DNA of 64,000 nt from the NCBI RefSeq assembly GCF_021023085.1, contig NZ_PGCK01000008.1, positions 62,001 through 126,000 of the forward strand. The letters run 5' to 3'. The DNA comes from Methanooceanicella nereidis. Lineage in GTDB: Archaea > Halobacteriota > Methanocellia > Methanocellales > Methanocellaceae. The notes beneath the pieces are model-generated. The model was not told the origin of the DNA. It was given only the letters and a program-made list of their open reading frames with translations, and ran no database searches. The translations under genes were made by a program, and so were the position numbers. Positions 1-64,000 of this stretch are shown here, in pieces; position 1 is the first letter of the stretch; every line of letters starts with the position of its first letter.

Positions 1-535
1 TGTGGTTCTATATTATTTGTGATATTATTATATACATGCAGACTAAAGATAAAAAATAAAAAACTCCTAAAAATCGCAGCAAAACCAAAATATTTTAATA
101 TAACTTTTTACCGAAAATTTTTTTATAAGAGATAAATTAATAATGAATTTTATAATAACTAAAACGCTAATTAATAATTTCATTCATATTGAAATAAACA
201 AAACTTATTTTTTTAAAAAAAATTTTATTACAAATTAAAAGAGATAACAAAATATTTACCATAAACTTTATTTTGAAGAAGTAAATACATAATAGTAGTT
301 AGTAAAAAATAATTAAAAAATTGAAAAGTAAATTTAACATTAAAAATAATTACATAATAGTAAAATTTATACTATATGCTATATAAAAATAAATAAAATA
401 ATCGAAAAGGAGATTGGTAGTAAAAATATAAATAATAAACATAATTTAATTAAGTAATACCTATGTTTACAGTATTAAAATAAAAAAATAAAATATTAAA
501 AATAAGATAAATATATGCAATATATCGGGGGGTAT
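1..535. other. Extremely AT-rich gene-free region
   Basis: This stretch is almost entirely A and T, with no open frame of note on either strand. It lies upstream of the first surface-protein gene and presumably holds its promoter; several TATA-like runs are present but none can be singled out. A purine-rich string near 408-415 resembles a ribosome site but leads into an immediate stop. I see no RNA gene and no clear repeat. Confidence 0.6.
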
Positions 536-2824
536 ATGGCAGTGAAAAAGATAGATAATAGAAGATCATGGTATAATAATGTCCTTATATGCTCATTTGT
601 ATTATTACTTACAGGAGCATTATTGTTCAGCCTTGCAGCGCCGATGGCCTGGGCTGTGAAAGATGTAAATAACAAAGAGATAGAGAATGGGTCTTCACCT
701 ATATGGCCTATATTTGAAGGCGCAGAGGTTGGCCCTAATGGAACTCATATCGCCCACTGGGGATGGCATAATTTAAATAGCATTCCCATAGAGATACCTT
801 TGGGCACTGATAATTATATAAAATGCCAGGTAATTGAGCCCATACCCGATCAAGTGCCGCCGACATATTTCTCGCCGGGGCGTGTCTTTAACAATTTTAC
901 ATTGATATTCGGACAAAACATGCAGTGGCACCTTAGTTATAATAACAACCAGAATGATTCTACGATTAACTGGAATACCTGTAAGAAATTCATAACTGTA
1001 AGCTTTGAGTCTGGCAGTTACGTTATCAACGAGGGTGAAACGGCCAATATCTCAGTAATTTTGAACGCGCAAGCTGTTTCCAATGTGACCGTGAATTATT
1101 CTTCGACGATAGCCAGCGGTACATTAACTTTTACCCCGGGCGTAGTCAAACAATATATCGAAATACCTACAGTTCAGAATGACGTCTATGACGGAACCCG
1201 GAATATAGACATAGGATTGATAATCCCGGACACTGATGCGAATGCGGGACCCGGAGCTATAATGAACACAACGCTCACCATAATCGATGACGAACCGGCG
1301 CCGGTCATAAGCATAAGCCCTCTCCACTCGGTAAATGAGGGTGACGGGACCATATCGGTATCAGTTACAAAGAGCGGCAATACCAGTGTGAACGCCAGTG
1401 TGGATTATAGCACTAATGACGGCACCGCAGAGGCTGTATCAGACTACCTGGCAGCATCCGGCACATTAACGTTCCTGCCTTCGGAGACAGAAAAGACGGT
1501 ATACATCAATATCGTCGATGACGGTATTCCCGAGATCCCGGAACTCTTCTTCGTGAATCTTACAGATCCGGTAGATGCTACATTAAGTCAGTTCAACGTA
1601 GCGGACATCATAATTAATGATAATGACCTATGGCCTTCAGTGGAATTCAACCTGTCATCATATACCTTCAATGAGACGGATGGCACTGTTACGTTCACTG
1701 TGATCAGGACAGGTAATCCAATACCGGCATCAGTTAACTATTCCACCAACAATGGTACTGCACTGAGTGGATCCGATTATGCTTCAGCATCCGGAAAATT
1801 GTTCTTCGGGCTGAACGAGAATGAGAAAACATTCACGGTGAACATATCCGATGACAGCCTTGGCGAAGGCGACGAATTCTTCTTCGTGAACCTTTCCGAC
1901 CCGGTGCTTGCCTCGCTCGGAAGCAACAGCATCGCGATCGTGAACATCGTCGATAACGAACCGAAGCCTGCAGTCCAGTTCAGCTCACCGAGATGCTATG
2001 TGGATGAAAACGACGGATCGATAGTAGTGACGGTCAGCATGACGGGCCAGACATCAAGGAACGTTACTGTTGACTATGCCACAGGCAATGGCACGGCAGA
2101 ATACGGGCTTGACTATACGGCTGCCAGCGGAACGCTGACGTTCGAGCCGGGCGACACAAGCAAGACGTTCAGGATATACATACTGGATGATGTCCTTGCA
2201 GAAGATAATGAGACTATCAACCTGACGCTCAGCAATCTGTCGGCGAACGCAGTATTCGGTACTAGGGTCACATCCGTAGTGGAAATAATCGATGACGATA
2301 GCGCTGAGACATCGTTCGTGATAAATCTGCAACCGGGCTGGAACCTGATATCGATACCTTTGATGAATGACACCATATGGGCAAGTCAGTTACAGGATAT
2401 TGGAATATCGATGGTGGCGGAATATGTGAATACGACTGATGGGTTCAATATGTATATGGCAGGTATAAGCCCGTCAGAGGATGATATCCAGATCAAGATC
2501 GATTATGCCTACTATGTATTCTGTGACAGAGAGACTACATTTACCGTTATAGGCGTATTACCAGGCTCGCGTAGCATAGCTATTTACAGCGGATACAATA
2601 TGATCGGATGGAGCACTCTAAGCACATCAAATGCAAAAGCAGTATGTGAATTGTTGAATGGTAATCAGATAATATTCAGGTACAACAATGCAAACGACGG
2701 GTTTGATGTATACATGGAAATGATCAGTCCCGACGAGGACAGCTTCGTTATGGGGCCTGGTGAGGGGTACTATGTATACTCCGACTCAGCAGAAACTCAA
2801 ACATTACCATTTGGAGGGGTTTAA
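536..2824 (+). CDS. Secreted Calx-beta domain surface protein
   Basis: Probable extracellular surface or adhesion protein. After a basic N-terminus there is a hydrophobic signal segment ending near a PMAWA cleavage-like site. The middle carries about four Calx-beta-type repeats, seen as recurring units with NEGDGT or NETDGT, then NxGTAxxxxDYxxxSGxLxF, then EFFxVNLxDP. Calx-beta domains are Ca2+-binding beta sandwiches common in archaeal and bacterial surface proteins. The last ~170 residues hold two related units (GWNLISIPL and GYNMIGWS, each followed by [10 protein letters not shown] or [10 protein letters not shown] and a YYV segment), a duplicated C-terminal domain. No C-terminal membrane anchor is seen, unlike the next three genes. 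An upstream in-frame ATG exists at 515, but GGGGGG at 527-532 places the start at 536. It overlaps the next gene by one base (TAATG). Confidence 0.85.
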
Positions 2825-3600
2825 TGAAAACAGGGAGAATATCAATATTTTTTGCCACTCTATTAACTTTAGTCATTATTAGTGGCATTATAGCACCGTC
2901 AGTGTTAGCAGCTTCTTCGCCAACAGGAGTATATGGGTATGTACGAGTCGATGGTGCTGTTACGTCAGGAGTAACAGTGACCATAGCCGGCCAATCAGAT
3001 GTGACTGATGGAAATGGGTTTTACTCTATCGGTGTATGGAATGGATCAACGTATACTATAACTGCTACCTATGGAAGTCTTTCTCAAACAAAGACGATCA
3101 CTACGAATAGTCCGTCAATGCAGGTAGACTTTAGTTTAAACACACCAGCACCAACTCCGACTCCGACTCCGACTCCGACTCCGACTCCGACTCCAACACC
3201 GACTCCGACTCCGACTCCGACTCCGACTCCTACTCCAACTGTAACTGCAACGCCGACGCCGACTCCAACGCCGACTCCGACACCAACAGCAACGGCCACG
3301 GCAACTCCTACGGCCACGGCGAACCCGACCGGTAACCCTACAACAGTGCCATATAACCCGACTCCGACTCCGACACCTACACCGACACCGACAGTTGTAC
3401 CGACAACCGATCCGGGCAACGGCAGCGGAGGTAGCGGGGGAGAAATAGAAATAACACCGACTCCGACTCCGACTCCGACACCAGAGCCGACTACCACGGA
3501 ACAGGTCAATCTTGATTTAAACATATGGTGGCTGCTGATCATATTTTTGATCATAGGAGCGGTGGCACTATACTTCTGGTATAAGAACACCAGTAAATAA
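2824..3600 (+). CDS. Cell-surface protein with Thr-Pro stalk and C-terminal anchor
   Basis: Predicted secreted, membrane-anchored surface protein of 258 residues. It has a signal peptide (residues ~1-30), then a CarboxypepD_reg/PEGA-like beta domain ([20 protein letters not shown], with DGNGFYSI and [10 protein letters not shown]) to about residue 100, then a long Thr-Pro repeat stalk interrupted by Gly/Ser-rich linkers. A PTTTEQ segment precedes a ~23-residue transmembrane helix ([16 protein letters not shown]) and a short basic tail. The start codon shares one base with the preceding stop and has GGAGGGG at 2814-2820, so the two genes are probably translationally coupled. The Thr-rich stalk suggests O-glycosylation (inference). 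No function beyond a structural surface role can be assigned. Confidence 0.85.
3153..3240 (+). repeat. In-frame (ACTCCG)n hexanucleotide tract
   Basis: Nearly perfect tandem ACTCCG hexamers encode a Thr-Pro dipeptide repeat. Shorter runs of the same unit recur at about 3360-3395 and 3457-3480. Because the unit is six bases, length change would keep the frame and only alter stalk length. The low codon diversity (ACT CCG throughout) suggests recent expansion. Confidence 0.9.
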
Positions 3601-3612
3601 AACAAGATATGC

Positions 3613-3629
3613 GGGAGTTTATAACTCCC
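3613..3629 (+). terminator. Hairpin terminator after the first two surface genes
   Basis: A 7-bp perfect stem (GGGAGTT / AACTCCC) with a 3-nt TAT loop sits 13 bases after the stop codon and is followed by an AT-rich run containing ATTTATTTTTAT. This resembles a transcript end for the two-gene unit. Confidence 0.6.
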
Positions 3630-4175
3630 CATCATTTATTTTTATAACTGTAAACATTTTTGTTTAAATGTATGAATAAAAATGTTTTCTAATTTTTATT
3701 AAATATCATAAAGGTAAAAAACTGTTATTTACTTATTATTATATTTTTACACAAATCTAGAAACATATATTTATTCGAATATATTTGCTAAATTACACAA
3801 CCGTAAACTTTATTAGAATTAAGCAATTACAAATATGTAATTACTATAATTTGGGGGGTAATATTTATTATTTAAACATATGATGGTAAAAATTCCATTG
3901 TGTGTTTAAATGATGGCGATGATATAGTGATCCTCGAAAAGATCGAGGAATCATCATCGTAAAAGCATAAATGTGGGGTTGATCGCTAAATTGTCGGATC
4001 GTTATGGTGGTTAATATCTTCATATATCCGATCTCGGTTTTTATGATTTAGCATCGCTACATAAACAAAAACGTGGGGGTATAAGCAGCTATAGGCAGAT
4101 ATGCAGGTACCGGGGGGTTACTGCATATTTTCCTTAGCTTTGCGATGCTCCCTGGAAAATGGGGGTTTCAATAAA
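3630..4175 (+). other. Long AT-rich leader with inverted repeats
   Basis: No gene is seen. The first half is plain AT-rich DNA. From about 3908 to 4060 there are nested inverted repeats: TCCTCG/CGAGGA around an AAAAGAT loop (about 3932-3950) flanked by GATGAT and ATCATC; and a wider pair joining CGCTAAAT and TCGGAT near 3982-4000 with ATCCGA and ATTTAGC near 4025-4052. ATATGCAG/CTGCATAT arms occur near 4098-4127. An upstream in-frame ATG at 4101 lies inside the last hairpin. Together they suggest a structured 5' untranslated region for the gene at 4176. Confidence 0.4.
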
Positions 4176-5309
4176 ATGTCAAAAAATAAAATGATAGCCA
4201 GCCTATTCGTTGTTTTACTCATAGGGGCTTTGTTCATATGCACAAGCGGGGCTTCCCTCGCTTTGGCTGCCGATCCTACAGCAGATAAGATGGTCCTGAC
4301 ATCCATATACAAAGTTCCGGCTGACAATGACGGGTCATACCTGTATGTGATGAGGGTCAGAAACACAAACTCAGTTAACGTCGATGTACATGCATATATA
4401 TCTGGCATGGGTAGCGTTTATAAGAATTTCACCGCTCCGGCTAACAAGGATAGCTTCTTCGCCCTTGAGAAATCCGGCAGCAATCCGACGATAAAAGCAG
4501 ATTATTACTATAACGATGTAAAATTCGGCGGACATGTAAAAGCGACTAACAACAATATCAAGACAGCTGTCGTATACCTGGGTAATGTGCCAGCTACGGC
4601 ATATGAGGGCCAGTCTGTAAACATTCCTATTATAATAGACCCGATATTGCCAAAGCCGTTAATGACCTTTAAATACGATTATAACGGCGCTGAAGCGACA
4701 TATTATCCGCATGGCTACGACGTATATTGCTTACCTGTAGGATCCTTCCCGGCAGCAGCAACATACAATAAAGATGTGACGATGCCTGAAGATGATGTCT
4801 ACGGCACAGCTCCGGGCCCGGCGGTCTTCACGCTCGTTCAAAGCCTCATCACAGGCCTTGAGATCGGCGAGCCGTATACTGTATCCATAGAAGTTTTAGA
4901 CAACGATGAGCAACCCGCGCCGAGTGCGACACCGACACCGACTCCGACACCGGAACCCACTGCGACTCCGACACCCGTTCCGCCGGTGACGATAGAGACG
5001 TTCCCGCCATCCCTGATATCCTACCTGTATGAAGGGTACGAATTCATCGGGATAGTAGAGGGCGCTCCGGGAGCGACTGTCACTCCAGTACCAACGATTA
5101 TCCCAACTCCAATACCAACACCCGAGCCGACCGCGACTCCGTCACCGGAGCCGTCGGCGACCCCAACACCTGAACCCACGGCAACGCCGGCCCCGGAGCC
5201 CACGACCACCGAGCAGACCGGTATAGATATGAATATGATGATAATCATATTCGCGGTGGTAGTAGTGTCCGTAGCAGGCACATACTTCCTGGTATTCAGG
5301 AAAAAATAA
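4176..5309 (+). CDS. Cell-surface protein with Pro/Thr/Glu stalk and C-terminal anchor
   Basis: Predicted secreted, membrane-anchored surface protein of 377 residues. The signal peptide ends at a SLALA-like site. The N-terminal ~200 residues form a globular beta-rich domain with no family I recognise (starting DPTADKMVLTSIYKVPADND). Two Pro/Thr/Glu-rich linkers flank a short middle segment (~290-320). The end is EPTTTEQ, a hydrophobic helix (MMIIIFAVVVVSVAGTYFLVF) and a basic RKK tail, closely matching the end of the gene at 2824. The start at 4176 is chosen because GGGGGT at 4161-4166 lies 9 bases upstream and the signal peptide follows directly; the longer frame from 4101 would add residues unlike a signal sequence. 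Confidence 0.85.
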   Translation: MSKNKMIASLFVVLLIGALFICTSGASLALAADPTADKMVLTSIYKVPADNDGSYLYVMRVRNTNSVNVDVHAYISGMGSVYKNFTAPANKDSFFALEKSGSNPTIKADYYYNDVKFGGHVKATNNNIKTAVVYLGNVPATAYEGQSVNIPIIIDPILPKPLMTFKYDYNGAEATYYPHGYDVYCLPVGSFPAAATYNKDVTMPEDDVYGTAPGPAVFTLVQSLITGLEIGEPYTVSIEVLDNDEQPAPSATPTPTPTPEPTATPTPVPPVTIETFPPSLISYLYEGYEFIGIVEGAPGATVTPVPTIIPTPIPTPEPTATPSPEPSATPTPEPTATPAPEPTTTEQTGIDMNMMIIIFAVVVVSVAGTYFLVFRKK

Positions 5310-5325
5310 AAATTAAGTAAAAACC

Positions 5326-5350
5326 GTGGAGTTGAGTTCCTCAACTCCAC
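5326..5350 (+). terminator. Strong hairpin terminator
   Basis: A 10-bp perfect stem (GTGGAGTTGA / TCAACTCCAC) with a 5-nt loop follows the stop by 16 bases. A T-rich stretch follows from about 5360. Confidence 0.75.
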
Positions 5351-5524
5351 CCCATTCCATTTTGTCATATTTTTTTATTATGGGCTTTACCCGGCAAGCT
5401 CATGTAAATCAAGCAACAGCAAGGCTTTCAAGAGCGACAAGATTTTAATATTAAACTGTGAATGAGTCAGCTAATTAGCCTATAGCCCAAAAACAGAGGG
5501 CATACAGCTAAAGCAGGGAAAAAC

Positions 5525-6184
5525 ATGAAAAACGACAAATCTCACGTGATCGCAACATTGATCTTTTTCGGGCTGGCTCTCGTAGCAGTGCCGGGCATTG
5601 CATTTGCAGACCACATCATTCCGGGCATCCCTTCAAAACCATCGGTTCCGGCAGTGCCGTCGATGCCGGCAAATCCTATCGTATCGATAAAACCGGCGAT
5701 ACCCTCAGTTCCTCCGTTCCCGACATTTCCCCCGATGCCCTTCCCGACGTCGACTCCTACGCCGGTACCGAGTCCTACCGTTACACCGACAGCAACTCCT
5801 GAGCCGACACCAGTTCCCAGCATCACGCCGACGCCGTCTCCGATACCGTCGGCGACTCCGACCCCCGGGCCTACTATCACGCCAACTGTCACGGCCACAC
5901 CATTGCCCGATCCTACTGCGACCCCCACATCAATACCCCAGATCGGAAATGTCGGAAGCCCTGCCCCGGGAAATTCTACAAATAATACGGGAGTGATCCC
6001 CGGCACCGGACAAACAGTATCCCCGAGCCCGACCACAGGCACCGGCGGCAGCATAGACATAGGTGAAGAGGTAACGACAGAATATGCGGGCATAGGCGGC
6101 TTTAACATACTTCTCGCGATATTCACGATAATAGCCGCAATAGACGTATTCATATACTCAGTGAACACGCACAAAAAAATATGA
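5525..6184 (+). CDS. Pro-rich surface protein with C-terminal membrane anchor
   Basis: Predicted surface protein of 219 residues made almost wholly of low-complexity sequence. A signal peptide (about residues 1-28, ending IAFA) leads into a Pro/Ser/Val segment and then a Thr-Pro stalk (about 75-140), a Gly/Asn/Thr linker, a VTTEY segment, a hydrophobic helix (ILLAIFTIIAAIDVFIYSV) and a short basic tail. It has no globular domain, so it could be a spacer or glycan-bearing wall component. The codons of the stalk are more varied than in the 2824 gene. It is the last of the surface cluster and converges on the LysRS gene. Confidence 0.8.
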   Translation: MKNDKSHVIATLIFFGLALVAVPGIAFADHIIPGIPSKPSVPAVPSMPANPIVSIKPAIPSVPPFPTFPPMPFPTSTPTPVPSPTVTPTATPEPTPVPSITPTPSPIPSATPTPGPTITPTVTATPLPDPTATPTSIPQIGNVGSPAPGNSTNNTGVIPGTGQTVSPSPTTGTGGSIDIGEEVTTEYAGIGGFNILLAIFTIIAAIDVFIYSVNTHKKI

Positions 6185-6188
6185 GAGC

Positions 6189-6219
6189 GTATCAAACTTG
6201 AGCTGATCAAGCCTGATAC
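6189..6219. terminator. Hairpin between convergent genes
   Basis: GTATCA (6189-6194) pairs with TGATAC (6214-6219), and an inner TTGA/TCAA pair extends the stem. CATTTTTAATTT follows on the plus strand. It lies between the convergent surface-protein and LysRS genes. Confidence 0.5.
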
Positions 6220-6230
6220 TCATTTTTAAT

Positions 6231-7847
6231 TTACGCTTCCAGCCTGAGCCTCTTCAGGACGAAGTCGGTATCCAGGGCGAGCAGGAAAGGTCCCAGCTTC
6301 GGGCCCCTGGGCTTTCCAAGAAGAAGTAGATAAGCGGTCTTGAAAAGCTTGGCCGGCTTAATGTCTTTGCGCTTGGCTATCTCGAAGATCTCGTACTGGG
6401 TCTCCTCTTCCGTGTGCCTTGCCTCGATAAAGTCAGCGATCTCCGCCAGTGCGTCCTTTTCGGCGGGCTCCATTTCAGGAGGCAGGTCCAGCGCTTCTTT
6501 TATATCGATGTTGTACTCATCCGGCGCGTACTTGCGTGCCCAAATTCCGGCCTTATGGACACGCTTGAGCGCGTCCGTCTCCTGCTCCGGAGTGGCATCC
6601 TGGGGCAAATGCCCTGTCTTTCTTAAGGTCCTGAGTATGTGCTCGTCGTTCTTGGAAACGCTCACCATCGCTGCGAATGTGTATGGTATCCTGATCTTGC
6701 GGCGGTCTTCCATGGGCAGCATCGGATATACGCGCTTCGCGAAATCTTTCTCTTCCGGATCCGCTGCCTCGACCTCATCGTAATATACTCTCTCGAACCT
6801 GTCAAACCCGTCGACCAGGAAGTTGATGTTCTTCACTTCAAGGTTCTTCTGCTTCATCGGGTTCAGCGAATAGAAATAGAGGAACACTTCCGGTTCCATG
6901 ATCTCGGCCATGTCCTGGGTGATATAGACGTTGCCGTGCCTTGTCGACATCTTGGCCGAATTGACCAGGAAGAACTCGTAGACCGTATAAACGGGCGGCT
7001 CTCTTCCAAGTATGACCTTTGATATTTCCTGCCCGGAGGGCCATGAGCCTTCATAGTGGTCCTTTCCGAACGGCTCCATCTTGACGTCGAATATCTGCCA
7101 CTGGGAGGGCCACTCGAACCTCCACGGGAGCTTACCGTTATTCAGCGAAGTAGTGCCTTTATGTCCGCACCCGGGTATGTCGAACTCGCCGGCAAGGGAT
7201 TTACTCTCGCAGATATAGTCGACTGTCCAGTTATCGAGGTCGACGGATACAGCCTTTGCGGTGATCCTGCCGCATTTCTCGCAAATAGGGTTAAAGGGAA
7301 TATAATCGGGCGGAGTGTTCCTTTGGTATTTGGAGATGACCTCTTTTGCCTTTGGTATGTCCGATAATATCGTCCTCATGGGAGGCTCGAACTTTCCTTC
7401 TCTGTATAGCTGGTCGTTGCTATAGTCCTCCACTTCCACTCCAAGCATGTTCACGCCGTCGAGCCATACGTTGTTGAAGTGCTCCGCCCACGACTTGCAG
7501 CAGCCGAACGGGTCCGGGACGTCCACATATGGTATGCCGGCATATTTGTTCAGCTCGTTAAGCTCTTTTTCGGAGAGTATATGCCACTTGCCGTCTCTGT
7601 CGGGCATCCTTTCCGGTATCTTCCTTAACGGGTCGCGGTCGTCGCTCGTATGGACGTGCCTTGTCTTGACCCCCATGCTTTTCAGCGATTCTTTGATGAA
7701 ATATCCTCTGAGGATATCGTTAATATTGCCTATGTGTTTGCCGCCGGAGGGTGAAGCCGCGCACTTTACTACGACTTCTCCTTCTTTGCCGTATCTCTCG
7801 ATAACTTCATCAGCTAGCGTATCAGCCCAAAATACTCTGTAAGTCAT
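6231..7847 (-). CDS. lysS: Lysyl-tRNA synthetase, class I
   Basis: Charges tRNA-Lys with lysine in the cytoplasm. This is the class I enzyme typical of archaea, unrelated to the class II LysRS of most bacteria. The HIGH-type motif is seen as SGGKHIGNIND (about residue 38) and the KMSKS-type motif as KMSTRHGN (about residue 300). A CxxC pair (ICEKCGR, about 190) and CESKSLAGEFDIPGCG fit the zinc-binding insertion of the family. The 538-residue length is normal and the protein appears intact. It stands alone, with a surface gene convergent downstream and a flavodoxin gene upstream on the same strand. Confidence 0.95.
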   Translation of the reverse strand: MTYRVFWADTLADEVIERYGKEGEVVVKCAASPSGGKHIGNINDILRGYFIKESLKSMGVKTRHVHTSDDRDPLRKIPERMPDRDGKWHILSEKELNELNKYAGIPYVDVPDPFGCCKSWAEHFNNVWLDGVNMLGVEVEDYSNDQLYREGKFEPPMRTILSDIPKAKEVISKYQRNTPPDYIPFNPICEKCGRITAKAVSVDLDNWTVDYICESKSLAGEFDIPGCGHKGTTSLNNGKLPWRFEWPSQWQIFDVKMEPFGKDHYEGSWPSGQEISKVILGREPPVYTVYEFFLVNSAKMSTRHGNVYITQDMAEIMEPEVFLYFYSLNPMKQKNLEVKNINFLVDGFDRFERVYYDEVEAADPEEKDFAKRVYPMLPMEDRRKIRIPYTFAAMVSVSKNDEHILRTLRKTGHLPQDATPEQETDALKRVHKAGIWARKYAPDEYNIDIKEALDLPPEMEPAEKDALAEIADFIEARHTEEETQYEIFEIAKRKDIKPAKLFKTAYLLLLGKPRGPKLGPFLLALDTDFVLKRLRLEA

Positions 7848-7920
7848 GCTCTCGTCCGCAAAAATCTACATTCTCATAATATAAGTTACTTTCTGCTTCG
7901 ATAAGACCCCGGGGTTCTAA

Positions 7921-7944
7921 AGGCTCTACGGATCCGTAGAGCCT
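7921..7944. terminator. 24-bp perfect palindrome
   Basis: The 24 bases from 7921 to 7944 are fully self-complementary around a central GATC-containing core (arms begin AGGCTCTACGG). It lies 29 bases past the stop of the minus-strand flavodoxin gene and is most simply a terminator. A second small palindrome, ACCCCGGGGT, lies just beyond it at about 7908-7917. Confidence 0.6.
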
Positions 7945-7972
7945 CATATATTTTAGGATATATTTTGGGGCA

Positions 7973-8473
7973 TCAGACCGGCGCAGGCATGAGCCTTACC
8001 GATTCTACGAACTCTTTAGCCCTTGTCCGGTAATCCCCGCATGATATTTCCGCATGGTAGAATTTTCCGGCTCCTATGAACTCCATTCCTTTTTGCTCAA
8101 GCTTATCCTTTACCTCGTTTATCACGTCTTCGAAGCCGCATTTTCCTGCCGTGGTGATCACGGCGAACTTTTTACCTTTGCAGTTCTTAAGCTGGGCGAT
8201 ATACTCGTTTACCGCCGGGGGCGCAAGCCAGGCCCATACGGGCGTTGCCAGTATCAGGCAGTCATATTTGCTCATGTCGGTTGTGCATGGCTTTATGTCG
8301 GCCCTCTCCTCGAGCCATTCGCTCATGCATTTCATGTCCCAGTTTGGCTGCTCTACTGTCATTATTCTGGTTATGTCGGCTCCCATCTGATTTTTGACCT
8401 CCTCCGAGATCTTCCACGTGTTACCGGTAAAAGAATAACAGGCTATCAGTGTTTTAATAAAATCACCCCTCAT
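7973..8473 (-). CDS. Flavodoxin family protein
   Basis: FMN-binding flavodoxin-fold protein, a probable small electron carrier or NAD(P)H:quinone reductase-like protein. The N-terminal phosphate-binding loop is clear (YSFTGNTWKI), and ATPVWAWLAPP and TTAGKCG match the later FMN-contacting loops. Length (~161-166) is usual. The start is unclear: the ATG at 8473 sits before a good ribosome site (GGGGTGA), while family members usually begin with a KTLI motif, which here would imply an ATT start at 8458. A TATA-like run about 10-25 bases upstream of 8473 would also allow a leaderless ATG. Physiological partner unknown. Confidence 0.85.
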   Translation of the reverse strand: MRGDFIKTLIACYSFTGNTWKISEEVKNQMGADITRIMTVEQPNWDMKCMSEWLEERADIKPCTTDMSKYDCLILATPVWAWLAPPAVNEYIAQLKNCKGKKFAVITTAGKCGFEDVINEVKDKLEQKGMEFIGAGKFYHAEISCGDYRTRAKEFVESVRLMPAPV

Positions 8474-8579
8474 TAGTCGAATTAAAATATATTTATTATT
8501 ATATAATTAATTTACAATTTTTAAGCAGTTTTTCATATAAAAAATACAAAATTCTATGTCTGATTAATCACTAATAGTA

Positions 8580-9386
8580 ATGGGTCATATAATGAAACTA
8601 CCATGGTATTATGTCATCGCTGTGATCATTTTATTTTTAGCCGCTGTGGCCGTATTCGATCTTTTTCAGGATGGACCTGGCGAGGGGGATGTATTGTATC
8701 AGGTATCCACCATCGATGCCCTGATGCAAAGCGTATACGATGGCATCATACCTAACGAGGAGCTAAAAAAGCACGGTGACATAGGCATCGGGACCTTTAA
8801 TGGCCTTGACGGAGAAATGGTGGCCGTAGATGGTAACTATTATCAAATAAAGTCGGACGGTGTCGCATATCCTGTCAAGGATGATATGATGATACCCTTC
8901 GCAACGGTGACTTTTTTTGAGATAGATAAAACCATCCTTGTTGAGGATGCCGGTAACTTTACAGAATTTACCGGAAAAATGGACGCGGTATTGCCTTCAT
9001 CGAACTTATTCTATGCGTTCCGCATTGACGGGCAATTCCCGTATATAAAAGCTAGAAGCGTGCCGAAACAGGAAAAGCCCTATCCTCTTCTTGTTGACGC
9101 CGTAGCAAATCAGTCCGTGTTTGAGTTCCATAACGTCACCGGGACCATAGTGGGCTTCTATACGCCCCAGTATGGAAAAGGCATCAATGTGCCCGGGTAC
9201 CATCTCCACTTCATCACGGACGATAGAAAAGCCGGCGGGCATATCCTCGACTTTAGCATAGATGAGGCGGACGTTAAACTTGACATAACTCCAGAATTCT
9301 ATATGGAATTGCCTACGGACGGGGATTTCATAGGCGTTGATCTGACAAAGGACTTACATAAAGAGCTGGAAAAAGTGGAAAAATAG
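8580..9386 (+). CDS. budA: Membrane-anchored alpha-acetolactate decarboxylase
   Basis: Member of the acetolactate decarboxylase family, which converts (S)-2-acetolactate to acetoin using a bound Zn2+. The core is recognisable: QVSTIDALMQSVYDG, GDIGIGTFNGLDGEMVAVDG, and the metal-site region GYHLHFITDDRKAGGHILDF (HxH near residue 208 and a further His near 219). An extra N-terminal hydrophobic helix (about residues 6-26) precedes the domain, with no lipobox, so the enzyme is probably exported and membrane-tethered. The ATG at 8592 is an alternative start. It is monocistronic. Why a methanogen would make acetoin, perhaps outside the cell, is unclear. Confidence 0.88.
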   Translation: MGHIMKLPWYYVIAVIILFLAAVAVFDLFQDGPGEGDVLYQVSTIDALMQSVYDGIIPNEELKKHGDIGIGTFNGLDGEMVAVDGNYYQIKSDGVAYPVKDDMMIPFATVTFFEIDKTILVEDAGNFTEFTGKMDAVLPSSNLFYAFRIDGQFPYIKARSVPKQEKPYPLLVDAVANQSVFEFHNVTGTIVGFYTPQYGKGINVPGYHLHFITDDRKAGGHILDFSIDEADVKLDITPEFYMELPTDGDFIGVDLTKDLHKELEKVEK

Positions 9387-9405
9387 CCATAAATTCAATT
9401 ATTCT

Positions 9406-9431
9406 CTCACAGGCTTATATGGCCGTGTGAG
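9406..9431 (+). terminator. Hairpin terminator after budA
   Basis: CTCACA pairs with TGTGAG, extended by an inner GGC/GCC, 20 bases after the budA stop. Confidence 0.55.
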
Positions 9432-9525
9432 ATGTCGAATTTTTCTATATTTTGTTAACATTCGTCTTTAATTTGGTCAATTTATTTAATCAATCTATTA
9501 TTTTACCTTTTAATGAGGCAGACAC

Positions 9526-10107
9526 ATGGCAGATTCGGACGAAGATAGAGTATACCAGCTCAAGGTAAGCGTAAAAGGATACCGCCCGGAAGTATGGAGA
9601 CGCTTTTTAGTGCAGGAAAACGCGACTCTTAAAGAGCTTAACGATATACTTAAGAATGTAGTGGGATGGGAAGGTAACTACAAGCATATGTTCGTCATCG
9701 AAGGCGACCAGTATGGCGACAGGATCGTTGGCCGCCATTTCCGTAATGACAGGGACGTAAGGCTAAAAGACGTTGTCAGAAAAGAGAATGTCAGGTTCGA
9801 ATACGATTATTTTTCCCCGGACATGTGGCAGCATGAGGTCATGGTCGAGAAAATATTGCCAAAAGAAAAAAACAAACTGTATCCGGTATGTATCGAAGGC
9901 TCTTGCAGGACACCTGTGGAACACTATGGAAGAGAAGAATATTCGCTTGACCAGAGCAAGGCGGGAGATACAAAAGAACTTATGGATATGTCCATGTACA
10001 TGATGGAGGATTCTTTCGACGTGGATGAAGGAAAGCCGTTCTGCATCGATGAGATAAATGAGAGATTAAAAAGGTTAAGGATAGGTAGCACAAAGGTAAT
10101 GCCATAA
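9526..10107 (+). CDS. Plasmid pRiA4b ORF-3-like family protein
   Basis: The N-terminal half matches the pRiA4b ORF-3-like family (PF07929): YQLKVSVKGYRPEVWRRFLV, then a helix ATLKELNDILKNVVGW and MFVIEGDQYG. Members are widespread in bacteria and archaea, often next to mobile or toxin-antitoxin genes, and their biochemical role is not established. The later part keeps FEYDYFSPDMWQHEVMVEKI and a Cys-containing patch (CIEGSCRTPVEHYG) also typical of the family. It stands alone in its transcript. A short repetitive GC-rich element follows. Confidence 0.8.
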   Translation: MADSDEDRVYQLKVSVKGYRPEVWRRFLVQENATLKELNDILKNVVGWEGNYKHMFVIEGDQYGDRIVGRHFRNDRDVRLKDVVRKENVRFEYDYFSPDMWQHEVMVEKILPKEKNKLYPVCIEGSCRTPVEHYGREEYSLDQSKAGDTKELMDMSMYMMEDSFDVDEGKPFCIDEINERLKRLRIGSTKVMP

Positions 10108-10188
10108 ATAAGAAAGATACCTCATATAGTTTTTTACAATATTATTCAAGATCTTATGATAGTTATCGGGCATATCGTCCAATTTTCC

Positions 10189-10286
10189 GCGAAGCGAAGC
10201 GAAGCGGTCATGCCGGGGGAGTCCAGCGAAGGAGCCCGAGCGAAGCGAAGGGTCCGGAGCGACTAGAGGGGGTGGAAGCCCCCTCT
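10189..10286. repeat. GCGAA-rich repeat element with hairpin
   Basis: A GC-rich patch in an otherwise AT-rich gap contains repeated GAAGC/GCGAA units and ends in an 8-bp hairpin (AGAGGGGG at 10265-10272 with CCCCCTCT at 10279-10286, loop TGGAAG). It has no coding capacity and looks like a short dispersed intergenic element, possibly serving as a two-way terminator between convergent genes. Confidence 0.5.
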
Positions 10287-10378
10287 TCGTACCTGTAAAA
10301 ATCATGATGACCTTTTGAGAGATCTTATAAAAAGAACATATCAATAAATTAAAGGCCGCTATTTAAATCATTAAAATT

Positions 10379-11197
10379 TTAAGTCTTTTTACTCTCCGTC
10401 GCGTTCCACATGTCGACGTATTTCAGGACCTCGAACATGTTCACGTTAGCGATGACGGCGTTCGGCTTATACCCTTTGATGTTGCTCAACGACTTATCTG
10501 AAAGATATATCGTCTTGATGCCGAGCTTTGATGCGCCCATGATGTCCGCTTTCAGGTCATTCCCCACGAATACGGCATTCTCGGGTTTGATATCCAGGTT
10601 CTTTAAAGCCTGTAAGAATATCCTGGAATTAGGTTTCTTCGCGCCTACCATGCTTGAAAGCACGATAGTCTCAAAATACGGGTCCAGCCCGAACAGGCGC
10701 AGTTCGGGAATGGTAAAAGCTTCCTGCGCGTTAGACACTATGCCCAGCCTGTAGCGTCTTTGCAGCTGGTCCAGCGCGGGCTTTACTGTCGGATAGATGA
10801 AGATCTTCTTTCTGGTCGTCGCCCTGAACAGGTGCGAAAGGTCCAGCGCAAGATGCTCGAGCTCGTCGGGAGGCGGAGTAGTGAATTTTAATATGATGCT
10901 CTTGAAGACTTCTCTGACGTCAGCGTCGCGATGTATCTCTCGCTCTTCCCGTACGCGCATTTCATACTCTTCCATTATCTCCTTAAAAATATCCTCCTCG
11001 ACTCTTTCCCTCTCTTCTTTAGTCCCGATTCGCTTCGAGAACTCTTCATGATAGAACCATTTTAGCTGATCAGGTGTAAGATATATAGATTTATACTCCA
11101 GCCATTTTGACATCGTCTCGTAAGGCATAATGTTGTTCTCGTCCGTCGATATGTCAATCATTGTGCCGTAAATGTCAAAAAGTATGGTGGTTATCAC
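10379..11197 (-). CDS. HAD superfamily hydrolase
   Basis: Haloacid dehalogenase-type phosphatase. Motif I is FDIYGTMIDIS, motif II is GIVSNA, the motif III lysine lies in GAKKPNSRIF and motif IV is FVGNDLKADIMGA. A helical cap between motifs I and II marks subfamily IA. The start is set at GTG 11197: it overlaps the upstream kinase stop (GTGA), has GGTGGAG just upstream, and places motif I near the N-terminus. It is the last of a three-gene operon with a KaiC-like ATPase and an APH-like kinase, so kinase and phosphatase might act on the same small molecule (inference). Confidence 0.85.
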   Translation of the reverse strand: MITTILFDIYGTMIDISTDENNIMPYETMSKWLEYKSIYLTPDQLKWFYHEEFSKRIGTKEERERVEEDIFKEIMEEYEMRVREEREIHRDADVREVFKSIILKFTTPPPDELEHLALDLSHLFRATTRKKIFIYPTVKPALDQLQRRYRLGIVSNAQEAFTIPELRLFGLDPYFETIVLSSMVGAKKPNSRIFLQALKNLDIKPENAVFVGNDLKADIMGASKLGIKTIYLSDKSLSNIKGYKPNAVIANVNMFEVLKYVDMWNATESKKT

Positions 11198-12204
11198 AGA
11201 GGCTCCACCTCTATGCACTTTGTCCCTTCTTCCACGAGATACTTCTTGTATTCCCTGTCCCAGTATCCCAGCATGGCTATCTTGAACAGGCTCTGGGACA
11301 CATAGAAAGGCAGTATTGACTTAACGAACTCGAGCTCCGCTTCATCCGCCGCGTACGAGCTTAAAAAATGTTCAATGTAAGGCTCTGCCTTGCCGCCGTC
11401 GTTTGTCAGGTAGGCGAACTGGTGCTTTAGCTCGGACACCATGGCCCCAAGGTCGATGACCGGGCTATGTTTGCCTTTGCTCCGTTCCATGTCGAAGGCG
11501 TATATGATCCCGTTATCTATCTTGAAATTAGACGGGTTGGCATCGCCATGCACGGTGACTCCTCTCTGGTCAAATAGCGGCTTATAGTTGTACCACCTTG
11601 TAAGGCCTTTGAAAGTGCGGCGATGGTAGCCTCCCAGCATGTTCTGCTCCTCGAGATAAAGTAAGGATTTCAGGTAAGAGTAGAACATGTCAGCCTGATC
11701 TATCTGATAGCTCTGCGGCATGACGGTATGTATCTTTTTAAGGAGGCCGGCCGTAAGCTCTAGCGCCATATATAGCATCGCCGGGTCCCCGTCTTCTTTT
11801 ATGACATCGAGGATCACGGATTGGACCGTTTTTCCTCCCACATACATAGTTGCCAGCGCGCTGTCAATGTCTGCATTGATCCCGAGCGCCTTGACTACCC
11901 TGTATTTTCCGGAGCCGAACCCTTTCTTTTCGTACTCTAACAATTTCTCATACTCTGACCTCATCTCCCTTATCGGGTCATACGTGACATTAGTCCTTCC
12001 TTTTGTCCTGTTGAAGAACTTAACGTGAACATAGACATCATCGATATCATAGATGTGGGTATGGTGAGACGACACCTGTTTCTCGTGCAAGACCAGGATC
12101 TTCTCAGGCTTGTCCCCTGGAAATAGTTCCGGGTTCCCCCTTATCATCTCCCTTATCCAGAGGACCTCTCTGTCATCCTTGCATACCTCTTGAGTTTCAA
12201 GCAT
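11194..12204 (-). CDS. Aminoglycoside phosphotransferase-like small-molecule kinase
   Basis: Protein-kinase-like fold of the APH/choline kinase/LPS kinase type. The catalytic loop is VHGDANPSNFKI (HxDxxxxN), and the metal-binding region is AFDMERSKGKHSPVIDLGAMVSEL. A lysine in VYVHVKFFNRTKG could be the ATP-anchoring residue. The 336-residue length fits a single-domain kinase. The substrate is unknown; an antibiotic is only one possibility. It starts 9 bases after the KaiC-like gene and overlaps the HAD gene, which indicates co-expression. Confidence 0.8.
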   Translation of the reverse strand: MLETQEVCKDDREVLWIREMIRGNPELFPGDKPEKILVLHEKQVSSHHTHIYDIDDVYVHVKFFNRTKGRTNVTYDPIREMRSEYEKLLEYEKKGFGSGKYRVVKALGINADIDSALATMYVGGKTVQSVILDVIKEDGDPAMLYMALELTAGLLKKIHTVMPQSYQIDQADMFYSYLKSLLYLEEQNMLGGYHRRTFKGLTRWYNYKPLFDQRGVTVHGDANPSNFKIDNGIIYAFDMERSKGKHSPVIDLGAMVSELKHQFAYLTNDGGKAEPYIEHFLSSYAADEAELEFVKSILPFYVSQSLFKIAMLGYWDREYKKYLVEEGTKCIEVEPL

Positions 12205-12213
12205 AGGATCCTC

Positions 12214-12951
12214 CTACAATCGTTCCCTTCTATCCGACTCCACTTCAAGAGAATATGGTATGGAATCGGCATATACCTCTATGCCGCCTTTCCCGATGCC
12301 CATGGGCACTATGTTCATATTGAAGTCCTGCCGGCGCATCTTCGTGACCCAGAAGCATCTTTCTACGTTGTTGCCAAGCCTCGACATGAAAAGAAAAATG
12401 TTGCCGTCGCTAAGGTACATCTCTTCGGTTAGCGGCAGGTGCGGGAATATTTCCATGACCTCGGACAGAAGGAGCGTTGTTATGCTTTTCCGCTTCAGTA
12501 TGCGAATAAATTTTAGCAGGTACCTTCTTCTATCGATATCTTCCGGAAAATAATACTTAAAGAGGTTAATAGAGTCGAGGACCAGTCTTTTTGCCGTAGT
12601 GTTCTGTATCATCTCCAGTATTCCCTCGAGAGATCCCGGAAGGTCCGTCTTCATAAAATAATCGTTAGAGATGACGGTGATAGCACCCTTTTCCACGAGC
12701 GAGTCCCACTCCCCCCATCCTATGGATCGTGCATACTCCGACAGGGACGTGTTACTCTCCTCTACCGATATGATGAGCCCGTCCTCGCCATAGTCCTTAG
12801 CGCCGTAATAAATGAACTGCATACCGAATATCGATTTTCCGGACCCGGGCGGCCCTGATATGGTGACGGCAGAAGAGGGATATATGCCGCCCTTTAAGAC
12901 ACTGTCTACTCCCGGTATGCCAGTCTTAACATATGAAACATCATTAGCCAT
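12214..12951 (-). CDS. KaiC/RAD55-like RecA-superfamily ATPase
   Basis: Single-domain RecA-fold ATPase of the KaiC/RAD55 group, abundant in euryarchaea and thought to act in signalling or regulation. GIPGVDSVLKGGIYPSSAVT leads to Walker A (GPPGSGKS, about residue 34). The catalytic Glu region is ISVEESNTSL, and a Walker B-like strand is KRLVLDSINLF. It lacks the second KaiC domain and any HTH. It heads the operon with the APH-like kinase and HAD hydrolase. Confidence 0.85.
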   Translation of the reverse strand: MANDVSYVKTGIPGVDSVLKGGIYPSSAVTISGPPGSGKSIFGMQFIYYGAKDYGEDGLIISVEESNTSLSEYARSIGWGEWDSLVEKGAITVISNDYFMKTDLPGSLEGILEMIQNTTAKRLVLDSINLFKYYFPEDIDRRRYLLKFIRILKRKSITTLLLSEVMEIFPHLPLTEEMYLSDGNIFLFMSRLGNNVERCFWVTKMRRQDFNMNIVPMGIGKGGIEVYADSIPYSLEVESDRRERL

Positions 12952-12996
12952 GCAACAAATTATATATTATACAATTAATTTATATAATATTGTTGC

Positions 12997-13635
12997 TTAT
13001 ATAGCTGAATCGATCCATATTATGTCCATCGATTCAAGGTCGATAATCGCTGCCTGGCCGTCATGGGCATATCCCGGATTTATCACCCATGCTCCGTCTT
13101 TTACCTTTCCTCTTCCGCTGTGTATATGGCCGCAAATGATGATATCGACCCTGTCAAGAGCTTTCCTCAGGGCAGGGCTGCCTTTGTTCCCCGCGGGCGT
13201 CATATCCGTCGTATCATAAGGGGGAGCATGCGACACCAGGACGGTCCTCGGCATCTGAGGCATGTTCAGTACGTCCTTTAGCCTGTTTTCGATCTCTTCT
13301 TCCGTCATTTCACATGGAGTATTGTTGCCGGTGATATTGGAGCTTCCAAGGCCAAGGAACAGGGTATTCCCTATGACAGTCGGCCTTTCCTCAAGGTCTA
13401 TGGCGTGTTTTCTGATCTCTTCCCTGACCTCCGGGGGGTCCCAGTTGCCCGGTACAAAGAGCACGCGCTTACAAAAAGTCTTCAGGATGCTCAAAGTTCG
13501 CACTGCGTTCACCGGAGGGCCTCCATGGGTAAGGTCCCCGGCCACGACTATGACGTCTACCGGGTCACAGACCTTCAAGATCCCGTCGAGCCTGAAAAAT
13601 TTACCATGTAAGTCGGCGATGGCAAGTATTTTCAT
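12997..13635 (-). CDS. Metallophosphoesterase
   Basis: Calcineurin-like phosphoesterase of the YfcE/MJ0936-type group. All five metal-binding blocks are visible: ADLHG, AGDLTHGGP, GNWD, VSHAPPYDT and GHIHSGRG. The 212-residue length is typical of a stand-alone single-domain enzyme hydrolysing phosphodiesters or phosphomonoesters; the substrate cannot be predicted. It is on the same strand as the KaiC-like gene 45 bases downstream and might share its transcript. Confidence 0.88.
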   Translation of the reverse strand: MKILAIADLHGKFFRLDGILKVCDPVDVIVVAGDLTHGGPPVNAVRTLSILKTFCKRVLFVPGNWDPPEVREEIRKHAIDLEERPTVIGNTLFLGLGSSNITGNNTPCEMTEEEIENRLKDVLNMPQMPRTVLVSHAPPYDTTDMTPAGNKGSPALRKALDRVDIIICGHIHSGRGKVKDGAWVINPGYAHDGQAAIIDLESMDIIWIDSAI

Positions 13636-13705
13636 AATTAAAAAATCAGCATGTGCTTTAATAAAGATTGCTATGCTTTTAAGACGACTGACAAATCTTA
13701 CTTTT

Positions 13706-13970
13706 CACCACTAAGAACACCAAGGTACACTATATTGTTAACCACGAAGCGCACGAAGGCGAGTAAGGTACACTATGTTGTTAACCACGAAGCGCACGAA
13801 GGCGAGTAAGGTACACAAATTTTTTTTATATAGTATATGCTAATCTTCTTAAAAAGGTCCTTTGTGTTCCTTGTTTGCCTTTGTGCGCTTTGTGGTTAAC
13901 AGTTTAGTGTTCCTTGTTTGCCTTTGTGCGCTTTGTGGTTGGAAGCCGTGTCCTTGTTTGCCTTTGTGGT
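13706..13970. repeat. Cluster of 43-bp repeats in inverted arrangement
   Basis: Two direct copies of a 43-bp unit (starting about 13735 and 13778, core ACCACGAAGCGCACGAAGG) face two inverted copies (starting about 13864 and 13907, core CCTTTGTGCGCTTTGTGG), also with a 43-bp period. Partial copies lie at 13706 and 13948. The two arms are complementary with mismatches and could form a long cruciform around an AT-rich centre. Related sequences occur near 16032, 16808 and 19782, so this is a dispersed intergenic repeat family. It fills most of the gap 13636-14130; the remainder holds the promoter of the next gene (TTTTTAAA at about 14101). Confidence 0.8.
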
Positions 13971-14130
13971 AGACATAGTGTGTAATGAACATCTTTATTC
14001 TAAAGCACTTAAGGTATAGGCATTTTATTTGTTAGCATGTTTACATACGGTCAGGCCTTAAAAGTTTCTTTATAGCCTTTCTTCCATTGAATACGGAACA
14101 TTTTTAAACCGTGCCATCGTAAACAATAAC

Positions 14131-14517
14131 GTGGTAAATATGGCCGACGAGCCCGAGATAATGAGGTGGGAGCTACAGAAAGAGTCCCGCTGTTATAACT
14201 GTCATAAGGATGCGATACAGATCATCCAGATACTGCCGACGGAGACCACGGTCACCTGCTCGAACTGCGGAGCGCGCCGGTATTATACGATACACGGTAT
14301 CTACGCTTCGGATAAGAAGACGAGCTTCGAGGATACCAGGTTCAAGCGCAAGTATGACCGCTGGGAATTCATAAGGACGGCAAGATGCTCGAATTGCGGC
14401 AACAAGACGGACCATGAGATCGTCATAGACGAGTACAGGACGGGAATAGTCTGCCCTTCCTGCTTCTATACCCACGTGTACAATATAAGCATGTATGATA
14501 AGCCAAAAATAGAATAG
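14131..14517 (+). CDS. Small protein with four CxxC zinc-ribbon knuckles
   Basis: A 128-residue protein with four CxxC motifs (about residues 21-24, 43-46, 86-89 and 108-111), arranged as two zinc ribbons of similar spacing separated by a basic linker. It probably binds two Zn2+ ions and may contact nucleic acid or protein. I do not recognise the family. The start is GTG at 14131 or ATG at 14140; a TATA-like TTTTTAAA at about 14101-14108 would place a leaderless start close to either. It is followed after 3 bases by the marker 6-like gene, so the two are probably one operon. Confidence 0.75.
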   Translation: MVNMADEPEIMRWELQKESRCYNCHKDAIQIIQILPTETTVTCSNCGARRYYTIHGIYASDKKTSFEDTRFKRKYDRWEFIRTARCSNCGNKTDHEIVIDEYRTGIVCPSCFYTHVYNISMYDKPKIE

Positions 14518-14520
14518 GCG

Positions 14521-14886
14521 GTGACAAAGGTGGAAGATGGGCCGGAGACCTGGATGGTCGTGATCCATCCCGAGACAGGCGTGAAGGTTACAGGGATAAT
14601 CTCCCTGGCATACAGGCTTCATTTTCCCGTCCGGATGAAAGAGACATGTTTCGGCCTTCTTGTCGAAAGCGACAGGGACACCGTAAGGGGCTTTTTGAAC
14701 GTGCTGCGGGAACGCTATCCTTCCGGGATATTCCTGAAGCGAAGGGGCTACTCGATCAGCGATACCCGCGTATGCGGAAAGACTTTCGCCCCGGATCTTA
14801 CTTTTACGGGCTTAAAGCCCGGATATGGCAACGGCCCATGGTTTAAGAGGGCCATAGGTCAGTTCGTGAACCTCAGCTCTTCATGA
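14521..14886 (+). CDS. Probable methanogenesis marker protein 6
   Basis: The central block (VRMKETCFGLLVES followed by a helix, then IFLKRRGYSISDTRVCGK) matches my recollection of methanogenesis marker protein 6, where KETCFG and a later IGDxRRC motif are conserved. That family is restricted to methanogens and relatives and is thought to serve methyl-coenzyme M reductase assembly or modification, with no proven activity. Here the second motif has diverged and a ~25-residue tail follows. It starts with GTG three bases after the zinc-ribbon gene stop. The assignment rests on pattern memory only. Confidence 0.55.
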   Translation: MTKVEDGPETWMVVIHPETGVKVTGIISLAYRLHFPVRMKETCFGLLVESDRDTVRGFLNVLRERYPSGIFLKRRGYSISDTRVCGKTFAPDLTFTGLKPGYGNGPWFKRAIGQFVNLSSS

Positions 14887-15015
14887 TGGGGGGCTGAATC
14901 AAGGGTAATTGCCCGATAATAAACTCATTTTTTCGGACTTTCAGAATTGTATCAGTAAAGACTTAATAAAAGTAAAGAGTATACGTTCTCGCTTAAACAT
15001 AAAGAGTGATCCGGA

Positions 15016-15927
15016 TTGAATATAAAGCTCAATGACCTCGCAGGGCCCGCAGGTATGGCTCTTTTAATACTCATCGTACAGATCCTCGCGCTTCTTTTAG
15101 TGACTCCTCTTGACCAGTATGATATGAGAGCGTTCGATAACCCTGAAAGCATATGGAACCCGATCTTTTACATATTACTGATACTCGTGTTCACAGGCGT
15201 ACTGCTCCTGATCATCAAGTATCAGGTCAAATGGCTGATACAGGGGTTCATCGCATTCGCGGTCTTCTCGACTCTCGTCTATGTGCTGTTCGGCCTGTCG
15301 GTGCTGGCAATGCCGGACATATTGCCGGAGTATGCCCTGCTTGGCTCGCTGGGCGGCTCTTTGTTGTTTACGGTATTGATGTTCTTCTATCCCGAATGGT
15401 TCATAATAGACATAGTGGGCATCCTGATCGCTGCAGGCGCAAGTGCAATATTCGGCATATCTCTGGCAGTCATACCCACGATACTATTGCTCGTGATACT
15501 GGCGGTATATGACTTTATATCGGTCTACAAGACGAAACATATGATCACGCTTGCCGAAGGCGTCATGGACCTGAAGCTGCCCATATTGTTCGTCCTGCCG
15601 AGAAAGCTTAACTATTCTTTTGCCAGAAGCCGCCGTAAGAGCATTGAGCAGGGCTCCGAGAGAGAAGCATACTTCATGGGACTGGGAGATGCGGTCATAC
15701 CTTCCATACTAGCAGTCTCTGCAAATGCCTTCATCAGCGCCCCGGGGATCGGTTTCATTAACTTTCCCGCGCTGGGGACTATCGCAGGGACCCTGATAAG
15801 CTATATCGGCCTGATGTATCTTGTCTTAAAGGGCAAGCCACAGGCAGGGCTTCCATTCTTATGCACAGGGGCTATCGTAGGCTTCCTCATAGGATGCGCC
15901 GTAGCAGGCGTAAATCCCTTCTTTTAA
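15016..15927 (+). CDS. Presenilin/signal peptide peptidase homologue
   Basis: Intramembrane aspartyl protease homologue of the archaeal PSH type, which cleaves transmembrane helices in the membrane. About nine hydrophobic segments are visible. The two catalytic motifs are present: YD in VYDFISVYKTKHM (about residue 170) and GLGD in YFMGLGDAVIPS (about residue 240). The PAL-like motif appears as GLPFL near residue 280. The 303-residue length fits the family. The start is TTG at 15016, with GTGAT about 6 bases upstream. It is transcribed alone. Substrates are unknown. Confidence 0.88.
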   Translation: MNIKLNDLAGPAGMALLILIVQILALLLVTPLDQYDMRAFDNPESIWNPIFYILLILVFTGVLLLIIKYQVKWLIQGFIAFAVFSTLVYVLFGLSVLAMPDILPEYALLGSLGGSLLFTVLMFFYPEWFIIDIVGILIAAGASAIFGISLAVIPTILLLVILAVYDFISVYKTKHMITLAEGVMDLKLPILFVLPRKLNYSFARSRRKSIEQGSEREAYFMGLGDAVIPSILAVSANAFISAPGIGFINFPALGTIAGTLISYIGLMYLVLKGKPQAGLPFLCTGAIVGFLIGCAVAGVNPFF

Positions 15928-15978
15928 TTTTATTCTTTGATCACATTTTCAATGCTGTACATGAGCATAATGCATTTT

Positions 15979-16150
15979 CATCTCAAAGACTCAACTTTTC
16001 TTTTTTATACATGGCGACAAACAAGATAGCGCAAGTTAACCACAAAGTGCACAAAGGCACACTAGTTTCCACCACGAAATCTTTGATGAGCGGGGTCTTG
16101 CTCAGGTTTTAAGAATGAAAAATGTGTCTTACTAAATGGTCTTTGAGATG
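15979..16150. repeat. Short element bounded by 12-bp inverted repeats
   Basis: CATCTCAAAGAC (15979-15990) and GTCTTTGAGATG (16139-16150) are exact inverted repeats about 150 bp apart. A nearly identical end sequence, again paired, bounds the element at 25074-25161. The interior carries a copy of the ACCACAAAG-type repeat. There is no transposase; a MITE-like or hairpin-forming repeat fits. Confidence 0.6.
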
Positions 16151-16167
16151 GAGTTTTTATGGTTGTG

Positions 16168-16696
16168 CCGGTCGGATGGCAGGTAGACACGTAACCTCAC
16201 AAAAACACGGAAACACAAAAATTTTTTATATGATTTTTAAGGGCACGAAAACCCTAAGAATTTACTCACCAAACCACAAATGGCTCTAGTATCACCGTCA
16301 ACGCACAAACAGCCCTAACGCCCGGCTCAACGCACCAACCTGCTCTAAGTCACCAACGCTAAAACAAGACCCCGAACATTCCCCAAACCACAAAAGTTCA
16401 ATATCCCGGTTTGTGTTCGCCTGACTTATAGCAGGGATATTAGTCGTGCAAGCGTCAACCGTGCAGTTAAAATTTAGTGTTTTTGGAGAATGTTCGGGGT
16501 CTTGTTTTAGCGTTAGTGACTTAGAGCAGGTTGGTGCGTTGAGCCGTGCATTAGAGACTTTAGTGCATTGACGGTGATACTGGAGCCCTTTGTGGTTTGG
16601 TGAGTGAATCTTTGAGTTTTCGTGACCTTAAATTCTAAAAAATTTTTGTGTTTCCGTGTTTTTGTGAGGTTATGTGTCTGCCTGCCATCCGACAGG
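16168..16696. repeat. Giant imperfect palindrome (~530 bp)
   Basis: The arm 16168-16394 is the reverse complement of 16472-16696 with scattered mismatches, roughly 85% identical by eye over about 225 bp. Long perfect blocks include the ACCTCACAAAAACACGGAAA region and the GACCCCGAACATT region. The ~77-bp centre has its own AATATCCC/GGGATATT pair. There is no open frame and no transposase. The gene-free stretch 15928-17029 consists of this palindrome plus flanking repeats. Confidence 0.85.
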
Positions 16697-16807
16697 CATA
16701 ACTGCAGAACATCGATCCCGTAATAGATGTTACATGCAAGTCTTTACAGAGACCATCAAAAAGTCTTTCATGGGAGCGCTCAACGGGTTCGAGGGTACAC
16801 CATTTTC

Positions 16808-16960
16808 CACCACGAAGCGCTCGAAGGCGAGTAAGGTCCACAAAATATTTTTTATGTATATGATAATAGTCTAAAAATGTCCTTTGTGAACCCTCGAGCC
16901 CCTGGAGCCCTTTGCGGTGAAAGCTAGTGGTCCTTGGTTGCCTTTGTGGTTAGCCTGACC
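16808..16960. repeat. Inverted pair of the ACCACGAAGCGC-type repeat
   Basis: The arm at about 16808-16844 (CACCACGAAGCGCTCGAAGG) is complementary, with mismatches, to 16883-16919 (ending GAGCCCTTTGCGGTG). A third partial copy lies at about 16929-16952. It is the same family as the cluster at 13706 and the hairpin at 19780. Confidence 0.65.
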
Positions 16961-17029
16961 AATGATAAACCAATATATTATTTATAAAGAACTTACAGGG
17001 CAAAGCATTGAGCAGAGTATCCGTTTTTA

Positions 17030-17851
17030 TCATACCTCGACAGACGATGATATCCTTTCTATGGACCTCTCCACAAAATCATCGTTCTCGATCACGATCT
17101 CGATAGCCTGATTGGGACACACTGTGGAGCATCTGCCGCATCCTCTGCACTGGTCGCTTATGACCGCCCTTCCGTCAACTATGCTGACGGCATCGACGAA
17201 ACATGTCCCGTGCGTACATTTTCCGCATCCTGTGCACCTATCGGTGACGCTCACGCTGACACAGGGCATCTTCGTGACCTTTGAGCTGATATGCGAGGAC
17301 AGGTCCGGCAGAATTTTCCAGAGGCAGCAGCAAGGGCAGCAATTACAAATGGTCAGAAGCTTATTGTCCGGCCCTACGTTAAGCCATAGCGCGTCAAGCT
17401 TGTTCCTGCCGATCAAATGCACGAGCCCCGCTTCCCCGCAGCGCCTGACATGCTCAAGCGCCTCTTCTTTAGTAACTCTCCTGCCAAGGAGCGGATCTAT
17501 CTTCAATGTAGCCTCCCCCAGGAATATGCAGCCAAGTTCTACAGGATAATCCTTACAATTAGCAGAATCGCGGCATATGCACCTGTTCATTATCCAGTGG
17601 TATTCGGACATCTCTATGAAATGTTCCACTATGCGGGAAGGAAGCACAGTGTCCTGCGGCTGCTCTATCTTTTTATTCACCTCGATGACTTTGTCCATCG
17701 GGATGTAAATGATGTCATCGTTCTCGAAACATATCCTATCGACGGCCGCGCCCAAAACAGGCAATGTTGTCAGCCTTGCAAAAATAAACCTGAAAGGAAA
17801 GGCTTTTTTGATGACTTTCATGAAATACGAAGGCAAGGCCATAACTATCAA
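17030..17851 (-). CDS. Cys-rich 2x[4Fe-4S] ferredoxin-domain protein
   Basis: Iron-sulfur protein of 273 residues. The C-terminal part is a bacterial-type ferredoxin domain with two cluster motifs: CTGCGKCTHGTC (irregular spacing) and CRGCGRCSTVCP. The middle holds further Cys-rich stretches (CICRDSANC, CNCCPCCCLW) that could bind another cluster or metal. The N-terminus has a moderately hydrophobic stretch (FPFRFIFARLTTLPVLGAAV) but no clear signal. Similar proteins accompany oxidoreductases in anaerobes, but no partner is adjacent here. The start could be ATG 17851 or 17842. Confidence 0.8.
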   Translation of the reverse strand: MIVMALPSYFMKVIKKAFPFRFIFARLTTLPVLGAAVDRICFENDDIIYIPMDKVIEVNKKIEQPQDTVLPSRIVEHFIEMSEYHWIMNRCICRDSANCKDYPVELGCIFLGEATLKIDPLLGRRVTKEEALEHVRRCGEAGLVHLIGRNKLDALWLNVGPDNKLLTICNCCPCCCLWKILPDLSSHISSKVTKMPCVSVSVTDRCTGCGKCTHGTCFVDAVSIVDGRAVISDQCRGCGRCSTVCPNQAIEIVIENDDFVERSIERISSSVEV

Positions 17852-17974
17852 CCGATATCAGGATTGATTATATCTGTCACGGCCATTATAAAAGTATGCC
17901 TGTCAGGCCTCTGCTTACGGACGATATTAAAAGATGAGCAAGAAACCCATAAGGCTCCTGCCCTTATTCGCTTT

Positions 17975-19015
17975 TTATTTCTTTTTTCTTGACGGGGGTA
18001 AAATATACACTTCCCCTGCGGGCGGGGCTTCCTCTACCTGGGCTTTACTCTTTACCTTAACGCCCTGTATCATCTCTACAAGCCTGCTTTTCACTTCTTT
18101 AACGCCCTCTCCGTTAAGCGTTGACATTTTCATGTCCGCGCTGACCTTTTCATCTACGGGCTTTACGTCGATCTTATTGGCGACTATCAGGACGGGCATC
18201 TTTACAAAGTTCTTGACCTCTTCGAGAAGCCTGTACTGTTCCTCTATTGTATAGCCGCAATTCTCGCTCGGGTCGACTATGAAAAGCAGCACGTCGCCGA
18301 TGTGCCTTAACGCTGATATCGCCTGCTTCTCGATGTCGTTCCTTTCTTCCAGCGGCCTGTCGAGAAGTCCTGGCGTGTCGATGACCTGATACCTGATCTT
18401 CCTGGAAGTGAAATGGCCTATAGTCACGTTCTTGGTCGTGAACGGGTACTGGGCTATCTGAGGCCTTGCGCCTGTGACCGATGCGACGAAGCTTGACTTT
18501 CCTACGTTGGGGTATCCTGCGACGACAATGGTCGGCTCGTCTTTTACGTCCGGCAGCTTACGCAGTATGTTTCTCGCGTCGTTGAGGAAGCGAAGGTCTT
18601 TGTCGACGTCATATACGACCGATGCCATCCTGCCGAACGCCTGTTTCCTTATCTTGACAGGATCTTCCTCCCTTCTCATTATGCCGACGTATTTTCTAGA
18701 TAGTTCCTTACTCTTCGCTGAGGCCCACTCTAAGGATCCGAGTGACATCTTTAGCTTTTCTATGCCCACAAGGATATCGGTAAGCTCCTTGTAAAAATCG
18801 TTCATCCTGTCAAGGCTGGGCCAGTCCTTTACCGCGTTATGAAGATTATCGGTAAGGATGTTCCCTGCCGTTAACACCATCGATTCTTCAAGCTCCCGCT
18901 TATCTGTATGGCCTGTTGCTACTATCTTTCCCTTTCCTGCTCTCGTCGCCCTTGAAAACGCCTTGTCTATCAGTTCATCAGCCGTCAGGATGGTGCCCAT
19001 TCTTTCGAATATCAT
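17975..19015 (-). CDS. Nog1-family GTPase
   Basis: Obg-related GTPase of the archaeal/eukaryotic NOG1 family, associated with large-ribosomal-subunit assembly. An N-terminal helical domain (about 1-160) precedes the G domain: G1 GYPNVGKSS, G2 in PFTTKN, G3 DTPGLLDRPLEERN and G4 NKID. The tail is basic (PPSRKKK). Length 346 is normal for the archaeal form. No partner genes are adjacent. Confidence 0.92.
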   Translation of the reverse strand: MIFERMGTILTADELIDKAFSRATRAGKGKIVATGHTDKRELEESMVLTAGNILTDNLHNAVKDWPSLDRMNDFYKELTDILVGIEKLKMSLGSLEWASAKSKELSRKYVGIMRREEDPVKIRKQAFGRMASVVYDVDKDLRFLNDARNILRKLPDVKDEPTIVVAGYPNVGKSSFVASVTGARPQIAQYPFTTKNVTIGHFTSRKIRYQVIDTPGLLDRPLEERNDIEKQAISALRHIGDVLLFIVDPSENCGYTIEEQYRLLEEVKNFVKMPVLIVANKIDVKPVDEKVSADMKMSTLNGEGVKEVKSRLVEMIQGVKVKSKAQVEEAPPAGEVYILPPSRKKK

Positions 19016-19244
19016 ATTATCTCGCCTTCCTACAATCTCGTCTCACTGCCATAAATAAATGTGAAGATAATTGTCATCCTTAAAACATGACTTGTACTAT
19101 AAATATTTGACAGTATCCTGAGCCAGTTCCGGTGATCATGCATTATCCGGCACGATTTCGCGACAGTTTCCGCGTCCTGTCTCTCAGGCAATATCACTAT
19201 AAGGGTTAAACTAATTATATATAAATATAAATAATATATTGACC

Positions 19245-19739
19245 ATGTCGGGACGTATAATATCGGGTATATTCAGGACATTGACGATCATTGTTTTATT
19301 ATTCGGGGTCCTGGCTGTCTCCGGATGCATTGACCTGTTCGGATCGGAGGAGACACTGGTGGAATCATCCTGGTACGGCAAAGTTGTTGATGAGCAGGGA
19401 TATGGATATCCTGACGTCACCGTCACCCTTCATATCATGAACAGTAATGGAGAGGTATATTCAAGGGAAACCGTTTCATCGAGCGCGGAACCTGTGCGCG
19501 GCATGTTCGTTTTTGATAGGATCGAGCTAAGGGACGGGTCATATTACGGGTTCGCCACCTGCAATGTCACGATAAATAATACCACGGTGAGCGTTCGCGG
19601 CGATAACCAACAGCTTATCGACGAATCAAGCAAGACCGTGACCACCATGGCCGTAGGCGGGAAAAACCTTACAGTGATCAAATACGGCAACTCTGTAAAT
19701 GAAATATTGACGATACCGGCACAAGTCCCGGGTACTTAG
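19245..19739 (+). CDS. Small lipoprotein with carboxypeptidase-regulatory-like domain
   Basis: Secreted lipoprotein of about 164 residues. A signal peptide ends in the lipobox AVSGC, so it should be anchored to the cytoplasmic membrane from outside. The mature part is a beta-sandwich of the CarboxypepD_reg-like type (WYGKVVDEQGYGYPDVTVTLH, later GMFVFDRIELRDGSYYG). A TATA box (TTATATATAAAT, about 19216-19227) lies about 26 bases before ATG 19245, which suggests leaderless translation and favours this start over the TTG at 19239. Function unknown. Confidence 0.75.
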   Translation: MSGRIISGIFRTLTIIVLLFGVLAVSGCIDLFGSEETLVESSWYGKVVDEQGYGYPDVTVTLHIMNSNGEVYSRETVSSSAEPVRGMFVFDRIELRDGSYYGFATCNVTINNTTVSVRGDNQQLIDESSKTVTTMAVGGKNLTVIKYGNSVNEILTIPAQVPGT

Positions 19740-19779
19740 TGGTGTGTCACACTAATTCATAGATATTTTATATCTTATC

Positions 19780-19839
19780 TTTCACCACAAAGGGACACAA
19801 AGAGGCAATATTTTCGCCTTCGTGCGCTCCGTGGTGAAA
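19780..19839. repeat. Hairpin of the ACCACAAAG-type repeat
   Basis: TTTCACCACAAAGGGACAC faces an inverted partner ending GCTCCGTGGTGAAA across an AATATTTTC loop. It lies between convergent genes and belongs to the family at 13706 and 16808. It could act as a terminator for both. Confidence 0.65.
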
Positions 19840-19972
19840 AACAGTACCCCTTGTTGCCTTTTGGGCACTAGATAAAAGATGAACTGACATACACATTAAA
19901 AAAATTATGGGATAGAACCCTTAGCGCGACGCGTCATAAATTCGCAGTTTTATTATACCCTGTCATTCACCG

Positions 19973-22657
19973 CTATGGCGACCTTTCCAGTAGTAACACG
20001 AACCTGCTGCCTCTGGTATGATCGTCGTCAACCTTGTTCTCGACCCATATCTTACCACCGTATCTTTCCACCAGCGACCTGACGATATACAATCCGAGGC
20101 CCGCGCCGTCCACTGCGAGGTTGACGCGCTCCTTTCTTAAAAATATCCTTCCTTTGTCAGAGTCCTGGATGCCTATGCCGTTATCCTCGATCACGATCCG
20201 GTGATACTCCGTATGCCCTTCCTTTACTATGTTCTCGTCGACCTGTATGGTGATAACAGGCTCATTCCCCGAGTATTTGATAGCGTTCCCTATGATATTC
20301 AGGAACACGTCCTTCAGGAAATGGTCGGCATATACAAAGGCCCCATCGACTTTGTTATATTCGATATGTACGTTCTTGGTATTATTCCCGGAGTGAAGGG
20401 CAACGACTTCGTCAAGTACCTGCCCCATGTCCACTTTTTCACGGGACATGGTCCATGCCTTCATCTCTTTGAACCTTGTGATATTCTTGATGATACTTGC
20501 GCTGTTGTTGAAAGCCAGTGTGGCCTTATCGATGATATCGGCATCTTCTTCGTTAAGGTTCTCACTCATCTTCAGCAACTCAAGGTAGCCTATACCGACC
20601 TGGTTGAGATTATTGATATCGTGGCTCATAAGGTCGACATATAGCTCGGCTTCATTCTTGGCCTCCAGGAGCTCTTTTTCGAGCTTCTTGCGCTCCGAGA
20701 TGTCTCTGGAGATCGCCAGCATTCCCATGAACTCTCCCGCGGCGTCATACAGGGGAGAGGCCGTATAGGAGATCTTTATACGTTTGCCGCCTTTTCCCAT
20801 CATCTCCATATCAAGGTCCCTGAACACCTTTCCTTCCTTTACGGAGCTTAATAGCATGAATCCCTTACTGTCATCTCCTCTAAGACATGGGAACACCTTC
20901 CCTATGGCCTCTTCGCGCGTTATGCCGAAAAGGCTCTCCGATGCCCTGTTCCACAGGACCACTCGCCCTGACGGATCATATGTGGTTATCGCGTCCGCGG
21001 AGTTCTCGATCATGTTCTTCATGAAGTCCCTGGTCTCGACTATCTCTTTGTACAGCAGCGAATTATCCACCGCTATGCCTATGTGGCCCCCTATGACCTT
21101 GAGAAGGCGCAGTTCCTCAACGCTCCATTCTTTTCTATGGCAGCAGCCGAACGCTATCATTCCCATGATCCTGTCCTTTGAAATGAGCGGCATGTACGCG
21201 GCTGACTTGATCTTTAACCGCTCTCCGTTCACTGTCGCATACATTTCCTTTTTAATGTCTTCGATGAATACCGGCTCTGACCTGACCAGCATGGTTATCA
21301 CGGTATCGTTGCTCATATCTATGGAGGACATCTGACTGGCATCGTCATCTGATATGCCCCTGTATGCCTTAAGGACGAACTTTCCGCTGGCATCGTCTAA
21401 CAGGAGCACGGTCCCGCTATCGGCTCCCATGAGGCTGATTATCTTTTCAAGAGAGTCGGAAAGAATATGATCGAACTGCAACGTGCGCCCTATCGCCATC
21501 GATATGTCGCATAGCAGGGCCAGTTCCTTGTTCATGCTGATAAGGGACTTTTCAGTGGATTTACGCTCCGTTATGTCCCTGATGACGCTTATCGTGCCCA
21601 TGACGCTGCCGTCGTAGTCCCTGATCGGGGACATGGATTCGGATAGGTACCTGTGGATCCCCGACTTCGTCCTCGACACAATGTCGATATCGAGGAACGT
21701 CTCACCGTCCCTCACGCGCTCAAGGAAACTTTTCACTGACTGGGATTGTATGTACAGGTCCCCGAGGTCATCCGCCGAGGATCCCACGACCTCATCGAAC
21801 TTATGGCCAAAGATACGCTCTGCGGCACGGTTCCAGGATGTTATCCTGAGATCAAGGTCTCTCGTTATGACTGCGTCGGCAGTGCTGTCAAGGATGCTCC
21901 TCAGCAGGTCTTCAGCACGCCTCAATTCCCTGTCCTTGTCCTGGACCCTTCTCTCGCAGTTCTGGCTGCATTCGATGAGAGCTTTTTCCATGTTCGCCCT
22001 GGACACTATGCTATCGATATAAAGGTCGAAGTTCCGTCGTTTATCTTCGATACCTTTCATCAGCTTCTCGGGTTCCACATGATCGATGTTCTTATAAAAT
22101 GAAGCCTTGACCATAAGGTGATCGTGGGATTTTACTATGTCGACCAGGAAATCTTCGGAAAATTTTGACTTATCGTAGAAACAGATGATGATAAAACCTT
22201 TTTCAGCCCCCATAGAGCTCATGGCTGATTCGAGTTTAATGACAGTGCTTTTGCCCGGCCCCATGATCATAGAGGGGTCTGCAAAATAGAATATGAATGT
22301 TTTTTCGAAAGACGAGCATGGGTTATCATCTATGAACGATGATAATTGATCGCTGAGCGCCGCAGGTCCCATATCCGAATTACGGGGATACATGCACGGG
22401 AAAAACGACATCCTGCCGCTTTCCTTAAGCGAATCCGCATCGATGCCCTTGGCTTTAAGCGCGTTCACGATGCGTATCTTTGTATAGACGTTCGTGAAAA
22501 ATATGTACCTGTAGTCATTTTGCCTTTTTGCGATGATATGGGCCAGTATCGACATCTGACAGTTCTCATCGTCAAATACGCTTATAACGTGGCTTCCGGG
22601 CCGGAGGCTGTCGAAGTTATTCGCTCCTTTATGGCTATAATCACAGGAATCGCTCAT
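19973..22657 (-). CDS. MEDS-PAS-GAF-PAS sensor histidine kinase
   Basis: Cytosolic sensor kinase of 894 residues. The order is an N-terminal MEDS-like domain (about 15-205: GSHVISVFDDE, RYIFFTN, FYFADPSMIMGPGKS), a coiled coil, PAS1 (SILDSTADAVITRDLDLRI), GAF (LALLCDISMAIGRTLQ), PAS2 (MIENSADAITTYD) and a kinase core. The phosphoacceptor is in YVDLMSHDINNLNQ; the N box is FLNIIGNAIKYS, G1 IEDNGIGI and G2 GAGLGLYIV. MEDS domains are described as sensing hydrocarbon derivatives in methanogens and methylotrophs. No transmembrane helix is present. ATG 22657 is chosen for its GGAG 7 bases upstream; a longer frame begins at 22750. No response regulator is adjacent. Confidence 0.88.
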   Translation of the reverse strand: MSDSCDYSHKGANNFDSLRPGSHVISVFDDENCQMSILAHIIAKRQNDYRYIFFTNVYTKIRIVNALKAKGIDADSLKESGRMSFFPCMYPRNSDMGPAALSDQLSSFIDDNPCSSFEKTFIFYFADPSMIMGPGKSTVIKLESAMSSMGAEKGFIIICFYDKSKFSEDFLVDIVKSHDHLMVKASFYKNIDHVEPEKLMKGIEDKRRNFDLYIDSIVSRANMEKALIECSQNCERRVQDKDRELRRAEDLLRSILDSTADAVITRDLDLRITSWNRAAERIFGHKFDEVVGSSADDLGDLYIQSQSVKSFLERVRDGETFLDIDIVSRTKSGIHRYLSESMSPIRDYDGSVMGTISVIRDITERKSTEKSLISMNKELALLCDISMAIGRTLQFDHILSDSLEKIISLMGADSGTVLLLDDASGKFVLKAYRGISDDDASQMSSIDMSNDTVITMLVRSEPVFIEDIKKEMYATVNGERLKIKSAAYMPLISKDRIMGMIAFGCCHRKEWSVEELRLLKVIGGHIGIAVDNSLLYKEIVETRDFMKNMIENSADAITTYDPSGRVVLWNRASESLFGITREEAIGKVFPCLRGDDSKGFMLLSSVKEGKVFRDLDMEMMGKGGKRIKISYTASPLYDAAGEFMGMLAISRDISERKKLEKELLEAKNEAELYVDLMSHDINNLNQVGIGYLELLKMSENLNEEDADIIDKATLAFNNSASIIKNITRFKEMKAWTMSREKVDMGQVLDEVVALHSGNNTKNVHIEYNKVDGAFVYADHFLKDVFLNIIGNAIKYSGNEPVITIQVDENIVKEGHTEYHRIVIEDNGIGIQDSDKGRIFLRKERVNLAVDGAGLGLYIVRSLVERYGGKIWVENKVDDDHTRGSRFVLLLERSP

Positions 22658-22883
22658 GTTAGCTCCGATACTATCGGTATTAATAGTAAGCAATTTATAT
22701 GCTTTGATACCGACCGATAAAGATACATTTATTCTGCCATGAATGGTCAAATATTTTGCTATTGACCAAATTATTAAGGTAATTAATAAATAAGGCCTTA
22801 TTTTAGTGTTTAGAAAGGGTTATATTTTTCATATGCTTTATACATAAAAACTACCATGGTATATTCCATATGGAGGCTTTTCG

Positions 22884-23123
22884 TTGGTTGAAGAAAAAGA
22901 AATTAACATGGGCGGTGGCTGGAAAATGGTCATCCGCAGCGACGTCGACAAATACGAGAAGGAGTTTATCGAGATCGCAAAGGTAAGGAACGAAAGAAAG
23001 ATCGGCCGCTTCAAGCTTAACCCGAGATATTGCCGCGAGCTCGGCGAAATGCTTATCCATATCGCAGAAGAGATGGAAAGCGAGGGGATAAGCGGCGGCG
23101 ATGACGAAGAATCCGAGGAATGA
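22884..23123 (+). CDS. Small acidic conserved-looking protein
   Basis: A 79-residue highly charged protein with a TTG start at 22884 backed by GGAGG at 22872-22876. The middle (KMVIRSDVDKYEKEFIEIAKVRNERKIGRF) is predicted alpha/beta and the tail is very acidic (DDEESEE). I do not recognise a family. Its clean ribosome site and codon use support a real gene. It is transcribed alone, away from the histidine kinase. Confidence 0.65.
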   Translation: MVEEKEINMGGGWKMVIRSDVDKYEKEFIEIAKVRNERKIGRFKLNPRYCRELGEMLIHIAEEMESEGISGGDDEESEE

Positions 23124-23324
23124 ACTTCACGTAACCGGAGCAAGAATGGATATTCGAAATGGATAGATCCGGCTACCTAAAAACGAATGGAATTTTTATG
23201 GATTAAATCATGTTTGCCGGAACGGCTCATGAGATCGCTTTATTTTTCAGTGAAGGGTCATGAATATTTATCGTCGAAACCTTCCGGCATTTAAAAATGA
23301 TCGTAAAAATGGCAAATGTACGGA

Positions 23325-24011
23325 TTATGCGGATGCCTTTCTGTATACCCCCTTCTTTCCGGCGTGTTCTACCTTTTCGACAAGCTTCTTTTCCACCATG
23401 CGATCGCGAATTAACGGGAAGTAGAATAACCTGAACGTCGGGTATGGTACACCCACTCTGGAACGGTCATAATCTTCCTTGAACGATCCGACCGTGGTCT
23501 CTTCTCCGGTATCGAACTTTTCCCTGACAAGATCGAACGCGTTTATCAGAGCGTCAGGCCTTATCTTCTTATATTTATCGTGGGAAATATACCAGTTCAG
23601 GTCGTTCCTTGCATTATATTCCTCTTTTTTCGATATTTCCCTTAAAGGCTTTGCGCGTGCTTTAGCCGCTTTCTTCTTTGGCCTGCCTCTGGGCCTCTTC
23701 ACTTCGGCCTCTTTGACCTCCTCCTCGGGCTTTTTCGGCACTACGCTTGATTCCAGGCTTTCCACACGGCTTTGAAGGGATTTTATCCTGTTCATTATAT
23801 TATCGAGTGTGGTCTTGAATCTTTCAACTGACACCTCTTTTCCAGGACGTCCGGCCTCCAATTCCATAATGCTTCTCAGGACGTTGTTCAGATGTGTGGA
23901 AAACTTTTCTTTCCCTTTCGACTTCAGCAGCCAGTCTGCAACGTCGCTGTCGATCGTGCCTCCTATTCGGACCTTTTTTTGTATCTTGACCTTATTGCTC
24001 ATAAATATCAT
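23325..24011 (-). CDS. Putative DNA-binding protein: RHH-like head, coiled coil, AT-hook
   Basis: A 228-residue basic protein. The N-terminus (VRIGGTIDSDVADWLLKSKG...FSTHLNNVLRSIMELE) resembles a ribbon-helix-helix protein. A heptad-like coiled coil follows (about 65-90: FKTTLDNIMNRIKSLQSRVESLESS), then a linker with an AT-hook (RPRGRPKKK, about 105-113) in a Lys/Ala-rich stretch. The C-terminal ~100 residues (NDLNWYISHDKYKKIRP onward) look like a winged-helix or other helical domain of unknown type. A chromatin or regulatory role is inferred. The start is ATG 24011 or 24002; there is no ribosome site, so it may be leaderless. Confidence 0.7.
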   Translation of the reverse strand: MIFMSNKVKIQKKVRIGGTIDSDVADWLLKSKGKEKFSTHLNNVLRSIMELEAGRPGKEVSVERFKTTLDNIMNRIKSLQSRVESLESSVVPKKPEEEVKEAEVKRPRGRPKKKAAKARAKPLREISKKEEYNARNDLNWYISHDKYKKIRPDALINAFDLVREKFDTGEETTVGSFKEDYDRSRVGVPYPTFRLFYFPLIRDRMVEKKLVEKVEHAGKKGVYRKASA

Positions 24012-24475
24012 AATATAATTAAATTTTTTTATTATAAAAATATTAACATTGGGATTGACGTTTTGCGAATTGATTTTTCCATATTTATCACGGTTAATAT
24101 AAAGAAAATATGACTATTGTGCGAAATTAAATAAATATTTCTATAGTTAATTTAACGATAGAAATACAATGCAGTATAAATCGGGCATCGATTCTTTAAA
24201 ATATCGAAATATGATTCTTTGTAGAATTAAAAAAATGTGTATTGCCTGAGAAAAATAATCTTTAAGTAACATATGATAAATATACCCTGGCCATAGACGC
24301 TCTGGTAAATCCCGGCTTAACATGCTGACACTTTGTTTCTTCGCGGTCTATCTCATAAATCCTTAAGTTCTCCGGCAAGTATATCTCATCACTGCAAAAA
24401 ATATTTATAATCATTACCACTTTTCTCTACAAGTGGTATTATCCAGTCCATTTAAATGGAACGGAGAGTAATTTA
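24012..24475. other. AT-rich gap with palindromes before the signal peptidase gene
   Basis: No gene is seen. Near the right end are an 8-bp inverted repeat (TACCACTT 24415-24422 with AAGTGGTA 24431-24438) and the palindrome CCATTTAAATGG (about 24449-24460), followed by GGAGAG as ribosome site. AAATATTTATAA at about 24399-24410 is a TATA candidate, so the inverted repeat could be an operator or leader hairpin. Confidence 0.45.
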
Positions 24476-25033
24476 ATGGTCAAGATCCCGGAACCCATCA
24501 AAGGATTTTTTACTAAACACCCGGGCCTGTACGATTTTTTAAAAGACCTGGCATTTTCGCTGGCAGTCGTGGCGGTCATAGGGGCAGTGTTGTATATTTA
24601 TGCGGGCATATGGCCTCCGATGGTAAGCGTCGATGGCATCAGCATGCTCCCTAACATGGATAACGGCGATCTGGTCTTTATCCAGGGACTGAATCGCGGG
24701 GGAGTCATGACATACGAAGAATCCTTATCGACCGGGTACAAGGCATATGGCGATTACGGCGACGTGATAGTGTATAAGCCGTACGGGGATCCTTCGATGC
24801 CGCTTGTCATTCATAGGGCAATAAAATGGGTAAACGAGTCAGAGACGTATCATCCGGGCCTGCCGCCGGCGCAAGGATCAGGCTATATTACGAGAGGAGA
24901 TAACAACAACGGCGTATATGACCAGGCGACAAATATCTGCTACGGAGAACCGGTGAGGGAAGAATGGATACTTGGCATCGCCCGGTTCAAGATCCCGTAT
25001 CTCGGATACCTGAGGTCCATGATATCATTGTAA
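24476..25033 (+). CDS. Signal peptidase I, Sec11-like
   Basis: Membrane-bound serine protease that removes signal peptides from secreted proteins. One N-terminal transmembrane segment (about 23-45) is followed by the catalytic domain. Ser56 lies in VDGISMLPNM; His113 in PLVIHRAIKW replaces the bacterial Lys, as in archaeal and ER-type enzymes; conserved Asp residues lie in TRGDNNNGVYDQ (142 and 149). Length 185 is typical. It would serve the surface proteins and lipoproteins seen in this window. Confidence 0.92.
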   Translation: MVKIPEPIKGFFTKHPGLYDFLKDLAFSLAVVAVIGAVLYIYAGIWPPMVSVDGISMLPNMDNGDLVFIQGLNRGGVMTYEESLSTGYKAYGDYGDVIVYKPYGDPSMPLVIHRAIKWVNESETYHPGLPPAQGSGYITRGDNNNGVYDQATNICYGEPVREEWILGIARFKIPYLGYLRSMISL

Positions 25034-25073
25034 TGGCGATCTGATCTGTTGTACGCGGATGTGATGCACTTTC

Positions 25074-25161
25074 ATCTCAAAGGCTCAAATGACTTCTTGA
25101 AGGCTCAACGCCTTTTTTTAGAGGAACTTTGAGATCTTAGGGAACGTTAAGCCTTTGAGAT
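25074..25161. repeat. Short element with 12-bp inverted ends and inner terminator-like hairpin
   Basis: ATCTCAAAGGCT (25074-25085) and AGCCTTTGAGAT (25150-25161) are exact inverted repeats. Inside, AAGGC/GCCTT (25100-25104 and 25110-25114) is followed by seven T. The left end with its flank (TGATGCACTTTCATCTCAAA) closely resembles the end at 15970-15990, so the two are copies of one small repeat family. Confidence 0.65.
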
Positions 25162-25274
25162 AAAGATCATGACAATGTACCATTCACATCATAGAACAAT
25201 GAATTATCGTGACATACCGCTATAGATCATTTTTATCATACGAAAAGATCAATTGATCAGGAAGGGTATTTCGA

Positions 25275-25940
25275 CTATACCCATCCTTTTTGTACCCAGT
25301 GCAGATAGTCGTGCGCCCATTTTTCCTTATTGACGCGTATGGTCGGGCCGAAATTTTCTCTGAAGATCCTGTGTATGACCTCCTGCTCAGGGTATACCCT
25401 TTTCTCGCTAAAGGCGCTCACGAGATCCTTACCCATCATAAAAGCTTTTTCCATGGCAGCATTGATCGATGGCGGATCGCGTCCCACTGCTGCTCCTACG
25501 CCTCCGATCACGGTCGCCCCGCATCCTATAAGAAAATCATTCATATACCTGATGACCATCTCTTCCCCGCCTCCACCGGTGGTGGATATTGTGAGGCCAT
25601 ATTTACCGTCGAGCAGCTGGCAATGCTTTGCGTCGCTCATCCTGTCCATGAGCGTTTTCATCTGTGCGGTCACGCTGTCAATATAGTTAGGGCTGCCGAA
25701 TATGATCCCGTCCGAATCCAGGATCTTATCCATGACGTATGAGAAATCATCTTCCTGAGAGCATTCTCCTTTGCTGTAGCACGATCCGCATCCTTTACAA
25801 TAATTGATCCTGAACTTAGTGATATCGACTATCTCTACCTCTGCACCGGCCTGGTACGCGCCTTCTATGGCGGCCTCGAGCAGGCGGAGCGTTGAGCTGT
25901 TCTTTCCCCTTGGGCTCGCTATGATGCCAATGACTTTCAT
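25275..25940 (-). CDS. Iron-sulfur flavoprotein (NADPH-dependent FMN reductase family)
   Basis: Flavodoxin-fold protein of the methanogen iron-sulfur flavoprotein (Isf) type, which moves electrons between ferredoxin and other acceptors. The FMN loop is IASPRGKNSSTLRLLE. The compact cluster motif CKGCGSCYSKGEC (about residues 48-60) is the Isf [4Fe-4S] ligand set. GSPNYIDSVTAQMKTLMDR and STTGGGGEE are the other FMN-contact regions. Length 221 is typical. It is monocistronic. Confidence 0.88.
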   Translation of the reverse strand: MKVIGIIASPRGKNSSTLRLLEAAIEGAYQAGAEVEIVDITKFRINYCKGCGSCYSKGECSQEDDFSYVMDKILDSDGIIFGSPNYIDSVTAQMKTLMDRMSDAKHCQLLDGKYGLTISTTGGGGEEMVIRYMNDFLIGCGATVIGGVGAAVGRDPPSINAAMEKAFMMGKDLVSAFSEKRVYPEQEVIHRIFRENFGPTIRVNKEKWAHDYLHWVQKGWV

Positions 25941-26181
25941 GATCTATGAGGTTTCTTTTTCATGGCATAGATTTTATGGTAATGAAAATATTTTTTCATC
26001 GTAGGCGTAAAAAACGATTGATACAGGCAAAAAAATCAGGCTCCTGCATGTTTTCAAAATGGGGATACGTTGAACAGGTACATTCCTGCGAAAGATATCG
26101 GGCTAAAGATAATTCCAAAAACGAAGAAAGTTAAAAAATTATGAAAATTGGGAGGTTAAATGATCCTTATTTTATGTTTGA

Positions 26182-26208
26182 ATGCTCTTATTTATGAAAT
26201 AAGAGCAT
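26182..26208. terminator. 12-bp perfect hairpin
   Basis: ATGCTCTTATTT and AAATAAGAGCAT pair perfectly around a 3-nt loop. The hairpin lies 16 bases past the stop of the minus-strand gene at 26224 and is most simply its terminator. A T-rich run also follows on the plus strand. Confidence 0.65.
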
Positions 26209-26223
26209 ATTTTCTTCCCTGTT

Positions 26224-26646
26224 TTACATCGTCACTGCCATAGGCTCGGCATTATGCAATTCAACCTGCAACACCATGGACTTATATGCGCAAATACCAT
26301 CTGCAAGTCCGCCCCTCTCGGATAACATATGAACTTCATCAATGACGTCATCTTCATTTTTAGCGTTTGAGAAATGAAGCGTTGTCTCGCCATTACTCTG
26401 TATGAGGACGAATTTTCCATTCATTATAGTAACAAGCCCGTATGCCTGCATAGGTGTCGGTGCGACTTCTTCAAGTACCTCATTACTCTTTGTGCAGAGG
26501 TATACTCCTCTCGTGTTTAGTCTGTCTGAAAAGCTGACGATCTTGATGCACTCCAGGTCTATAGCATCGTCGCCGAGCTGTTTTCTGATTTCCCACGGTA
26601 TCCTGTAAGTCAGGATCTTTTTAGCGTCAGTGGTGGATTCTAGCAT
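26224..26646 (-). CDS. Hypothetical protein, 140 aa
   Basis: No family recognised. The protein reads as a soluble alpha/beta domain (ILTYRIPWEIRKQLGDDAIDLECIKIVSF, GLVTIMNGKFVLIQSNGETTLHF). It has no signal peptide, membrane segment or metal motif. Codon use resembles its neighbours and it ends at a clear terminator, which supports a real gene. GGAGAG lies upstream of ATG 26646. It is transcribed alone. Confidence 0.65.
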   Translation of the reverse strand: MLESTTDAKKILTYRIPWEIRKQLGDDAIDLECIKIVSFSDRLNTRGVYLCTKSNEVLEEVAPTPMQAYGLVTIMNGKFVLIQSNGETTLHFSNAKNEDDVIDEVHMLSERGGLADGICAYKSMVLQVELHNAEPMAVTM

Positions 26647-27127
26647 AAAAGCCCTCTCCTTCTTTGATTTTTGTCAAAGATTGATTACTGAAGATAAGTG
26701 GTTGCTCAGACGTATTAAACTACTCTGGGATGTTCACGAAAAAATCCGTCAATTGCTATGTATTATTTACCTCGTCGGGGAATCTTCCGAACATTTACAT
26801 AAGATGTCAGTTAAGTTAGTCGATTTGGTAAAAATGGGCTCGCAGTCATCGTATTTTTATAATAATAAAGATATATTATAAATCGGGATATTATTGCTCA
26901 TCTAATTGTGACTTATGTATTTTTATAAAAAAGAAATTTTCGAAAATCGGTAAAAGGATAAATACAGGTTATATTTTAAAAGTGTTGAGGAATTGCCTTT
27001 TCAGGGCCGGCAGACAATTGTGATAGTGTTTTATTTTCCGAAATGTATTACAACATTGAGGAAATTAATTTTATTATATGTTGATTGACTTTTTTCCATG
27101 CTTAAGATACGGGATCCGGTGAAAATA
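26647..27127. other. AT-rich gap with a possible gene remnant
   Basis: No secure gene. A plus-strand frame with a possible TTG start at 26681 and a stop at 26881 gives about 66 residues of plausible helical sequence (TEDKWLLRRIKLLWDVHEKI), but it has no ribosome site and becomes AT-rich at its end, so it may be a decayed gene or chance. The right part holds the promoter of the methyltransferase gene. Confidence 0.4.
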
Positions 27128-28093
27128 ATGGATATAGAGCTGATGCCTGAAAACATTAGAGAACTTTTAAAATATAGAAAATTATTCGAAGTCGTAAAAC
27201 TTTCCGTCGAAACAGGCCTGTACTCCCATATGGATACGCCTAAGACAGTGAGCGATCTATCGGAAGCGACAGGCATCGAGCCTGGATTTTTGGAGCGCCT
27301 CCTGAAAGCCCTGGGCAAATTCGGATACGTCCAAATACTCAAGGATGGCGATAAGATCGCTTATGTAAATACCCCTGTTTCGGACCAGTACCTGAACAGC
27401 GATAGCCTCACATATATCGGTACAAAGGTATTCGAGGATATTGAGACAGGGACGCTGCTACAAAATTATATCAGGGAAGGCCCGGCGACTGTTACTATCA
27501 CCAATGATTTCTGGTCTCCGGAACTTTTAGAATGGATCGCGTCGATGTCTTTAACTGGCGGGGTACAGTCTACCGTCAGCGTAGTCGACCTGTCAGGCCG
27601 CAAAAAGATGCTGGACATAGGCGGAGGCCACGGCCTATACAGCATATTTTTTACGAAAAAATACCCGGGATTGAGGTCGTATGTACTGGACCTGCCACAG
27701 GTGGCCGAACTGACAAAAAACTACATAGCAAAATTTAACGCCGAGGGGCAGGTGGAAGCGATACCGGGTGATTATCACGATCTTAAAACGGCAGAAAAAT
27801 ATGACGTCGTGCTAGTATCTAATGTGACGTCGTCCCTGGAAGATTTCAAGTATCTGATGTCATTATCGTATGAACTTCTTGAAAAGGGCGGCCTTATAGT
27901 CCTCAGGAACTATGTTTCTGACCTGGCTGATGACTGGTCATCGCTCGTCGCTCTCGAAAGATTTTCAAGGCGAGGCAAGGACAGCTTTTCATCCGTGCAA
28001 ATAATGGATGCGCTAAAGGGGGCAGGATTCGCTACTATAAAAAAACTATACTCAGCAGAGGGTATTCTGATATTACAGGCTGAAAAACCATGA
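27128..28093 (+). CDS. SAM-dependent O-methyltransferase-like protein
   Basis: Two-domain methyltransferase of 321 residues. The N-terminal part is a winged-helix dimerisation domain (about 10-90: KLSVETGLYSHMDTPKTVSDLSEATGIEPGFLERLLKAL), as in plant and bacterial O-methyltransferases. The C-terminal Rossmann domain has MLDIGGGHGLYSIFF as the SAM loop, followed by acidic LDLPQV. Substrate unknown; O-, N- or S-methylation is possible. ATG 27128 is chosen because GGTGA ends 6 bases upstream and the homologous region begins there; a longer frame starts at 27098. Confidence 0.82.
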   Translation: MDIELMPENIRELLKYRKLFEVVKLSVETGLYSHMDTPKTVSDLSEATGIEPGFLERLLKALGKFGYVQILKDGDKIAYVNTPVSDQYLNSDSLTYIGTKVFEDIETGTLLQNYIREGPATVTITNDFWSPELLEWIASMSLTGGVQSTVSVVDLSGRKKMLDIGGGHGLYSIFFTKKYPGLRSYVLDLPQVAELTKNYIAKFNAEGQVEAIPGDYHDLKTAEKYDVVLVSNVTSSLEDFKYLMSLSYELLEKGGLIVLRNYVSDLADDWSSLVALERFSRRGKDSFSSVQIMDALKGAGFATIKKLYSAEGILILQAEKP

Positions 28094-28155
28094 TGGGGCC
28101 TTGCCAAGAAAACGTGCGAACATTAATTGCATTGTTGCGGATGAGATATGAAAAG

Positions 28156-28227
28156 CGCCCCGACTGGGACTTGAACCCAGGTCTAGAGCTCCGCAGGCTC
28201 CAAGGATATCCACTACCCTATCGGGGC
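28156..28227 (-). tRNA. tRNA-Arg (GCG)
   Basis: On the minus strand the acceptor GCCCCGA pairs with TCGGGGC, the T arm is CTGGG-TTCAAGT-CCCAG, and the anticodon arm GGAGC-CTGCGGA-GCTCT presents anticodon GCG, reading CGC (Arg). The D arm is GGGT-AGTGGAT-ATCC. One extra base before the anticodon stem and a 4-nt variable loop are slightly unusual. CCA is not encoded; the discriminator is G. No intron is seen. Confidence 0.85.
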
Positions 28228-28499
28228 TTCCGATGTACAATGAAAATACGTTTTTAACGTACAGCCCTCATAGTATACCTTTCATTACATAAACTTATCG
28301 GACATGAAGAGCAAATTATTGCCAAAACAAATAATGTTTTTTTTCGTGTCCAATAAGAAGAAGAAATATATTATGTTTTAAATGGTTTATAAAACAAATT
28401 TCGCATTTATTAAAGAATATGTTACCAAATTAAAGCCATAAAAAGTAATATAAGTTAATATAAAGCTTTAAAATTTCATCAGAGGCAAGTATTTTTTTA

Positions 28500-28643
28500 T
28501 ACTCACTTACCTTTCTGCTTCTTGTAGCACGGCGCCAGGGGTAATAGCGCATGGTGACAAACATCCTCCTCAGAGGGCGGCGGGCAGCAAGATACTTTCA
28601 CATAAAGCCCGCTCTAATAATTAAATTGCTGCCGCCGCGGTCA
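28500..28643 (+). promoter_or_regulatory. Structured leader RNA or small RNA
   Basis: A GC-rich island in AT-rich DNA can fold as a nested structure: GGTGAC (28552-28557) with GTCACC (28639-28644), a small CCTC/GAGG hairpin inside, then GCGGC and GGCAGCAA (28577-28590) with TTGCTGCC and GCCGC (28626-28638). A GCGC/GCGC hairpin precedes it. A TATA-like AATATAAAG near 28458 would start a transcript near 28485. It ends about 70 bases before the gene at 28712, so it is a 5' leader or a separate RNA. I recognise no known class. Confidence 0.45.
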
Positions 28644-28711
28644 CCTTCCGATCAGCCTCATAACGCCTTCTATGATGATAATATGAATTTAAAATTCGAA
28701 AGGTGAGATGA

Positions 28712-29674
28712 ATGATAAAGAAAACTGGAATAAGGTTCGCGATGGCCATTCTTTTCGTGGCCGCCGCCGCGACCGCGATGTTCGCCGCTACGGCATGTGC
28801 CGCCGAAAACCCGTACGAACAGCAGATACTACAGGCAAGATATGATCAGGTAAGCGCCACGGTAAATTTTAATACGGCTGTCATGGGAGATGTAGTGGAA
28901 CTGGTACCGCAGGCGGCCGGTCTTAACGAGCACATAGACCGGCTCAATTCCGACCTCAGCACTCTTTATACATACGTCGAGGCCTCGGATAAGGGGGGCT
29001 TTAACGGCTACTTACAGGACACAGTCCGTCCCGACCTTAATGCGGCAAATGACGCGTTGAAAGATGCCAGGAAGAACTTCAAGGACTGGAACGTCACACG
29101 CGATACCATTCAAGAGCTGAGGGACAGGTATGTGGAGCATAAAGCCGAGTTTGAGGCTCAGGTCAATAGTGCGAAACTTCAGCTTGGTAACATAAAGCTA
29201 GGCTACTATAATGATGTGATGGCGAAGACCGACGAGCGCATGTCAAAGCTCAACGAAAAGGGCGTAGACACGAACGGAATGATGTGCGTGAAGTCGGGCG
29301 CTATATCGAACGTGATCACACCTCTTCAGAATGCGGTAAGCTCGGGTGACGGCAATGCCGTAAAGAATGAGCTCAGGACCAGATGCATGTTCAATGGCGC
29401 ACAGTACAGCTTCCACTATGCGGCGAAGATCGACCTGGAAGCCTTAAAAGCGATAACATCGGCCATAGCGGATAACGCAACTCAGGCAGGCTACGGGGAC
29501 GAGATAGCCGAGGTCAACGCTAAGCTTTCTGCAGCAGAAAACACCCTGAACGAGGTAGGTACAAGCCCCTACACTGATGCCCAGAAAGAGCAAATATGGA
29601 ATAACCTAAAAGATGCATCCGGGCTCATCAGGTCAATAATCCAGGGTATGAACGGTAACTGCCGGCAGGAGTAA
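28712..29674 (+). CDS. Secreted alpha-helical protein
   Basis: Exported protein of 320 residues. A signal peptide (about residues 1-30, ending ATACA) is followed by an almost entirely helical chain with coiled-coil character (AGLNEHIDRLNSDLSTLYTYVEAS, LRDRYVEHKAEFEAQVNSAKLQLGNIKLGYY). Three Cys remain in the mature part, two of which (MMCVKSG and TRCMF) could pair. No family recognised. AAAGGTGA just upstream supports ATG 28712. The lipoprotein gene follows 30 bases downstream, so the pair is probably one operon under the structured leader. Confidence 0.8.
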   Translation: MIKKTGIRFAMAILFVAAAATAMFAATACAAENPYEQQILQARYDQVSATVNFNTAVMGDVVELVPQAAGLNEHIDRLNSDLSTLYTYVEASDKGGFNGYLQDTVRPDLNAANDALKDARKNFKDWNVTRDTIQELRDRYVEHKAEFEAQVNSAKLQLGNIKLGYYNDVMAKTDERMSKLNEKGVDTNGMMCVKSGAISNVITPLQNAVSSGDGNAVKNELRTRCMFNGAQYSFHYAAKIDLEALKAITSAIADNATQAGYGDEIAEVNAKLSAAENTLNEVGTSPYTDAQKEQIWNNLKDASGLIRSIIQGMNGNCRQE

Positions 29675-29704
29675 TTCCCCTACTCCTTTTTTGAGGTATA
29701 AGCG

Positions 29705-30025
29705 ATGAAGAAAAAGATAATGGCAGTATTACTGGTTTTCGCAGTATTTTTTACACTGGGCTGTGCAGGGGTAAAAAACAATGATGACGCTCCGGCTTCG
29801 ACCCCTGCGGCACCAACGGTGACTCCTGAGCCTGAAAATAACGATCCCGTCCCATCAGCGACACCTCAGGCATCCGGCAACCCTGTAGTAGGACCAACAG
29901 TAGAACCGGTACAGGAAACAGGCACATATCCGGCTTATTATGATCCATCTCTGGCAGATATAAGCCCGGGTGAGGATGATGAGTTTTTTGACGATATAGG
30001 GCTGCCGACGCCCGGCGCAGAATGA
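29705..30025 (+). CDS. Small Pro-rich lipoprotein
   Basis: A 106-residue lipoprotein. The basic start and hydrophobic segment end in the lipobox FTLGC. The mature part is low-complexity and rich in Pro, Thr, Ala and acidic residues, ending with a very acidic patch (GEDDEFFDD). No globular domain. GAGGTATAAGCG upstream provides the ribosome site. It is cotranscribed with the helical secreted protein and may be its membrane partner (inference). Confidence 0.75.
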   Translation: MKKKIMAVLLVFAVFFTLGCAGVKNNDDAPASTPAAPTVTPEPENNDPVPSATPQASGNPVVGPTVEPVQETGTYPAYYDPSLADISPGEDDEFFDDIGLPTPGAE

Positions 30026-30062
30026 CGGGGAAGGATTTTCTTCCCCGTTCATTTTTTTTATA

Positions 30063-30710
30063 TTATGAAAATATGTCTACAGGCTCTGAAATCTGGCGCT
30101 TTGCGTATTCAACGATCTTATCGTCCCCGCCATATTCTTTGACTGTCTGTTCCACTTTCGCGTACCACTGGTTCGCCTTCTCCAGGTTTCCGAGCCTCCT
30201 GTGAATATCGCCAATAAGATAGACGAATATCGCTCTGCTCTCCTTTGAAGGCTCTTTTGCATCAAGGGCTTTCTCAAAATATTCGGCAGCTTTGCCCAGG
30301 AAGAATTTTTCCTTTTCCTTCTCGCCTCTTACCCTTTCGCACCAGGCTCCCATATGGTATATGCGGCCTAAAGACTGAGGCGACGCACCGCGCCATTCGG
30401 CGCAAAGCGCCGCAAGATAAAAATTACCATGGATATTGATCTTCTTATCCTTGACCTCGGGAGTGATATTCTCGCTTACCAGGTGCCTGAACTCAGTCGA
30501 AAAGTCCTGCGGCTGAAAATCGCCGTCGTATCCTGTATAGCCACAGTTCGTGCACGTATGTACAAAGTAACAGATAGGCTGTTTCCCGCTCGCCTCTCTA
30601 TAAAAATCGGAGTGGAACCTGCCGAATGAGTTGGTGGACGTGATCAATTCTGTCTCGAACATATTTCCGCAAAGGGGGCACGTTAACCTGTAAGACTGTA
30701 AGGTGGTCAT
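30063..30710 (-). CDS. DUF2225 protein
   Basis: Matches the DUF2225 family: an N-terminal zinc-finger-like part with CPLCGNMFET and CTNCGYTGYDGDF (CxxC pairs near residues 10-13 and 53-56) around NSFGRFHSDFYR, followed by TPR-like helices (about 110-205: AALCAEWRGA, AAEYFEKALDAKEPSKESRAIFVYLIGDIHRRLGN). Function unknown. Length 215 is typical. It is convergent with the lipoprotein gene. Confidence 0.82.
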   Translation of the reverse strand: MTTLQSYRLTCPLCGNMFETELITSTNSFGRFHSDFYREASGKQPICYFVHTCTNCGYTGYDGDFQPQDFSTEFRHLVSENITPEVKDKKINIHGNFYLAALCAEWRGASPQSLGRIYHMGAWCERVRGEKEKEKFFLGKAAEYFEKALDAKEPSKESRAIFVYLIGDIHRRLGNLEKANQWYAKVEQTVKEYGGDDKIVEYAKRQISEPVDIFS

Positions 30711-30880
30711 ATCCGCTATATATCTTTTCTAATGGTTAAAAATATATTGACACTATATACGCCATACCCGGCCCATCAAGTGTTTTTTATTAATCGTTAA
30801 ATATTAACATGAATATTCATTACCAATGGAATACTTTTTATAATATTAAGTAAAAAAGCATAAGATTACGGTGCAAAGCA

Positions 30881-31783
30881 GTGGATGAGCAGGATTTTAA
30901 GATATTGCGGCTATTATGCAGGGACTCAAGGATATCTTATGAAAAAATAGGCAGCGAGCTTGGAATCGCGCCCGAGGTCGCCATCAACCGGATATTCAGG
31001 ATGCGTGACGTCGGAGTGATAAGCGAATACAGGCTCAACGTAAATCCATTGATGTTTGGCTTCAGGACAGCCATCATAAACGCCGAAGCATACCGCCCTT
31101 CATGCAAGCAAAAAGATATACGCGCTTTACGCCGGATGGACCGCGTCTCCACCATGATGGAATGCGCCGGAAGGTATTACTCCGTATCTATTCTCTACGG
31201 TGATGAAAAAGACCTCCGGGCGCAGGTAGACGCTGTAAGGGCAAAGATAAGCCCTTCGAAGGTCCTCAGCGTTTTAAGGCCAAGGGAGCCGTCGATCTCT
31301 TCTTTGAACCTCACAGGCCAGGACTGGCGCATAATAGAATACTTACTGGATGACCCAAGGGCATCCGAGGATAAGATGTCGAGGGACATGGGCATAAATG
31401 TCCGCACCATACAAAGGCGGCTGGAAAGAATGATCACCGGAGGCATAGTCTGCTCTACCGTGGTCGTACAGCCCAGGCTGTTCGAGGGCCTTATCTCGTA
31501 TCGCTTTAATATTTTATTCAACGGCGCCGGAAAGGACGCTTACGCGGATGTCATCCCAAGCCTTAACAACTACTGGTACTCGCTGAGGCTCGATTCTCCC
31601 GAAGGCGTTATCGTCGACCTGTACCGGGAAAGCATCAGCGGCATCGAAGAGGACATCGCCATAGTTAAAGGCATAAGTAGCGTAAAAGATGTGACCTATA
31701 CAGTTCCCACACGCGTCATCACCAATGACGTTTTAATAAGGCGAAAGGTCATCGAAGCCGTGTTCAATAAAGAGAACGTATAG
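30881..31783 (+). CDS. Duplicated Lrp/AsnC-like transcription regulator
   Basis: A 300-residue protein with two Lrp/AsnC-type HTH domains in tandem: DEQDFKILRLLCRDSRISYEKIGSELGI (residues 2-30) and LTGQDWRIIEYLLDDPRASEDKMSRDMGINVRTIQRRLERM (about 148-190), each followed by a beta-rich segment like a degenerate ligand domain. It lacks the His/Arg motif of AhbA/AhbB siroheme decarboxylases, so a regulator is preferred. GTG start at 30881. It is convergent with the cobalamin operon; a regulatory link is possible but not shown. Confidence 0.75.
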   Translation: MDEQDFKILRLLCRDSRISYEKIGSELGIAPEVAINRIFRMRDVGVISEYRLNVNPLMFGFRTAIINAEAYRPSCKQKDIRALRRMDRVSTMMECAGRYYSVSILYGDEKDLRAQVDAVRAKISPSKVLSVLRPREPSISSLNLTGQDWRIIEYLLDDPRASEDKMSRDMGINVRTIQRRLERMITGGIVCSTVVVQPRLFEGLISYRFNILFNGAGKDAYADVIPSLNNYWYSLRLDSPEGVIVDLYRESISGIEEDIAIVKGISSVKDVTYTVPTRVITNDVLIRRKVIEAVFNKENV

Positions 31784-31844
31784 AATACCTGAGCCTGTTT
31801 TACCCTCATAAAAAACGAATAGTGCGGGGTGCTGATCTTTATTT

Positions 31845-32423
31845 CTATTTTCTGATCACGATCGCAAAAAGATCCGACCTGTTTTCAGGAGGCGAGTGCG
31901 GCGTCCCTGTCGTTATTCTTTCCGTATCATATCCAAGTTCTTCGCAGACCGATATGCTGACATCAGGATAGTATTTTATCAGGCTATTAGCGATCATTTT
32001 AACATTAAAACCCGGATCAGCTATCAAGAATACGTTCCTACCCCTGCCCAGCTCTTCTATCGTATCATTTATTGCCTTTACATGGTCTTTTCCATGGGCG
32101 TTGATGATAATAGAATCTGTCATCCTTATCTTAAGACGCGCAAAAGCGACCTGCATGGATGATATCCCCGGAACGACCTCGCCATTGAGGGATCCAAGGC
32201 CTGCCAGCATCGGGTCTCCGGTGGAAAGCAGTATCGAGTCATCGGATATTTCCTTTAAATTCCCATAGTCCTCTATCTCGTGAACGTCGCAGTATTCCGG
32301 TATATAGTCTTTGATAAGTTCTATCGCTCTGCCCGATCCGTATATTGTTTTAGCGCACCTTATCTCGCAGAGAGCGGCCATCGTCAGCATTCCCGGCCCG
32401 CAGCCCACCCCGACGATCTTCAT
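31845..32423 (-). CDS. cbiE: Cobalt-precorrin-7 C5-methyltransferase
   Basis: SAM-dependent tetrapyrrole methyltransferase adding the C5 methyl group in anaerobic cobalamin synthesis. The N-terminal VGVGCGPGMLT is the family glycine loop, and LSTGDPMLAGLG and EVVPGISSMQVAFARL are the SAM and substrate regions. At 192 residues it is CbiE alone; CbiT is encoded separately at the head of the operon. It overlaps cbiD by 4 bases and is the last gene of the unit. Confidence 0.9.
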   Translation of the reverse strand: MKIVGVGCGPGMLTMAALCEIRCAKTIYGSGRAIELIKDYIPEYCDVHEIEDYGNLKEISDDSILLSTGDPMLAGLGSLNGEVVPGISSMQVAFARLKIRMTDSIIINAHGKDHVKAINDTIEELGRGRNVFLIADPGFNVKMIANSLIKYYPDVSISVCEELGYDTERITTGTPHSPPENRSDLFAIVIRK

Positions 32424-33427
32424 CCGCTGTCACCTATCACTTTACAGTCGCGGTCGATCAGGACGGTCCTGACGGACGGTATTCTCATCTTGAATGATCT
32501 CAGATTTTCATCTATTATGAAATGCCATTCAGGGGACGTGCTCATCTCCTCCACGGTATTGAAACCGTTCTCATCCAGGATCCGGGGATTTATGAACTTT
32601 AAGATCAACGCAGGAAGCCCGCATAGTATTATTTCGCCTTCCGCGCATTCCAGGGCATGTTTTATCCTGGTGCCCACCAGCACGGCTTCATGTTCCGGGA
32701 ATATTCTTCTGGAGGCTCTAAGCCCGGTCCTGCCTGTAGTAATGACCACCTTATCGTGGCCTTTTAGCCTTTCTGCTATTGACTCCTCAGCGTGGTCGTC
32801 CCAGGGCTCGACAAGTCCGGTGGTGCCCGCCACTGATATGCCTCCCAAAATTCCGAGCTTATAGTTAAGGGTCTTGGTCGCTATCTCTTCTCCAGATGGA
32901 ATGAACAGATACACTTCGACGCCATTTGCGCCAATTTCATTAACGGCATCCTCTATTGCCTTCATGATATACTCCATCGCTGCCGTGCTTATGGCCGGCG
33001 TTCCTCTGGCATATCTGGGAGTATCTCTAGAAAATCGTCCTATCCCTTTTCCCGCGTTGAGGGTTATCCCTCTTTTCGAAAATCTGGCGACAGCCCGAAA
33101 CTCCGCACCTGAAGTCACATCGCCTTTGTAGTCACCGGAATATTTGTATGCCGAAGCACATCCCTTATTCGCATTTACCTTGACGCTTATTCTCCGCCCG
33201 CCCGGAAGATCGACGTCCACCGAAGCATTTTCTGACTTTAATGACATCACGGCTGCCTTACAGGCCGCCGCAGCCGTAGCGCCTGTACTGTATCCTCTTC
33301 TCAGTACGTCACCGGAAGATGTGAGGACGCAGAGGCCCGTCTTGACATCGTCCATGAGTTCGGGGCATTTACAGGCACATACCCATACATCAGGGTACTC
33401 AAAGTCCGTCACAGGGTCTCTTACCAT
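32420..33427 (-). CDS. cbiD: Cobalt-precorrin-5B C1-methyltransferase
   Basis: Methylates C1 during anaerobic corrin ring contraction. Diagnostic RRGYSTGATAAAACKAAV near residue 45, with GKGIGRFSRDTPRYARGTPAIS and GILGGISVAGTTGLVEPW. The N-terminal ~40 residues contain a small Cys cluster (VCACKCPEL) absent from the minimal bacterial enzyme. ATG 33427 is preferred because TGAGG precedes it at normal spacing; ATG 33439 is also in frame. It overlaps the end of cbiC. Confidence 0.92.
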   Translation of the reverse strand: MVRDPVTDFEYPDVWVCACKCPELMDDVKTGLCVLTSSGDVLRRGYSTGATAAAACKAAVMSLKSENASVDVDLPGGRRISVKVNANKGCASAYKYSGDYKGDVTSGAEFRAVARFSKRGITLNAGKGIGRFSRDTPRYARGTPAISTAAMEYIMKAIEDAVNEIGANGVEVYLFIPSGEEIATKTLNYKLGILGGISVAGTTGLVEPWDDHAEESIAERLKGHDKVVITTGRTGLRASRRIFPEHEAVLVGTRIKHALECAEGEIILCGLPALILKFINPRILDENGFNTVEEMSTSPEWHFIIDENLRSFKMRIPSVRTVLIDRDCKVIGDSG

Positions 33428-34085
33428 TGCATGCCTCATGGTACATGACTATTATCTCATTGATCGATGCCACAGCTACAGGAGTGCCACCTCTAGTGCC
33501 CTCTGTGGATACTGATGGTACGTCGATCGAGCGCAGTATCTCTTTTGATTCAGCAGCGTTCACGAACCCGACAGGATGCCCGATCACAAGCGCAGGCCTG
33601 ATCCCACGGCTTATCATATCGCAGACAGTCAACAGGGATGAGGGGGCGTTCCCAATGACCACGATAGAGCCTTCTATCTTATTCCCCAGCGATATGAAGC
33701 CTGCTGATGTCCTGGTGATGTCTCTTTCCGCGGCAAGCTCCCCGCCAAAGTCGAGCACGCACCTTATCTCGCTGTCGTGCAGCTTTTTCAGGATACCTGC
33801 TTGCACCATCCTGATGTCGGTGTATATCGGCGCTTTCTTTTCCAGTGCCTCAATCCCGGCGTTCACCGGATCGTTATTGAACCTTAACAGACCGGCCATC
33901 GCAAAATCTCCGACAGCCACTGAACAACGCTGCCTTATGCGGTCTTCCGCCCCCGAGTTCCCGACTATGCTCCTGGCGAGCGTCCTGCTCTTGCAAGATA
34001 TTTCGTAAGCCTCCCCGGTCACGGCCCCCGGGTCAATATATGTATTTTCTGTGGTATCCTCTCGGTGTGATGATCCTCTCGGCAT
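33399..34085 (-). CDS. cbiC: Cobalt-precorrin-8 methylmutase
   Basis: Moves a methyl group from C11 to C12 to give cobyrinate. Family landmarks are YIDPGAVTGEAYEIS, the catalytic-His region usually seen as RxIHxxG (here less canonical), IYTDIRMVQAGI, and the strongly conserved ALVIGHPVGFVNAAESKE and GTRGGTPVAVASINEI. The start at 34085 lies inside cbiH, with a 53-base overlap, but has a perfect GGAGGT six bases upstream, which supports it. Confidence 0.9.
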   Translation of the reverse strand: MPRGSSHREDTTENTYIDPGAVTGEAYEISCKSRTLARSIVGNSGAEDRIRQRCSVAVGDFAMAGLLRFNNDPVNAGIEALEKKAPIYTDIRMVQAGILKKLHDSEIRCVLDFGGELAAERDITRTSAGFISLGNKIEGSIVVIGNAPSSLLTVCDMISRGIRPALVIGHPVGFVNAAESKEILRSIDVPSVSTEGTRGGTPVAVASINEIIVMYHEACNGKRPCDGL

Positions 34086-34821
34086 TTACCGACCTCCATA
34101 TCCTGCTCTCTTCTCCTCCGACTATGACGATGGAATGCATGTCCACGGCTTCATCGTCCATGCTTATATCGCCAAGCTTTGTGATGATCAACTGCTCTCC
34201 GTCCCTGTAAGCATCCTTGACGATGCCCACCGGCGTGTCCGGGCTTAATTTTTTCAGTGCGATATCCATGGCAATGCCGAAATTATGCGGCCTTCCCCTG
34301 CTCTTCGGGTTATAGATAGCTACGGGGACTCCCATGGAGAATGCCAGTTCCAGCCTTTTCTCTATGACTTCCCATGGCGTCAGCAGGTTTGAGAGGCTGA
34401 TAGTTACATGGTCCCCGGAAAGCGGCGATCCTAGTAAGGAAGCAGCGGCCGTGGCCGCGGTCACGCCCGGTATGACCTCCACGTTTGCCTCATAACCGGT
34501 CCTTTCAAGCATCTCCAGCACGATGCCTGCCATTCCGTAGACGCCGGGATCTCCGCCGCTCACGATTGATACGACTGCCGACTTTGACAGCTCTGCGGCC
34601 TTTTTTGCCCTGTCTATCTCCTCTCCCATCGTACTTTTAATGACCTCCTTGCCTTCCAGCAAAGGTTCCAGCATCTCAATGTATAGCGAATTACCTATGA
34701 CATAATCGGACTCTTTTATCGCTCCGATGGCTGCCGGGGTCATATGATCTATATCGCCCGGCCCGGTGCCGACTATATACAGTCTCCCTTTATCTTGCGA
34801 TAGCGATGGTGACTTTTCCAT
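34033..34821 (-). CDS. cbiH: Cobalt-precorrin-3B C17-methyltransferase
   Basis: Performs C17 methylation with ring contraction. The SAM-binding GTGPGDIDHMTPAA and GNSLYIEML begin the domain; VSGGDPGVYGMAG and VIPGVTAATAAASLLGSPLSGDH are the characteristic CbiH/CobJ motifs, followed by AIYNPKSRGRP. Length 262 is normal, without the C-terminal extension of some CbiH60 proteins. It overlaps cbiG by 32 bases. Confidence 0.93.
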   Translation of the reverse strand: MEKSPSLSQDKGRLYIVGTGPGDIDHMTPAAIGAIKESDYVIGNSLYIEMLEPLLEGKEVIKSTMGEEIDRAKKAAELSKSAVVSIVSGGDPGVYGMAGIVLEMLERTGYEANVEVIPGVTAATAAASLLGSPLSGDHVTISLSNLLTPWEVIEKRLELAFSMGVPVAIYNPKSRGRPHNFGIAMDIALKKLSPDTPVGIVKDAYRDGEQLIITKLGDISMDDEAVDMHSIVIVGGEESRIWRSVNAERIITPRGYHRKYIY

Positions 34822-35662
34822 ATGCTTTTTTCTCCATTATCAGGTCCTTCTTTTTCGACAGTGCCAGAGCACATGGCTCTGCGACCCCTAAAAGCCCCAG
34901 TCTTGTAGCTTTTGAGGCACTCTTTACGTTTTGCATGTTGATGGTATTATCATCCAGGAACACAAGGTTCCCTGACAGGATTTCCATAGCTTCGAGCAGG
35001 CCTTTCTCATATCGTTTCTTCACGGTCGTCGCGTAGGCCAGTACTTCGTCCTCACATATTCCCGCATCTTCCAGGCCATTCCTGATAGACGATACTACCT
35101 CTTCCGGCGAAACACCTTTTCTGCATCCGACACCGATCACATACTCTCCTTTTTTTACGAGTATGGAGACGCCCGGGCCTGCCATGACGATGCCGGGACT
35201 GTTGATCATATGCACCGGAACGTCCGAGTCCAGTATAGAGGCGTTGACGTATCTCGTGGAATCCTTGTTAAGTACCTCATATTCGTGTGCGGAAGCAATA
35301 CCTTCTACAGAACTTTTTCCCGCGGTCTCGGTCGCTGTAGTTATCACCGGACAGATACCCATTCCTGAAAGCTTTTTAGCCAGGTCGTTCGCGCCATGAT
35401 GACCGCCCGATACGGGCACGGAAAACCTCATGTCCGGACTTACCACGACTACCGCGGGGTCGACCCATTTATCCTTCAGCAGCGGCGCTATCTTTCTTAC
35501 CGCTATTCCGGCTGACATCAACGCTACGATGCCCGTATACTTCTCGAACGCCCTGCAGAAAGCTTCCGGAGAATATTCAATATAGTCGGCTTCCAGGAAC
35601 TTTACGATCTTTTCCGCGTTACCGGCGAACCTTTCCAGTGATATGACGACCGTATCGCTCAT
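34790..35662 (-). CDS. cbiG: Cobalt-precorrin-5A hydrolase
   Basis: Opens the delta-lactone of cobalt-precorrin-5A, releasing acetaldehyde. The N-terminal domain has IVALMSAGIAVRKIAPLLKDKWVDPAVVVV and SGGHHGANDLAKKL; the C-terminal domain has GVGCRKGVSPEEV. At 290 residues it is compact but has both domains. It overlaps cbiF by 4 bases and cbiH by 32, consistent with tight coupling. Confidence 0.92.
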   Translation of the reverse strand: MSDTVVISLERFAGNAEKIVKFLEADYIEYSPEAFCRAFEKYTGIVALMSAGIAVRKIAPLLKDKWVDPAVVVVSPDMRFSVPVSGGHHGANDLAKKLSGMGICPVITTATETAGKSSVEGIASAHEYEVLNKDSTRYVNASILDSDVPVHMINSPGIVMAGPGVSILVKKGEYVIGVGCRKGVSPEEVVSSIRNGLEDAGICEDEVLAYATTVKKRYEKGLLEAMEILSGNLVFLDDNTINMQNVKSASKATRLGLLGVAEPCALALSKKKDLIMEKKAYGKVTIAIAR

Positions 35663-36372
35663 GAGTATAGCAGCGACCTTTCATAACTGCCCGACGGGTC
35701 CACTATCCCGCCGATGATTATCAAAGCCGTACGCTCTATACCCGCCTCTTTAGACTTCCTGCAAATGTCGGCCACTGTGCCCTTCACAATTTTTTGGTCA
35801 GGCCATGAAGCATGATATACTACGGCGACGGGAGTTTCCTTCGGGCATTCCAGCTTACTCATTACGTCTTCCATCTTCTCCGTGCCCAGAAAAATGACCA
35901 TTGTCTTTCCGCATCTGGAAAATTCTCTTATGTTATCTTCTTTTAAAGTAGCGCCTGCCGGCCTTGTGATAATGACAGACTCAGAAACTCCCCTGAGAGT
36001 GAGCTGCGTTTGCAGTGCGGACGCGGCGGCGAACATCGAAGACACACCCGGAACGACTTCCACCTCAATGTCCTTACGCTTGAGTTCGGCTATCTGCTCT
36101 ACTATGGCTCCGTATAGCGACGGGTCTCCGCTGTGCAGCCTGATCACTAGCTTTCCCGCCCTTGCATTAGACTCCATGGCCGATACCAGCTCTTCAAGGC
36201 TCATTCCCCAGCTGTCCATCTTTAACGGCGCCGGTGACATGTTCACGAGCTCCGGGTTCACCAGGGAGCCCGCATATATGAGGACATCCGCGCTCTTTAG
36301 GAGTTCCATTCCTTTGACCGTGATAAGCCCGGGGTCGCCCGGACCTGCGCCTACGAAATATATCTTTTCCAT
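35659..36372 (-). CDS. cbiF: Cobalt-precorrin-4 C11-methyltransferase
   Basis: Methylates C11 of cobalt-precorrin-4. The N-terminal [17 protein letters not shown] is the family loop; [19 protein letters not shown] and [15 protein letters not shown] are typical, and [17 protein letters not shown] is diagnostic for CbiF/CobM. The start at 36372 is one base after the cbiL stop and directly precedes the conserved loop; an upstream in-frame extension to 36471 lies inside cbiL and is not credible. Confidence 0.93.
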
Positions 36373-36373
36373 T

Positions 36374-36979
36374 TTAACGCCTCGCGTACATAATGCTGAA
36401 ATAATCGCTCGACTCCGGCAGTTTGTCCCCGGAGTAGACCTTCTGGCCGTCCATGAATATCCTTTCGACAAGCATGAACTCCTTGAATCCTTCCTCTCTC
36501 AGTATTGCCGCGGTCTCCGCAGGCTTACGGACCTTCAGTATGATCTTCGAGTCAGGGTCGCCGCCATCGGTCACGATGAATCCTCCTGATACCGACACCC
36601 CGGCTATCGAAGCGAATGCCGTTATGGAACTGATGCCGGGCTCGGTCCTGTATTCAATGTCGGGGTATGAATCCTTCATGACCGCGCAAAGCCTCCAGAA
36701 GGTCGAATAGAAATTAGGGTCTCCTATCATCCCAAGGACAGCCAGGCCATTTCGACCGACAGGAGTTATCTTTTCAAGATTCTCTTCCATGCATTTCCTG
36801 ATACGGTCCTCGTCCGATGTCATCGGGAAATCAAGTATCTCCGCCTCGCAATAGGGCGAGACAAGATCATAGGCCATCTTGCCGGGGACGAACACCTTAT
36901 CCGCATCCTTCAGCAGCCTGACAGCGCGCAGCGTCAGCAACTCGGGGTTTCCCGGGCCGAGGCCAAGTCCTATCAGCAT
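36374..36979 (-). CDS. cbiL: Cobalt-precorrin-2 C20-methyltransferase
   Basis: Methylates C20, the first methylation specific to the corrin branch. [21 protein letters not shown] opens the protein, with [17 protein letters not shown] and [21 protein letters not shown] as SAM and substrate regions. The protein (201 residues) is slightly shorter than bacterial CbiL but ends after the usual last strand. It starts on the last base of the cbiT stop region. Confidence 0.9.
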
Positions 36980-37503
36980 TATCGTCTTCCTCCTACTATG
37001 ATGTAGACGGGGTCTATGGGCTTGAACATGAAGCCTCCCGCAATATCATATGACCTCGAGACCTGTACGTTGATCGCCTCTTTGAATATGCCCAGCCTCC
37101 GCATCGTATCCACCGCAGTCTTAAGGGTATCCGGCATGACTGCGTTGACGACTATGTTGCCTTTTACTTTAGCCGAAAGAAGCTCCAGTACTTTTTCAAG
37201 GTCTTTCGAACCGCCCACAAAAGCGCAGTCCAGACACTCTATAGGCCCCAGGAATTCCAGAGCGTTTCCCTTCAGGAACTCGATCCCGGCAGCGCCGGAA
37301 GATGCGGCCAGCGTTTTAGCATACTCTATAGCCTCGTCCCTGCGGTCTATAGCGTATACCTTATTCGCGAGCTTTGAAGCATCTATCGATACTTTTCCCG
37401 TGCCGCATCCTATATCGGCAAAAACGTCGCCTTTCTTAAGCCCTAGTTTATACAGCGATATGGCCATTATTTCGTCTTGAGTAGGTCCGCCCTTTAGTTT
37501 CAT
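36979..37503 (-). CDS. cbiT: Cobalt-precorrin-6B C15-methyltransferase (decarboxylating)
   Basis: Class I Rossmann methyltransferase that methylates C15 and decarboxylates the C12 side chain. GGPTQDEIMAISLYKLGLKKGDVFADIGCGTGKVSIDAS is the CbiT signature with the SAM loop; FVGGSKDLEKVLELL follows. Length 174 is typical of stand-alone archaeal CbiT. It is the first gene of the unit cbiT-L-F-G-H-C-D-E, whose promoter faces cbiM. CbiJ, CbiA and CbiP are not in the window. Confidence 0.92.
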   Translation of the reverse strand: MKLKGGPTQDEIMAISLYKLGLKKGDVFADIGCGTGKVSIDASKLANKVYAIDRRDEAIEYAKTLAASSGAAGIEFLKGNALEFLGPIECLDCAFVGGSKDLEKVLELLSAKVKGNIVVNAVMPDTLKTAVDTMRRLGIFKEAINVQVSRSYDIAGGFMFKPIDPVYIIVGGRR

Positions 37504-37535
37504 GGGATCACTTTATCAAATTATTTTGTTTTGAT

Positions 37536-37691
37536 TAAACTTTAGTTTAATTAATTCATCAGGCCATTATATAGCTGTCGATACAACATTTTTTTAATAT
37601 ACTCCAAAAAATTTGTGTAAGAGCAAAAAATTTAAGAATGATATGGGACAATACTTAACAAAATTTTACTTAACTAAACTTTACTTTAATT
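37536..37691. promoter_or_regulatory. Divergent cbi promoter region with repeated 17-bp element
   Basis: TAAACTTTAGTTTAATT (37536-37552) and TAAACTTTACTTTAATT (37675-37691) match at 16 of 17 positions. One lies about 33 bp from the cbiT start, the other abuts the ribosome site of cbiM. Each is partly palindromic. ATTATATA (about 37567-37574) is a TATA candidate. The position suggests operators for one cobalt- or corrin-responsive repressor acting on both units. No cobalamin riboswitch is seen. Confidence 0.5.
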
Positions 37692-37704
37692 GGAGGTATG
37701 AAAT

Positions 37705-38397
37705 CTGCATATAATGGAGGGGTTCTTGCCCTTATTATGGGCGATAATGTGGTATGTCGTCTCTATCCCGTTCGTGCTTTACGGCATAATGGAGATAAAA
37801 AAGCTATTCAGGGAGCATCCGGAACAAAAAATGATACTGGCCGTCAGCGGAGCGTTCATTTTCGTACTGTCATCGTTAAAATTACCGTCAGTCACCGGCT
37901 CATCGTCGCAACCGACCGGGACCGGAGTCTCTTCGGTACTGTTCGGGCCTGCCATCACATCGGTCATGGCCACGATAGTGCTTATATTCCAGGCAATACT
38001 CTTAGCGCACGGCGGCATAACCACTCTCGGCGCCAACGTGTTCTCCATGGGCATCGCCGGACCTCTCATCGGCTGGCTAGCTTTCAAGGGAATGAGGAGC
38101 TTTAAGGCGGGCATGATCCCCAGCGTGTTTGTCGCTGCCGTGCTTGCAGACTGGGTCACTTATCTGGTGACATCAATACAGCTCGCTCTGGCATATCCGG
38201 GCGCTGACATCATATCGTCATTCACCGCTTTCGCGACAGTGTTCGCTGTCACTCAGGTGCCGCTGGCTATCGGCGAAGGCATCATCATGGCGATATTCTT
38301 CGACTTCCTCCTGTCCAACCGCCCGAAGATGATACGCGAGATCCTCAAGGAGAAGATCGGAAAGGCTTCTTCCGAGACACCGGGGGTGGCGCAGTGA
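37705..38397 (+). CDS. cbiM: Cobalt ECF transporter substrate-binding membrane protein
   Basis: S component of the cobalt ECF importer; it captures Co2+ in the membrane. Landmarks are HIMEGFLP at the N-terminus, AILLAHGGITTLGANVFSMGIAGPLIGW, and about seven hydrophobic helices. In CbiM/NikM the N-terminal amine and His2 are metal ligands, so the protein must begin MHI. Here codon CTG at 37705 precedes CAT ATA ATG GAG, with GGAGG 8 bases upstream; the first in-frame ATG (37714) would delete His2. CTG initiation is therefore inferred. It overlaps cbiN by 4 bases. Confidence 0.92.
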   Translation: MHIMEGFLPLLWAIMWYVVSIPFVLYGIMEIKKLFREHPEQKMILAVSGAFIFVLSSLKLPSVTGSSSQPTGTGVSSVLFGPAITSVMATIVLIFQAILLAHGGITTLGANVFSMGIAGPLIGWLAFKGMRSFKAGMIPSVFVAAVLADWVTYLVTSIQLALAYPGADIISSFTAFATVFAVTQVPLAIGEGIIMAIFFDFLLSNRPKMIREILKEKIGKASSETPGVAQ

Positions 38398-38687
38398 GCG
38401 GCGAGGCTAAAAAAAGCAAACTTGGACTATATTTACTTGGCATCATAGCTCTTATCATATTATTTACAGTACCGTTCATCATCAGCCCGGGAGCCGAATT
38501 CGGAGGAGCTGATGATGGGGCAGGAGAGGTCATAGTGGAGATGTCTCCCGGATATGAGCCGTGGTTCAATTCATTCTGGGAACCGCCCGGAGAGACAGAA
38601 TCGATGCTGTTCGCCTTACAGGCGGCCATAGGAGCTATAATCATAGGATACGTCATCGGTTACCTCAGAGGCAGTTCTGCGCAATGA
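38394..38687 (+). CDS. cbiN: Cobalt transport protein CbiN
   Basis: Small accessory subunit of the cobalt ECF transporter, needed for Co2+ loading of CbiM. Two transmembrane helices (about 10-30 and 72-90) flank an extracytoplasmic loop with GADDGAGEVIVEMSPGYEPWFNSFWEPPGETES, the usual CbiN pattern. It starts with GTG overlapping the cbiM stop (GTGA). Length 97 is normal. Confidence 0.93.
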   Translation: MSGEAKKSKLGLYLLGIIALIILFTVPFIISPGAEFGGADDGAGEVIVEMSPGYEPWFNSFWEPPGETESMLFALQAAIGAIIIGYVIGYLRGSSAQ

Positions 38688-38701
38688 ACAGATGATCATA
38701 A

Positions 38702-39472
38702 ATGGGACATGTAACAGGGATTGACTCTCTCGCATATAATAGCAGGGCGCTATACTGGCCGCCGGCAGGAAAGCTACTATTAAGTGTCTGCCTGCTGGTG
38801 GGCTCGTTATCCTCCTATAATCTGTACGGGCCCGCTATTGTACTGGGAGTCGGCCTTTTTCTTTTTTTATACTCCGTTAAGGGGAACCTGCCTTCTTTCA
38901 TACTTTTATTGATCGCGGCGGTAATGGCCTTTAACGCGGTCGGGGTGATAATAATCGCAGCGACACAGGCAGGATCCCCCGTATTCAGCATATCGCTGCC
39001 ATTCATTGTCATTAATATCTCACAAGAAGGCCTGGACCTTGCAGCCCTTGTGTTTTTAAGGTCCTTCGCCGGGCTGTTCGTGGTGCTATTTTTTGCCTCC
39101 TCCACGCCCATACCGCACATATTCAACTCTCTGAAGAAGATGGGGCTTCCGGATTACATCGCCGAGATCACGGTGCTCGTTTACCGCTACTCGTTCATGA
39201 TACTCGAGCAGTCCGAACAGATGGTCAACGCTGCCGGATGCCGTTTGGGGTTTTCGGGATGGTGGAACTACATGAGGACCACCGGAACGCTCACTGCCAA
39301 CCTTTTCATACGCTCTTTAGAGTTTGCCGAAAGGTCACAGAACGCCCTGCAGAGCCGTAACTTTACCGGGTCTTTCCCTGTTTTCAGAGAGCCAAAAAGA
39401 ATAACAACGGTCTGGATATTTTTGTCACTGGCAGTATTTGCTTCCGTTTATCTGATAGGAAACATTCGGTGA
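38702..39472 (+). CDS. cbiQ: Cobalt ECF transporter transmembrane protein
   Basis: T component that couples the ATPase to CbiM. About five hydrophobic helices are seen, with the cytoplasmic coupling motifs of the family: MLEQSEQMVNAAGCRLGFSG and FAERSQNALQSRNFTG, matching the two Ala-Arg-Gly-type signatures loosely. Length 256 is typical. It follows cbiN by 14 bases and precedes cbiO by 32. Confidence 0.92.
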   Translation: MGHVTGIDSLAYNSRALYWPPAGKLLLSVCLLVGSLSSYNLYGPAIVLGVGLFLFLYSVKGNLPSFILLLIAAVMAFNAVGVIIIAATQAGSPVFSISLPFIVINISQEGLDLAALVFLRSFAGLFVVLFFASSTPIPHIFNSLKKMGLPDYIAEITVLVYRYSFMILEQSEQMVNAAGCRLGFSGWWNYMRTTGTLTANLFIRSLEFAERSQNALQSRNFTGSFPVFREPKRITTVWIFLSLAVFASVYLIGNIR

Positions 39473-39504
39473 GCGGGTTTAAAGAAAAATCATGAGGTAT
39501 TTTG

Positions 39505-40665
39505 ATGTCTTCCATCCTTGAAACAAAAAACGTGGCCTTTTCCTACGAGAACGGAGAAGACGTGCTCAAAGAAGTATCCTCGGGAATTCCTGAAGGTAAA
39601 AAGACCGTGATACTAGGCCCCAACGGATCGGGAAAAAGCACGCTGATGCTGCATTACAACGGCGTCCTGAAGCCGAAGAAGGGCAGCGTGTCTTTCAGGC
39701 GCGAGCCATTAAGATATGATCGTAAGGGCCTGACATCTTTACGACAGAATGTTTGTCTGATGTTCCAGAACCCTGACGACCAGATATTCGCCGCAACGGT
39801 GGAAGAGGACGTGGCATTCGGTCCATTGAACCTCGGATTATCCAGAGATGAGATCGAAATGCGTGTCTATGAGGCGCTGGAAACGGTCGATTTGATAAAA
39901 TACCGGGAAAGGCCAACACAGCAGCTTTCTTTCGGGCAGAGGAAACGAGTGGCGCTTGCCGGCGCTCTGGCCATGAACCCCGAAGTGCTGATGATGGACG
40001 AGCCTACAGCAGGCCTTGACGCTCAGATGGTACATGAGATGATGGAACTCTCGGAAGAATTGAACCATAAAGGAAAGACGATAGTCATATGCACTCATGA
40101 TGTCGAGATGGCATACGAGTGGGCAGACGATGTGATACTGATGTACGAGGGCGGCGTCCTGTATAACGGTGATATTGACGGCCTGCTGGAGCGGGAAGAA
40201 CTGCTTCATCGAAGCAGGCTAAAATACCCGACGATCTATAAGCTTAACAGGCAAATGCATATCCGTACGGGAGAGCATGAGTTGCCGAGGCCTCAGTCTT
40301 TGCCGGAATGCTGTCAAAAATTTTTTAAGTCCGAAAACATAGCGCCGGGAAATTTTTATATAGCATATGTTGACGATCCCGGCTTTGACGCCAGCATTAT
40401 CAAGGCTTTTAAAAAACACAACATGGGCGTATTCGGAGTTAATGCAAAAAGAACGTCAAGGTCGATGGGACTGGATATCCATCATTATTTTTATGCCATA
40501 GACCAGGGCCTGATAAAGGCCAGTGTCGGGGAAGACTACCTGTTATTGACCGAATCATCGGTCAAAGGCCTTGTTAAGAGCAGGATAGACAGGTTCATGA
40601 TGAACTATTGCAGCGATATACAGATCATACCCCCGGATGATATTAGTCGCAGACAACATGTATGA
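39505..40665 (+). CDS. cbiO: Cobalt ECF transporter ATPase with C-terminal extension
   Basis: Energises cobalt import. Walker A is GPNGSGKST (about residue 38), the Q loop lies in MFQNPDDQIFAATVEEDVAFGP, the signature is LSFGQRKRVALAGAL, and Walker B with catalytic Glu is VLMMDEPTAGLD; the H loop is ICTHDVEMAYEWAD. After about residue 245 there is an extension of about 140 residues (IAPGNFYIAYVDDPGFDASIIKAF, GVFGVNAKRTSRSMGLDIHHYFYAIDQ) absent from bacterial CbiO, perhaps a regulatory domain. ATG 39505 has GAGGT at proper spacing; a TTG lies just before. Confidence 0.9.
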   Translation: MSSILETKNVAFSYENGEDVLKEVSSGIPEGKKTVILGPNGSGKSTLMLHYNGVLKPKKGSVSFRREPLRYDRKGLTSLRQNVCLMFQNPDDQIFAATVEEDVAFGPLNLGLSRDEIEMRVYEALETVDLIKYRERPTQQLSFGQRKRVALAGALAMNPEVLMMDEPTAGLDAQMVHEMMELSEELNHKGKTIVICTHDVEMAYEWADDVILMYEGGVLYNGDIDGLLEREELLHRSRLKYPTIYKLNRQMHIRTGEHELPRPQSLPECCQKFFKSENIAPGNFYIAYVDDPGFDASIIKAFKKHNMGVFGVNAKRTSRSMGLDIHHYFYAIDQGLIKASVGEDYLLLTESSVKGLVKSRIDRFMMNYCSDIQIIPPDDISRRQHV

Positions 40666-40770
40666 TCTAGCATTAAGTGTGTCGCCGGTGGTTGAAGTCC
40701 GGATCATATTATGGTTAGAAAACTATTAATTATTAATTAGATCATACATAACGATATCCTTTAAAATAAG

Positions 40771-40993
40771 AACACCTCGTTAGGTGAGGTTACCCCTTTA
40801 AACACAGGCTGCTGTCCGGAAACATCGAGAGATGCCAACGGGTAAAGCCGGCCCGGTCGGATTAAGGCCGTGCCTGATGCAGCTGATAAGCATACTGCTT
40901 ATCTACGTTATGCGGTGCCAAAGCTAAACAAGGAGGGAGTCAAGATCGTTTCACTACGACCGGAAAAGTCCTCCCCGGCAGTGTTTTTATTTT
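40771..40993 (+). promoter_or_regulatory. M-box (ykoK) magnesium riboswitch
   Basis: The leader of mgtE carries the M-box signature blocks in order: CTCGTTAGGTGAGG (about 40777-40789), AAACACAGGC (40800-40809), CCGGAAACATCGAGAGATGCC (split across 40816-40836), CAACGGGTAAAG, and GGTGCCAAAGCT (about 40914-40925). These are the conserved Mg2+-sensing core elements. Downstream, GGAGG (40932-40936) can pair with CCTCC (40970-40974) and a T-rich run follows at 40983-40994, giving a plausible terminator platform. High Mg2+ would then reduce mgtE expression. M-boxes are known mainly from bacteria. Confidence 0.9.
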
Positions 40994-41027
40994 TGGTCCC
41001 ATCAAAGGCAAAAATGGGAGGGCTGTC

Positions 41028-42359
41028 ATGATCCAGGAAGAATTCGAAAGGTTAATGGAAGAAAAAAAGTGGGGAGAGCTAAGAGAATTTTTAAACAGCC
41101 TTGAGTGGACGGACCTTAAGGATCTATTCTCGAGTATGAAAAGCTCCGACCTTGTCCCTGCTTTCCGCCTGCTTCACAAGGATGATGCCCTGGAGCTGTT
41201 TGAGAGCCTCGAGGTCGACAGGCAGGCAGAGCTTATCAACCTGATGAGCGACCCGGAGACCATCAAGCTCGTAGAAAGCCTGGACCCGGATGACAGGGCA
41301 AGGCTTTTCGAGGAGCTGCCGGCAAAGGTGACGAAGCAGCTTCTCAGGAACCTGAGCCCGGAGGCCAGGGAATCTGTGAATCTTTTACTGGGGTATCCGG
41401 AAGGCAGCGCCGGAAGGATCATGACCTCCAGGTACCTGTCGGCTAAGGCCAACAGGACCGCCGGCCAGATACTTTCAAGCCTTTATGCGACACCGCTGAG
41501 GCCTGACGAGATGCAGGTGATATTCGTTATAGACAGCGGACGCTTCTATAAGGGATACGTGACTCTGGGAAGCCTGATAAAGGCAAAGCCCGACATCACA
41601 ATGGGCGAACTGGCCGAGGAGCCGGACGTATTCGTTTCCACTTTCGACCCGAGGACAGAGGCTGCTAAGATAGTTAATGAGTATGATCTTCCTGCGATAG
41701 CCGTGGTCGACAGCGAGGGGCGCATGGTCGGCTCGGTGACTTTCGACGATGTCCTCGATGTGGTCGAGGAGGAAGCCACCGAAGACTTCCAGAAATTGGG
41801 TTCGGTGGGAGTCATAAAGACCAGCGTTAAAGGCGCAAGCTCATGGCTTCTATACCAGAAGCGTGTCCCGTGGCTGTTATTCCTTGTCCTGATGAGCATC
41901 ATATCCGGGGCTGAAATGTCCTATTTCGAGGGCACCATACAGGAAGTGGTCGCCCTGTTATTCTTCCTGCCGCTTTTAATAGGCAGCGGCGGCAATGCCG
42001 GTTCCCAGTCTGCCACCCTGATGGTCCGTTCCCTGGCGACGGGTGACGTAACCATAAAGGACTGGCTGAAACTTCTCACAAAAGAGATCACTGTCTCGCT
42101 CGCAATAGGCATTACTCTCGCCTTTGCGGTCGTAGCAATAGGTCTTGCCAAGGGCGGAGCCGAAGTTGCGCTTGTCGCAGCCTTTTCCATGGTCATGGTC
42201 GTGCTTCTCGGGTCTTTGATAGGTATGTCTCTCCCGTTCCTGCTGACCAGGCTGAACCTGGACCCGGCCACGTCGAGCACGCCTCTTGTGACCTCAGTGG
42301 CGGACATCGTGGGCGTATTGATATATCTATCGATAGCGACATGGTACTTCGGGATATGA
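41028..42359 (+). CDS. mgtE: Magnesium transporter MgtE
   Basis: Mg2+ channel/transporter. An acidic helical N domain (about 1-130) with repeated LEP/LDPDDRARLFEELP-type motifs is followed by two CBS domains (about 135-255), a plug helix and five transmembrane helices (about 280-443). The pore motif region LLIGSGGNAGSQSATLMVRSLATGD and the ending TPLVTSVADIVGVLIYLSIATWYFG are diagnostic. Length 443 is typical. GGGAGGG precedes the ATG by 7 bases. The M-box leader upstream and the Mg2+-binding N/CBS region give two levels of Mg2+ control. Confidence 0.95.
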   Translation: MIQEEFERLMEEKKWGELREFLNSLEWTDLKDLFSSMKSSDLVPAFRLLHKDDALELFESLEVDRQAELINLMSDPETIKLVESLDPDDRARLFEELPAKVTKQLLRNLSPEARESVNLLLGYPEGSAGRIMTSRYLSAKANRTAGQILSSLYATPLRPDEMQVIFVIDSGRFYKGYVTLGSLIKAKPDITMGELAEEPDVFVSTFDPRTEAAKIVNEYDLPAIAVVDSEGRMVGSVTFDDVLDVVEEEATEDFQKLGSVGVIKTSVKGASSWLLYQKRVPWLLFLVLMSIISGAEMSYFEGTIQEVVALLFFLPLLIGSGGNAGSQSATLMVRSLATGDVTIKDWLKLLTKEITVSLAIGITLAFAVVAIGLAKGGAEVALVAAFSMVMVVLLGSLIGMSLPFLLTRLNLDPATSSTPLVTSVADIVGVLIYLSIATWYFGI

Positions 42360-42385
42360 TCGCCGCATGGCTCTAACCGTAAGGT

Positions 42386-43087
42386 TCAGTCCCTGATATA
42401 GTAATGTTCTACCGGCCTCATTTCAGCATCGAACTCATACACAAGGGGGACTCCTGTGGGTATATTCAACTTTGGTATCTCGTCGTCAGAGATGCCGTCT
42501 ATATGTTTTACAAGGGCACGAAGGCTATTTCCGTGGGCTACGACCAGCACTTTTTTACCTGAACTTATGTCCGGGACAATATTCGATGTCCAGTAAGGCA
42601 CCGCGCGCTCACAGGTATCCTTTAACGATTCAGTCAGCGGGATCTCATCCTTTTTTAAAGCGCCATATCTCGGGTCATTCCCGGGATAGCGCGGATCATC
42701 GGGCTCAAGGGACGGCGGCCTCACATCATAGCTTCTTCTCCAGATAAAGACCTGCTCATCACCGTACTTCTTCGCCGTTTCCGCTTTGTTCAATCCCTGC
42801 AGGGCGCCATAATGCCTTTCGTTAAGCATCCATGACTTTTTCACCGGGATCCACATCAGGTCCGTCTCTTCCATGACGATCCACAGTGTTCTTATAGCCC
42901 TTTTCAAGTATGATGTATATGCGATGTCAAAAACGTAGCCTTCTTTTTTTAAGACGAGCCCGGCATCCCCGGCCTCTTTCACTCCTTTCTCGCTGAGGTC
43001 GACGTCCGTCCATCCTGTAAACCTGTTCTCCTTATTCCACAGGCTTTCACCGTGCCTTAAGAGGACCAATTTATTCCTGGCAGCCAT
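42386..43087 (-). CDS. gpmA: 2,3-bisphosphoglycerate-dependent phosphoglycerate mutase
   Basis: Interconverts 2- and 3-phosphoglycerate through a phosphohistidine. [27 protein letters not shown] holds the catalytic His near residue 11; [14 protein letters not shown] and [15 protein letters not shown] are the other active-site blocks. All family signatures of the dPGM type are intact. Most archaea use the cofactor-independent enzyme, so this gene may be a bacterial acquisition (inference). It is convergent with mgtE. Confidence 0.93.
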
Positions 43088-43181
43088 TCAATAATTCGGT
43101 CTGACTTACTGGTTAAAATCTTTAATTGAAAATTTAATTGATATTATCGGTTTAAATGATATGACCTGATTTGTGTGCTAT

Positions 43182-43206
43182 CCAAAAAATTTGGTGTCAC
43201 CCCAAA
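43182..43206 (+). promoter_or_regulatory. Palindromic candidate operator upstream of znuA
   Basis: CCAAA/TTTGG arms (43182-43194) and a GGTGTCACC palindrome (43193-43201) overlap, followed by CCAAA and the TATA-like CTTTTAAATA (about 43207-43216). The overlap with the promoter suggests a metal-dependent repressor site (Zur/DtxR type unknown). Confidence 0.35.
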
Positions 43207-43273
43207 CTTTTAAATATCAACTGAATAAATAATAATATTGGACCTGAATTTTAACTTTAACGGGCGTGATATC

Positions 43274-44128
43274 TTGTCAAACAGGAAGACATTATCTCTT
43301 CTAATAATAGTGTTTATGCTGGCGGCCGTCTTGAGCAGCGGATGTGTGAGCGGGCCGGGAAGCCAGGCAGATGGTGATAAGCTTGCCGTGGTAGTCAGCA
43401 TACTTCCACAGGCTCAATTTGTCGAGAAGATAGGGGGAGATAAGATAAAGGCCATCGTACTGATCCCTCCCGGAGCGGAGCCGCATGACTATGAGCCCAA
43501 AGCGAGCCAGCTTGCCGAGATAAGTAATGCAAGGATGTATGCCATACTGGGCTCGGGGATCCCGTTCGAGACCGTGTGGCTTGACAAGATAAGGGCCGTG
43601 AACGATAAAATGGAGATCGTGAACACGTCAGAGGGCGCGGACCTTATTTCGGGCGACCCTCATGCATGGCTGTCCCCTAAGCAGGCTATGGTGATGGTAG
43701 AGAATATCTATCAGGCACTGGCAAAACTGGACCCTGAAAACAGGGATTATTATTATAATAACAAAGAATCCTACATGAACGAGCTCAGGTCGCTTGACAG
43801 TGATATTGAGTCAACCATACGAGAAAGCGGTAAAACTAGCTTTATGGTGTTCCATCCGGCATGGGGATACTATGCCCGTGACTACGGCCTTGACATGATG
43901 TCTATAGAGGAAGAGGGCAAAGAGCCCAGCCCGTCGGACATCGAAAAGAGTATTAAGGAAGCAAGGGAAAAGGGCATAAAAGTCGTTTTCGTCGAGCCTC
44001 AGTTCAGCCAGGCCGGCGCGAAGGCTATCGCCGATGAGCTCGGGGGTACTGTCGTGGCCGTAGATCCTCTGGCAAAGGACTATCTACAGAACATGAGAAA
44101 AGTGACGGAAGCCTTCACTGGAGCATGA
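43274..44128 (+). CDS. znuA: Metal (zinc-type) ABC transporter substrate-binding lipoprotein
   Basis: Cluster A-I binding protein that captures Zn2+ or Mn2+ outside the cell. The signal ends in lipobox LSSGC. Metal ligands are visible: His in GAEPHDYEPKASQ, His in SGDPHAWLSPKQA, His in MVFHPAWGYYARDYGL, and an acidic residue in the region of VDPLAKDY. The loop between the first two His is short, without a His-rich insert. TTG 43274 is chosen because GGCGTGAT lies just upstream; a longer frame begins at TTG 43238. It heads a znuA-C-B operon. Confidence 0.88.
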   Translation: MSNRKTLSLLIIVFMLAAVLSSGCVSGPGSQADGDKLAVVVSILPQAQFVEKIGGDKIKAIVLIPPGAEPHDYEPKASQLAEISNARMYAILGSGIPFETVWLDKIRAVNDKMEIVNTSEGADLISGDPHAWLSPKQAMVMVENIYQALAKLDPENRDYYYNNKESYMNELRSLDSDIESTIRESGKTSFMVFHPAWGYYARDYGLDMMSIEEEGKEPSPSDIEKSIKEAREKGIKVVFVEPQFSQAGAKAIADELGGTVVAVDPLAKDYLQNMRKVTEAFTGA

Positions 44129-44135
44129 CGTTAAA

Positions 44136-44903
44136 ATGTGCGCGGATGTGGTCGAGCTAAAGGATGTCTGGGTATACTATGATGACATACCCGTCCTGGA
44201 GAATGTGAACCTCGCGGTCCACGAGCATGATTTTTTAGGTATCATAGGCCCTAACGGGGGCGGTAAGACCACGCTGTTGAAGGTGATACTAGGGCTCATC
44301 AAGCCTTCAAAAGGCACCGTAAGCATCATGGGGAATAGCCCGGACCATTCCCGTAAGTACATCGGATATGTCCCGCAGCACAAACAGTTCGACAGGGACT
44401 TTCCGATAAAAGTATGGGACGTCGTCATGATGGGGCGTCTCAGCCATACGGGCCTGTTCAAAAACTATAGCGAAGAAGACAAAAAAGCGACGAAAGAGGC
44501 CCTTGAGAGGGTCGAAATGCTCGAGTTCAAGGACCGGCAGATAGGAAAGTTATCCGGCGGACAGAGGCAAAGGGTATACATCGCCAGGGCACTTGCCGGG
44601 AACCCGAAACTGTTCCTTCTGGACGAGCCCATGACGGGCGTCGATTCAGCCGTGCAGGAAGAGCTTTATGAACTGCTGACAGAGCTAAATAAAAAGGCGG
44701 CAATAATCATGGTGTCCCACGATATAAGCGCCGTCTCAGTTCATGTCAATAAGTTAGCATGCCTTAACCATAAGCTGTATTATCACGATACTAAAGAACT
44801 CATCAGGGAGGAGCTTGAGGAAGCATATCATTGTCCCGTCGAGTTCATAGCCCACGGGGTGCCTCACAGGGTGCTCAGAGAACATAAGGATGACCGGAAA
44901 TGA
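44136..44903 (+). CDS. znuC: Metal ABC transporter ATP-binding protein
   Basis: ATPase of the zinc/manganese importer. Walker [10 protein letters not shown] (about residue 39), Q loop [13 protein letters not shown], signature [15 protein letters not shown], Walker [14 protein letters not shown] loop [10 protein letters not shown]. The motif around the Q loop and MMGRLSHTG are typical of the ZnuC/MntB family. It starts 7 bases after znuA and overlaps znuB by 4 bases. Confidence 0.92.
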
Positions 44904-45730
44904 TAGATCTTTTACAGTATGGTTTCATCAGGAACGCGATCATCGCCGCTCTCCTGACGAGTATCGCCTGCGGCATTATCGGCGTCTACGTCGTATCAAA
45001 GAGGATCGTATTCATTAGCGGAGGCATTTCACACGCGTCCTTCGGAGGCATAGGGCTCGGATACTTTTTAGGAATAAACCCTGTATGGGGGCTTCTGCCG
45101 TTCAGTATCGTATCCGCGTTCATAATGTACTTCGTAAGCAGGAAGGCGAAGACATCCGAGGATACCGCCATAGGCATACTATGGTCTCTTGGCATGGCCC
45201 TGGGAATAATATTAATTTACCTGACACCGGGATACGCACCCGATCTCATGACATACCTGTTCGGTAACATCCTGATGGTGCCGCTTAACGATATCCTCCT
45301 TATGTTCGCGCTTGACCTCATAATCCTGCTCGCTGTTTTTCTTTTCTATAAAGAGTTCATCGCACTATGTTTCGATGAAGAGTATGCGACGATATCGGGC
45401 GTAAATTCGGAGAGGCTTTATCTTCTGCTTCTTTGCCTCATCGCCATCACGGTGGTCATCACGATCAAGATAGTCGGGATCATCCTTGTCATAGCGCTAT
45501 TGACGATACCCGCAGCGATCAGCCGCAAGTTCACCGCGGACATGAAAAAGATGATGATACTGTCGACGGTCATCGGTGCGATATTCAGCCTGTGCGGCCT
45601 GTGGCTATCCTATATCTTCGACCTTCCGTCGGGGGCGACCATAATCCTGACGCTGGCGGCCGTATACCTGGTCTCTTCATTTGCCAGGGACATCGGAGTG
45701 ACGCTGGCTGCTATAAAAAGCAGGATATAA
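44900..45730 (+). CDS. znuB: Metal ABC transporter permease
   Basis: Membrane component of the zinc-type importer, ABC-3 family. About eight hydrophobic helices; conserved [23 protein letters not shown] near residue 40 and [20 protein letters not shown] in the coupling region. Length 276 is typical. It closes the znuACB unit; a weak hairpin with GGGC/GCCC arms follows at about 45770-45805. Confidence 0.92.
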
Positions 45731-45835
45731 CCCGCTTAAAATGGGCCCGAATACCGGCATCATATCAACAGGGCCCCTTAAAAAGGCTAAGCCAGCCCTT
45801 GTTCTGTTAAATGTGAGATCACTATTTTTCGATTT

Positions 45836-46273
45836 TCAATAATCGTCTATAGTATAGATCCCTAATTTCGGGGTCTGGTCTATATCGTTCTTTAAATGAT
45901 CCGCTATCTTTTCCGTGATATTCTCAAATCCGACCAAATAGGCGGATGACCTGTCTATCATGAGCGAGAAATACGGATCCCTTTCGATGAACGCAATGAC
46001 CGGCTTCCCTATCGCAAAGGCGTATCCCATTTCCCATATGGTGCCGGCATCTTTTCCGTCCAGCACGGCAAATACACCGTCACTTTTCGATATCTCTTCG
46101 CACAGGAGCCTGAACCGGATGGTTTTCTCGACCGCGCTGTTCAGGTTTATGCGGTTATTGCGATGTGATGTGCTGTATACCTCATATCCCAGCTTTTCCA
46201 GGGCTGTTTTTACTTTATCAAGTCGTCCGGCCTCTTCCTCAGTGAAGAACGGGCCTGCGAGAAATAATCTCAT
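45836..46273 (-). CDS. Nucleoside 2-deoxyribosyltransferase-like protein
   Basis: Member of the nucleoside 2-deoxyribosyltransferase family, which moves or hydrolyses the deoxyribosyl group of nucleosides or nucleotides. RLFLAGPFFTEEEAGRLDKVK at the N-terminus and DGVFAVLDGKDAGTIWEMGYAFAIGKPVIAF (active-site Glu in the WEMGYA block) are the family signatures. ATG 46273 has GGAG upstream; a TTG at 46288 is less likely. It probably acts in nucleotide salvage or as a nucleotide hydrolase. Monocistronic. Confidence 0.85.
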   Translation of the reverse strand: MRLFLAGPFFTEEEAGRLDKVKTALEKLGYEVYSTSHRNNRINLNSAVEKTIRFRLLCEEISKSDGVFAVLDGKDAGTIWEMGYAFAIGKPVIAFIERDPYFSLMIDRSSAYLVGFENITEKIADHLKNDIDQTPKLGIYTIDDY

Positions 46274-46383
46274 TTTGTTATGCTCCAAAAGTGTATGTCT
46301 ATTATTTACTAACTTTTAATAATATTGTGTTACTATGTATTAAAAGCACAAGGCTTAAGTTTTTACGGTAACAATTATGGATT

Positions 46384-46824
46384 ATGCACGATATGCCAGG
46401 ATGTATTTACAATAATTTAGAAAAAGATTATTCAATAGAGGACCTTGCAGCATTTCACGGGCATCTGGGCCCATACATAGTTTTAGGCTACAGGATGGGC
46501 AAGTATGCTAAAAGATATTTCTGTAACGACCCGTTCCACATGAACGCTAACGTCCACTGTAACGGTGTTCCGCCGCAGTCATGCCTGGTCGACGGCGTCC
46601 AGATAGGCAGCGGATGTACCCTTGGAAAAAGAAACATCGAGATAACTGTCAGCGATAGTATAAAATGCGAATTCGTCTCGGACGATAAAAAGGTAGTTCT
46701 GACTCCGAAGCCGATCAAGTTCCCGCCACGCGACGCAGAAGACTATTTTAAGAAGATAGAGGCACTTGCCGTCCAGATGTATAACATGGACGACGTCGAC
46801 CTTTTCGAAGCAGGAAAAAATTGA
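46384..46824 (+). CDS. FmdE-family protein
   Basis: Belongs to the FmdE family, first named from formylmethanofuran dehydrogenase operons; its members bind metal and their role is not settled. AAFHGHLGPYIVLGYRMG carries the HxH motif (about residues 25-27), and GSGCTLGKRNIEI the conserved Cys region. The usual Cys of HGHTCPG is replaced here by Gly. It has no C-terminal zinc ribbon. It lies just upstream of an ABC importer and is probably its first gene, which suggests a role in handling the imported metal or cofactor. Confidence 0.85.
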   Translation: MHDMPGCIYNNLEKDYSIEDLAAFHGHLGPYIVLGYRMGKYAKRYFCNDPFHMNANVHCNGVPPQSCLVDGVQIGSGCTLGKRNIEITVSDSIKCEFVSDDKKVVLTPKPIKFPPRDAEDYFKKIEALAVQMYNMDDVDLFEAGKN

Positions 46825-46843
46825 GCTGAGGGGGATCCCGGCC

Positions 46844-47572
46844 TTGGAACTAATTGAGCTTACAGACATCTATACCGCATATGAGGGAGGGGATAAGCCT
46901 GTCATCAAGGGCCTTTCTCTTGACGTTAAGAAAGGGGAGTACGTCCTGATAGGCGGACCTAACGGGGCCGGAAAGACGACTTTACTGGAATCCATCAACG
47001 GCATGGTAAAAATAACTCACGGCGGCGCAAAGGTATGCGGAATTGACGTCAACAAGGCCGGGAACGAGGTAAGGAAAAAGGTCGGCTATGTGATACAGAA
47101 TTTTTACTTCGATCCTTTTACTCCATTCACGGCCGGACAGGTCGTGATGATGGGCAGATACGGCAGGATGGGGTTTTTCCGGTGGCCGAAAAAAGAAGAC
47201 TATCAGGCAGTTGAAAAGGCTATACGCCTGCTTGGCATCGAGGATCTTGTGAACAAGCCTATCGGCACGCTGAGCGGAGGGCAGCAGCAGAAGGTAATGA
47301 TAGCCCAGAACGTGGCGAAAGAGCCGGATATAATGCTGCTGGATGAGCCGTTCAGCAACCTGGATTTTCACGCAAGGGAATTTATCACGAAAGTCCTCGA
47401 GGATCTTTCCGGAAAAGGAATGCCTGTGATAATGGTCTCCCATGCGTTTGACGATCTTCCTGACAGAAAGATCAGGATGGTCATCATGAACGAAGGAAAA
47501 ATATCTTATGACGACACATGTGACTCGAACGAAGTAGAGGGAATTGTACGAAAGGCATCAAGGGTGAACTGA
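46844..47572 (+). CDS. Metal-type ABC transporter ATP-binding protein
   Basis: ATPase of the second ZnuC-like importer. Walker A GPNGAGKTT, Q-loop region VIQNFYFDPFTPFTA, signature LSGGQQQKVMIAQNV, Walker B IMLLDEPFSNLD, H loop MVSHAFDD. TTG 46844 is the likely start: GAGGGGG lies about 9 bases upstream and the ABC fold begins at once. The frame can be extended to 46766 inside the FmdE gene but that part is not protein-like. It sits between the FmdE-like gene and its permease. Confidence 0.88.
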   Translation: MELIELTDIYTAYEGGDKPVIKGLSLDVKKGEYVLIGGPNGAGKTTLLESINGMVKITHGGAKVCGIDVNKAGNEVRKKVGYVIQNFYFDPFTPFTAGQVVMMGRYGRMGFFRWPKKEDYQAVEKAIRLLGIEDLVNKPIGTLSGGQQQKVMIAQNVAKEPDIMLLDEPFSNLDFHAREFITKVLEDLSGKGMPVIMVSHAFDDLPDRKIRMVIMNEGKISYDDTCDSNEVEGIVRKASRVN

Positions 47573-48403
47573 TTGTTCGAGTTTTTCATATCCAATAACA
47601 TAGTATGCCATGCGGTCGAAGCCATGGTGTTCGCATCGATATCGTGCAGCATACTGGGCGTAATAATATCCAGGATGAATATTTCCTCTATAGGCTTTAC
47701 CATGTCCCATGCCGCCTTCGCAGGAGCAGCGCTGGGATTGTTCCTGGGGACGAACGCCACTCTCGTAGCGATACTTTTCAGCATAGCGATAGCGTTGCTG
47801 ATAGGGCCGGTCAGCGATAAGACGAAGATGTCGACCGATACGACTCTGGGCGTGATGTTCGCCATGACGATGGCCATTGCGATATTTTTCATATCATACA
47901 TGCAATACATCGGAAAAGGCTTCAGCGCGAGCGGCCTGCTCTTCGGCGATGTCATATCGCTTTACCGTGAGGAAATATACAGTATCGCCGTCATATCCGC
48001 TCTTACTATCTTTTTCATACTGCTGTTCTATAAGGAAATACTGGCGCTCATGTTTAACATGAAGATAGCGATGGCGTCCGGTATCAGGACGAAGCTGTTA
48101 TTCTATGCCGTACTTTTCATCATCGCGGTGTCGATCGCCCTGAACATCCAGATAGTGGGCGGGCTTTTAATATATGTATGGCTTGTCGTTCCCGCAGCCA
48201 TAGCATATCAGTTCTGCTATAACGTCAGGAATATGTTCATCGTAGCGCCTCTGGTGGCTGTCGTAGTAAGCATTATCGGGGTGTGGGCCGGTTTTGAATA
48301 TACGCTTCCAATAGGGCCCCTTACCGCTGTGATATTTACTGTGGTATTTGCCATTTCTGTAATACTATCTCCAAAACGAAGGATAACAAGTAATAAATTT
48401 TAA
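47573..48403 (+). CDS. Metal-type ABC transporter permease
   Basis: ABC-3 family permease, about eight hydrophobic helices. SSIGFTMSHAAFAGAALGLFLGTNATL replaces the [10 protein letters not shown] motif of ZnuB, and FNMKIAMASGIRTKLLFYAVL is the coupling helix. The divergence in the channel motif from the neighbouring ZnuB suggests another substrate. TTG start at 47573 directly after the ATPase stop, with AGGGTGA upstream. Confidence 0.88.
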   Translation: MFEFFISNNIVCHAVEAMVFASISCSILGVIISRMNISSIGFTMSHAAFAGAALGLFLGTNATLVAILFSIAIALLIGPVSDKTKMSTDTTLGVMFAMTMAIAIFFISYMQYIGKGFSASGLLFGDVISLYREEIYSIAVISALTIFFILLFYKEILALMFNMKIAMASGIRTKLLFYAVLFIIAVSIALNIQIVGGLLIYVWLVVPAAIAYQFCYNVRNMFIVAPLVAVVVSIIGVWAGFEYTLPIGPLTAVIFTVVFAISVILSPKRRITSNKF

Positions 48404-48429
48404 ATATATTGTAATACTACTTGATAAGT

Positions 48430-49425
48430 ATGTCAGCTAAACGATTGCTTATCATTAGTATTATGTCCATTTTATTGATGGCCTTACCGGCATGTGCGGA
48501 ATCATCCGGGAAGTTAGACATCGTATCGACAACAAGCGTTCTCTGGGACCCTGTAGCCCAGATCGGCGGAGATAAGGTAAATGTCATTTACATTTCTAAC
48601 CCGGCCATATGCCCGCACATGCAGTCCGACGTCATACAGAACAACTTACAGTTAAACAAGGACTTCATTAGCAAGGCGGACATGTTCGTGGCGAATAACG
48701 GCTCTATAGACAAGGAGTATGTAATGCCGTATGTCGCGGACTTCATGAAATCGAACGGCTTCGGCGAGGTCAAGTGGTATACTCTGAAAGACCCTTCAAT
48801 GACCTGGAACAAGCCTGAGAACGCAAAGAAGCTTGCCGCCGAAGTGAAAGGATGGCTCGCGGAAAAGGACCCGGATAACGCGGCATACTACGAGGAAAAC
48901 TATAACGAGTATGTGAAAAAGATCGACGCTGCCGAACCCACAGAGCAGGAAAAGGGGCTGCTGGGCCAGCAGAACGTAATAGTGATGTTATGGCAGCAGG
49001 ACGCTGTCCAGAACTGGCTCGGCATTAATGTCGTGAACATATTTGCACCTGAGTTCGCGATGAACGGCACAAAGACACCTGCAAAGCTCGTCGACGACAT
49101 AAAGGCGAACCCGGATAAATACAAAGACGTGAAGTTCATCATAGAGAACATGCAGTCCGGAGAGCTTGCTAAAGGCGTTGAAGAGGCCTTGAAGGATGAG
49201 GGTATAAACGTAAAGAGAGTCGTATTTACAAATTATCCCCGGTCAGTAGAGGGTGTTGAGTCCATACCCGACCTGCTAAAATACAACAAGGACCTGATAC
49301 TGGAGAACGCTGCGGAGCCTACAAACACTGTAACCCCCACACAGACACCTGTAGGTATGATCGCAGTTATCGCAGGGATGCTGATCGGCACGGTCCTTGT
49401 ACTTTACCGGTCGAGGAACAATTAA
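48430..49425 (+). CDS. Divergent ZnuA/TroA-like substrate-binding protein with C-terminal anchor
   Basis: Extracytoplasmic binding protein of the cluster A-I type. A signal peptide ends near PACAESS (the Cys could be lipidated). VDIVSTTSVLWDPVAQIGGDKVNVIYI matches the TroA fold start, and PAICPHMQSD carries one His, but the later His positions of ZnuA are not seen (MLWQQDAVQNWLG and IIENMQSGELAKG stand there). A C-terminal hydrophobic helix (MIAVIAGMLIGTVLVLY) with a basic tail anchors it. The altered ligand set suggests a cargo other than Zn2+. ATG 48430 is preferred over TTG 48421. Confidence 0.82.
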   Translation: MSAKRLLIISIMSILLMALPACAESSGKLDIVSTTSVLWDPVAQIGGDKVNVIYISNPAICPHMQSDVIQNNLQLNKDFISKADMFVANNGSIDKEYVMPYVADFMKSNGFGEVKWYTLKDPSMTWNKPENAKKLAAEVKGWLAEKDPDNAAYYEENYNEYVKKIDAAEPTEQEKGLLGQQNVIVMLWQQDAVQNWLGINVVNIFAPEFAMNGTKTPAKLVDDIKANPDKYKDVKFIIENMQSGELAKGVEEALKDEGINVKRVVFTNYPRSVEGVESIPDLLKYNKDLILENAAEPTNTVTPTQTPVGMIAVIAGMLIGTVLVLYRSRNN

Positions 49426-49426
49426 C

Positions 49427-49450
49427 GGCCCCTTCAAGGGCCCTTTTTTT
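49427..49450 (+). terminator. Hairpin with T tract
   Basis: GGCCCCTT faces AAGGGCCC with one mismatch and is followed by seven T (49444-49450), directly after the binding-protein stop. It ends the FmdE/ABC transcript before the DUF169 gene. Confidence 0.75.
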
Positions 49451-49465
49451 CTTGGGGTTTTCGTT

Positions 49466-50218
49466 GTGACCAATACAAATGAACGGGATATTGCACTCAA
49501 ACTGGCGTCATCCCTTCGCTTAGAGATACTGCCGGTATGCGTATACGGTTCGGAAGAAATACCTGATGCGGGGGTTCGAGCCTCCGCCATAAGCGATTGT
49601 GTCGCGGAGTCGATATTCAGGATGGCTTCGGGCGAAAAGCCATATCCCTTATATGTAAGCCTGGAGGAAGGAGAGGACTTTTGCAGGTGCAGGGGAGGTC
49701 CGGCGTGGTTCGGATATTCAGGCTTCGATCCTGACCTGATATCTTCGATGTCTACCGTGTCCACAGGTGAACATTGTGAACCTAAACTTTTAAAGGCAAC
49801 CCCGGAAGTGGCGAAAAATACCTATGATGCTCTCGGCAAGATAACCCCTATCGGAAAATATACCGTGATGAGAAGATGCGATGACCCGGGCCTTACCGGC
49901 TGTGACGTAAAATGTATCATATTCTTCGGCACGGCAGGTAGCATAAGGGACCTGTGCGGGCTCGCGCATTTCAGGAATCCCGGCATCATGAACGCCGCCG
50001 AACTGCCCTGGGGCCCGTCCTGCGGCACGCTTGTCACATACCCTGCGGGAATGTCGGATAAAATAAAAGCGGACAGGGTCTTTATCGGACCTGTAGACCC
50101 ATCGGCGAGATACTGGCTAGACCCTGCATTGATGGCTGCAGGCATACCTGTAGAGATGGCGAGAGATATGGCTGCGGACGTCGATATATCGTTCATCTCA
50201 AAGATAACTAAAACGTGA
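49466..50218 (+). CDS. DUF169 family protein
   Basis: Matches the DUF169 family (uncharacterised, common in methanogens and anaerobes): RCRGGPAWFGYSGF with two Cys, ISSMSTVSTGEHCEPKLLKATPEVAKNTYDAL, and VKCIIFFGTAGSIRDLCGLAHF followed by WGPSCGTLVTYPAG. Several conserved Cys suggest metal or cofactor binding. The likely start is GTG 49466 with GGGG about 8 bases upstream; the frame extends back into the terminator but without protein character. It begins just after the FmdE/ABC cluster terminator. Confidence 0.8.
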   Translation: MTNTNERDIALKLASSLRLEILPVCVYGSEEIPDAGVRASAISDCVAESIFRMASGEKPYPLYVSLEEGEDFCRCRGGPAWFGYSGFDPDLISSMSTVSTGEHCEPKLLKATPEVAKNTYDALGKITPIGKYTVMRRCDDPGLTGCDVKCIIFFGTAGSIRDLCGLAHFRNPGIMNAAELPWGPSCGTLVTYPAGMSDKIKADRVFIGPVDPSARYWLDPALMAAGIPVEMARDMAADVDISFISKITKT

Positions 50219-50280
50219 CTATGTCCTGGTGAAAAAACTCAATGACCATTGATACTTGATTTTATTGAACGGGCATATTT

Positions 50281-51270
50281 ATGGAACCGGTCATAGAGAC
50301 ATTCGGCATCACTAAAAAATTCGGGGATAACATAGCCGTTAACGAGGTTGACCTTAGCGTGGGCAATGGAGAGGTCTTCGGTCTATTAGGGCCGAACGGC
50401 GCGGGTAAGACGACGCTTCTGTCGATGCTCTGCACTATCTTAAAGCCCACGTCCGGGACTGCAAAAGTAAACGGGTATGACATTATCAGGCAGCATTCTG
50501 ACGTGAGGAAGTCGATAGGCATTGTCTTCCAGGACCCCAGCGTCGATGCCAATATGACCGCCAGAGAGAACCTGCAAATGCACTCGGACCTGTACAGCGT
50601 CCCTGTCCCTGAACAAAAAGAAAGGATAGGATCGGTATTAAAACTGGTCGAGCTGGAGGATAAGGCGAACAGTTTTGTGGGCACGTTCTCCGGCGGCATG
50701 AGGAGGCGGCTGGAGATAGCAAGAGGGTTACTTCACTACCCTAAAGTCCTGTTTTTAGATGAGCCCACCATAGGCCTCGACCCGCAAAGCAGGGAGCATA
50801 TCTGGGATTATATCCGGGAACTAAAGAAAAGAGAGGACATGACAATCATACTTACCACTCACTATATGGAAGAGGCTGACAGGCTCTGCGACAAGATAGC
50901 CATCATCGACCACGGGAAGATAGTCGCCCTTGACTCTCCGGGAAGGTTAAAAGCAGCGCTGGGCGGCGACCTTATAACAGTCGGCACGAAAGAAAGCTTG
51001 AAACTTTCTCAAATAGTGCTGGAAAAAAAGCTGTCCGACCGGGTACAGGCCGTCAATGGAGAGGTAAAGATCACGGTGAACAACGCTCTTACTTCAATCC
51101 CGAGGATCATTGATGCAGCGACAGCATCAGGAATCTATGTCGAGTATGTATCGGTCAAGCAGCCGGACATGAACGACGTCTTCATTCATCACACGGGCAG
51201 GGACCTGAGGCATGAGAGCGGGGCTGAGATGCTGGGAAGGATGGCTATGAAGAAGAGGCGGATGAGATGA
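50281..51270 (+). CDS. ABC-2 type export ATPase (DrrA-like)
   Basis: ATP-binding subunit of an exporter of the daunorubicin-resistance (DrrA) type. Walker A GPNGAGKTT, Q loop VFQDPSVDANMTARENL, signature FSGGMRRRLEIARGL, Walker B VLFLDEPTIGLDPQSREHIWDYI, H loop LTTHYMEEADRLCD. The C-terminal ~100 residues with VEYVSVKQPDMNDVFIHHTGRDLR are the DrrA-type extension. It overlaps the permease gene by 4 bases. The substrate cannot be inferred. Confidence 0.9.
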   Translation: MEPVIETFGITKKFGDNIAVNEVDLSVGNGEVFGLLGPNGAGKTTLLSMLCTILKPTSGTAKVNGYDIIRQHSDVRKSIGIVFQDPSVDANMTARENLQMHSDLYSVPVPEQKERIGSVLKLVELEDKANSFVGTFSGGMRRRLEIARGLLHYPKVLFLDEPTIGLDPQSREHIWDYIRELKKREDMTIILTTHYMEEADRLCDKIAIIDHGKIVALDSPGRLKAALGGDLITVGTKESLKLSQIVLEKKLSDRVQAVNGEVKITVNNALTSIPRIIDAATASGIYVEYVSVKQPDMNDVFIHHTGRDLRHESGAEMLGRMAMKKRRMR

Positions 51271-52022
51271 GCGAAGTACGCGGGATATACACCATCTGGC
51301 TCAGGGAGGTCAAAAGGTTCCTCCGGGAAAAGACGCGTCTTGCAAATGCATTTTTCCAGCCTCTGTTGTGGCTGTTCATCTTTGGCACTGGAATGCGTTT
51401 CTCTGCGGGCTCAAATTCTTTTAATTACCAGGAGTTTATCTTTCCCGGCCTGATATGCCAGGCGATGCTCTTTACGGCCATGTTCATGGGCGTGTCCATA
51501 ATATGGGACAGGGAGTTCGGATTCCTAAAGGAAATACTCGTATCACCCTTATCGAGGCTATCGATATTTTTAGGCAAGATGCTGGGTGTTAGCACTGATG
51601 TCATGCTTCAAGGCCTGATAATATTCCCGTTCGCGTTTCTGATAGGGGCTGGTTTTGGTCCGATCGAATTTTTTAAGGCAATACCTATAATGATCCTCAT
51701 AGCTTTCGGGCTGGTGTGCCTCGGCCTCGGCTTCGCCAGTTTCATGAAAAGCCTTGAAGGCTTCGGGCTGGTCCAGACGTTCATCAACATGCCGATGTTC
51801 TTTTTAAGCGGGGCGTTATTCCCGCTAACAAATGTTCCCACATGGCTCCAATGGGTAAGCTATTTTAACCCGCTCACCTATGGTGTCGATGCTTTAAGGA
51901 CTGTGATGATGGGCAGCTCGTGGACGCCATTGTTCCCGATATATATTGACCTGGGCGTCCTGGTGGTCTTCGATATAGCTATGATATTGTTCGGGACGTA
52001 TGCGTTCAGCAGGACGGAATGA
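51267..52022 (+). CDS. ABC-2 type export permease (DrrB-like)
   Basis: Membrane subunit of the DrrAB-type exporter with six hydrophobic segments. YTIWLREVKRFLREKTRLANAFFQPLLWLFIFG is the amphipathic start; FLSGALFPLTNVPTWLQWVSYFNPLTYGVDALR is the ABC-2 signature. Length 251 is typical. Translationally coupled to the ATPase. Confidence 0.92.
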   Translation: MSEVRGIYTIWLREVKRFLREKTRLANAFFQPLLWLFIFGTGMRFSAGSNSFNYQEFIFPGLICQAMLFTAMFMGVSIIWDREFGFLKEILVSPLSRLSIFLGKMLGVSTDVMLQGLIIFPFAFLIGAGFGPIEFFKAIPIMILIAFGLVCLGLGFASFMKSLEGFGLVQTFINMPMFFLSGALFPLTNVPTWLQWVSYFNPLTYGVDALRTVMMGSSWTPLFPIYIDLGVLVVFDIAMILFGTYAFSRTE

Positions 52023-52059
52023 GAGCACTCTCAGGCCAGTATGATACTGCTCTGGCCGC

Positions 52060-52632
52060 TTATTTTTTGCGTTCTCTGACTTCTTTTTGTATACGTTGCA
52101 TCCAATCAGGGGTAAGGACATCTTCCAGCGGGTATGACTCTTTGACATAAGGTTTGATGTCGATGACAGGGCTTCCATCGACCGCGTCCAGCCCCGCGAC
52201 TTCAAGCACGTTCCCTTTTCTACTTAAAAGCCTGACAACGGTCATGAGCACCGGGTTGGGCCTGGCAGGGCTGCAGGTCGAGAATATCCCTGTCAACGGG
52301 AACTCTTTTCTGCCCATTGGATGTACCCTGGTCAGGGAGCGGCTTTTTTCCGGGACTTTATGCGCCCAGTATAATACGACAAGGTGAGAGTATTTTTCTA
52401 TGCCATAAAGGATGTCTGCCAGGTCTTCGTTGATAATGATCTCAGAAATATTCTCATGTGTTTTACGGATATTCTCCTGTGAAGTGTCTGTCTGTCCCTG
52501 CATGCTGATGCCATCGTCATCGGCGACCAGAATCGGTTCTTTAACACTGTTCTTTACAAATCCGACTGGTCTCAGGACTATGTTAAAGGGCGGCTTATTG
52601 CTGGAATCGGGTGACTGCTTCCATGTCTCCAT
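52060..52632 (-). CDS. trmO: tRNA (t6A37) N6-methyltransferase TrmO-like
   Basis: TrmO/TsaA (YaeB/VirR) family, which methylates t6A37 in certain tRNAs with SAM using a beta-barrel unlike Rossmann enzymes. RPVGFVKNSVKEP opens the domain; YSHLVVLYWAHKV, GIFSTCSPARPNPVLMTVVRLL and LDAVDGSPVIDIKPYV are family signatures. An insert (about residues 40-65) enlarges it relative to the minimal archaeal form. It is convergent with the DrrB gene. Confidence 0.85.
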   Translation of the reverse strand: METWKQSPDSSNKPPFNIVLRPVGFVKNSVKEPILVADDDGISMQGQTDTSQENIRKTHENISEIIINEDLADILYGIEKYSHLVVLYWAHKVPEKSRSLTRVHPMGRKEFPLTGIFSTCSPARPNPVLMTVVRLLSRKGNVLEVAGLDAVDGSPVIDIKPYVKESYPLEDVLTPDWMQRIQKEVRERKK

Positions 52633-52862
52633 AATATTTCTCCATTTTATCCGTATACTGGTGTAGCCAGTCTATTAATACAGGCAATATCATCTGTTTC
52701 ACGAAATAATATCTGGCTGAATTTTTTTACTCTCTCACTTCATAAATGACGCCTCAAAAACCTGACGGATAGACTGTATTGTTTAGAAGCCATATCTGAT
52801 GCAGGTATGTGAAATATCATTGCAGTGGCGTAACCACGGCTTTGCTGGTCTTATGATATACA

Positions 52863-54584
52863 CTAATGACGATCATGGCAGCACAGCCCTATCCTTGAAC
52901 CCACCAGCCTCTTTGTATAGTCTTCGTGCGGGCTGAGCATCACATCATGGGCGTTCCCGGTCTCTATTATCTTTCCTGTATCCATGACTGCTATCCTGTC
53001 CGCTATCTTTAGCGTTAGCGTCAGGTCATGCGAGATGTATATCATCGCAAAGCCTCTCCTGTTTTGGAGCCCTTTAAGGAGGCGAAGCACGTTCGCTGCT
53101 GTGGAGACATCAAGGGCGGAGGTTATCTCGTCCGCTATGAGCAGTTTCGGCCTCATGATAAGGGCCCGCGCCAGCGCGACCCGCTGTCTCTGGCCGCCGC
53201 TCAGCTCGCCGCAATACTTGTTGAGAAATTCCCCGGTCGACGGTAATCTGACCAGGGAAAGGACATCCATGGCCATTTCTATCCTTTCTTCGTGAGTACC
53301 GATGTTATTGATGTCCAGCGGCTCCTTTACGGCGTCCAGAACGGTGAACCTGCTGCTGGTGGAATTGAACGGGTCCTGGAAGACGATCTGTACGCCTCCG
53401 AACTTTGAGCTATGGCCATTTCCGTTCAATTTTGCATCCTTAAAAAAGACGTCCCCGTTTTCAGGTTTCATAACGCCTGCAAGTATGTGCGCGAGAGTGG
53501 ATTTTCCGGAGCCTGTCTGCCCCACAATTGCCAATACCTCTCCTTCCCTGACTTCCATGTGCACGTCGTCAACCGCGCTGATCTTCCTGCCATCGGGCAT
53601 ATAATAATTAAACGCGAGGCACGAGGCCTTTAAAAGTGTGGCTATGCCGCCCCTGTGGCATGCGACCTCCCTGCCGCCATAGCCCTTTAGCTCTGGCGGA
53701 GCTTCCAGACATATGTCTATAGGCTGTGTGCACCTTGAATAAAAGGGGCATCCTTTATGTTTACCGGATGAAGACTCTCCTGGTATACCCCACATGTCCT
53801 TATAAATGAATATATCAGGCGTTGAATTTATCAGGCCCCTGGTATATGGATGCCTTGGAGAGTTGACCACGTCCCTGGTGGGGCCTCTTTCCACTATCCT
53901 GCCAGAATATAGCACCATCAGCCTCGACGCCATCGAGGAGACGAAAGTGATGTCATGCGATATCATTACCATGCTGTAGCCATGCTTTTTTTGCAGGTCC
54001 AGTAGCAGATCCCTGATTTCTTTCCTTGCGAAAGCGTCCAGGGCAGAGGTGACCTCGTCCAGTATCAATAGCTCCGGTTCGCACGATAGCGCCATAGCTA
54101 TCAGCACTCTTTGCCTCATACCTCCGGATAGTTGATGCGGGTATGCGCCCATCCATACGGGGTCCAGTCCCACCATGCCGAACAGTTCGACGCACCTTGC
54201 CTCAGCATCTTTTTTGCTCAGCCTCAAATGTTTTATCATTGGCTCGCATACCTGCTGTCCAACCTTCATGACGGGGTTTAATACTTCCAGGCCGTTCTGG
54301 AAGACCATAGCTATTTCCTTCCATCTTACCCTGTCCTTCTCATATTCCTGCATCGAGGCGATGTCCTTCCCTTCGAACAATATTTTCCCCGAGATCTTCG
54401 TATTTCCAGGCAGGAGCCCTATGATGCCCAATGCTAAGGTCGTCTTACCGCTACCTGATTCACCCACTATGCCAAGGATCTCTCCCTTCTCTAACGTGAA
54501 GCTCACATGGTCTACGGCTATGACAGAGCTTTTATCCGACATGTATTCGCATTTTAGGTCTTTAAAGTCAAGCTGAGGCATCAT
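52863..54584 (-). CDS. Fused DppD-DppF-type ABC ATPase for nickel/peptide uptake
   Basis: Both ATPase subunits of a peptide/nickel importer in one 573-residue chain. First half: Walker A GESGSGKTT (about 39), signature LSGGMRQRVLIAMAL, Walker B LLILDEVTSALD, and the Cys-rich C-terminal region (CPFYSRCTQPIDIC) found in DppD/OppD, a probable Fe-S or zinc site. Second half: Walker A GQTGSGKST (about 355), signature [15 protein letters not shown], Walker B LLIADEITSALD. It overlaps the DppC-type permease by 4 bases and is the last gene of the operon SBP-methyltransferase-permease-permease-ATPase. Confidence 0.9.
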   Translation of the reverse strand: MMPQLDFKDLKCEYMSDKSSVIAVDHVSFTLEKGEILGIVGESGSGKTTLALGIIGLLPGNTKISGKILFEGKDIASMQEYEKDRVRWKEIAMVFQNGLEVLNPVMKVGQQVCEPMIKHLRLSKKDAEARCVELFGMVGLDPVWMGAYPHQLSGGMRQRVLIAMALSCEPELLILDEVTSALDAFARKEIRDLLLDLQKKHGYSMVMISHDITFVSSMASRLMVLYSGRIVERGPTRDVVNSPRHPYTRGLINSTPDIFIYKDMWGIPGESSSGKHKGCPFYSRCTQPIDICLEAPPELKGYGGREVACHRGGIATLLKASCLAFNYYMPDGRKISAVDDVHMEVREGEVLAIVGQTGSGKSTLAHILAGVMKPENGDVFFKDAKLNGNGHSSKFGGVQIVFQDPFNSTSSRFTVLDAVKEPLDINNIGTHEERIEMAMDVLSLVRLPSTGEFLNKYCGELSGGQRQRVALARALIMRPKLLIADEITSALDVSTAANVLRLLKGLQNRRGFAMIYISHDLTLTLKIADRIAVMDTGKIIETGNAHDVMLSPHEDYTKRLVGSRIGLCCHDRH

Positions 54585-55510
54585 CTATCACTCTTCTTTC
54601 TAAGTTTGGGGTCTATGATACGTTCCATGTCCCTTCCGATGAAGGCGAGGCACAGCAGTAAAAATATCAGCGCCACCAGGGGAGGTATAAGCCACCACTG
54701 CCAGTATGGCGTGAAATATATCGACCTGAAATGGGTCGCATAATACAGCAGCATCCCCCAGCTCTTGGAGGTAGGGTCGCCCAGCCCCAGGAAAGCCAGG
54801 CCGGATTCCGCAACTATCGCGTATGAGGACAGGTTCACTATGCTGACGAATATCAAAGGCAGCACTTCGGGCACTATATGCTTCCGTATGACGTATATCG
54901 GTCCTCCTCCATGCAGCCTTGCTGATATGACGTACTTTTGCTTTTTCATAGAAAGGGTCTGCGACCTTGCTATCCTTGCGGGCTTCGCCCATGAAAAAAG
55001 GACCAGTATCATTATCACGTTCACTATGCTGGGTCCCATGAAGGCGGCTATTACTATCAATAGTGGAAAGTTGGGCAGCGCCAGGGTGATGTCGATAGCC
55101 CTTAATAATAGCTTATCCCATATCCCCCCAATATATCCGGCAAGAATTCCGAGCACTCCGCCGCCCAGTCCGGATACCATAGCTACTGCGAGCCCTATTA
55201 CAAGGCTCATCCTCGCGCCGTAACATATCTGAGACCATATATCCATTCCAAGCTCGTCTGTCCCGAGGATATGTTCCGGTCCCGGGGCCTCCAGGGATTT
55301 TCCCGATATTGCGGAGGGTTCGTAAAAAGTGATAAACGGGGCAAAGACGGCCATCAAGAATATCAGGAGTAAACCGACCACACCGATCTTTCCCGGTATG
55401 GTGAATTTATTTATTATATCCTGTATTGACGATATCTTTTTAATGGACCTGGAGCCGGCGTTTTTTAGGACGACTGCTTGCTTATTCGCTACAGGGTGCA
55501 TCCCGGGCAT
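54581..55510 (-). CDS. DppC/NikC-type ABC permease
   Basis: Second membrane subunit of the peptide/nickel importer. A cytoplasmic N-terminal segment is followed by about six helices. LEAPGPEHILGTDELGMDIWSQICYGARMSL is the classic DppC/NikC motif, and HIVPEVLPLIFVSIVNLSSYAIVAESGLAFLGLGDPTSKSWGMLLYYA the coupling region. Length 309 is typical. It starts 3 bases after the DppB-type gene. Confidence 0.92.
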   Translation of the reverse strand: MPGMHPVANKQAVVLKNAGSRSIKKISSIQDIINKFTIPGKIGVVGLLLIFLMAVFAPFITFYEPSAISGKSLEAPGPEHILGTDELGMDIWSQICYGARMSLVIGLAVAMVSGLGGGVLGILAGYIGGIWDKLLLRAIDITLALPNFPLLIVIAAFMGPSIVNVIMILVLFSWAKPARIARSQTLSMKKQKYVISARLHGGGPIYVIRKHIVPEVLPLIFVSIVNLSSYAIVAESGLAFLGLGDPTSKSWGMLLYYATHFRSIYFTPYWQWWLIPPLVALIFLLLCLAFIGRDMERIIDPKLRKKSDR

Positions 55511-55513
55511 TTT

Positions 55514-56509
55514 TTACACCTCTGCCGATTCTGTTCTCGGGTCGAGGCGCTTATACAGCGCATCCACAAGATAATTAGCGGTCAGTATGCTTATCGCCAT
55601 GACCAGCATGATCCCCTGTATGAGCGGGTAGTCCCTAGCTATCACGGCATTTCTTAACAGTGTGCCGATGCCGGGATAGTTGAACACGTTCTCGACAAGC
55701 ACTGCGCCTCCGACAAGCATGCCGAGCTGGAAGCCGACTCTTGTCACTACGGGCAGCAAAGCGTTCCGGAGCGCGTGCCTGTTCCAGACAAGCCGTTCGC
55801 CGATGCCCTTTGCTCGTGCAGTCCTTATATAGTCCCTTGTCATGACCGTGACGAGAGTATTTCTCGTGAGAAGGTATACGCCCGTAAGCTGCGTAAATGC
55901 GAGGGTTATCATCGGTAAAAACGCATGGTAAGCTATGTCCCATATCTGGTCCGGCAGGCCCGCATATCGTGCGAACGGGGTGATCGCGCCCGCCAGCGGG
56001 AAGATTTTCAGATAAACGGCAAATGTGAGCAGCAGAACAATGCCTAACAGGAATGACGGGATCTCGGCGAAACTTATCAGGCCGACGATCATGAGCTTGT
56101 CAGCGGCACCTTCTCTTCTTTTAGCGGAAAATATGCCTAAGGATATCCCTGCCAGAGTACTTATTATCGTGGCCCCGAGCACTATCAGCACTGTCCAGGG
56201 CAAATGGGTCCATATAGCCTGCAGCACAGAGACCTTATAATAAATGCTCATCCCGAAGTCGCCGGTGAACAGTGACATGACATAACTGATGAACTGCTCA
56301 TAGACCGGCCTGTCAAGGCCGTAATAGCTAATATAGTACAGCCGCTGCTCTTCCGTGAGTATCGAGACCACTTCACCCTCCGCATCCCCCGAAAGGAGTA
56401 AGAACGGGTCTCCGGGCATCATCCGGGGGAGGAAAAAGTTAAGGATGAGTATAATGGAAAGGGTGATAGCGTATTGTACTATCATGCCCTTCCTGTCGCT
56501 TTTTTTCAT
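55514..56509 (-). CDS. DppB/NikB-type ABC permease
   Basis: First membrane subunit of the peptide/nickel importer. FFLPRMMPGDPFLLL near the N-terminus, YGLDRPVYEQFISYVMSLFTGDFGMSIYY and YIRTARAKGIGERLVWNRHALRNALLPVVTRVG are the DppB signatures; FNYPGIGTLLRNAVIARDYPLIQGIML is the end. Its start overlaps the methyltransferase gene stop by 4 bases, so transporter and methyltransferase are translationally linked. Confidence 0.92.
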   Translation of the reverse strand: MKKSDRKGMIVQYAITLSIILILNFFLPRMMPGDPFLLLSGDAEGEVVSILTEEQRLYYISYYGLDRPVYEQFISYVMSLFTGDFGMSIYYKVSVLQAIWTHLPWTVLIVLGATIISTLAGISLGIFSAKRREGAADKLMIVGLISFAEIPSFLLGIVLLLTFAVYLKIFPLAGAITPFARYAGLPDQIWDIAYHAFLPMITLAFTQLTGVYLLTRNTLVTVMTRDYIRTARAKGIGERLVWNRHALRNALLPVVTRVGFQLGMLVGGAVLVENVFNYPGIGTLLRNAVIARDYPLIQGIMLVMAISILTANYLVDALYKRLDPRTESAEV

Positions 56510-57351
56510 TTGTTGTTTTTCTCCCAGACCATCATTCCCGTGACAGCGATCGTCTCGGATCGATATTTTCCATCATTGGACCGTTCCTGGAAGTATTCTC
56601 TCATGCGGCCTTTCATTTCCTCGTCTATGTCCTTCGTGCTGCTGAAGAACCCTGAGACGGTCTCGACCATGTCCTCTACGGTCTCATCGCTATTCCATAT
56701 GTCCCTCTTAATCTTTATCTCGGGCCTGTATCCCATTGTGTAAAGGTACATGAACGGCAGGTAGAACCCATGAGTAATTTCCCTGAACTCCTCGTTGAAG
56801 AGCATTTTGTATAGTTCATTGTACGAGCTGTCCCATTTCCTGTTCACCCAGCCGCTGTAGTAGCATACTCCTTTCGAGGCATCGAGCATCATGTCGAACG
56901 TCTCCGGGCCGTTAATCCCGGGTGTCATTGACGCGATGACGAGGTCGAACTTACCCTTGAAGCCCATGGAATCGAGGTCGATGTCCTTCCATGCGCTGTG
57001 GATCGTCTTGATGTTAGATATGCCATCTTCTGCCGCGCTTTTTTCGAGCCTTTTTAGCATCTCTGCGGATATGTCCACTGCCGTGACCTTCGCTCCCATC
57101 TTTGCGAGAGGGAGGGCGAAGGTGCCCGGGCCCGAACCTATATCGAGTACCTCCGCATCTTCTATCTTCAAGCCGGTGCTCTGGATAAAATCCAGTACGG
57201 TCCTTAGTTTACCTTCTTTTCTGTCGCTGGAGACGTAGTCGCCATATTTTTCCGCTCTTTTATCCCAGAAGGATGCCTGTCTCGGTCCCCGGCCGATAGC
57301 TGGCGTCGCCTGATGCCAGTACTCAAACCAATTTTTTGTGTTCTCATCCAT
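56506..57351 (-). CDS. SAM-dependent methyltransferase embedded in the importer operon
   Basis: Class I methyltransferase of 281 residues lying between the binding-protein and permease genes. An N-terminal region (WFEYWHQATPAIGRGPRQASFWDKRAEKYGDY) precedes the Rossmann core with VLDIGSGPGTFALPLAKMGAKVTAVDIS. A conserved FDLVIASMTPGINGPETFDMMLDASKGVCYYSGW segment and a long helical C-terminal part are shared with the methyltransferase at 61403 (PGIN, CYY/CYV, NGKY), so the two are paralogues. ATG 57351 is preferred because GGTGTGA precedes it; 57366 is also in frame. Substrate unknown; a nickel ligand or transported chelate is inferred from position. Confidence 0.85.
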   Translation of the reverse strand: MDENTKNWFEYWHQATPAIGRGPRQASFWDKRAEKYGDYVSSDRKEGKLRTVLDFIQSTGLKIEDAEVLDIGSGPGTFALPLAKMGAKVTAVDISAEMLKRLEKSAAEDGISNIKTIHSAWKDIDLDSMGFKGKFDLVIASMTPGINGPETFDMMLDASKGVCYYSGWVNRKWDSSYNELYKMLFNEEFREITHGFYLPFMYLYTMGYRPEIKIKRDIWNSDETVEDMVETVSGFFSSTKDIDEEMKGRMREYFQERSNDGKYRSETIAVTGMMVWEKNNK

Positions 57352-57356
57352 TATCG

Positions 57357-59045
57357 TCACACCCATGCGATCTCTGTACGGTCGAGATACGAGAGTTTGC
57401 TGTGTGTCACCTCATGGTGGTCGAACATGTTCATCCAGCCGTCATACACCGTCGGGCGGTATGCTTCATAGCTGGCTGTATAATACAGCGGCACGCTGGG
57501 TACATCTTCCGCCAGGACTTCCTGCAATTTGTAGATTATCTGTTTACGCTTCTCGGTATCAGTCTCTTTAAGCTGCTCGAGCGCCAGTTTGTCGACCTCG
57601 TCGTTCTGGTATCCGATAAGAGGCCTTCCATGGCTCGCTCCCTGCATACCGAAATTAGTGCCGCAGAACTTAGTCCTCAGATAGTCTGCGTCTCCGCCCC
57701 ATCCTCCGTAGCCGTTTATGGCTATCTCGAAGTCGCCCTGCTTCAGTTTCGTGTCACGTGATTTGCTTTCCACTGCCTGGATCGTGACATCTATTCCTGC
57801 CTCCTTAAGGCGCTCTTTAACGAGTTCTCCTATTCTTGCCTCGCCACTCGCTAATATCAGGGTGAAGGATAGTTTCTTGCCATTCTTGTCCATTATGCCG
57901 TCGCCATCGCTATCCTTCCAGCCAGCGTCAGCCAGTACCTGTTTTGCCTTATTGGCGTCATGCTCGTACTGCGGTATGTTTTCGTTGTACCAGATATGGT
58001 CCTGCGGGAGTATTCCCATGCTTCCGGGCTTTCCTGCTCCCCTGCCGACCTTCTCGACAAGTTCATCTCTGTCGATCGCGTATGCGAACGCCTGCCTTAC
58101 AGCCTTATCCTTAAGGATGGAGTTCTTGTTCTCGTTAAAGGACAGTTCGTATCCCCATATAGCCGGCTGCTGGAATACGTATACGCCCGGGTCACTCTTG
58201 AACATGTCAATAGTATCGGGGGATAGTCCCGTGAAGTCTATTTCGTTCTGCTGGAACGAGACCAGCGAATCACTAACGGGTACGAACTCGATGTTCTTCA
58301 CTCTGGGCGTTGGCCCCCAGAAGTTCTCGTTCGCCACAAACTTGTATGTGCCGTGCTCCTTGCTGTACTCGGCAAGCTTGTACGGGCCGGTACCGATAAC
58401 AGCCTCGGGTGCGCTGTAAGTGTTCGGGTCAGAGACATCACTCCAGATATGCTCCGGGATTATCTTGAATGAATAAAGCTGGTATATGAACGGTGCGATG
58501 GGCTGGGAAAGGGTCATCTTGATCGTATGGTCATCGATGACGGTGACGCTCTCTATGGCAGACAGGTCAGCTCCGGACACCGGGGGGTGCGCCGTGACAT
58601 ATTCTATACTAAATTTGACGTCATCTGCAGTGAAGTCCTCTCTGTCCTGCCATTTTACGTTCTTTCTCAGGTAGAACGTGTACTCTTTACCATCTGCGCC
58701 AATATCCCATTTCTCGGCAAGCCATGGCACAATGCCCTTATCGTCCTTCTCTACAAGGGCATCAAAGATAAGGTTCATCTTGAAACTTCCCGGACCCCTG
58801 GGATAGTGCTGGAACGGTGTAGGATATCCATAATCCCCGCCCGCCAGATGAATGGTATCCACTATCCCTGGCGAAACGAACTGGCTTCCTGTGCCCGGGT
58901 TCTGCGTCGGGGTGCCTGAAGGATCTGGCTGTGACCGGGTCACGCATCCGGAAAATATCATCGTTAAACATAGACAGGCCGCTATAAGGCCCATAAAAAA
59001 ATTATTCCTACGAATTTTTACAAAACCTTTCAAATTTGGTCTCAT
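57357..59045 (-). CDS. Nickel/peptide ABC transporter substrate-binding lipoprotein
   Basis: Cluster C binding protein of the DppA/OppA/NikA type, 562 residues. A signal peptide ends in lipobox IFSGC, followed by a Pro/Thr linker. Family motifs are WLAEKWDIGADGKEYTFYLRKNVKWQDREDFTADDVKFSIEYV, GTGPYKLAEYSKEHGTYKFVANENFWG and KAVRQAFAYAIDRDELVEKV. I cannot tell from sequence whether it binds peptide, nickel or a chelate; neighbours (CooC-like, His-rich FmdE, NikR-like sites) favour nickel. It is the first gene of the operon. Confidence 0.9.
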   Translation of the reverse strand: MRPNLKGFVKIRRNNFFMGLIAACLCLTMIFSGCVTRSQPDPSGTPTQNPGTGSQFVSPGIVDTIHLAGGDYGYPTPFQHYPRGPGSFKMNLIFDALVEKDDKGIVPWLAEKWDIGADGKEYTFYLRKNVKWQDREDFTADDVKFSIEYVTAHPPVSGADLSAIESVTVIDDHTIKMTLSQPIAPFIYQLYSFKIIPEHIWSDVSDPNTYSAPEAVIGTGPYKLAEYSKEHGTYKFVANENFWGPTPRVKNIEFVPVSDSLVSFQQNEIDFTGLSPDTIDMFKSDPGVYVFQQPAIWGYELSFNENKNSILKDKAVRQAFAYAIDRDELVEKVGRGAGKPGSMGILPQDHIWYNENIPQYEHDANKAKQVLADAGWKDSDGDGIMDKNGKKLSFTLILASGEARIGELVKERLKEAGIDVTIQAVESKSRDTKLKQGDFEIAINGYGGWGGDADYLRTKFCGTNFGMQGASHGRPLIGYQNDEVDKLALEQLKETDTEKRKQIIYKLQEVLAEDVPSVPLYYTASYEAYRPTVYDGWMNMFDHHEVTHSKLSYLDRTEIAWV

Positions 59046-59399
59046 CGAACTACCTCTGTCTAAAGGGCTGACAATCGCTAGTTGTCGGTAATTTATGATA
59101 ATTAGTAATAATATTTAAAAATATCGTAACACTAAAAGAGTAAAAATATTAATTATTTAAGTGAGTAAATAATCTTTATAAAATTTATTTTTAGAAAATC
59201 TCTCATAATTATCGCTTTACATTAAGATTATTTAATAAATTTTCATGTTATAGGTGATGTCTTAATGACATTAAATATACATAAAATTCTTAAATTAATG
59301 AAAAGTATTTTGTATAATAATAGTTATTACATTTTTTAAAGTTTGTAATACAAATTTAGAAACATTACAAATTTTCTAAAATGACAACGGGCGTTAAAC
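59046..59399. promoter_or_regulatory. AT-rich divergent promoter region of the nickel-type operon and cooC
   Basis: No gene. GTAACAC at 59126-59132 has a poorer partner GTAATAA 14 bp upstream (59105-59111), a weak NikR-like pair beside the binding-protein gene. At 59342-59371 an 8-bp perfect inverted repeat (TTTGTAAT and ATTACAAA, spacer exactly 14) lies 28 bases before the cooC-like start. The common 14-bp spacing suggests a dimeric nickel regulator acting on both sides. Confidence 0.45.
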
Positions 59400-60155
59400 A
59401 TGAAGATAGCAGTTTGCGGAAAAGGCGGTTGCGGGAAGAGCACCGTGTCGGCATTGTTGGCTAAATGTATGGCGAAAAAGGGGAATAAAGTCCTTGTAGT
59501 GGATATCGACGAGTCCAACTATGGGCTTCACAGTCATCTAGGGCTTGATATGCCTGAAACCCTCATTGACCATTTCGGCGGTAAAAAGGAGTACGGCAAA
59601 AAGATGCAGGCGGCCAGGGAGGAGCAGAGGAATAGCATCTTTGACCGGAAATGGAAGATAGGGGACATACCTTCTGATCTCATAGCGTCAAAGGGCGGTA
59701 TTAAACTCATTTCAGTGGGCAAGATCCAGGATTTCGGCGAGGGCTGTGCATGCCCGCTGGGATCTTTATCCAGGCAGTTTTTCGAGAATCTCGAGCTAAA
59801 TGACAATGAGGTCGTAATAGCCGATACCGAGGCCGGTATCGAACACCTGGGCAGGTCTATTGAGCGCGGATTTGATTTCATCCTTATTATCGTCGATCCT
59901 TCCTACGAGTCCCTGAGGCTTTCGAAGAAGATAGAGGATATCACGAAGGATAATGTGGGCAAGGCCTATATTGTTCTTAACAGGGTCGAAGACGGTGTAA
60001 AGGACATTATGATGGGATCACTGGACAAAGATAAGGTAGCAGCGATCATACCGGTAAACAAGGATCTTTTCAAGGCGTCTCTTGCCGGGAAAGAGTTCGA
60101 TTCCGATATTAGGGAGATAGATGGCCTGGCCGAATTCTTGATAAATAACAATTAA
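59400..60155 (+). CDS. cooC: CooC-like nickel-insertion ATPase
   Basis: MinD/NifH-type ATPase of the CooC family, which delivers Ni to CO dehydrogenase and related enzymes. The deviant P loop is GKGGCGKST (residues 7-15), switch regions include VVDIDESNYGLH and IADTEAGIEHLGRS, and the CooC metal motif CxC is GEGCACPLG (Cys116 and Cys118), which binds one metal at the dimer interface. Length 251 is typical. No CODH gene is in the window, so the client could be CODH/ACS elsewhere or another Ni enzyme. It diverges from the nickel-type importer operon. Confidence 0.88.
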   Translation: MKIAVCGKGGCGKSTVSALLAKCMAKKGNKVLVVDIDESNYGLHSHLGLDMPETLIDHFGGKKEYGKKMQAAREEQRNSIFDRKWKIGDIPSDLIASKGGIKLISVGKIQDFGEGCACPLGSLSRQFFENLELNDNEVVIADTEAGIEHLGRSIERGFDFILIIVDPSYESLRLSKKIEDITKDNVGKAYIVLNRVEDGVKDIMMGSLDKDKVAAIIPVNKDLFKASLAGKEFDSDIREIDGLAEFLINNN

Positions 60156-60340
60156 AATATTAAGGCAAAAAGAATGCTTATTTTTGCCATTTACTTTTTA
60201 TTATCATCTAAGATAACTTAATCATTACATTAATGAATCGATGAATAACCTTTAAAAATTTTACATTTTTTATTTATTTATCAGTAATATATATTAATTA
60301 GTAACACTTTTTTTGTTATTGATAAGAATGTGAAAAGGGG

Positions 60341-60450
60341 ATATTGTCGCAGGTTTCCCCGGTTACCTGTTAAAATGTGGCAAAGGATGGTTTCCGGTTT
60401 AATGCATTCTTAGAAAACCGAAGACCCCTCTTCAGGGGTCTTTATCTTTT
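60341..60450 (+). ncRNA. Possible small RNA or structured 3' end with terminator
   Basis: The 60156-60634 gap has no gene. Within it, CAGGT/ACCTG (60350-60369) and CGGTTT/AAACCG (about 60395-60420) hairpins are followed by an excellent terminator: AGACCCCT (60422-60429), CTTC loop, AGGGGTCT (60434-60441), then TTATCTTTT. A TATA-like TATATATTAA at about 60287 lies upstream. It is either a free-standing RNA of about 120 nt or the 3' end of the cooC transcript. Half-sites GTAACAC (60301) and GTGTTAC (60552) flank it. Confidence 0.4.
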
Positions 60451-60634
60451 ATGGTCTTGATCATGGATCGATGCCTTTTTATCATATCGTTCGCCAGGGG
60501 CAGTTTTATCGTAAAAGATATGAACGGGATAAAAGGCCTTTAGATGACTTCGTGTTACCGGATCAATAATTTATATTACTAATTATATATTATTTTTCAA
60601 AAAACAGGATCATGACGATAATAAAAAAGAAGGT

Positions 60635-61363
60635 TTACCATCCTCTGGTGTATTCCTCAAAGCATGGTATGCAGACAAATCCGCCGTCCTGTACCCTTGC
60701 GCGGGACTCCGAGACCATCTCGCCGCACTTTGAACATTTGACGGACCTGAATATCATGGCCTTTTTTGGCACTTCAGCTTCGACATGCCTGATGTCGAAC
60801 AATCTTTCCGCAGGAAGCCCCATTATCCTGCTGCAAACGCCCTCCTTACGGCGATCGAACTGGTACTTTTCGCTCTCGTCGGCCTCTCCGGACATGACCT
60901 TGCTCCTGAGCCTGCCCATTTCCGGGTCGATCTCGTCGATGCTGAACGTATCCTTCAAGGCTATCCTGACGGCCTTATCGTTCTTCCTGTCTATGAAAGT
61001 ATATACGTTCTTGCCGTGATCCTTGAATATCAGGTTTCCTTTTCCGACAGTGCATCCAGTGACCACCTGGATTGCGTCAACTCCGCACGCGTCATTCTCG
61101 ACGATGGCCACAAGGTCCTCATCGATATCTCGTTCCGCGGAAAGCTCTTTAATTGCGGTCTCAGCTGCCCTATAGCCTATGGTGAGGCCGGGGCAAGTGT
61201 GTCCATGGAACTCTACGACTTCATGAAAAGACTTTATTTTCGGCCCATGGTGATGATGTTCATGTTCATGTTCATGTTCATGTTCATGCTCATGGCTATG
61301 TTCATGGCTGTGATCGTGATCGTGATGATGGTGCTCGTGTTCATGTGAATGTTCTTTATGCAT
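60635..61363 (-). CDS. FmdE-family protein with His-rich N-terminus and zinc ribbon
   Basis: FmdE-type protein of 242 residues. The first ~40 residues are an alternating His/Glu/Asp tract that would bind Ni, Zn or Co strongly, as in nickel-storage proteins such as HypB. The FmdE core follows: FHEVVEFHGHTCPGLTIGYRAAETAI (HxHxC) and DAIQVVTGCTVGKGNLIF. The C-terminus is a zinc ribbon (CSKCGEMV...CIPC). ATG 61363 is chosen because GGTGA ends 6 bases before it. It follows the methyltransferase gene at 61403 in one operon. A nickel-handling or metallochaperone role is inferred. Confidence 0.88.
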   Translation of the reverse strand: MHKEHSHEHEHHHHDHDHSHEHSHEHEHEHEHEHEHHHHGPKIKSFHEVVEFHGHTCPGLTIGYRAAETAIKELSAERDIDEDLVAIVENDACGVDAIQVVTGCTVGKGNLIFKDHGKNVYTFIDRKNDKAVRIALKDTFSIDEIDPEMGRLRSKVMSGEADESEKYQFDRRKEGVCSRIMGLPAERLFDIRHVEAEVPKKAMIFRSVKCSKCGEMVSESRARVQDGGFVCIPCFEEYTRGW

Positions 61364-61402
61364 ATTTTCACCAGCTTTTTTCATCCATTATTTATTAAAT
61401 AT

Positions 61403-62263
61403 CTATGAGGCATTATAGCCGATATTCTTTTCCCGGCTGACATCCCAGTGAAGGACGCATACAGTCCTTACCTTGCCGAGCTCATATTTTCCGTTAACCG
61501 AGCGGGAATGGATGAAGTCCCGCACTTTATTCACTTTTTCAGCGTCCATGAGTGTGAACGCACCGAAATACCTGACGAACTCCTCCGTCACTTCCTCTGC
61601 CGGGGCTCGAGAGCCCGACCTGTACCTGAATACCTTCAGCTTCGGATCCCTTCCGGAGTCGCACAGGACATTATAAGGATAAAGGATACGGAAAGCGTCG
61701 ATGGTATAGCTTTTTTCCATGACCTCATTCCATAATCCGACCAGAAGCTCGAACTGAGTAAAGTCACCCGCGACATAGCAGCAACTTCTTCTTGAGAACT
61801 TTTCCATCCTGAAAAGAGAATACGTATCGTTAATACCCGGGCAAAATGCTGAAAAAACAAGATCATACTTCTTTTCCAGATCAAAAGTTTCCCATCTTGA
61901 CTGGACCGGGCTAATATTCGTGAGACCGTTAACGTAAGCGGCCGATAACAGCTTTGAGATCATCATGCCGGACGGATCGAGTCCCGTAACATGGCTCGCA
62001 TCCCGCGCAAAAGGAATTGCGTAAGTCCCGGTGCCGCATCCAATGTCCAGGACGGTATCACGAGGCTTGAACATCCCTTCTTCGTAAAGATAACGAATGA
62101 CATCGTCGTTCATCGGGTCGCCGCACATGACCGGCTCGCAACACATTTCTGCGATATAGTCCCAGTATGCGTTCCATCCTGCTCCGATATCCCTATAATG
62201 TACGGCCGGAGATATCGTTAATGCGTTATCCCAGGCTTTTTTCCAGTCGGTCAGTTCAAGCAT
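61403..62263 (-). CDS. Cys-rich SAM-dependent methyltransferase, paralogue of the operon-embedded one
   Basis: Class I methyltransferase of about 286 residues. SAM loop VLDIGCGTGTYAIPFA; shared with the 56506 gene are the DLVFSAFCPGIN block, the CCYVAGDF block, the size and the C-terminal SVNGKYELGKVRTV ending. It differs by extra Cys, notably EMCCEPVMCG near residue 45, which could bind metal. ATG 62263 (with GGATGA upstream) or 62272 is the start. A NikR-like inverted repeat lies 37-64 bases upstream of 62272. It forms an operon with the His-rich FmdE. Confidence 0.84.
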   Translation of the reverse strand: MLELTDWKKAWDNALTISPAVHYRDIGAGWNAYWDYIAEMCCEPVMCGDPMNDDVIRYLYEEGMFKPRDTVLDIGCGTGTYAIPFARDASHVTGLDPSGMMISKLLSAAYVNGLTNISPVQSRWETFDLEKKYDLVFSAFCPGINDTYSLFRMEKFSRRSCCYVAGDFTQFELLVGLWNEVMEKSYTIDAFRILYPYNVLCDSGRDPKLKVFRYRSGSRAPAEEVTEEFVRYFGAFTLMDAEKVNKVRDFIHSRSVNGKYELGKVRTVCVLHWDVSREKNIGYNAS

Positions 62264-62308
62264 GCAGCTCATCCTGAATTTTTAAATTGAAGTAAAATTG
62301 AATATGTC

Positions 62309-62336
62309 GTGTTACTATTTAAAATTTGTTTAACAC
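62309..62336. promoter_or_regulatory. NikR-like operator GTGTTAC-N14-TTAACAC
   Basis: Half-site GTGTTAC (62309-62315) and TTAACAC (62330-62336) are separated by exactly 14 bases and differ from perfect symmetry at one position. GTGTTAC-N13/14-GTAACAC is a published NikR operator form in some bacteria. It sits in the promoter region of the methyltransferase/His-rich FmdE operon. Confidence 0.55.
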
Positions 62337-62377
62337 TTATTATTCAAAATAATTTTAAATATTATATAATATTAAAT

Positions 62378-62432
62378 GCCGGGCATAATAATATACAAGA
62401 GGTGAACACTGATATTGATGATAATGCCCGGC
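62378..62432 (+). promoter_or_regulatory. Inverted repeat with embedded ribosome site
   Basis: GCCGGGCAT (62378-62386) and ATGCCCGGC (62424-62432) are perfect 9-bp inverted repeats. Between them lie AGAGGTGA and a tiny frame from ATG 62418 encoding MIMPGF that ends at 62438. An AT-rich TATA candidate lies at about 62360-62370. It could be a leader for the small frame at 62493. Confidence 0.3.
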
Positions 62433-62492
62433 TTTTAAAGGCGGTTACTTTACCACGTTTTTAGTGCATGCGTTTTGATAGGAGGGTTAAAT

Positions 62493-62591
62493 TTGTCTTT
62501 TACGCATGTTTTTTACGTTTTAGTGGTTTGCTTTGTACTATTGGATCTCTCTGAGGATTCTTATGCATCATATTCTGATGCAATACAATAA
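62493..62591 (+). CDS. Possible 32-aa membrane microprotein
   Basis: A TTG codon 6 bases after GGAGGG (62481-62486) opens a 33-codon frame encoding a hydrophobic segment (FYVLVVCFVLL) and an acidic, Ser-rich tail. No family can be assigned to something so short; the ribosome site and spacing are the only support. It lies alone in the gap between the methyltransferase and leuB. Confidence 0.25.
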   Translation: MSFTHVFYVLVVCFVLLDLSEDSYASYSDAIQ

Positions 62592-62603
62592 TTATCATAT
62601 ATA

Positions 62604-62631
62604 GTATTAATATTTTTCTTAAATGTAACAC
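62604..62631. promoter_or_regulatory. Second NikR-like inverted pair
   Basis: GTATTAA (62604-62610) and GTAACAC (62625-62631) are again 14 bases apart; the left half matches the consensus at 5 of 7 positions. It lies more than 300 bp from the methyltransferase start, so its target is unclear. Confidence 0.3.
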
Positions 62632-62744
62632 TAAATTTTAAAAATTTAATTATTCGTATAAAATTTGTTATGTACAATACAACAAGTATACTTTTAATGA
62701 TAAAAATTTGTGATCAGAATAAATAAAAAAAGAATGGCCGGGGC

Positions 62745-63884
62745 TTATATCTGCCCCTGTACCTTCACTATCCTGGCGATGTCCGATCCGACATCGGAAG
62801 TTCCCGCTGTGCCGCCCAGGTCGTATGTCCTGACCTTTCCTTGCTTCAGGTTGGCCTCTATCGCCTTGACAATGGCATCAGCTGCCTGCTTCTCGCCGAG
62901 ATGGTCGAGCAATAACGCGCCTGCCCATATCGTAGCTATCGGGTTGACCTTGTTCAGGCCCTTATACTTCGGCGCCGAGCCTCCCATGGGCTCGAACATG
63001 CTCGTGCCTTTCGGGTTGACGTTGCCGCCCGGGGCAAGTCCCAGGCCGCCCTGTATCATGGCGCCAAGGTCTGTGATTATATCGCCGAACATGTTGGGCG
63101 TGACCACTACGTCGAAGAACTCCGGGTTCTTGACGAACCACATGGTGACCGCGTCCACGAAATTAAAGTCGGTCTGCACGTCCGGGTAATTCTTCGCGGT
63201 CTCGGTGAACACGTCCCTCCAGAGGCCATAGCATTCCGTCATTACATTCGCCTTGTCCACGCTTGAAAGATGCTTGCGCCTCTGCCTGGCCAGGTCGAAC
63301 GAGTATTCCATGATGCGCTTGGCGCCTTCCCTGCTAACAACGCCTATCTGGTAACCTATCTCGTCGCTGTCCGTCTCGATGTCGAGATTGAACTTTACGG
63401 CATAGATATCTCTCTTCAGCTCAAGCTCCTGCTTCTCCGCTCCCTTCTTCACGCGGCCGCCAAGGCCGACATAGAAGTCCTCGGTGTTCTCCCTGACCAC
63501 CATGAAGTCTATGTCCTTTGAGGTCTTGTTCTTCAGCGGCGTCTCGACGCCATCGAGAAGCTTCACCGGCCTGAGATTGATGTACTGGTCATAGTAGAAC
63601 CTCATCTTCAGCAGGACGCCTTTCTCAAGTATGCCTGCCTTGACCTTTCTCTCGTCGCCGAGCGAGCCGAGATATATTGCCCTGTATCTTCCAAGCTCTT
63701 TCAGCGACTCCTCGGAGATCGTCTCCCCTGTCGCGACATAGTGGTCTGCGCCGAAAGGCATGTGTATCCAGTCTACGTTAAAGCCGTATACTTCCCCGGC
63801 CGCCTCTATTACCTTTTTACCCTCGGCTATGACTTCCGGTCCTATGCCGTCGCCCGATATCACCGGTACTTTGTAAGTTGCCAT
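62745..63884 (-). CDS. leuB: 3-Isopropylmalate dehydrogenase family enzyme
   Basis: NAD-dependent beta-decarboxylating dehydrogenase. [18 protein letters not shown] starts the fold; [19 protein letters not shown] and [15 protein letters not shown] are substrate loops; [33 protein letters not shown] carries the metal-binding Asp residues, and [12 protein letters not shown] and [17 protein letters not shown] complete the motif set. In methanogens paralogues serve leucine synthesis (LeuB) and 2-oxosuberate synthesis for coenzyme B (AksF); sequence alone does not separate them here. It lies 14 bases after a LeuD-type gene, with GGGAGG before its ATG. Confidence 0.88.
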
Positions 63885-63898
63885 TAATGATCCTCCCT

Positions 63899-64000
63899 TT
63901 AACCCCTGTTTTTCCTCTCCACAATCTTCCTGGTAAACTCTATGAGCCCGCCGCTCCTGACTATGTCCATCAGGAAATCGGGTATGGGAGTGGAACTGTA
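63899..64000 (-). CDS. leuD: 3-Isopropylmalate dehydratase small subunit (C-terminal end)
   Basis: Only the last 33 residues are in the window: [21 protein letters not shown] and a basic tail, matching the LeuD/HacB C-terminus. The stop TAA is 14 bases before the leuB start, so the two form an operon. It could be LeuD or the homoaconitase small subunit AksE. Confidence 0.75.

Follow-up and report, generated by a model that had tools for sequence, protein, structure and literature searches.

The 64,000-nt stretch of Methanooceanicella nereidis DNA analysed here (the window; GCF_021023085.1, contig NZ_PGCK01000008.1, positions 62,001–126,000 of the forward strand) carries a gene island, with predicted NikR operators in its intergenic gaps, in which a methyltransferase, MT1, is built into a nickel-type importer operon. 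Nickel control, the operon itself, the strict coupling of MT1 to the solute-binding protein (SBP) and the accessory gene set are supported by computation. We favor, at somewhat better than even confidence, a reading of the island as a NikR-controlled nickel-chelate uptake module whose methyltransferase acts on the chelator once it is in the cytoplasm and in this way probably releases nickel to the FmdE and CooC-like proteins encoded next to it.

The importer operon lies on the reverse strand and comprises genes for a family 5 solute-binding lipoprotein (57357..59045; PF00496, E 2.8e-89), the class I SAM-dependent methyltransferase MT1 (56506..57366; Methyltransf_25), which sits between the SBP and permease genes, a NikB/DppB-type permease (55514..56509; PF00528, Opp2B/NikB models), a NikC/DppC-type permease (54581..55510; PF00528, Opp4C/NikC models), and a fused NikD-NikE-type ATPase with two ABC_tran domains (52863..54584). 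MT1 overlaps the SBP gene by 10 bases and the permease gene by the four bases (56506–56509) reported in an initial annotation of this DNA. A CooC-like nickel-chaperone ATPase is encoded on the forward strand (59400..60155), followed by a reverse-strand pair, 18 nt apart, for an FmdE protein with a His-rich N-terminus and a C4 zinc ribbon (60635..61384; PF02663 core) and a second methyltransferase, MT2 (61403..62272), recognized as a paralog of MT1 by sequence homology. All genes named in that annotation, including this pair, are present at the same coordinates. It had overlooked the NikR-type operators, a DrrAB-type ABC-2 exporter on the forward strand (DrrA-type ATPase, 50281..51270, TIGR01188, 375 bits, above cut-off; DrrB-type permease, 51267..52022, TIGR01247, 216 bits, slightly below the cut-off of 223), a reverse-strand TrmO/TsaA-like protein (52060..52632; TIGR00104, above cut-off), and an upstream operon combining FmdE, ABC importer and DUF169 genes.

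The assignment to nickel had been a guess based on family names; together with the treatment of these genes as one set, it is now upheld by the NikR-type operators. The published delta-proteobacterial NikR operator consensus, GTGTTAC-N14-GTAACAC (PMC545781), was matched with up to three mismatches. Five matches were found, all within the island's three intergenic gaps and none elsewhere in the 64 kb. Shuffled sequences gave a mean of 0.037 matches in these gaps and at least five in 0 of 2000 shuffles, other spacings gave at most one match in the gaps, and the N13 spacing had no matches in the window. The sites lie upstream of the SBP-MT1-importer operon (59105..59132; GTAATA-N16-TAACAC, 3 mismatches), 48 nt upstream of CooC (59324..59351; TTATTAC-N14-GTAATAC, 3 mismatches), in the gap between the convergent CooC and FmdE genes (60552..60579; GTGTTAC-N14-ATATTAC, 3 mismatches), 36 nt before the MT2 start (62309..62336; GTGTTAC-N14-TTAACAC, 1 mismatch), and again upstream of MT2 (62604..62631; GTATTAA-N14-GTAACAC, 2 mismatches). 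Across the 3.19-Mb genome the site at 62309..62336 matches best, and its GTGTTA-N16-TAACAC dyad is unique there; the six-base pattern GTRWTA-N16-TAWYAC was originally derived from the window sites. The published consensus at up to three mismatches is not enriched genome-wide (61 matches, against 133 for the reversed control), so that only the local clustering is informative, and a pattern refined on other genomes, GTAAYAC-N14-GTRTTAC, proved too loose for discovery in this genome (24 matches against 60 in the control). The clustering supports, at the level of sequence, NikR-type nickel control of the island. A search for a NiCo or other riboswitch upstream of the genes gave no match; the window yielded only an M-box and a tRNA.

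The genome encodes a NikR protein (PF08753, E 1.3e-34; NCBIfam PRK01002, 237 bits, cut-off 111), and its own nikR follows, after about 20 nt, an operator with the geometry of the island sites; the gene heads a nikR-nikQ-nikO-nikM-nikN cluster with two weaker operator matches before nikM. This cluster and its operator geometry resemble the delta-proteobacterial NikMNQO systems with NikR (PMC545781); whereas those represent an ECF route, the island would add another route, one that depends on an SBP and is governed by the same regulator. The 28-bp NikR-type inverted repeat found upstream at the island recurs as a conserved footprint ahead of 12 orthologous operons in other genomes. Across these SBP-MT-importer operons, GTAAYAC-N14-GTRTTAC is matched with a mean of 2.0 mismatches, against 3.4–4.7 for other spacings, and a TTATA core lies inside the footprint.

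The importer has the domain architecture of NikABCDE, with SBP_bac_5, two BPD_transp_1 permeases and two ABC ATPase domains, and its fused ATPase scores above both NCBIfam cut-offs (nickel_nikD, 383 bits; nickel_nikE, 365 bits). It shares with E. coli NikABCDE a family 5 SBP, two permeases, two ATPase domains and NikR-type control through an inverted repeat of 27–28 bp, but differs in its fused NikDE, in its embedded methyltransferase, and in scores below the equivalog cut-offs for NikA (203 bits, cut-off 393), NikB (186 bits, cut-off 447) and NikC (177 bits, cut-off 358). None of the residues that we take to be the nickel-chelate contacts of NikA (W100, R137, W398, Y402, and H416) is conserved in the alignment of the window SBP and its orthologs, which retain a signature of their own. 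The SBP resembles dipeptide-binding and nickel-binding proteins to about the same degree. A peptide importer accompanied by an unrelated methyltransferase, with no involvement of nickel, would suit the mixed peptide/nickel family of the SBP and permeases and the dipeptide-binding proteins among several of the best PDB matches. However, NikR-type operators emerged in three independent tests, the DppA ligand residue is not conserved in the SBP, and the neighbors include CooC, FmdE and NikR, making this the least probable of the explanations considered here.

Gene order in other genomes ties the methyltransferase to this importer. The methyltransferase lies between SBP and NikB for 12 of 12 SBP orthologs (11 other genomes), while among the examined loci of more distant SBP paralogs none has it in that slot or close by, and most have CooC, FmdE or TrmO beside the SBP. 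Methanothrix has the order NikB-NikC-NikDE-NikR. That a methyltransferase is always built into one type of nickel importer suggests uptake of nickel bound to a small molecule that is then modified. Alternatively, the operon could import nickel while the methyltransferase responds to nickel but has no connection with a chelator, instead modifying, for example, F430, a tetrapyrrole or a nickel enzyme, or detoxifying a co-imported ligand. NikR control alone would explain such co-location, and the wider family also occurs in non-importer contexts, yet each of the 12 orthologous operons has the methyltransferase inside it, immediately between SBP and NikB, which speaks against this. So does its retention beside the same SBP type in Desulfobacteraceae, which to our knowledge have no F430. 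We consider this alternative improbable. One Desulfobacteraceae locus has the order TonB receptor-MT-SBP-NikDE-FmdE, in line with the nickel reading.

Methyltransferases of the wider family stand beside three classes of metal importer. Many family members outside the MT1 clade are without metal-related neighbors, which occur at 33 of 52 loci in archaea and 7 of 27 in bacteria. Homologs scattered without metal genes, which the initial annotation had named as a refutation, do occur in part of the wider family but not in the MT1 clade; the recurrence of MT, CooC and FmdE beside metal importers, with the strict SBP-MT1 link, bears out its view of the genes as one set. Some delta-proteobacterial members adjoin gidA, and 640-aa genes there, considered as TonB receptors, are in fact GidA/MnmG. 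The NiuBDE transporter is of the FecCD/PBP2 type, and we know of no methyltransferase in that system. The wider family's position beside FecCD/PBP2-type importers is the point of likeness to NiuBDE of Helicobacter pylori (PMC5140060) and other FecCD-type importers. At five loci (L037, L041, L051, L064, and L073) the methyltransferase adjoins CbiMQO-type genes, and the window itself also holds cobalamin genes and CbiMQO, as would be expected if the set handled cobalt, or several metals, instead of nickel. The NikR geometry, the linkage to nikR and the membership of CooC in a nickel-insertion ATPase family nevertheless make a cobalt role highly improbable.

MT1 and MT2 are homologous over their full length (28% identity, E 6e-29) and have in common PGIN and the Cys of the CYY/CYV block, as expected of the paralogs first proposed. 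In a fold search the AF2 model of MT1 (pLDDT 86) was closest to small-molecule S- and O-methyltransferases; the top match, the thiol S-methyltransferases TmtA/GtmA (5egp, 5jgl; TMq 0.66), shares 15% identity, which gives no basis for inferring the MT1 substrate. Methylation of a ligand by the methyltransferase, as first suggested, would fit these observations. The corrinoid-associated methyltransferase CpaM (NF043040) was rejected as an identity (MT1 55.6 bits, MT2 38.6 bits, cut-off 180). IMG/VR viral contigs contain no MT1 relative, so the set does not appear to be viral.

A possible but unlikely account is that MT1 and MT2 make a nickelophore by a single methylation of an abundant metabolite, with DrrAB exporting it and SBP-Nik re-importing the nickel complex, in a staphylopine-like scheme where a methyltransferase replaces the nicotianamine-type synthase. 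Such synthesis would produce an identical gene order. Staphylopine/opine metallophore (Cnt) systems likewise place an Opp/Nik-family importer by a SAM-using enzyme with an exporter nearby, although the island enzyme is of the methyltransferase type and not nicotianamine-synthase-like. As first noted, nicotianamine synthase is absent: the genome has no PF03059 match, and the 50 best fold matches to MT1 include no such structure. This absence, the strict coupling to one SBP type and the position of the exporter all favor nickelophore synthesis; a DrrAB-type pair adjoins the importer in L179, L180, and L183, directly after NikDE in L179 and L183 and adjacent in L180 as in the window. Against it, no other biosynthetic gene recurs, same-family methyltransferases accompany three different importer classes, and the Methanolobus operon is without DrrAB. 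TrmO lies near CooC or SBP in L201–L205 and near the importer in L180. As neighbors of the whole methyltransferase family the ABC-2 exporter and TrmO are only weakly enriched, and their association is thus restricted here to the importer clade.

The CooC-like ATPase matches CooC1 (3kje) over its full length (E 9.5e-21) and is the only copy in the genome at E≤1e-10; its deviant P-loop GKGGCGKST and C116-A-C118, the CxC motif already recognized, align with those of 3kje. The FmdE protein conserves the His-x-His-x-Cys...Cys metal site of 2glz (the FmdE metal site is described in PMC2954224) and resembles 2glz and 2gvi in its core, metal ligands and zinc ribbon, but has an extra His-rich N-terminus. 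Both genes differ from these counterparts in lying outside cooS or fmd operons. From family knowledge, nickel storage on FmdE and delivery by CooC, as originally suggested, are plausible.

In our preferred reading of a chelate-uptake module, scarce nickel would remove NikR from operators overlapping the TATA region, and the operons would be expressed. The SBP would then capture a complex of nickel with a small chelator, different from NikA's ligand Ni-(His)2, for import by the permeases and ATPase. We infer that MT1, encoded in this operon as well, methylates the cytoplasmic chelator, for which the likeliest aim would be a weaker donor group (thiol, amine or carboxylate) and hence freed nickel. 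The His-rich FmdE and CooC-type ATPase may receive this nickel and hand it on to nickel enzymes, the adjoining DrrAB-type exporter may expel the spent ligand, and MT2 may have a related role for another ligand or for an FmdE-linked route. The chelator's identity, the methylation reaction, release, hand-over and export are all inferred steps.

A literature search returned no paper on a methyltransferase encoded within an operon for nickel import, and earlier work on methanogen NikR may list some of the sites. We give somewhat less than an even chance to the broader proposal that methanogens, along with some sulfate reducers, rely on a nickel chelator with dedicated SAM methylation, which either makes it or switches it off in the cytoplasm to free nickel; if true, no earlier nickelophore pathway would be known from archaea. 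The island would be a second, SBP-dependent and NikR-controlled route, with MT1 as a dedicated enzyme expected to act on the nickel ligand or on a precursor of it. Whether archaea have a nickelophore thus becomes directly testable through the MT1 substrate and the SBP ligand. The upstream operon (46384..50218, forward strand; FmdE-like protein, ABC ATPase, permease, SBP, and DUF169) is a second nickel-linked candidate, with a NikR-type dyad inside its region at 48390–48417.

The gene arrangement proposed in the initial annotation was borne out at every point in the M. nereidis genome (3.19 Mb, 41 contigs); families were assigned with Pfam and NCBIfam. The importer operon, on the minus strand, opens with the family 5 solute-binding lipoprotein SBP (57357-59045), followed by the methyltransferase MT1 (56506-57366), a NikB-type permease, a NikC-type permease and, last, a fused NikDE-type ATPase whose gene ends at 52863. 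SBP and MT1 overlap by 10 nt and NikC and NikDE by 4 nt, and the 4-nt overlap claimed for MT1 and NikB is present. The CooC-like nickel-chaperone-type ATPase gene (59400-60155) is divergent from this operon, and a second minus-strand pair (62272 to 60635) encodes the methyltransferase MT2 and the FmdE protein. MT1 and MT2 are paralogous, as claimed, at 28% identity. Each of these families is already known, and FmdE genes beside metal transporters have been noted (PMC2954224); our literature search turned up no account of a NikR-controlled importer that has a methyltransferase as an obligate component. The island is a new form of Nik-type uptake, and its chemistry would be new if confirmed. Within the same 64 kb, CbiM/Q/O-type transporter genes adjoin a cobalamin biosynthesis run (CbiH, CbiG, CbiF, CbiL, CbiT, CbiD-like; 31845-40665).

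SBP and MT1 are paired exclusively. Comparison with 197 genomes of the phylum gives 12 SBP orthologs in 11 further genomes, at 56-59% identity and >690 bits, and then a sharp gap to the paralogs (at most 41% identity and 361 bits). A methyltransferase lies between SBP and NikB in all 11 ortholog loci examined together, and in 12 of 12 operons, window excluded, once the separately read Methanoculleus operon is added. That operon (FmdE-SBP-MT-NikB-(NikC)-NikDE) has the DrrAB exporter pair, TrmO and CooC alongside, much like the window. None of 18 paralog loci examined has an MT within 1.5 kb; most have CooC (L201-L205, L207, L210, L212, L215, L217), FmdE (L209, L214, L218) or TrmO beside the SBP. 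A Desulfobacteraceae genome shows the order TonB receptor-MT-SBP-...-NikDE-FmdE.

Because SBP is about equally similar to dipeptide- and nickel-binding proteins, family names cannot settle whether nickel is involved; regulation can. The delta-proteobacterial NikR signal is GTGTTAC-[N13/14]-GTAACAC (Rodionov et al. 2004, PMC545781), a consensus fully independent of the window sites. With N14 and at most 3 mismatches it has five window matches, confined to the gaps 59046-59399, 60156-60634 and 62273-62744, while 2000 dinucleotide shuffles of these gaps gave a mean of 0.037 matches and never reached five. When the spacing was varied between 8 and 21, N10 and N12 were the sole alternatives to give a match, one each. 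The whole genome holds 61 such matches in 3.19 Mb, a density that predicts about 0.07 for these 3.7 kb. The genome's best match (1 mismatch) is located 36 nt upstream of MT2. The single NikR of the genome (237 bits, cut-off 111) is encoded first in a nikR-nikQ-nikO-nikM-nikN cluster, with a dyad of the same N14 geometry about 20 nt upstream of nikR and two weaker consensus matches upstream of nikM. Neither the nikR site nor that at 48390 was used for the six-base operator pattern, which was derived from window sites. Computation places the island under nickel-type control through predicted operators.

The aligned upstream regions of 12 such SBP-MT-importer operons outside this genome share one main conserved block, GTAAYACTYTTATA...RTAWTAY. 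This block is again the N14 dyad, with a mean of 2.0 mismatches versus 3.4-4.7 at other spacings. A TATA-like core lies within it, where bound NikR would block TBP. With up to 2 mismatches allowed, 47 archaeal MT loci hold 10 matches at N13/N14, and none of the eleven other spacings tested gives more than 2. A NikR-type site precedes the MT by 24 nt in a Methanomassiliicoccales genome; in L055 one site is 27 nt ahead of an MT2-type gene and another 82 nt ahead of an SBP, and in L038 an MT-SBP-Nik operon has one 78 nt upstream. nikR itself falls within the examined MT neighbourhood in six loci, and on a Methanothrix contig it follows NikB-NikC-NikDE. In the window, an operon at 46384-50218 (+; small FmdE-like protein, ABC ATPase, permease, SBP, DUF169) carries a NikR-type dyad at 48390-48417 and is probably a further nickel importer; neighbouring genes in L084 (Methanothrix) encode an MT, a ZnuC/ZnuB-type importer and DUF169, and L099 has ZnuABC and CbiMO-type genes close to its FmdE and MT.

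The CxC motif of CooC is conserved, as are the metal ligands of FmdE, whose site has been described (PMC2954224). NikA binds Ni-(His)2, but SBP lacks the ligand residues of both NikA and DppA, while most orthologs retain motifs particular to SBP (GGDYGYP, GGWG-DADYL, DHH-THS-LSYL), the Desulfobacteraceae copy being partly divergent; SBP may therefore take up nickel as a chelate other than Ni-(His)2. MT1 would then act in the cytoplasm on that ligand. The nearest structural matches of the predicted MT1 model (pLDDT 86) are S- and O-methyltransferases of small molecules, TmtA/GtmA and trans-aconitate methyltransferases among them; this is compatible with, though no proof of, methylation of a thiol or carboxylate donor. 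In the family tree MT1 and MT2 occupy two neighbouring clades, in both of which the cysteine at MT1 C168 is invariant; it is generally missing from other clades. Family-wide, 25% of immediate MT neighbours are metal-uptake genes, versus 5-9% seven to nine genes away, and about eight loci have an MT next to CooC. We favour a release role for the methylation over chelator synthesis, a model kept alive by the DrrAB exporter, because methyltransferases of this family serve three classes of importer and are accompanied by no other biosynthetic gene in the compared loci.

In MT-CooC clusters, a protein of about 200 aa is encoded between CooC and a FecCD-type importer (L184, 15538-16143; L042, 11245-11859); its L184/L094 copy had no match in Pfam or NCBIfam. 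Pasteurellaceae methyltransferases (L102, L108, L110, L112) form their own distinct clade, and in Glaesserella australis the gene follows those for a TonB receptor and an ABC ATPase. Delta-proteobacterial family members (L081, L082, L088, L092, L101, L103) lie directly upstream of a gene of about 630-640 aa, gidA/mnmG in L081 and similar in size elsewhere, a context that is conserved yet unrelated. M-box-class riboswitches are mainly bacterial, and a search of 197 archaeal genomes found an M-box in only 2; the window carries one at 40769-40943 (+), scoring 119 bits for RF00380 against a gathering score of 44, and the 443-aa gene downstream of it (41028-42359) resembles MgtE-type magnesium transporters.
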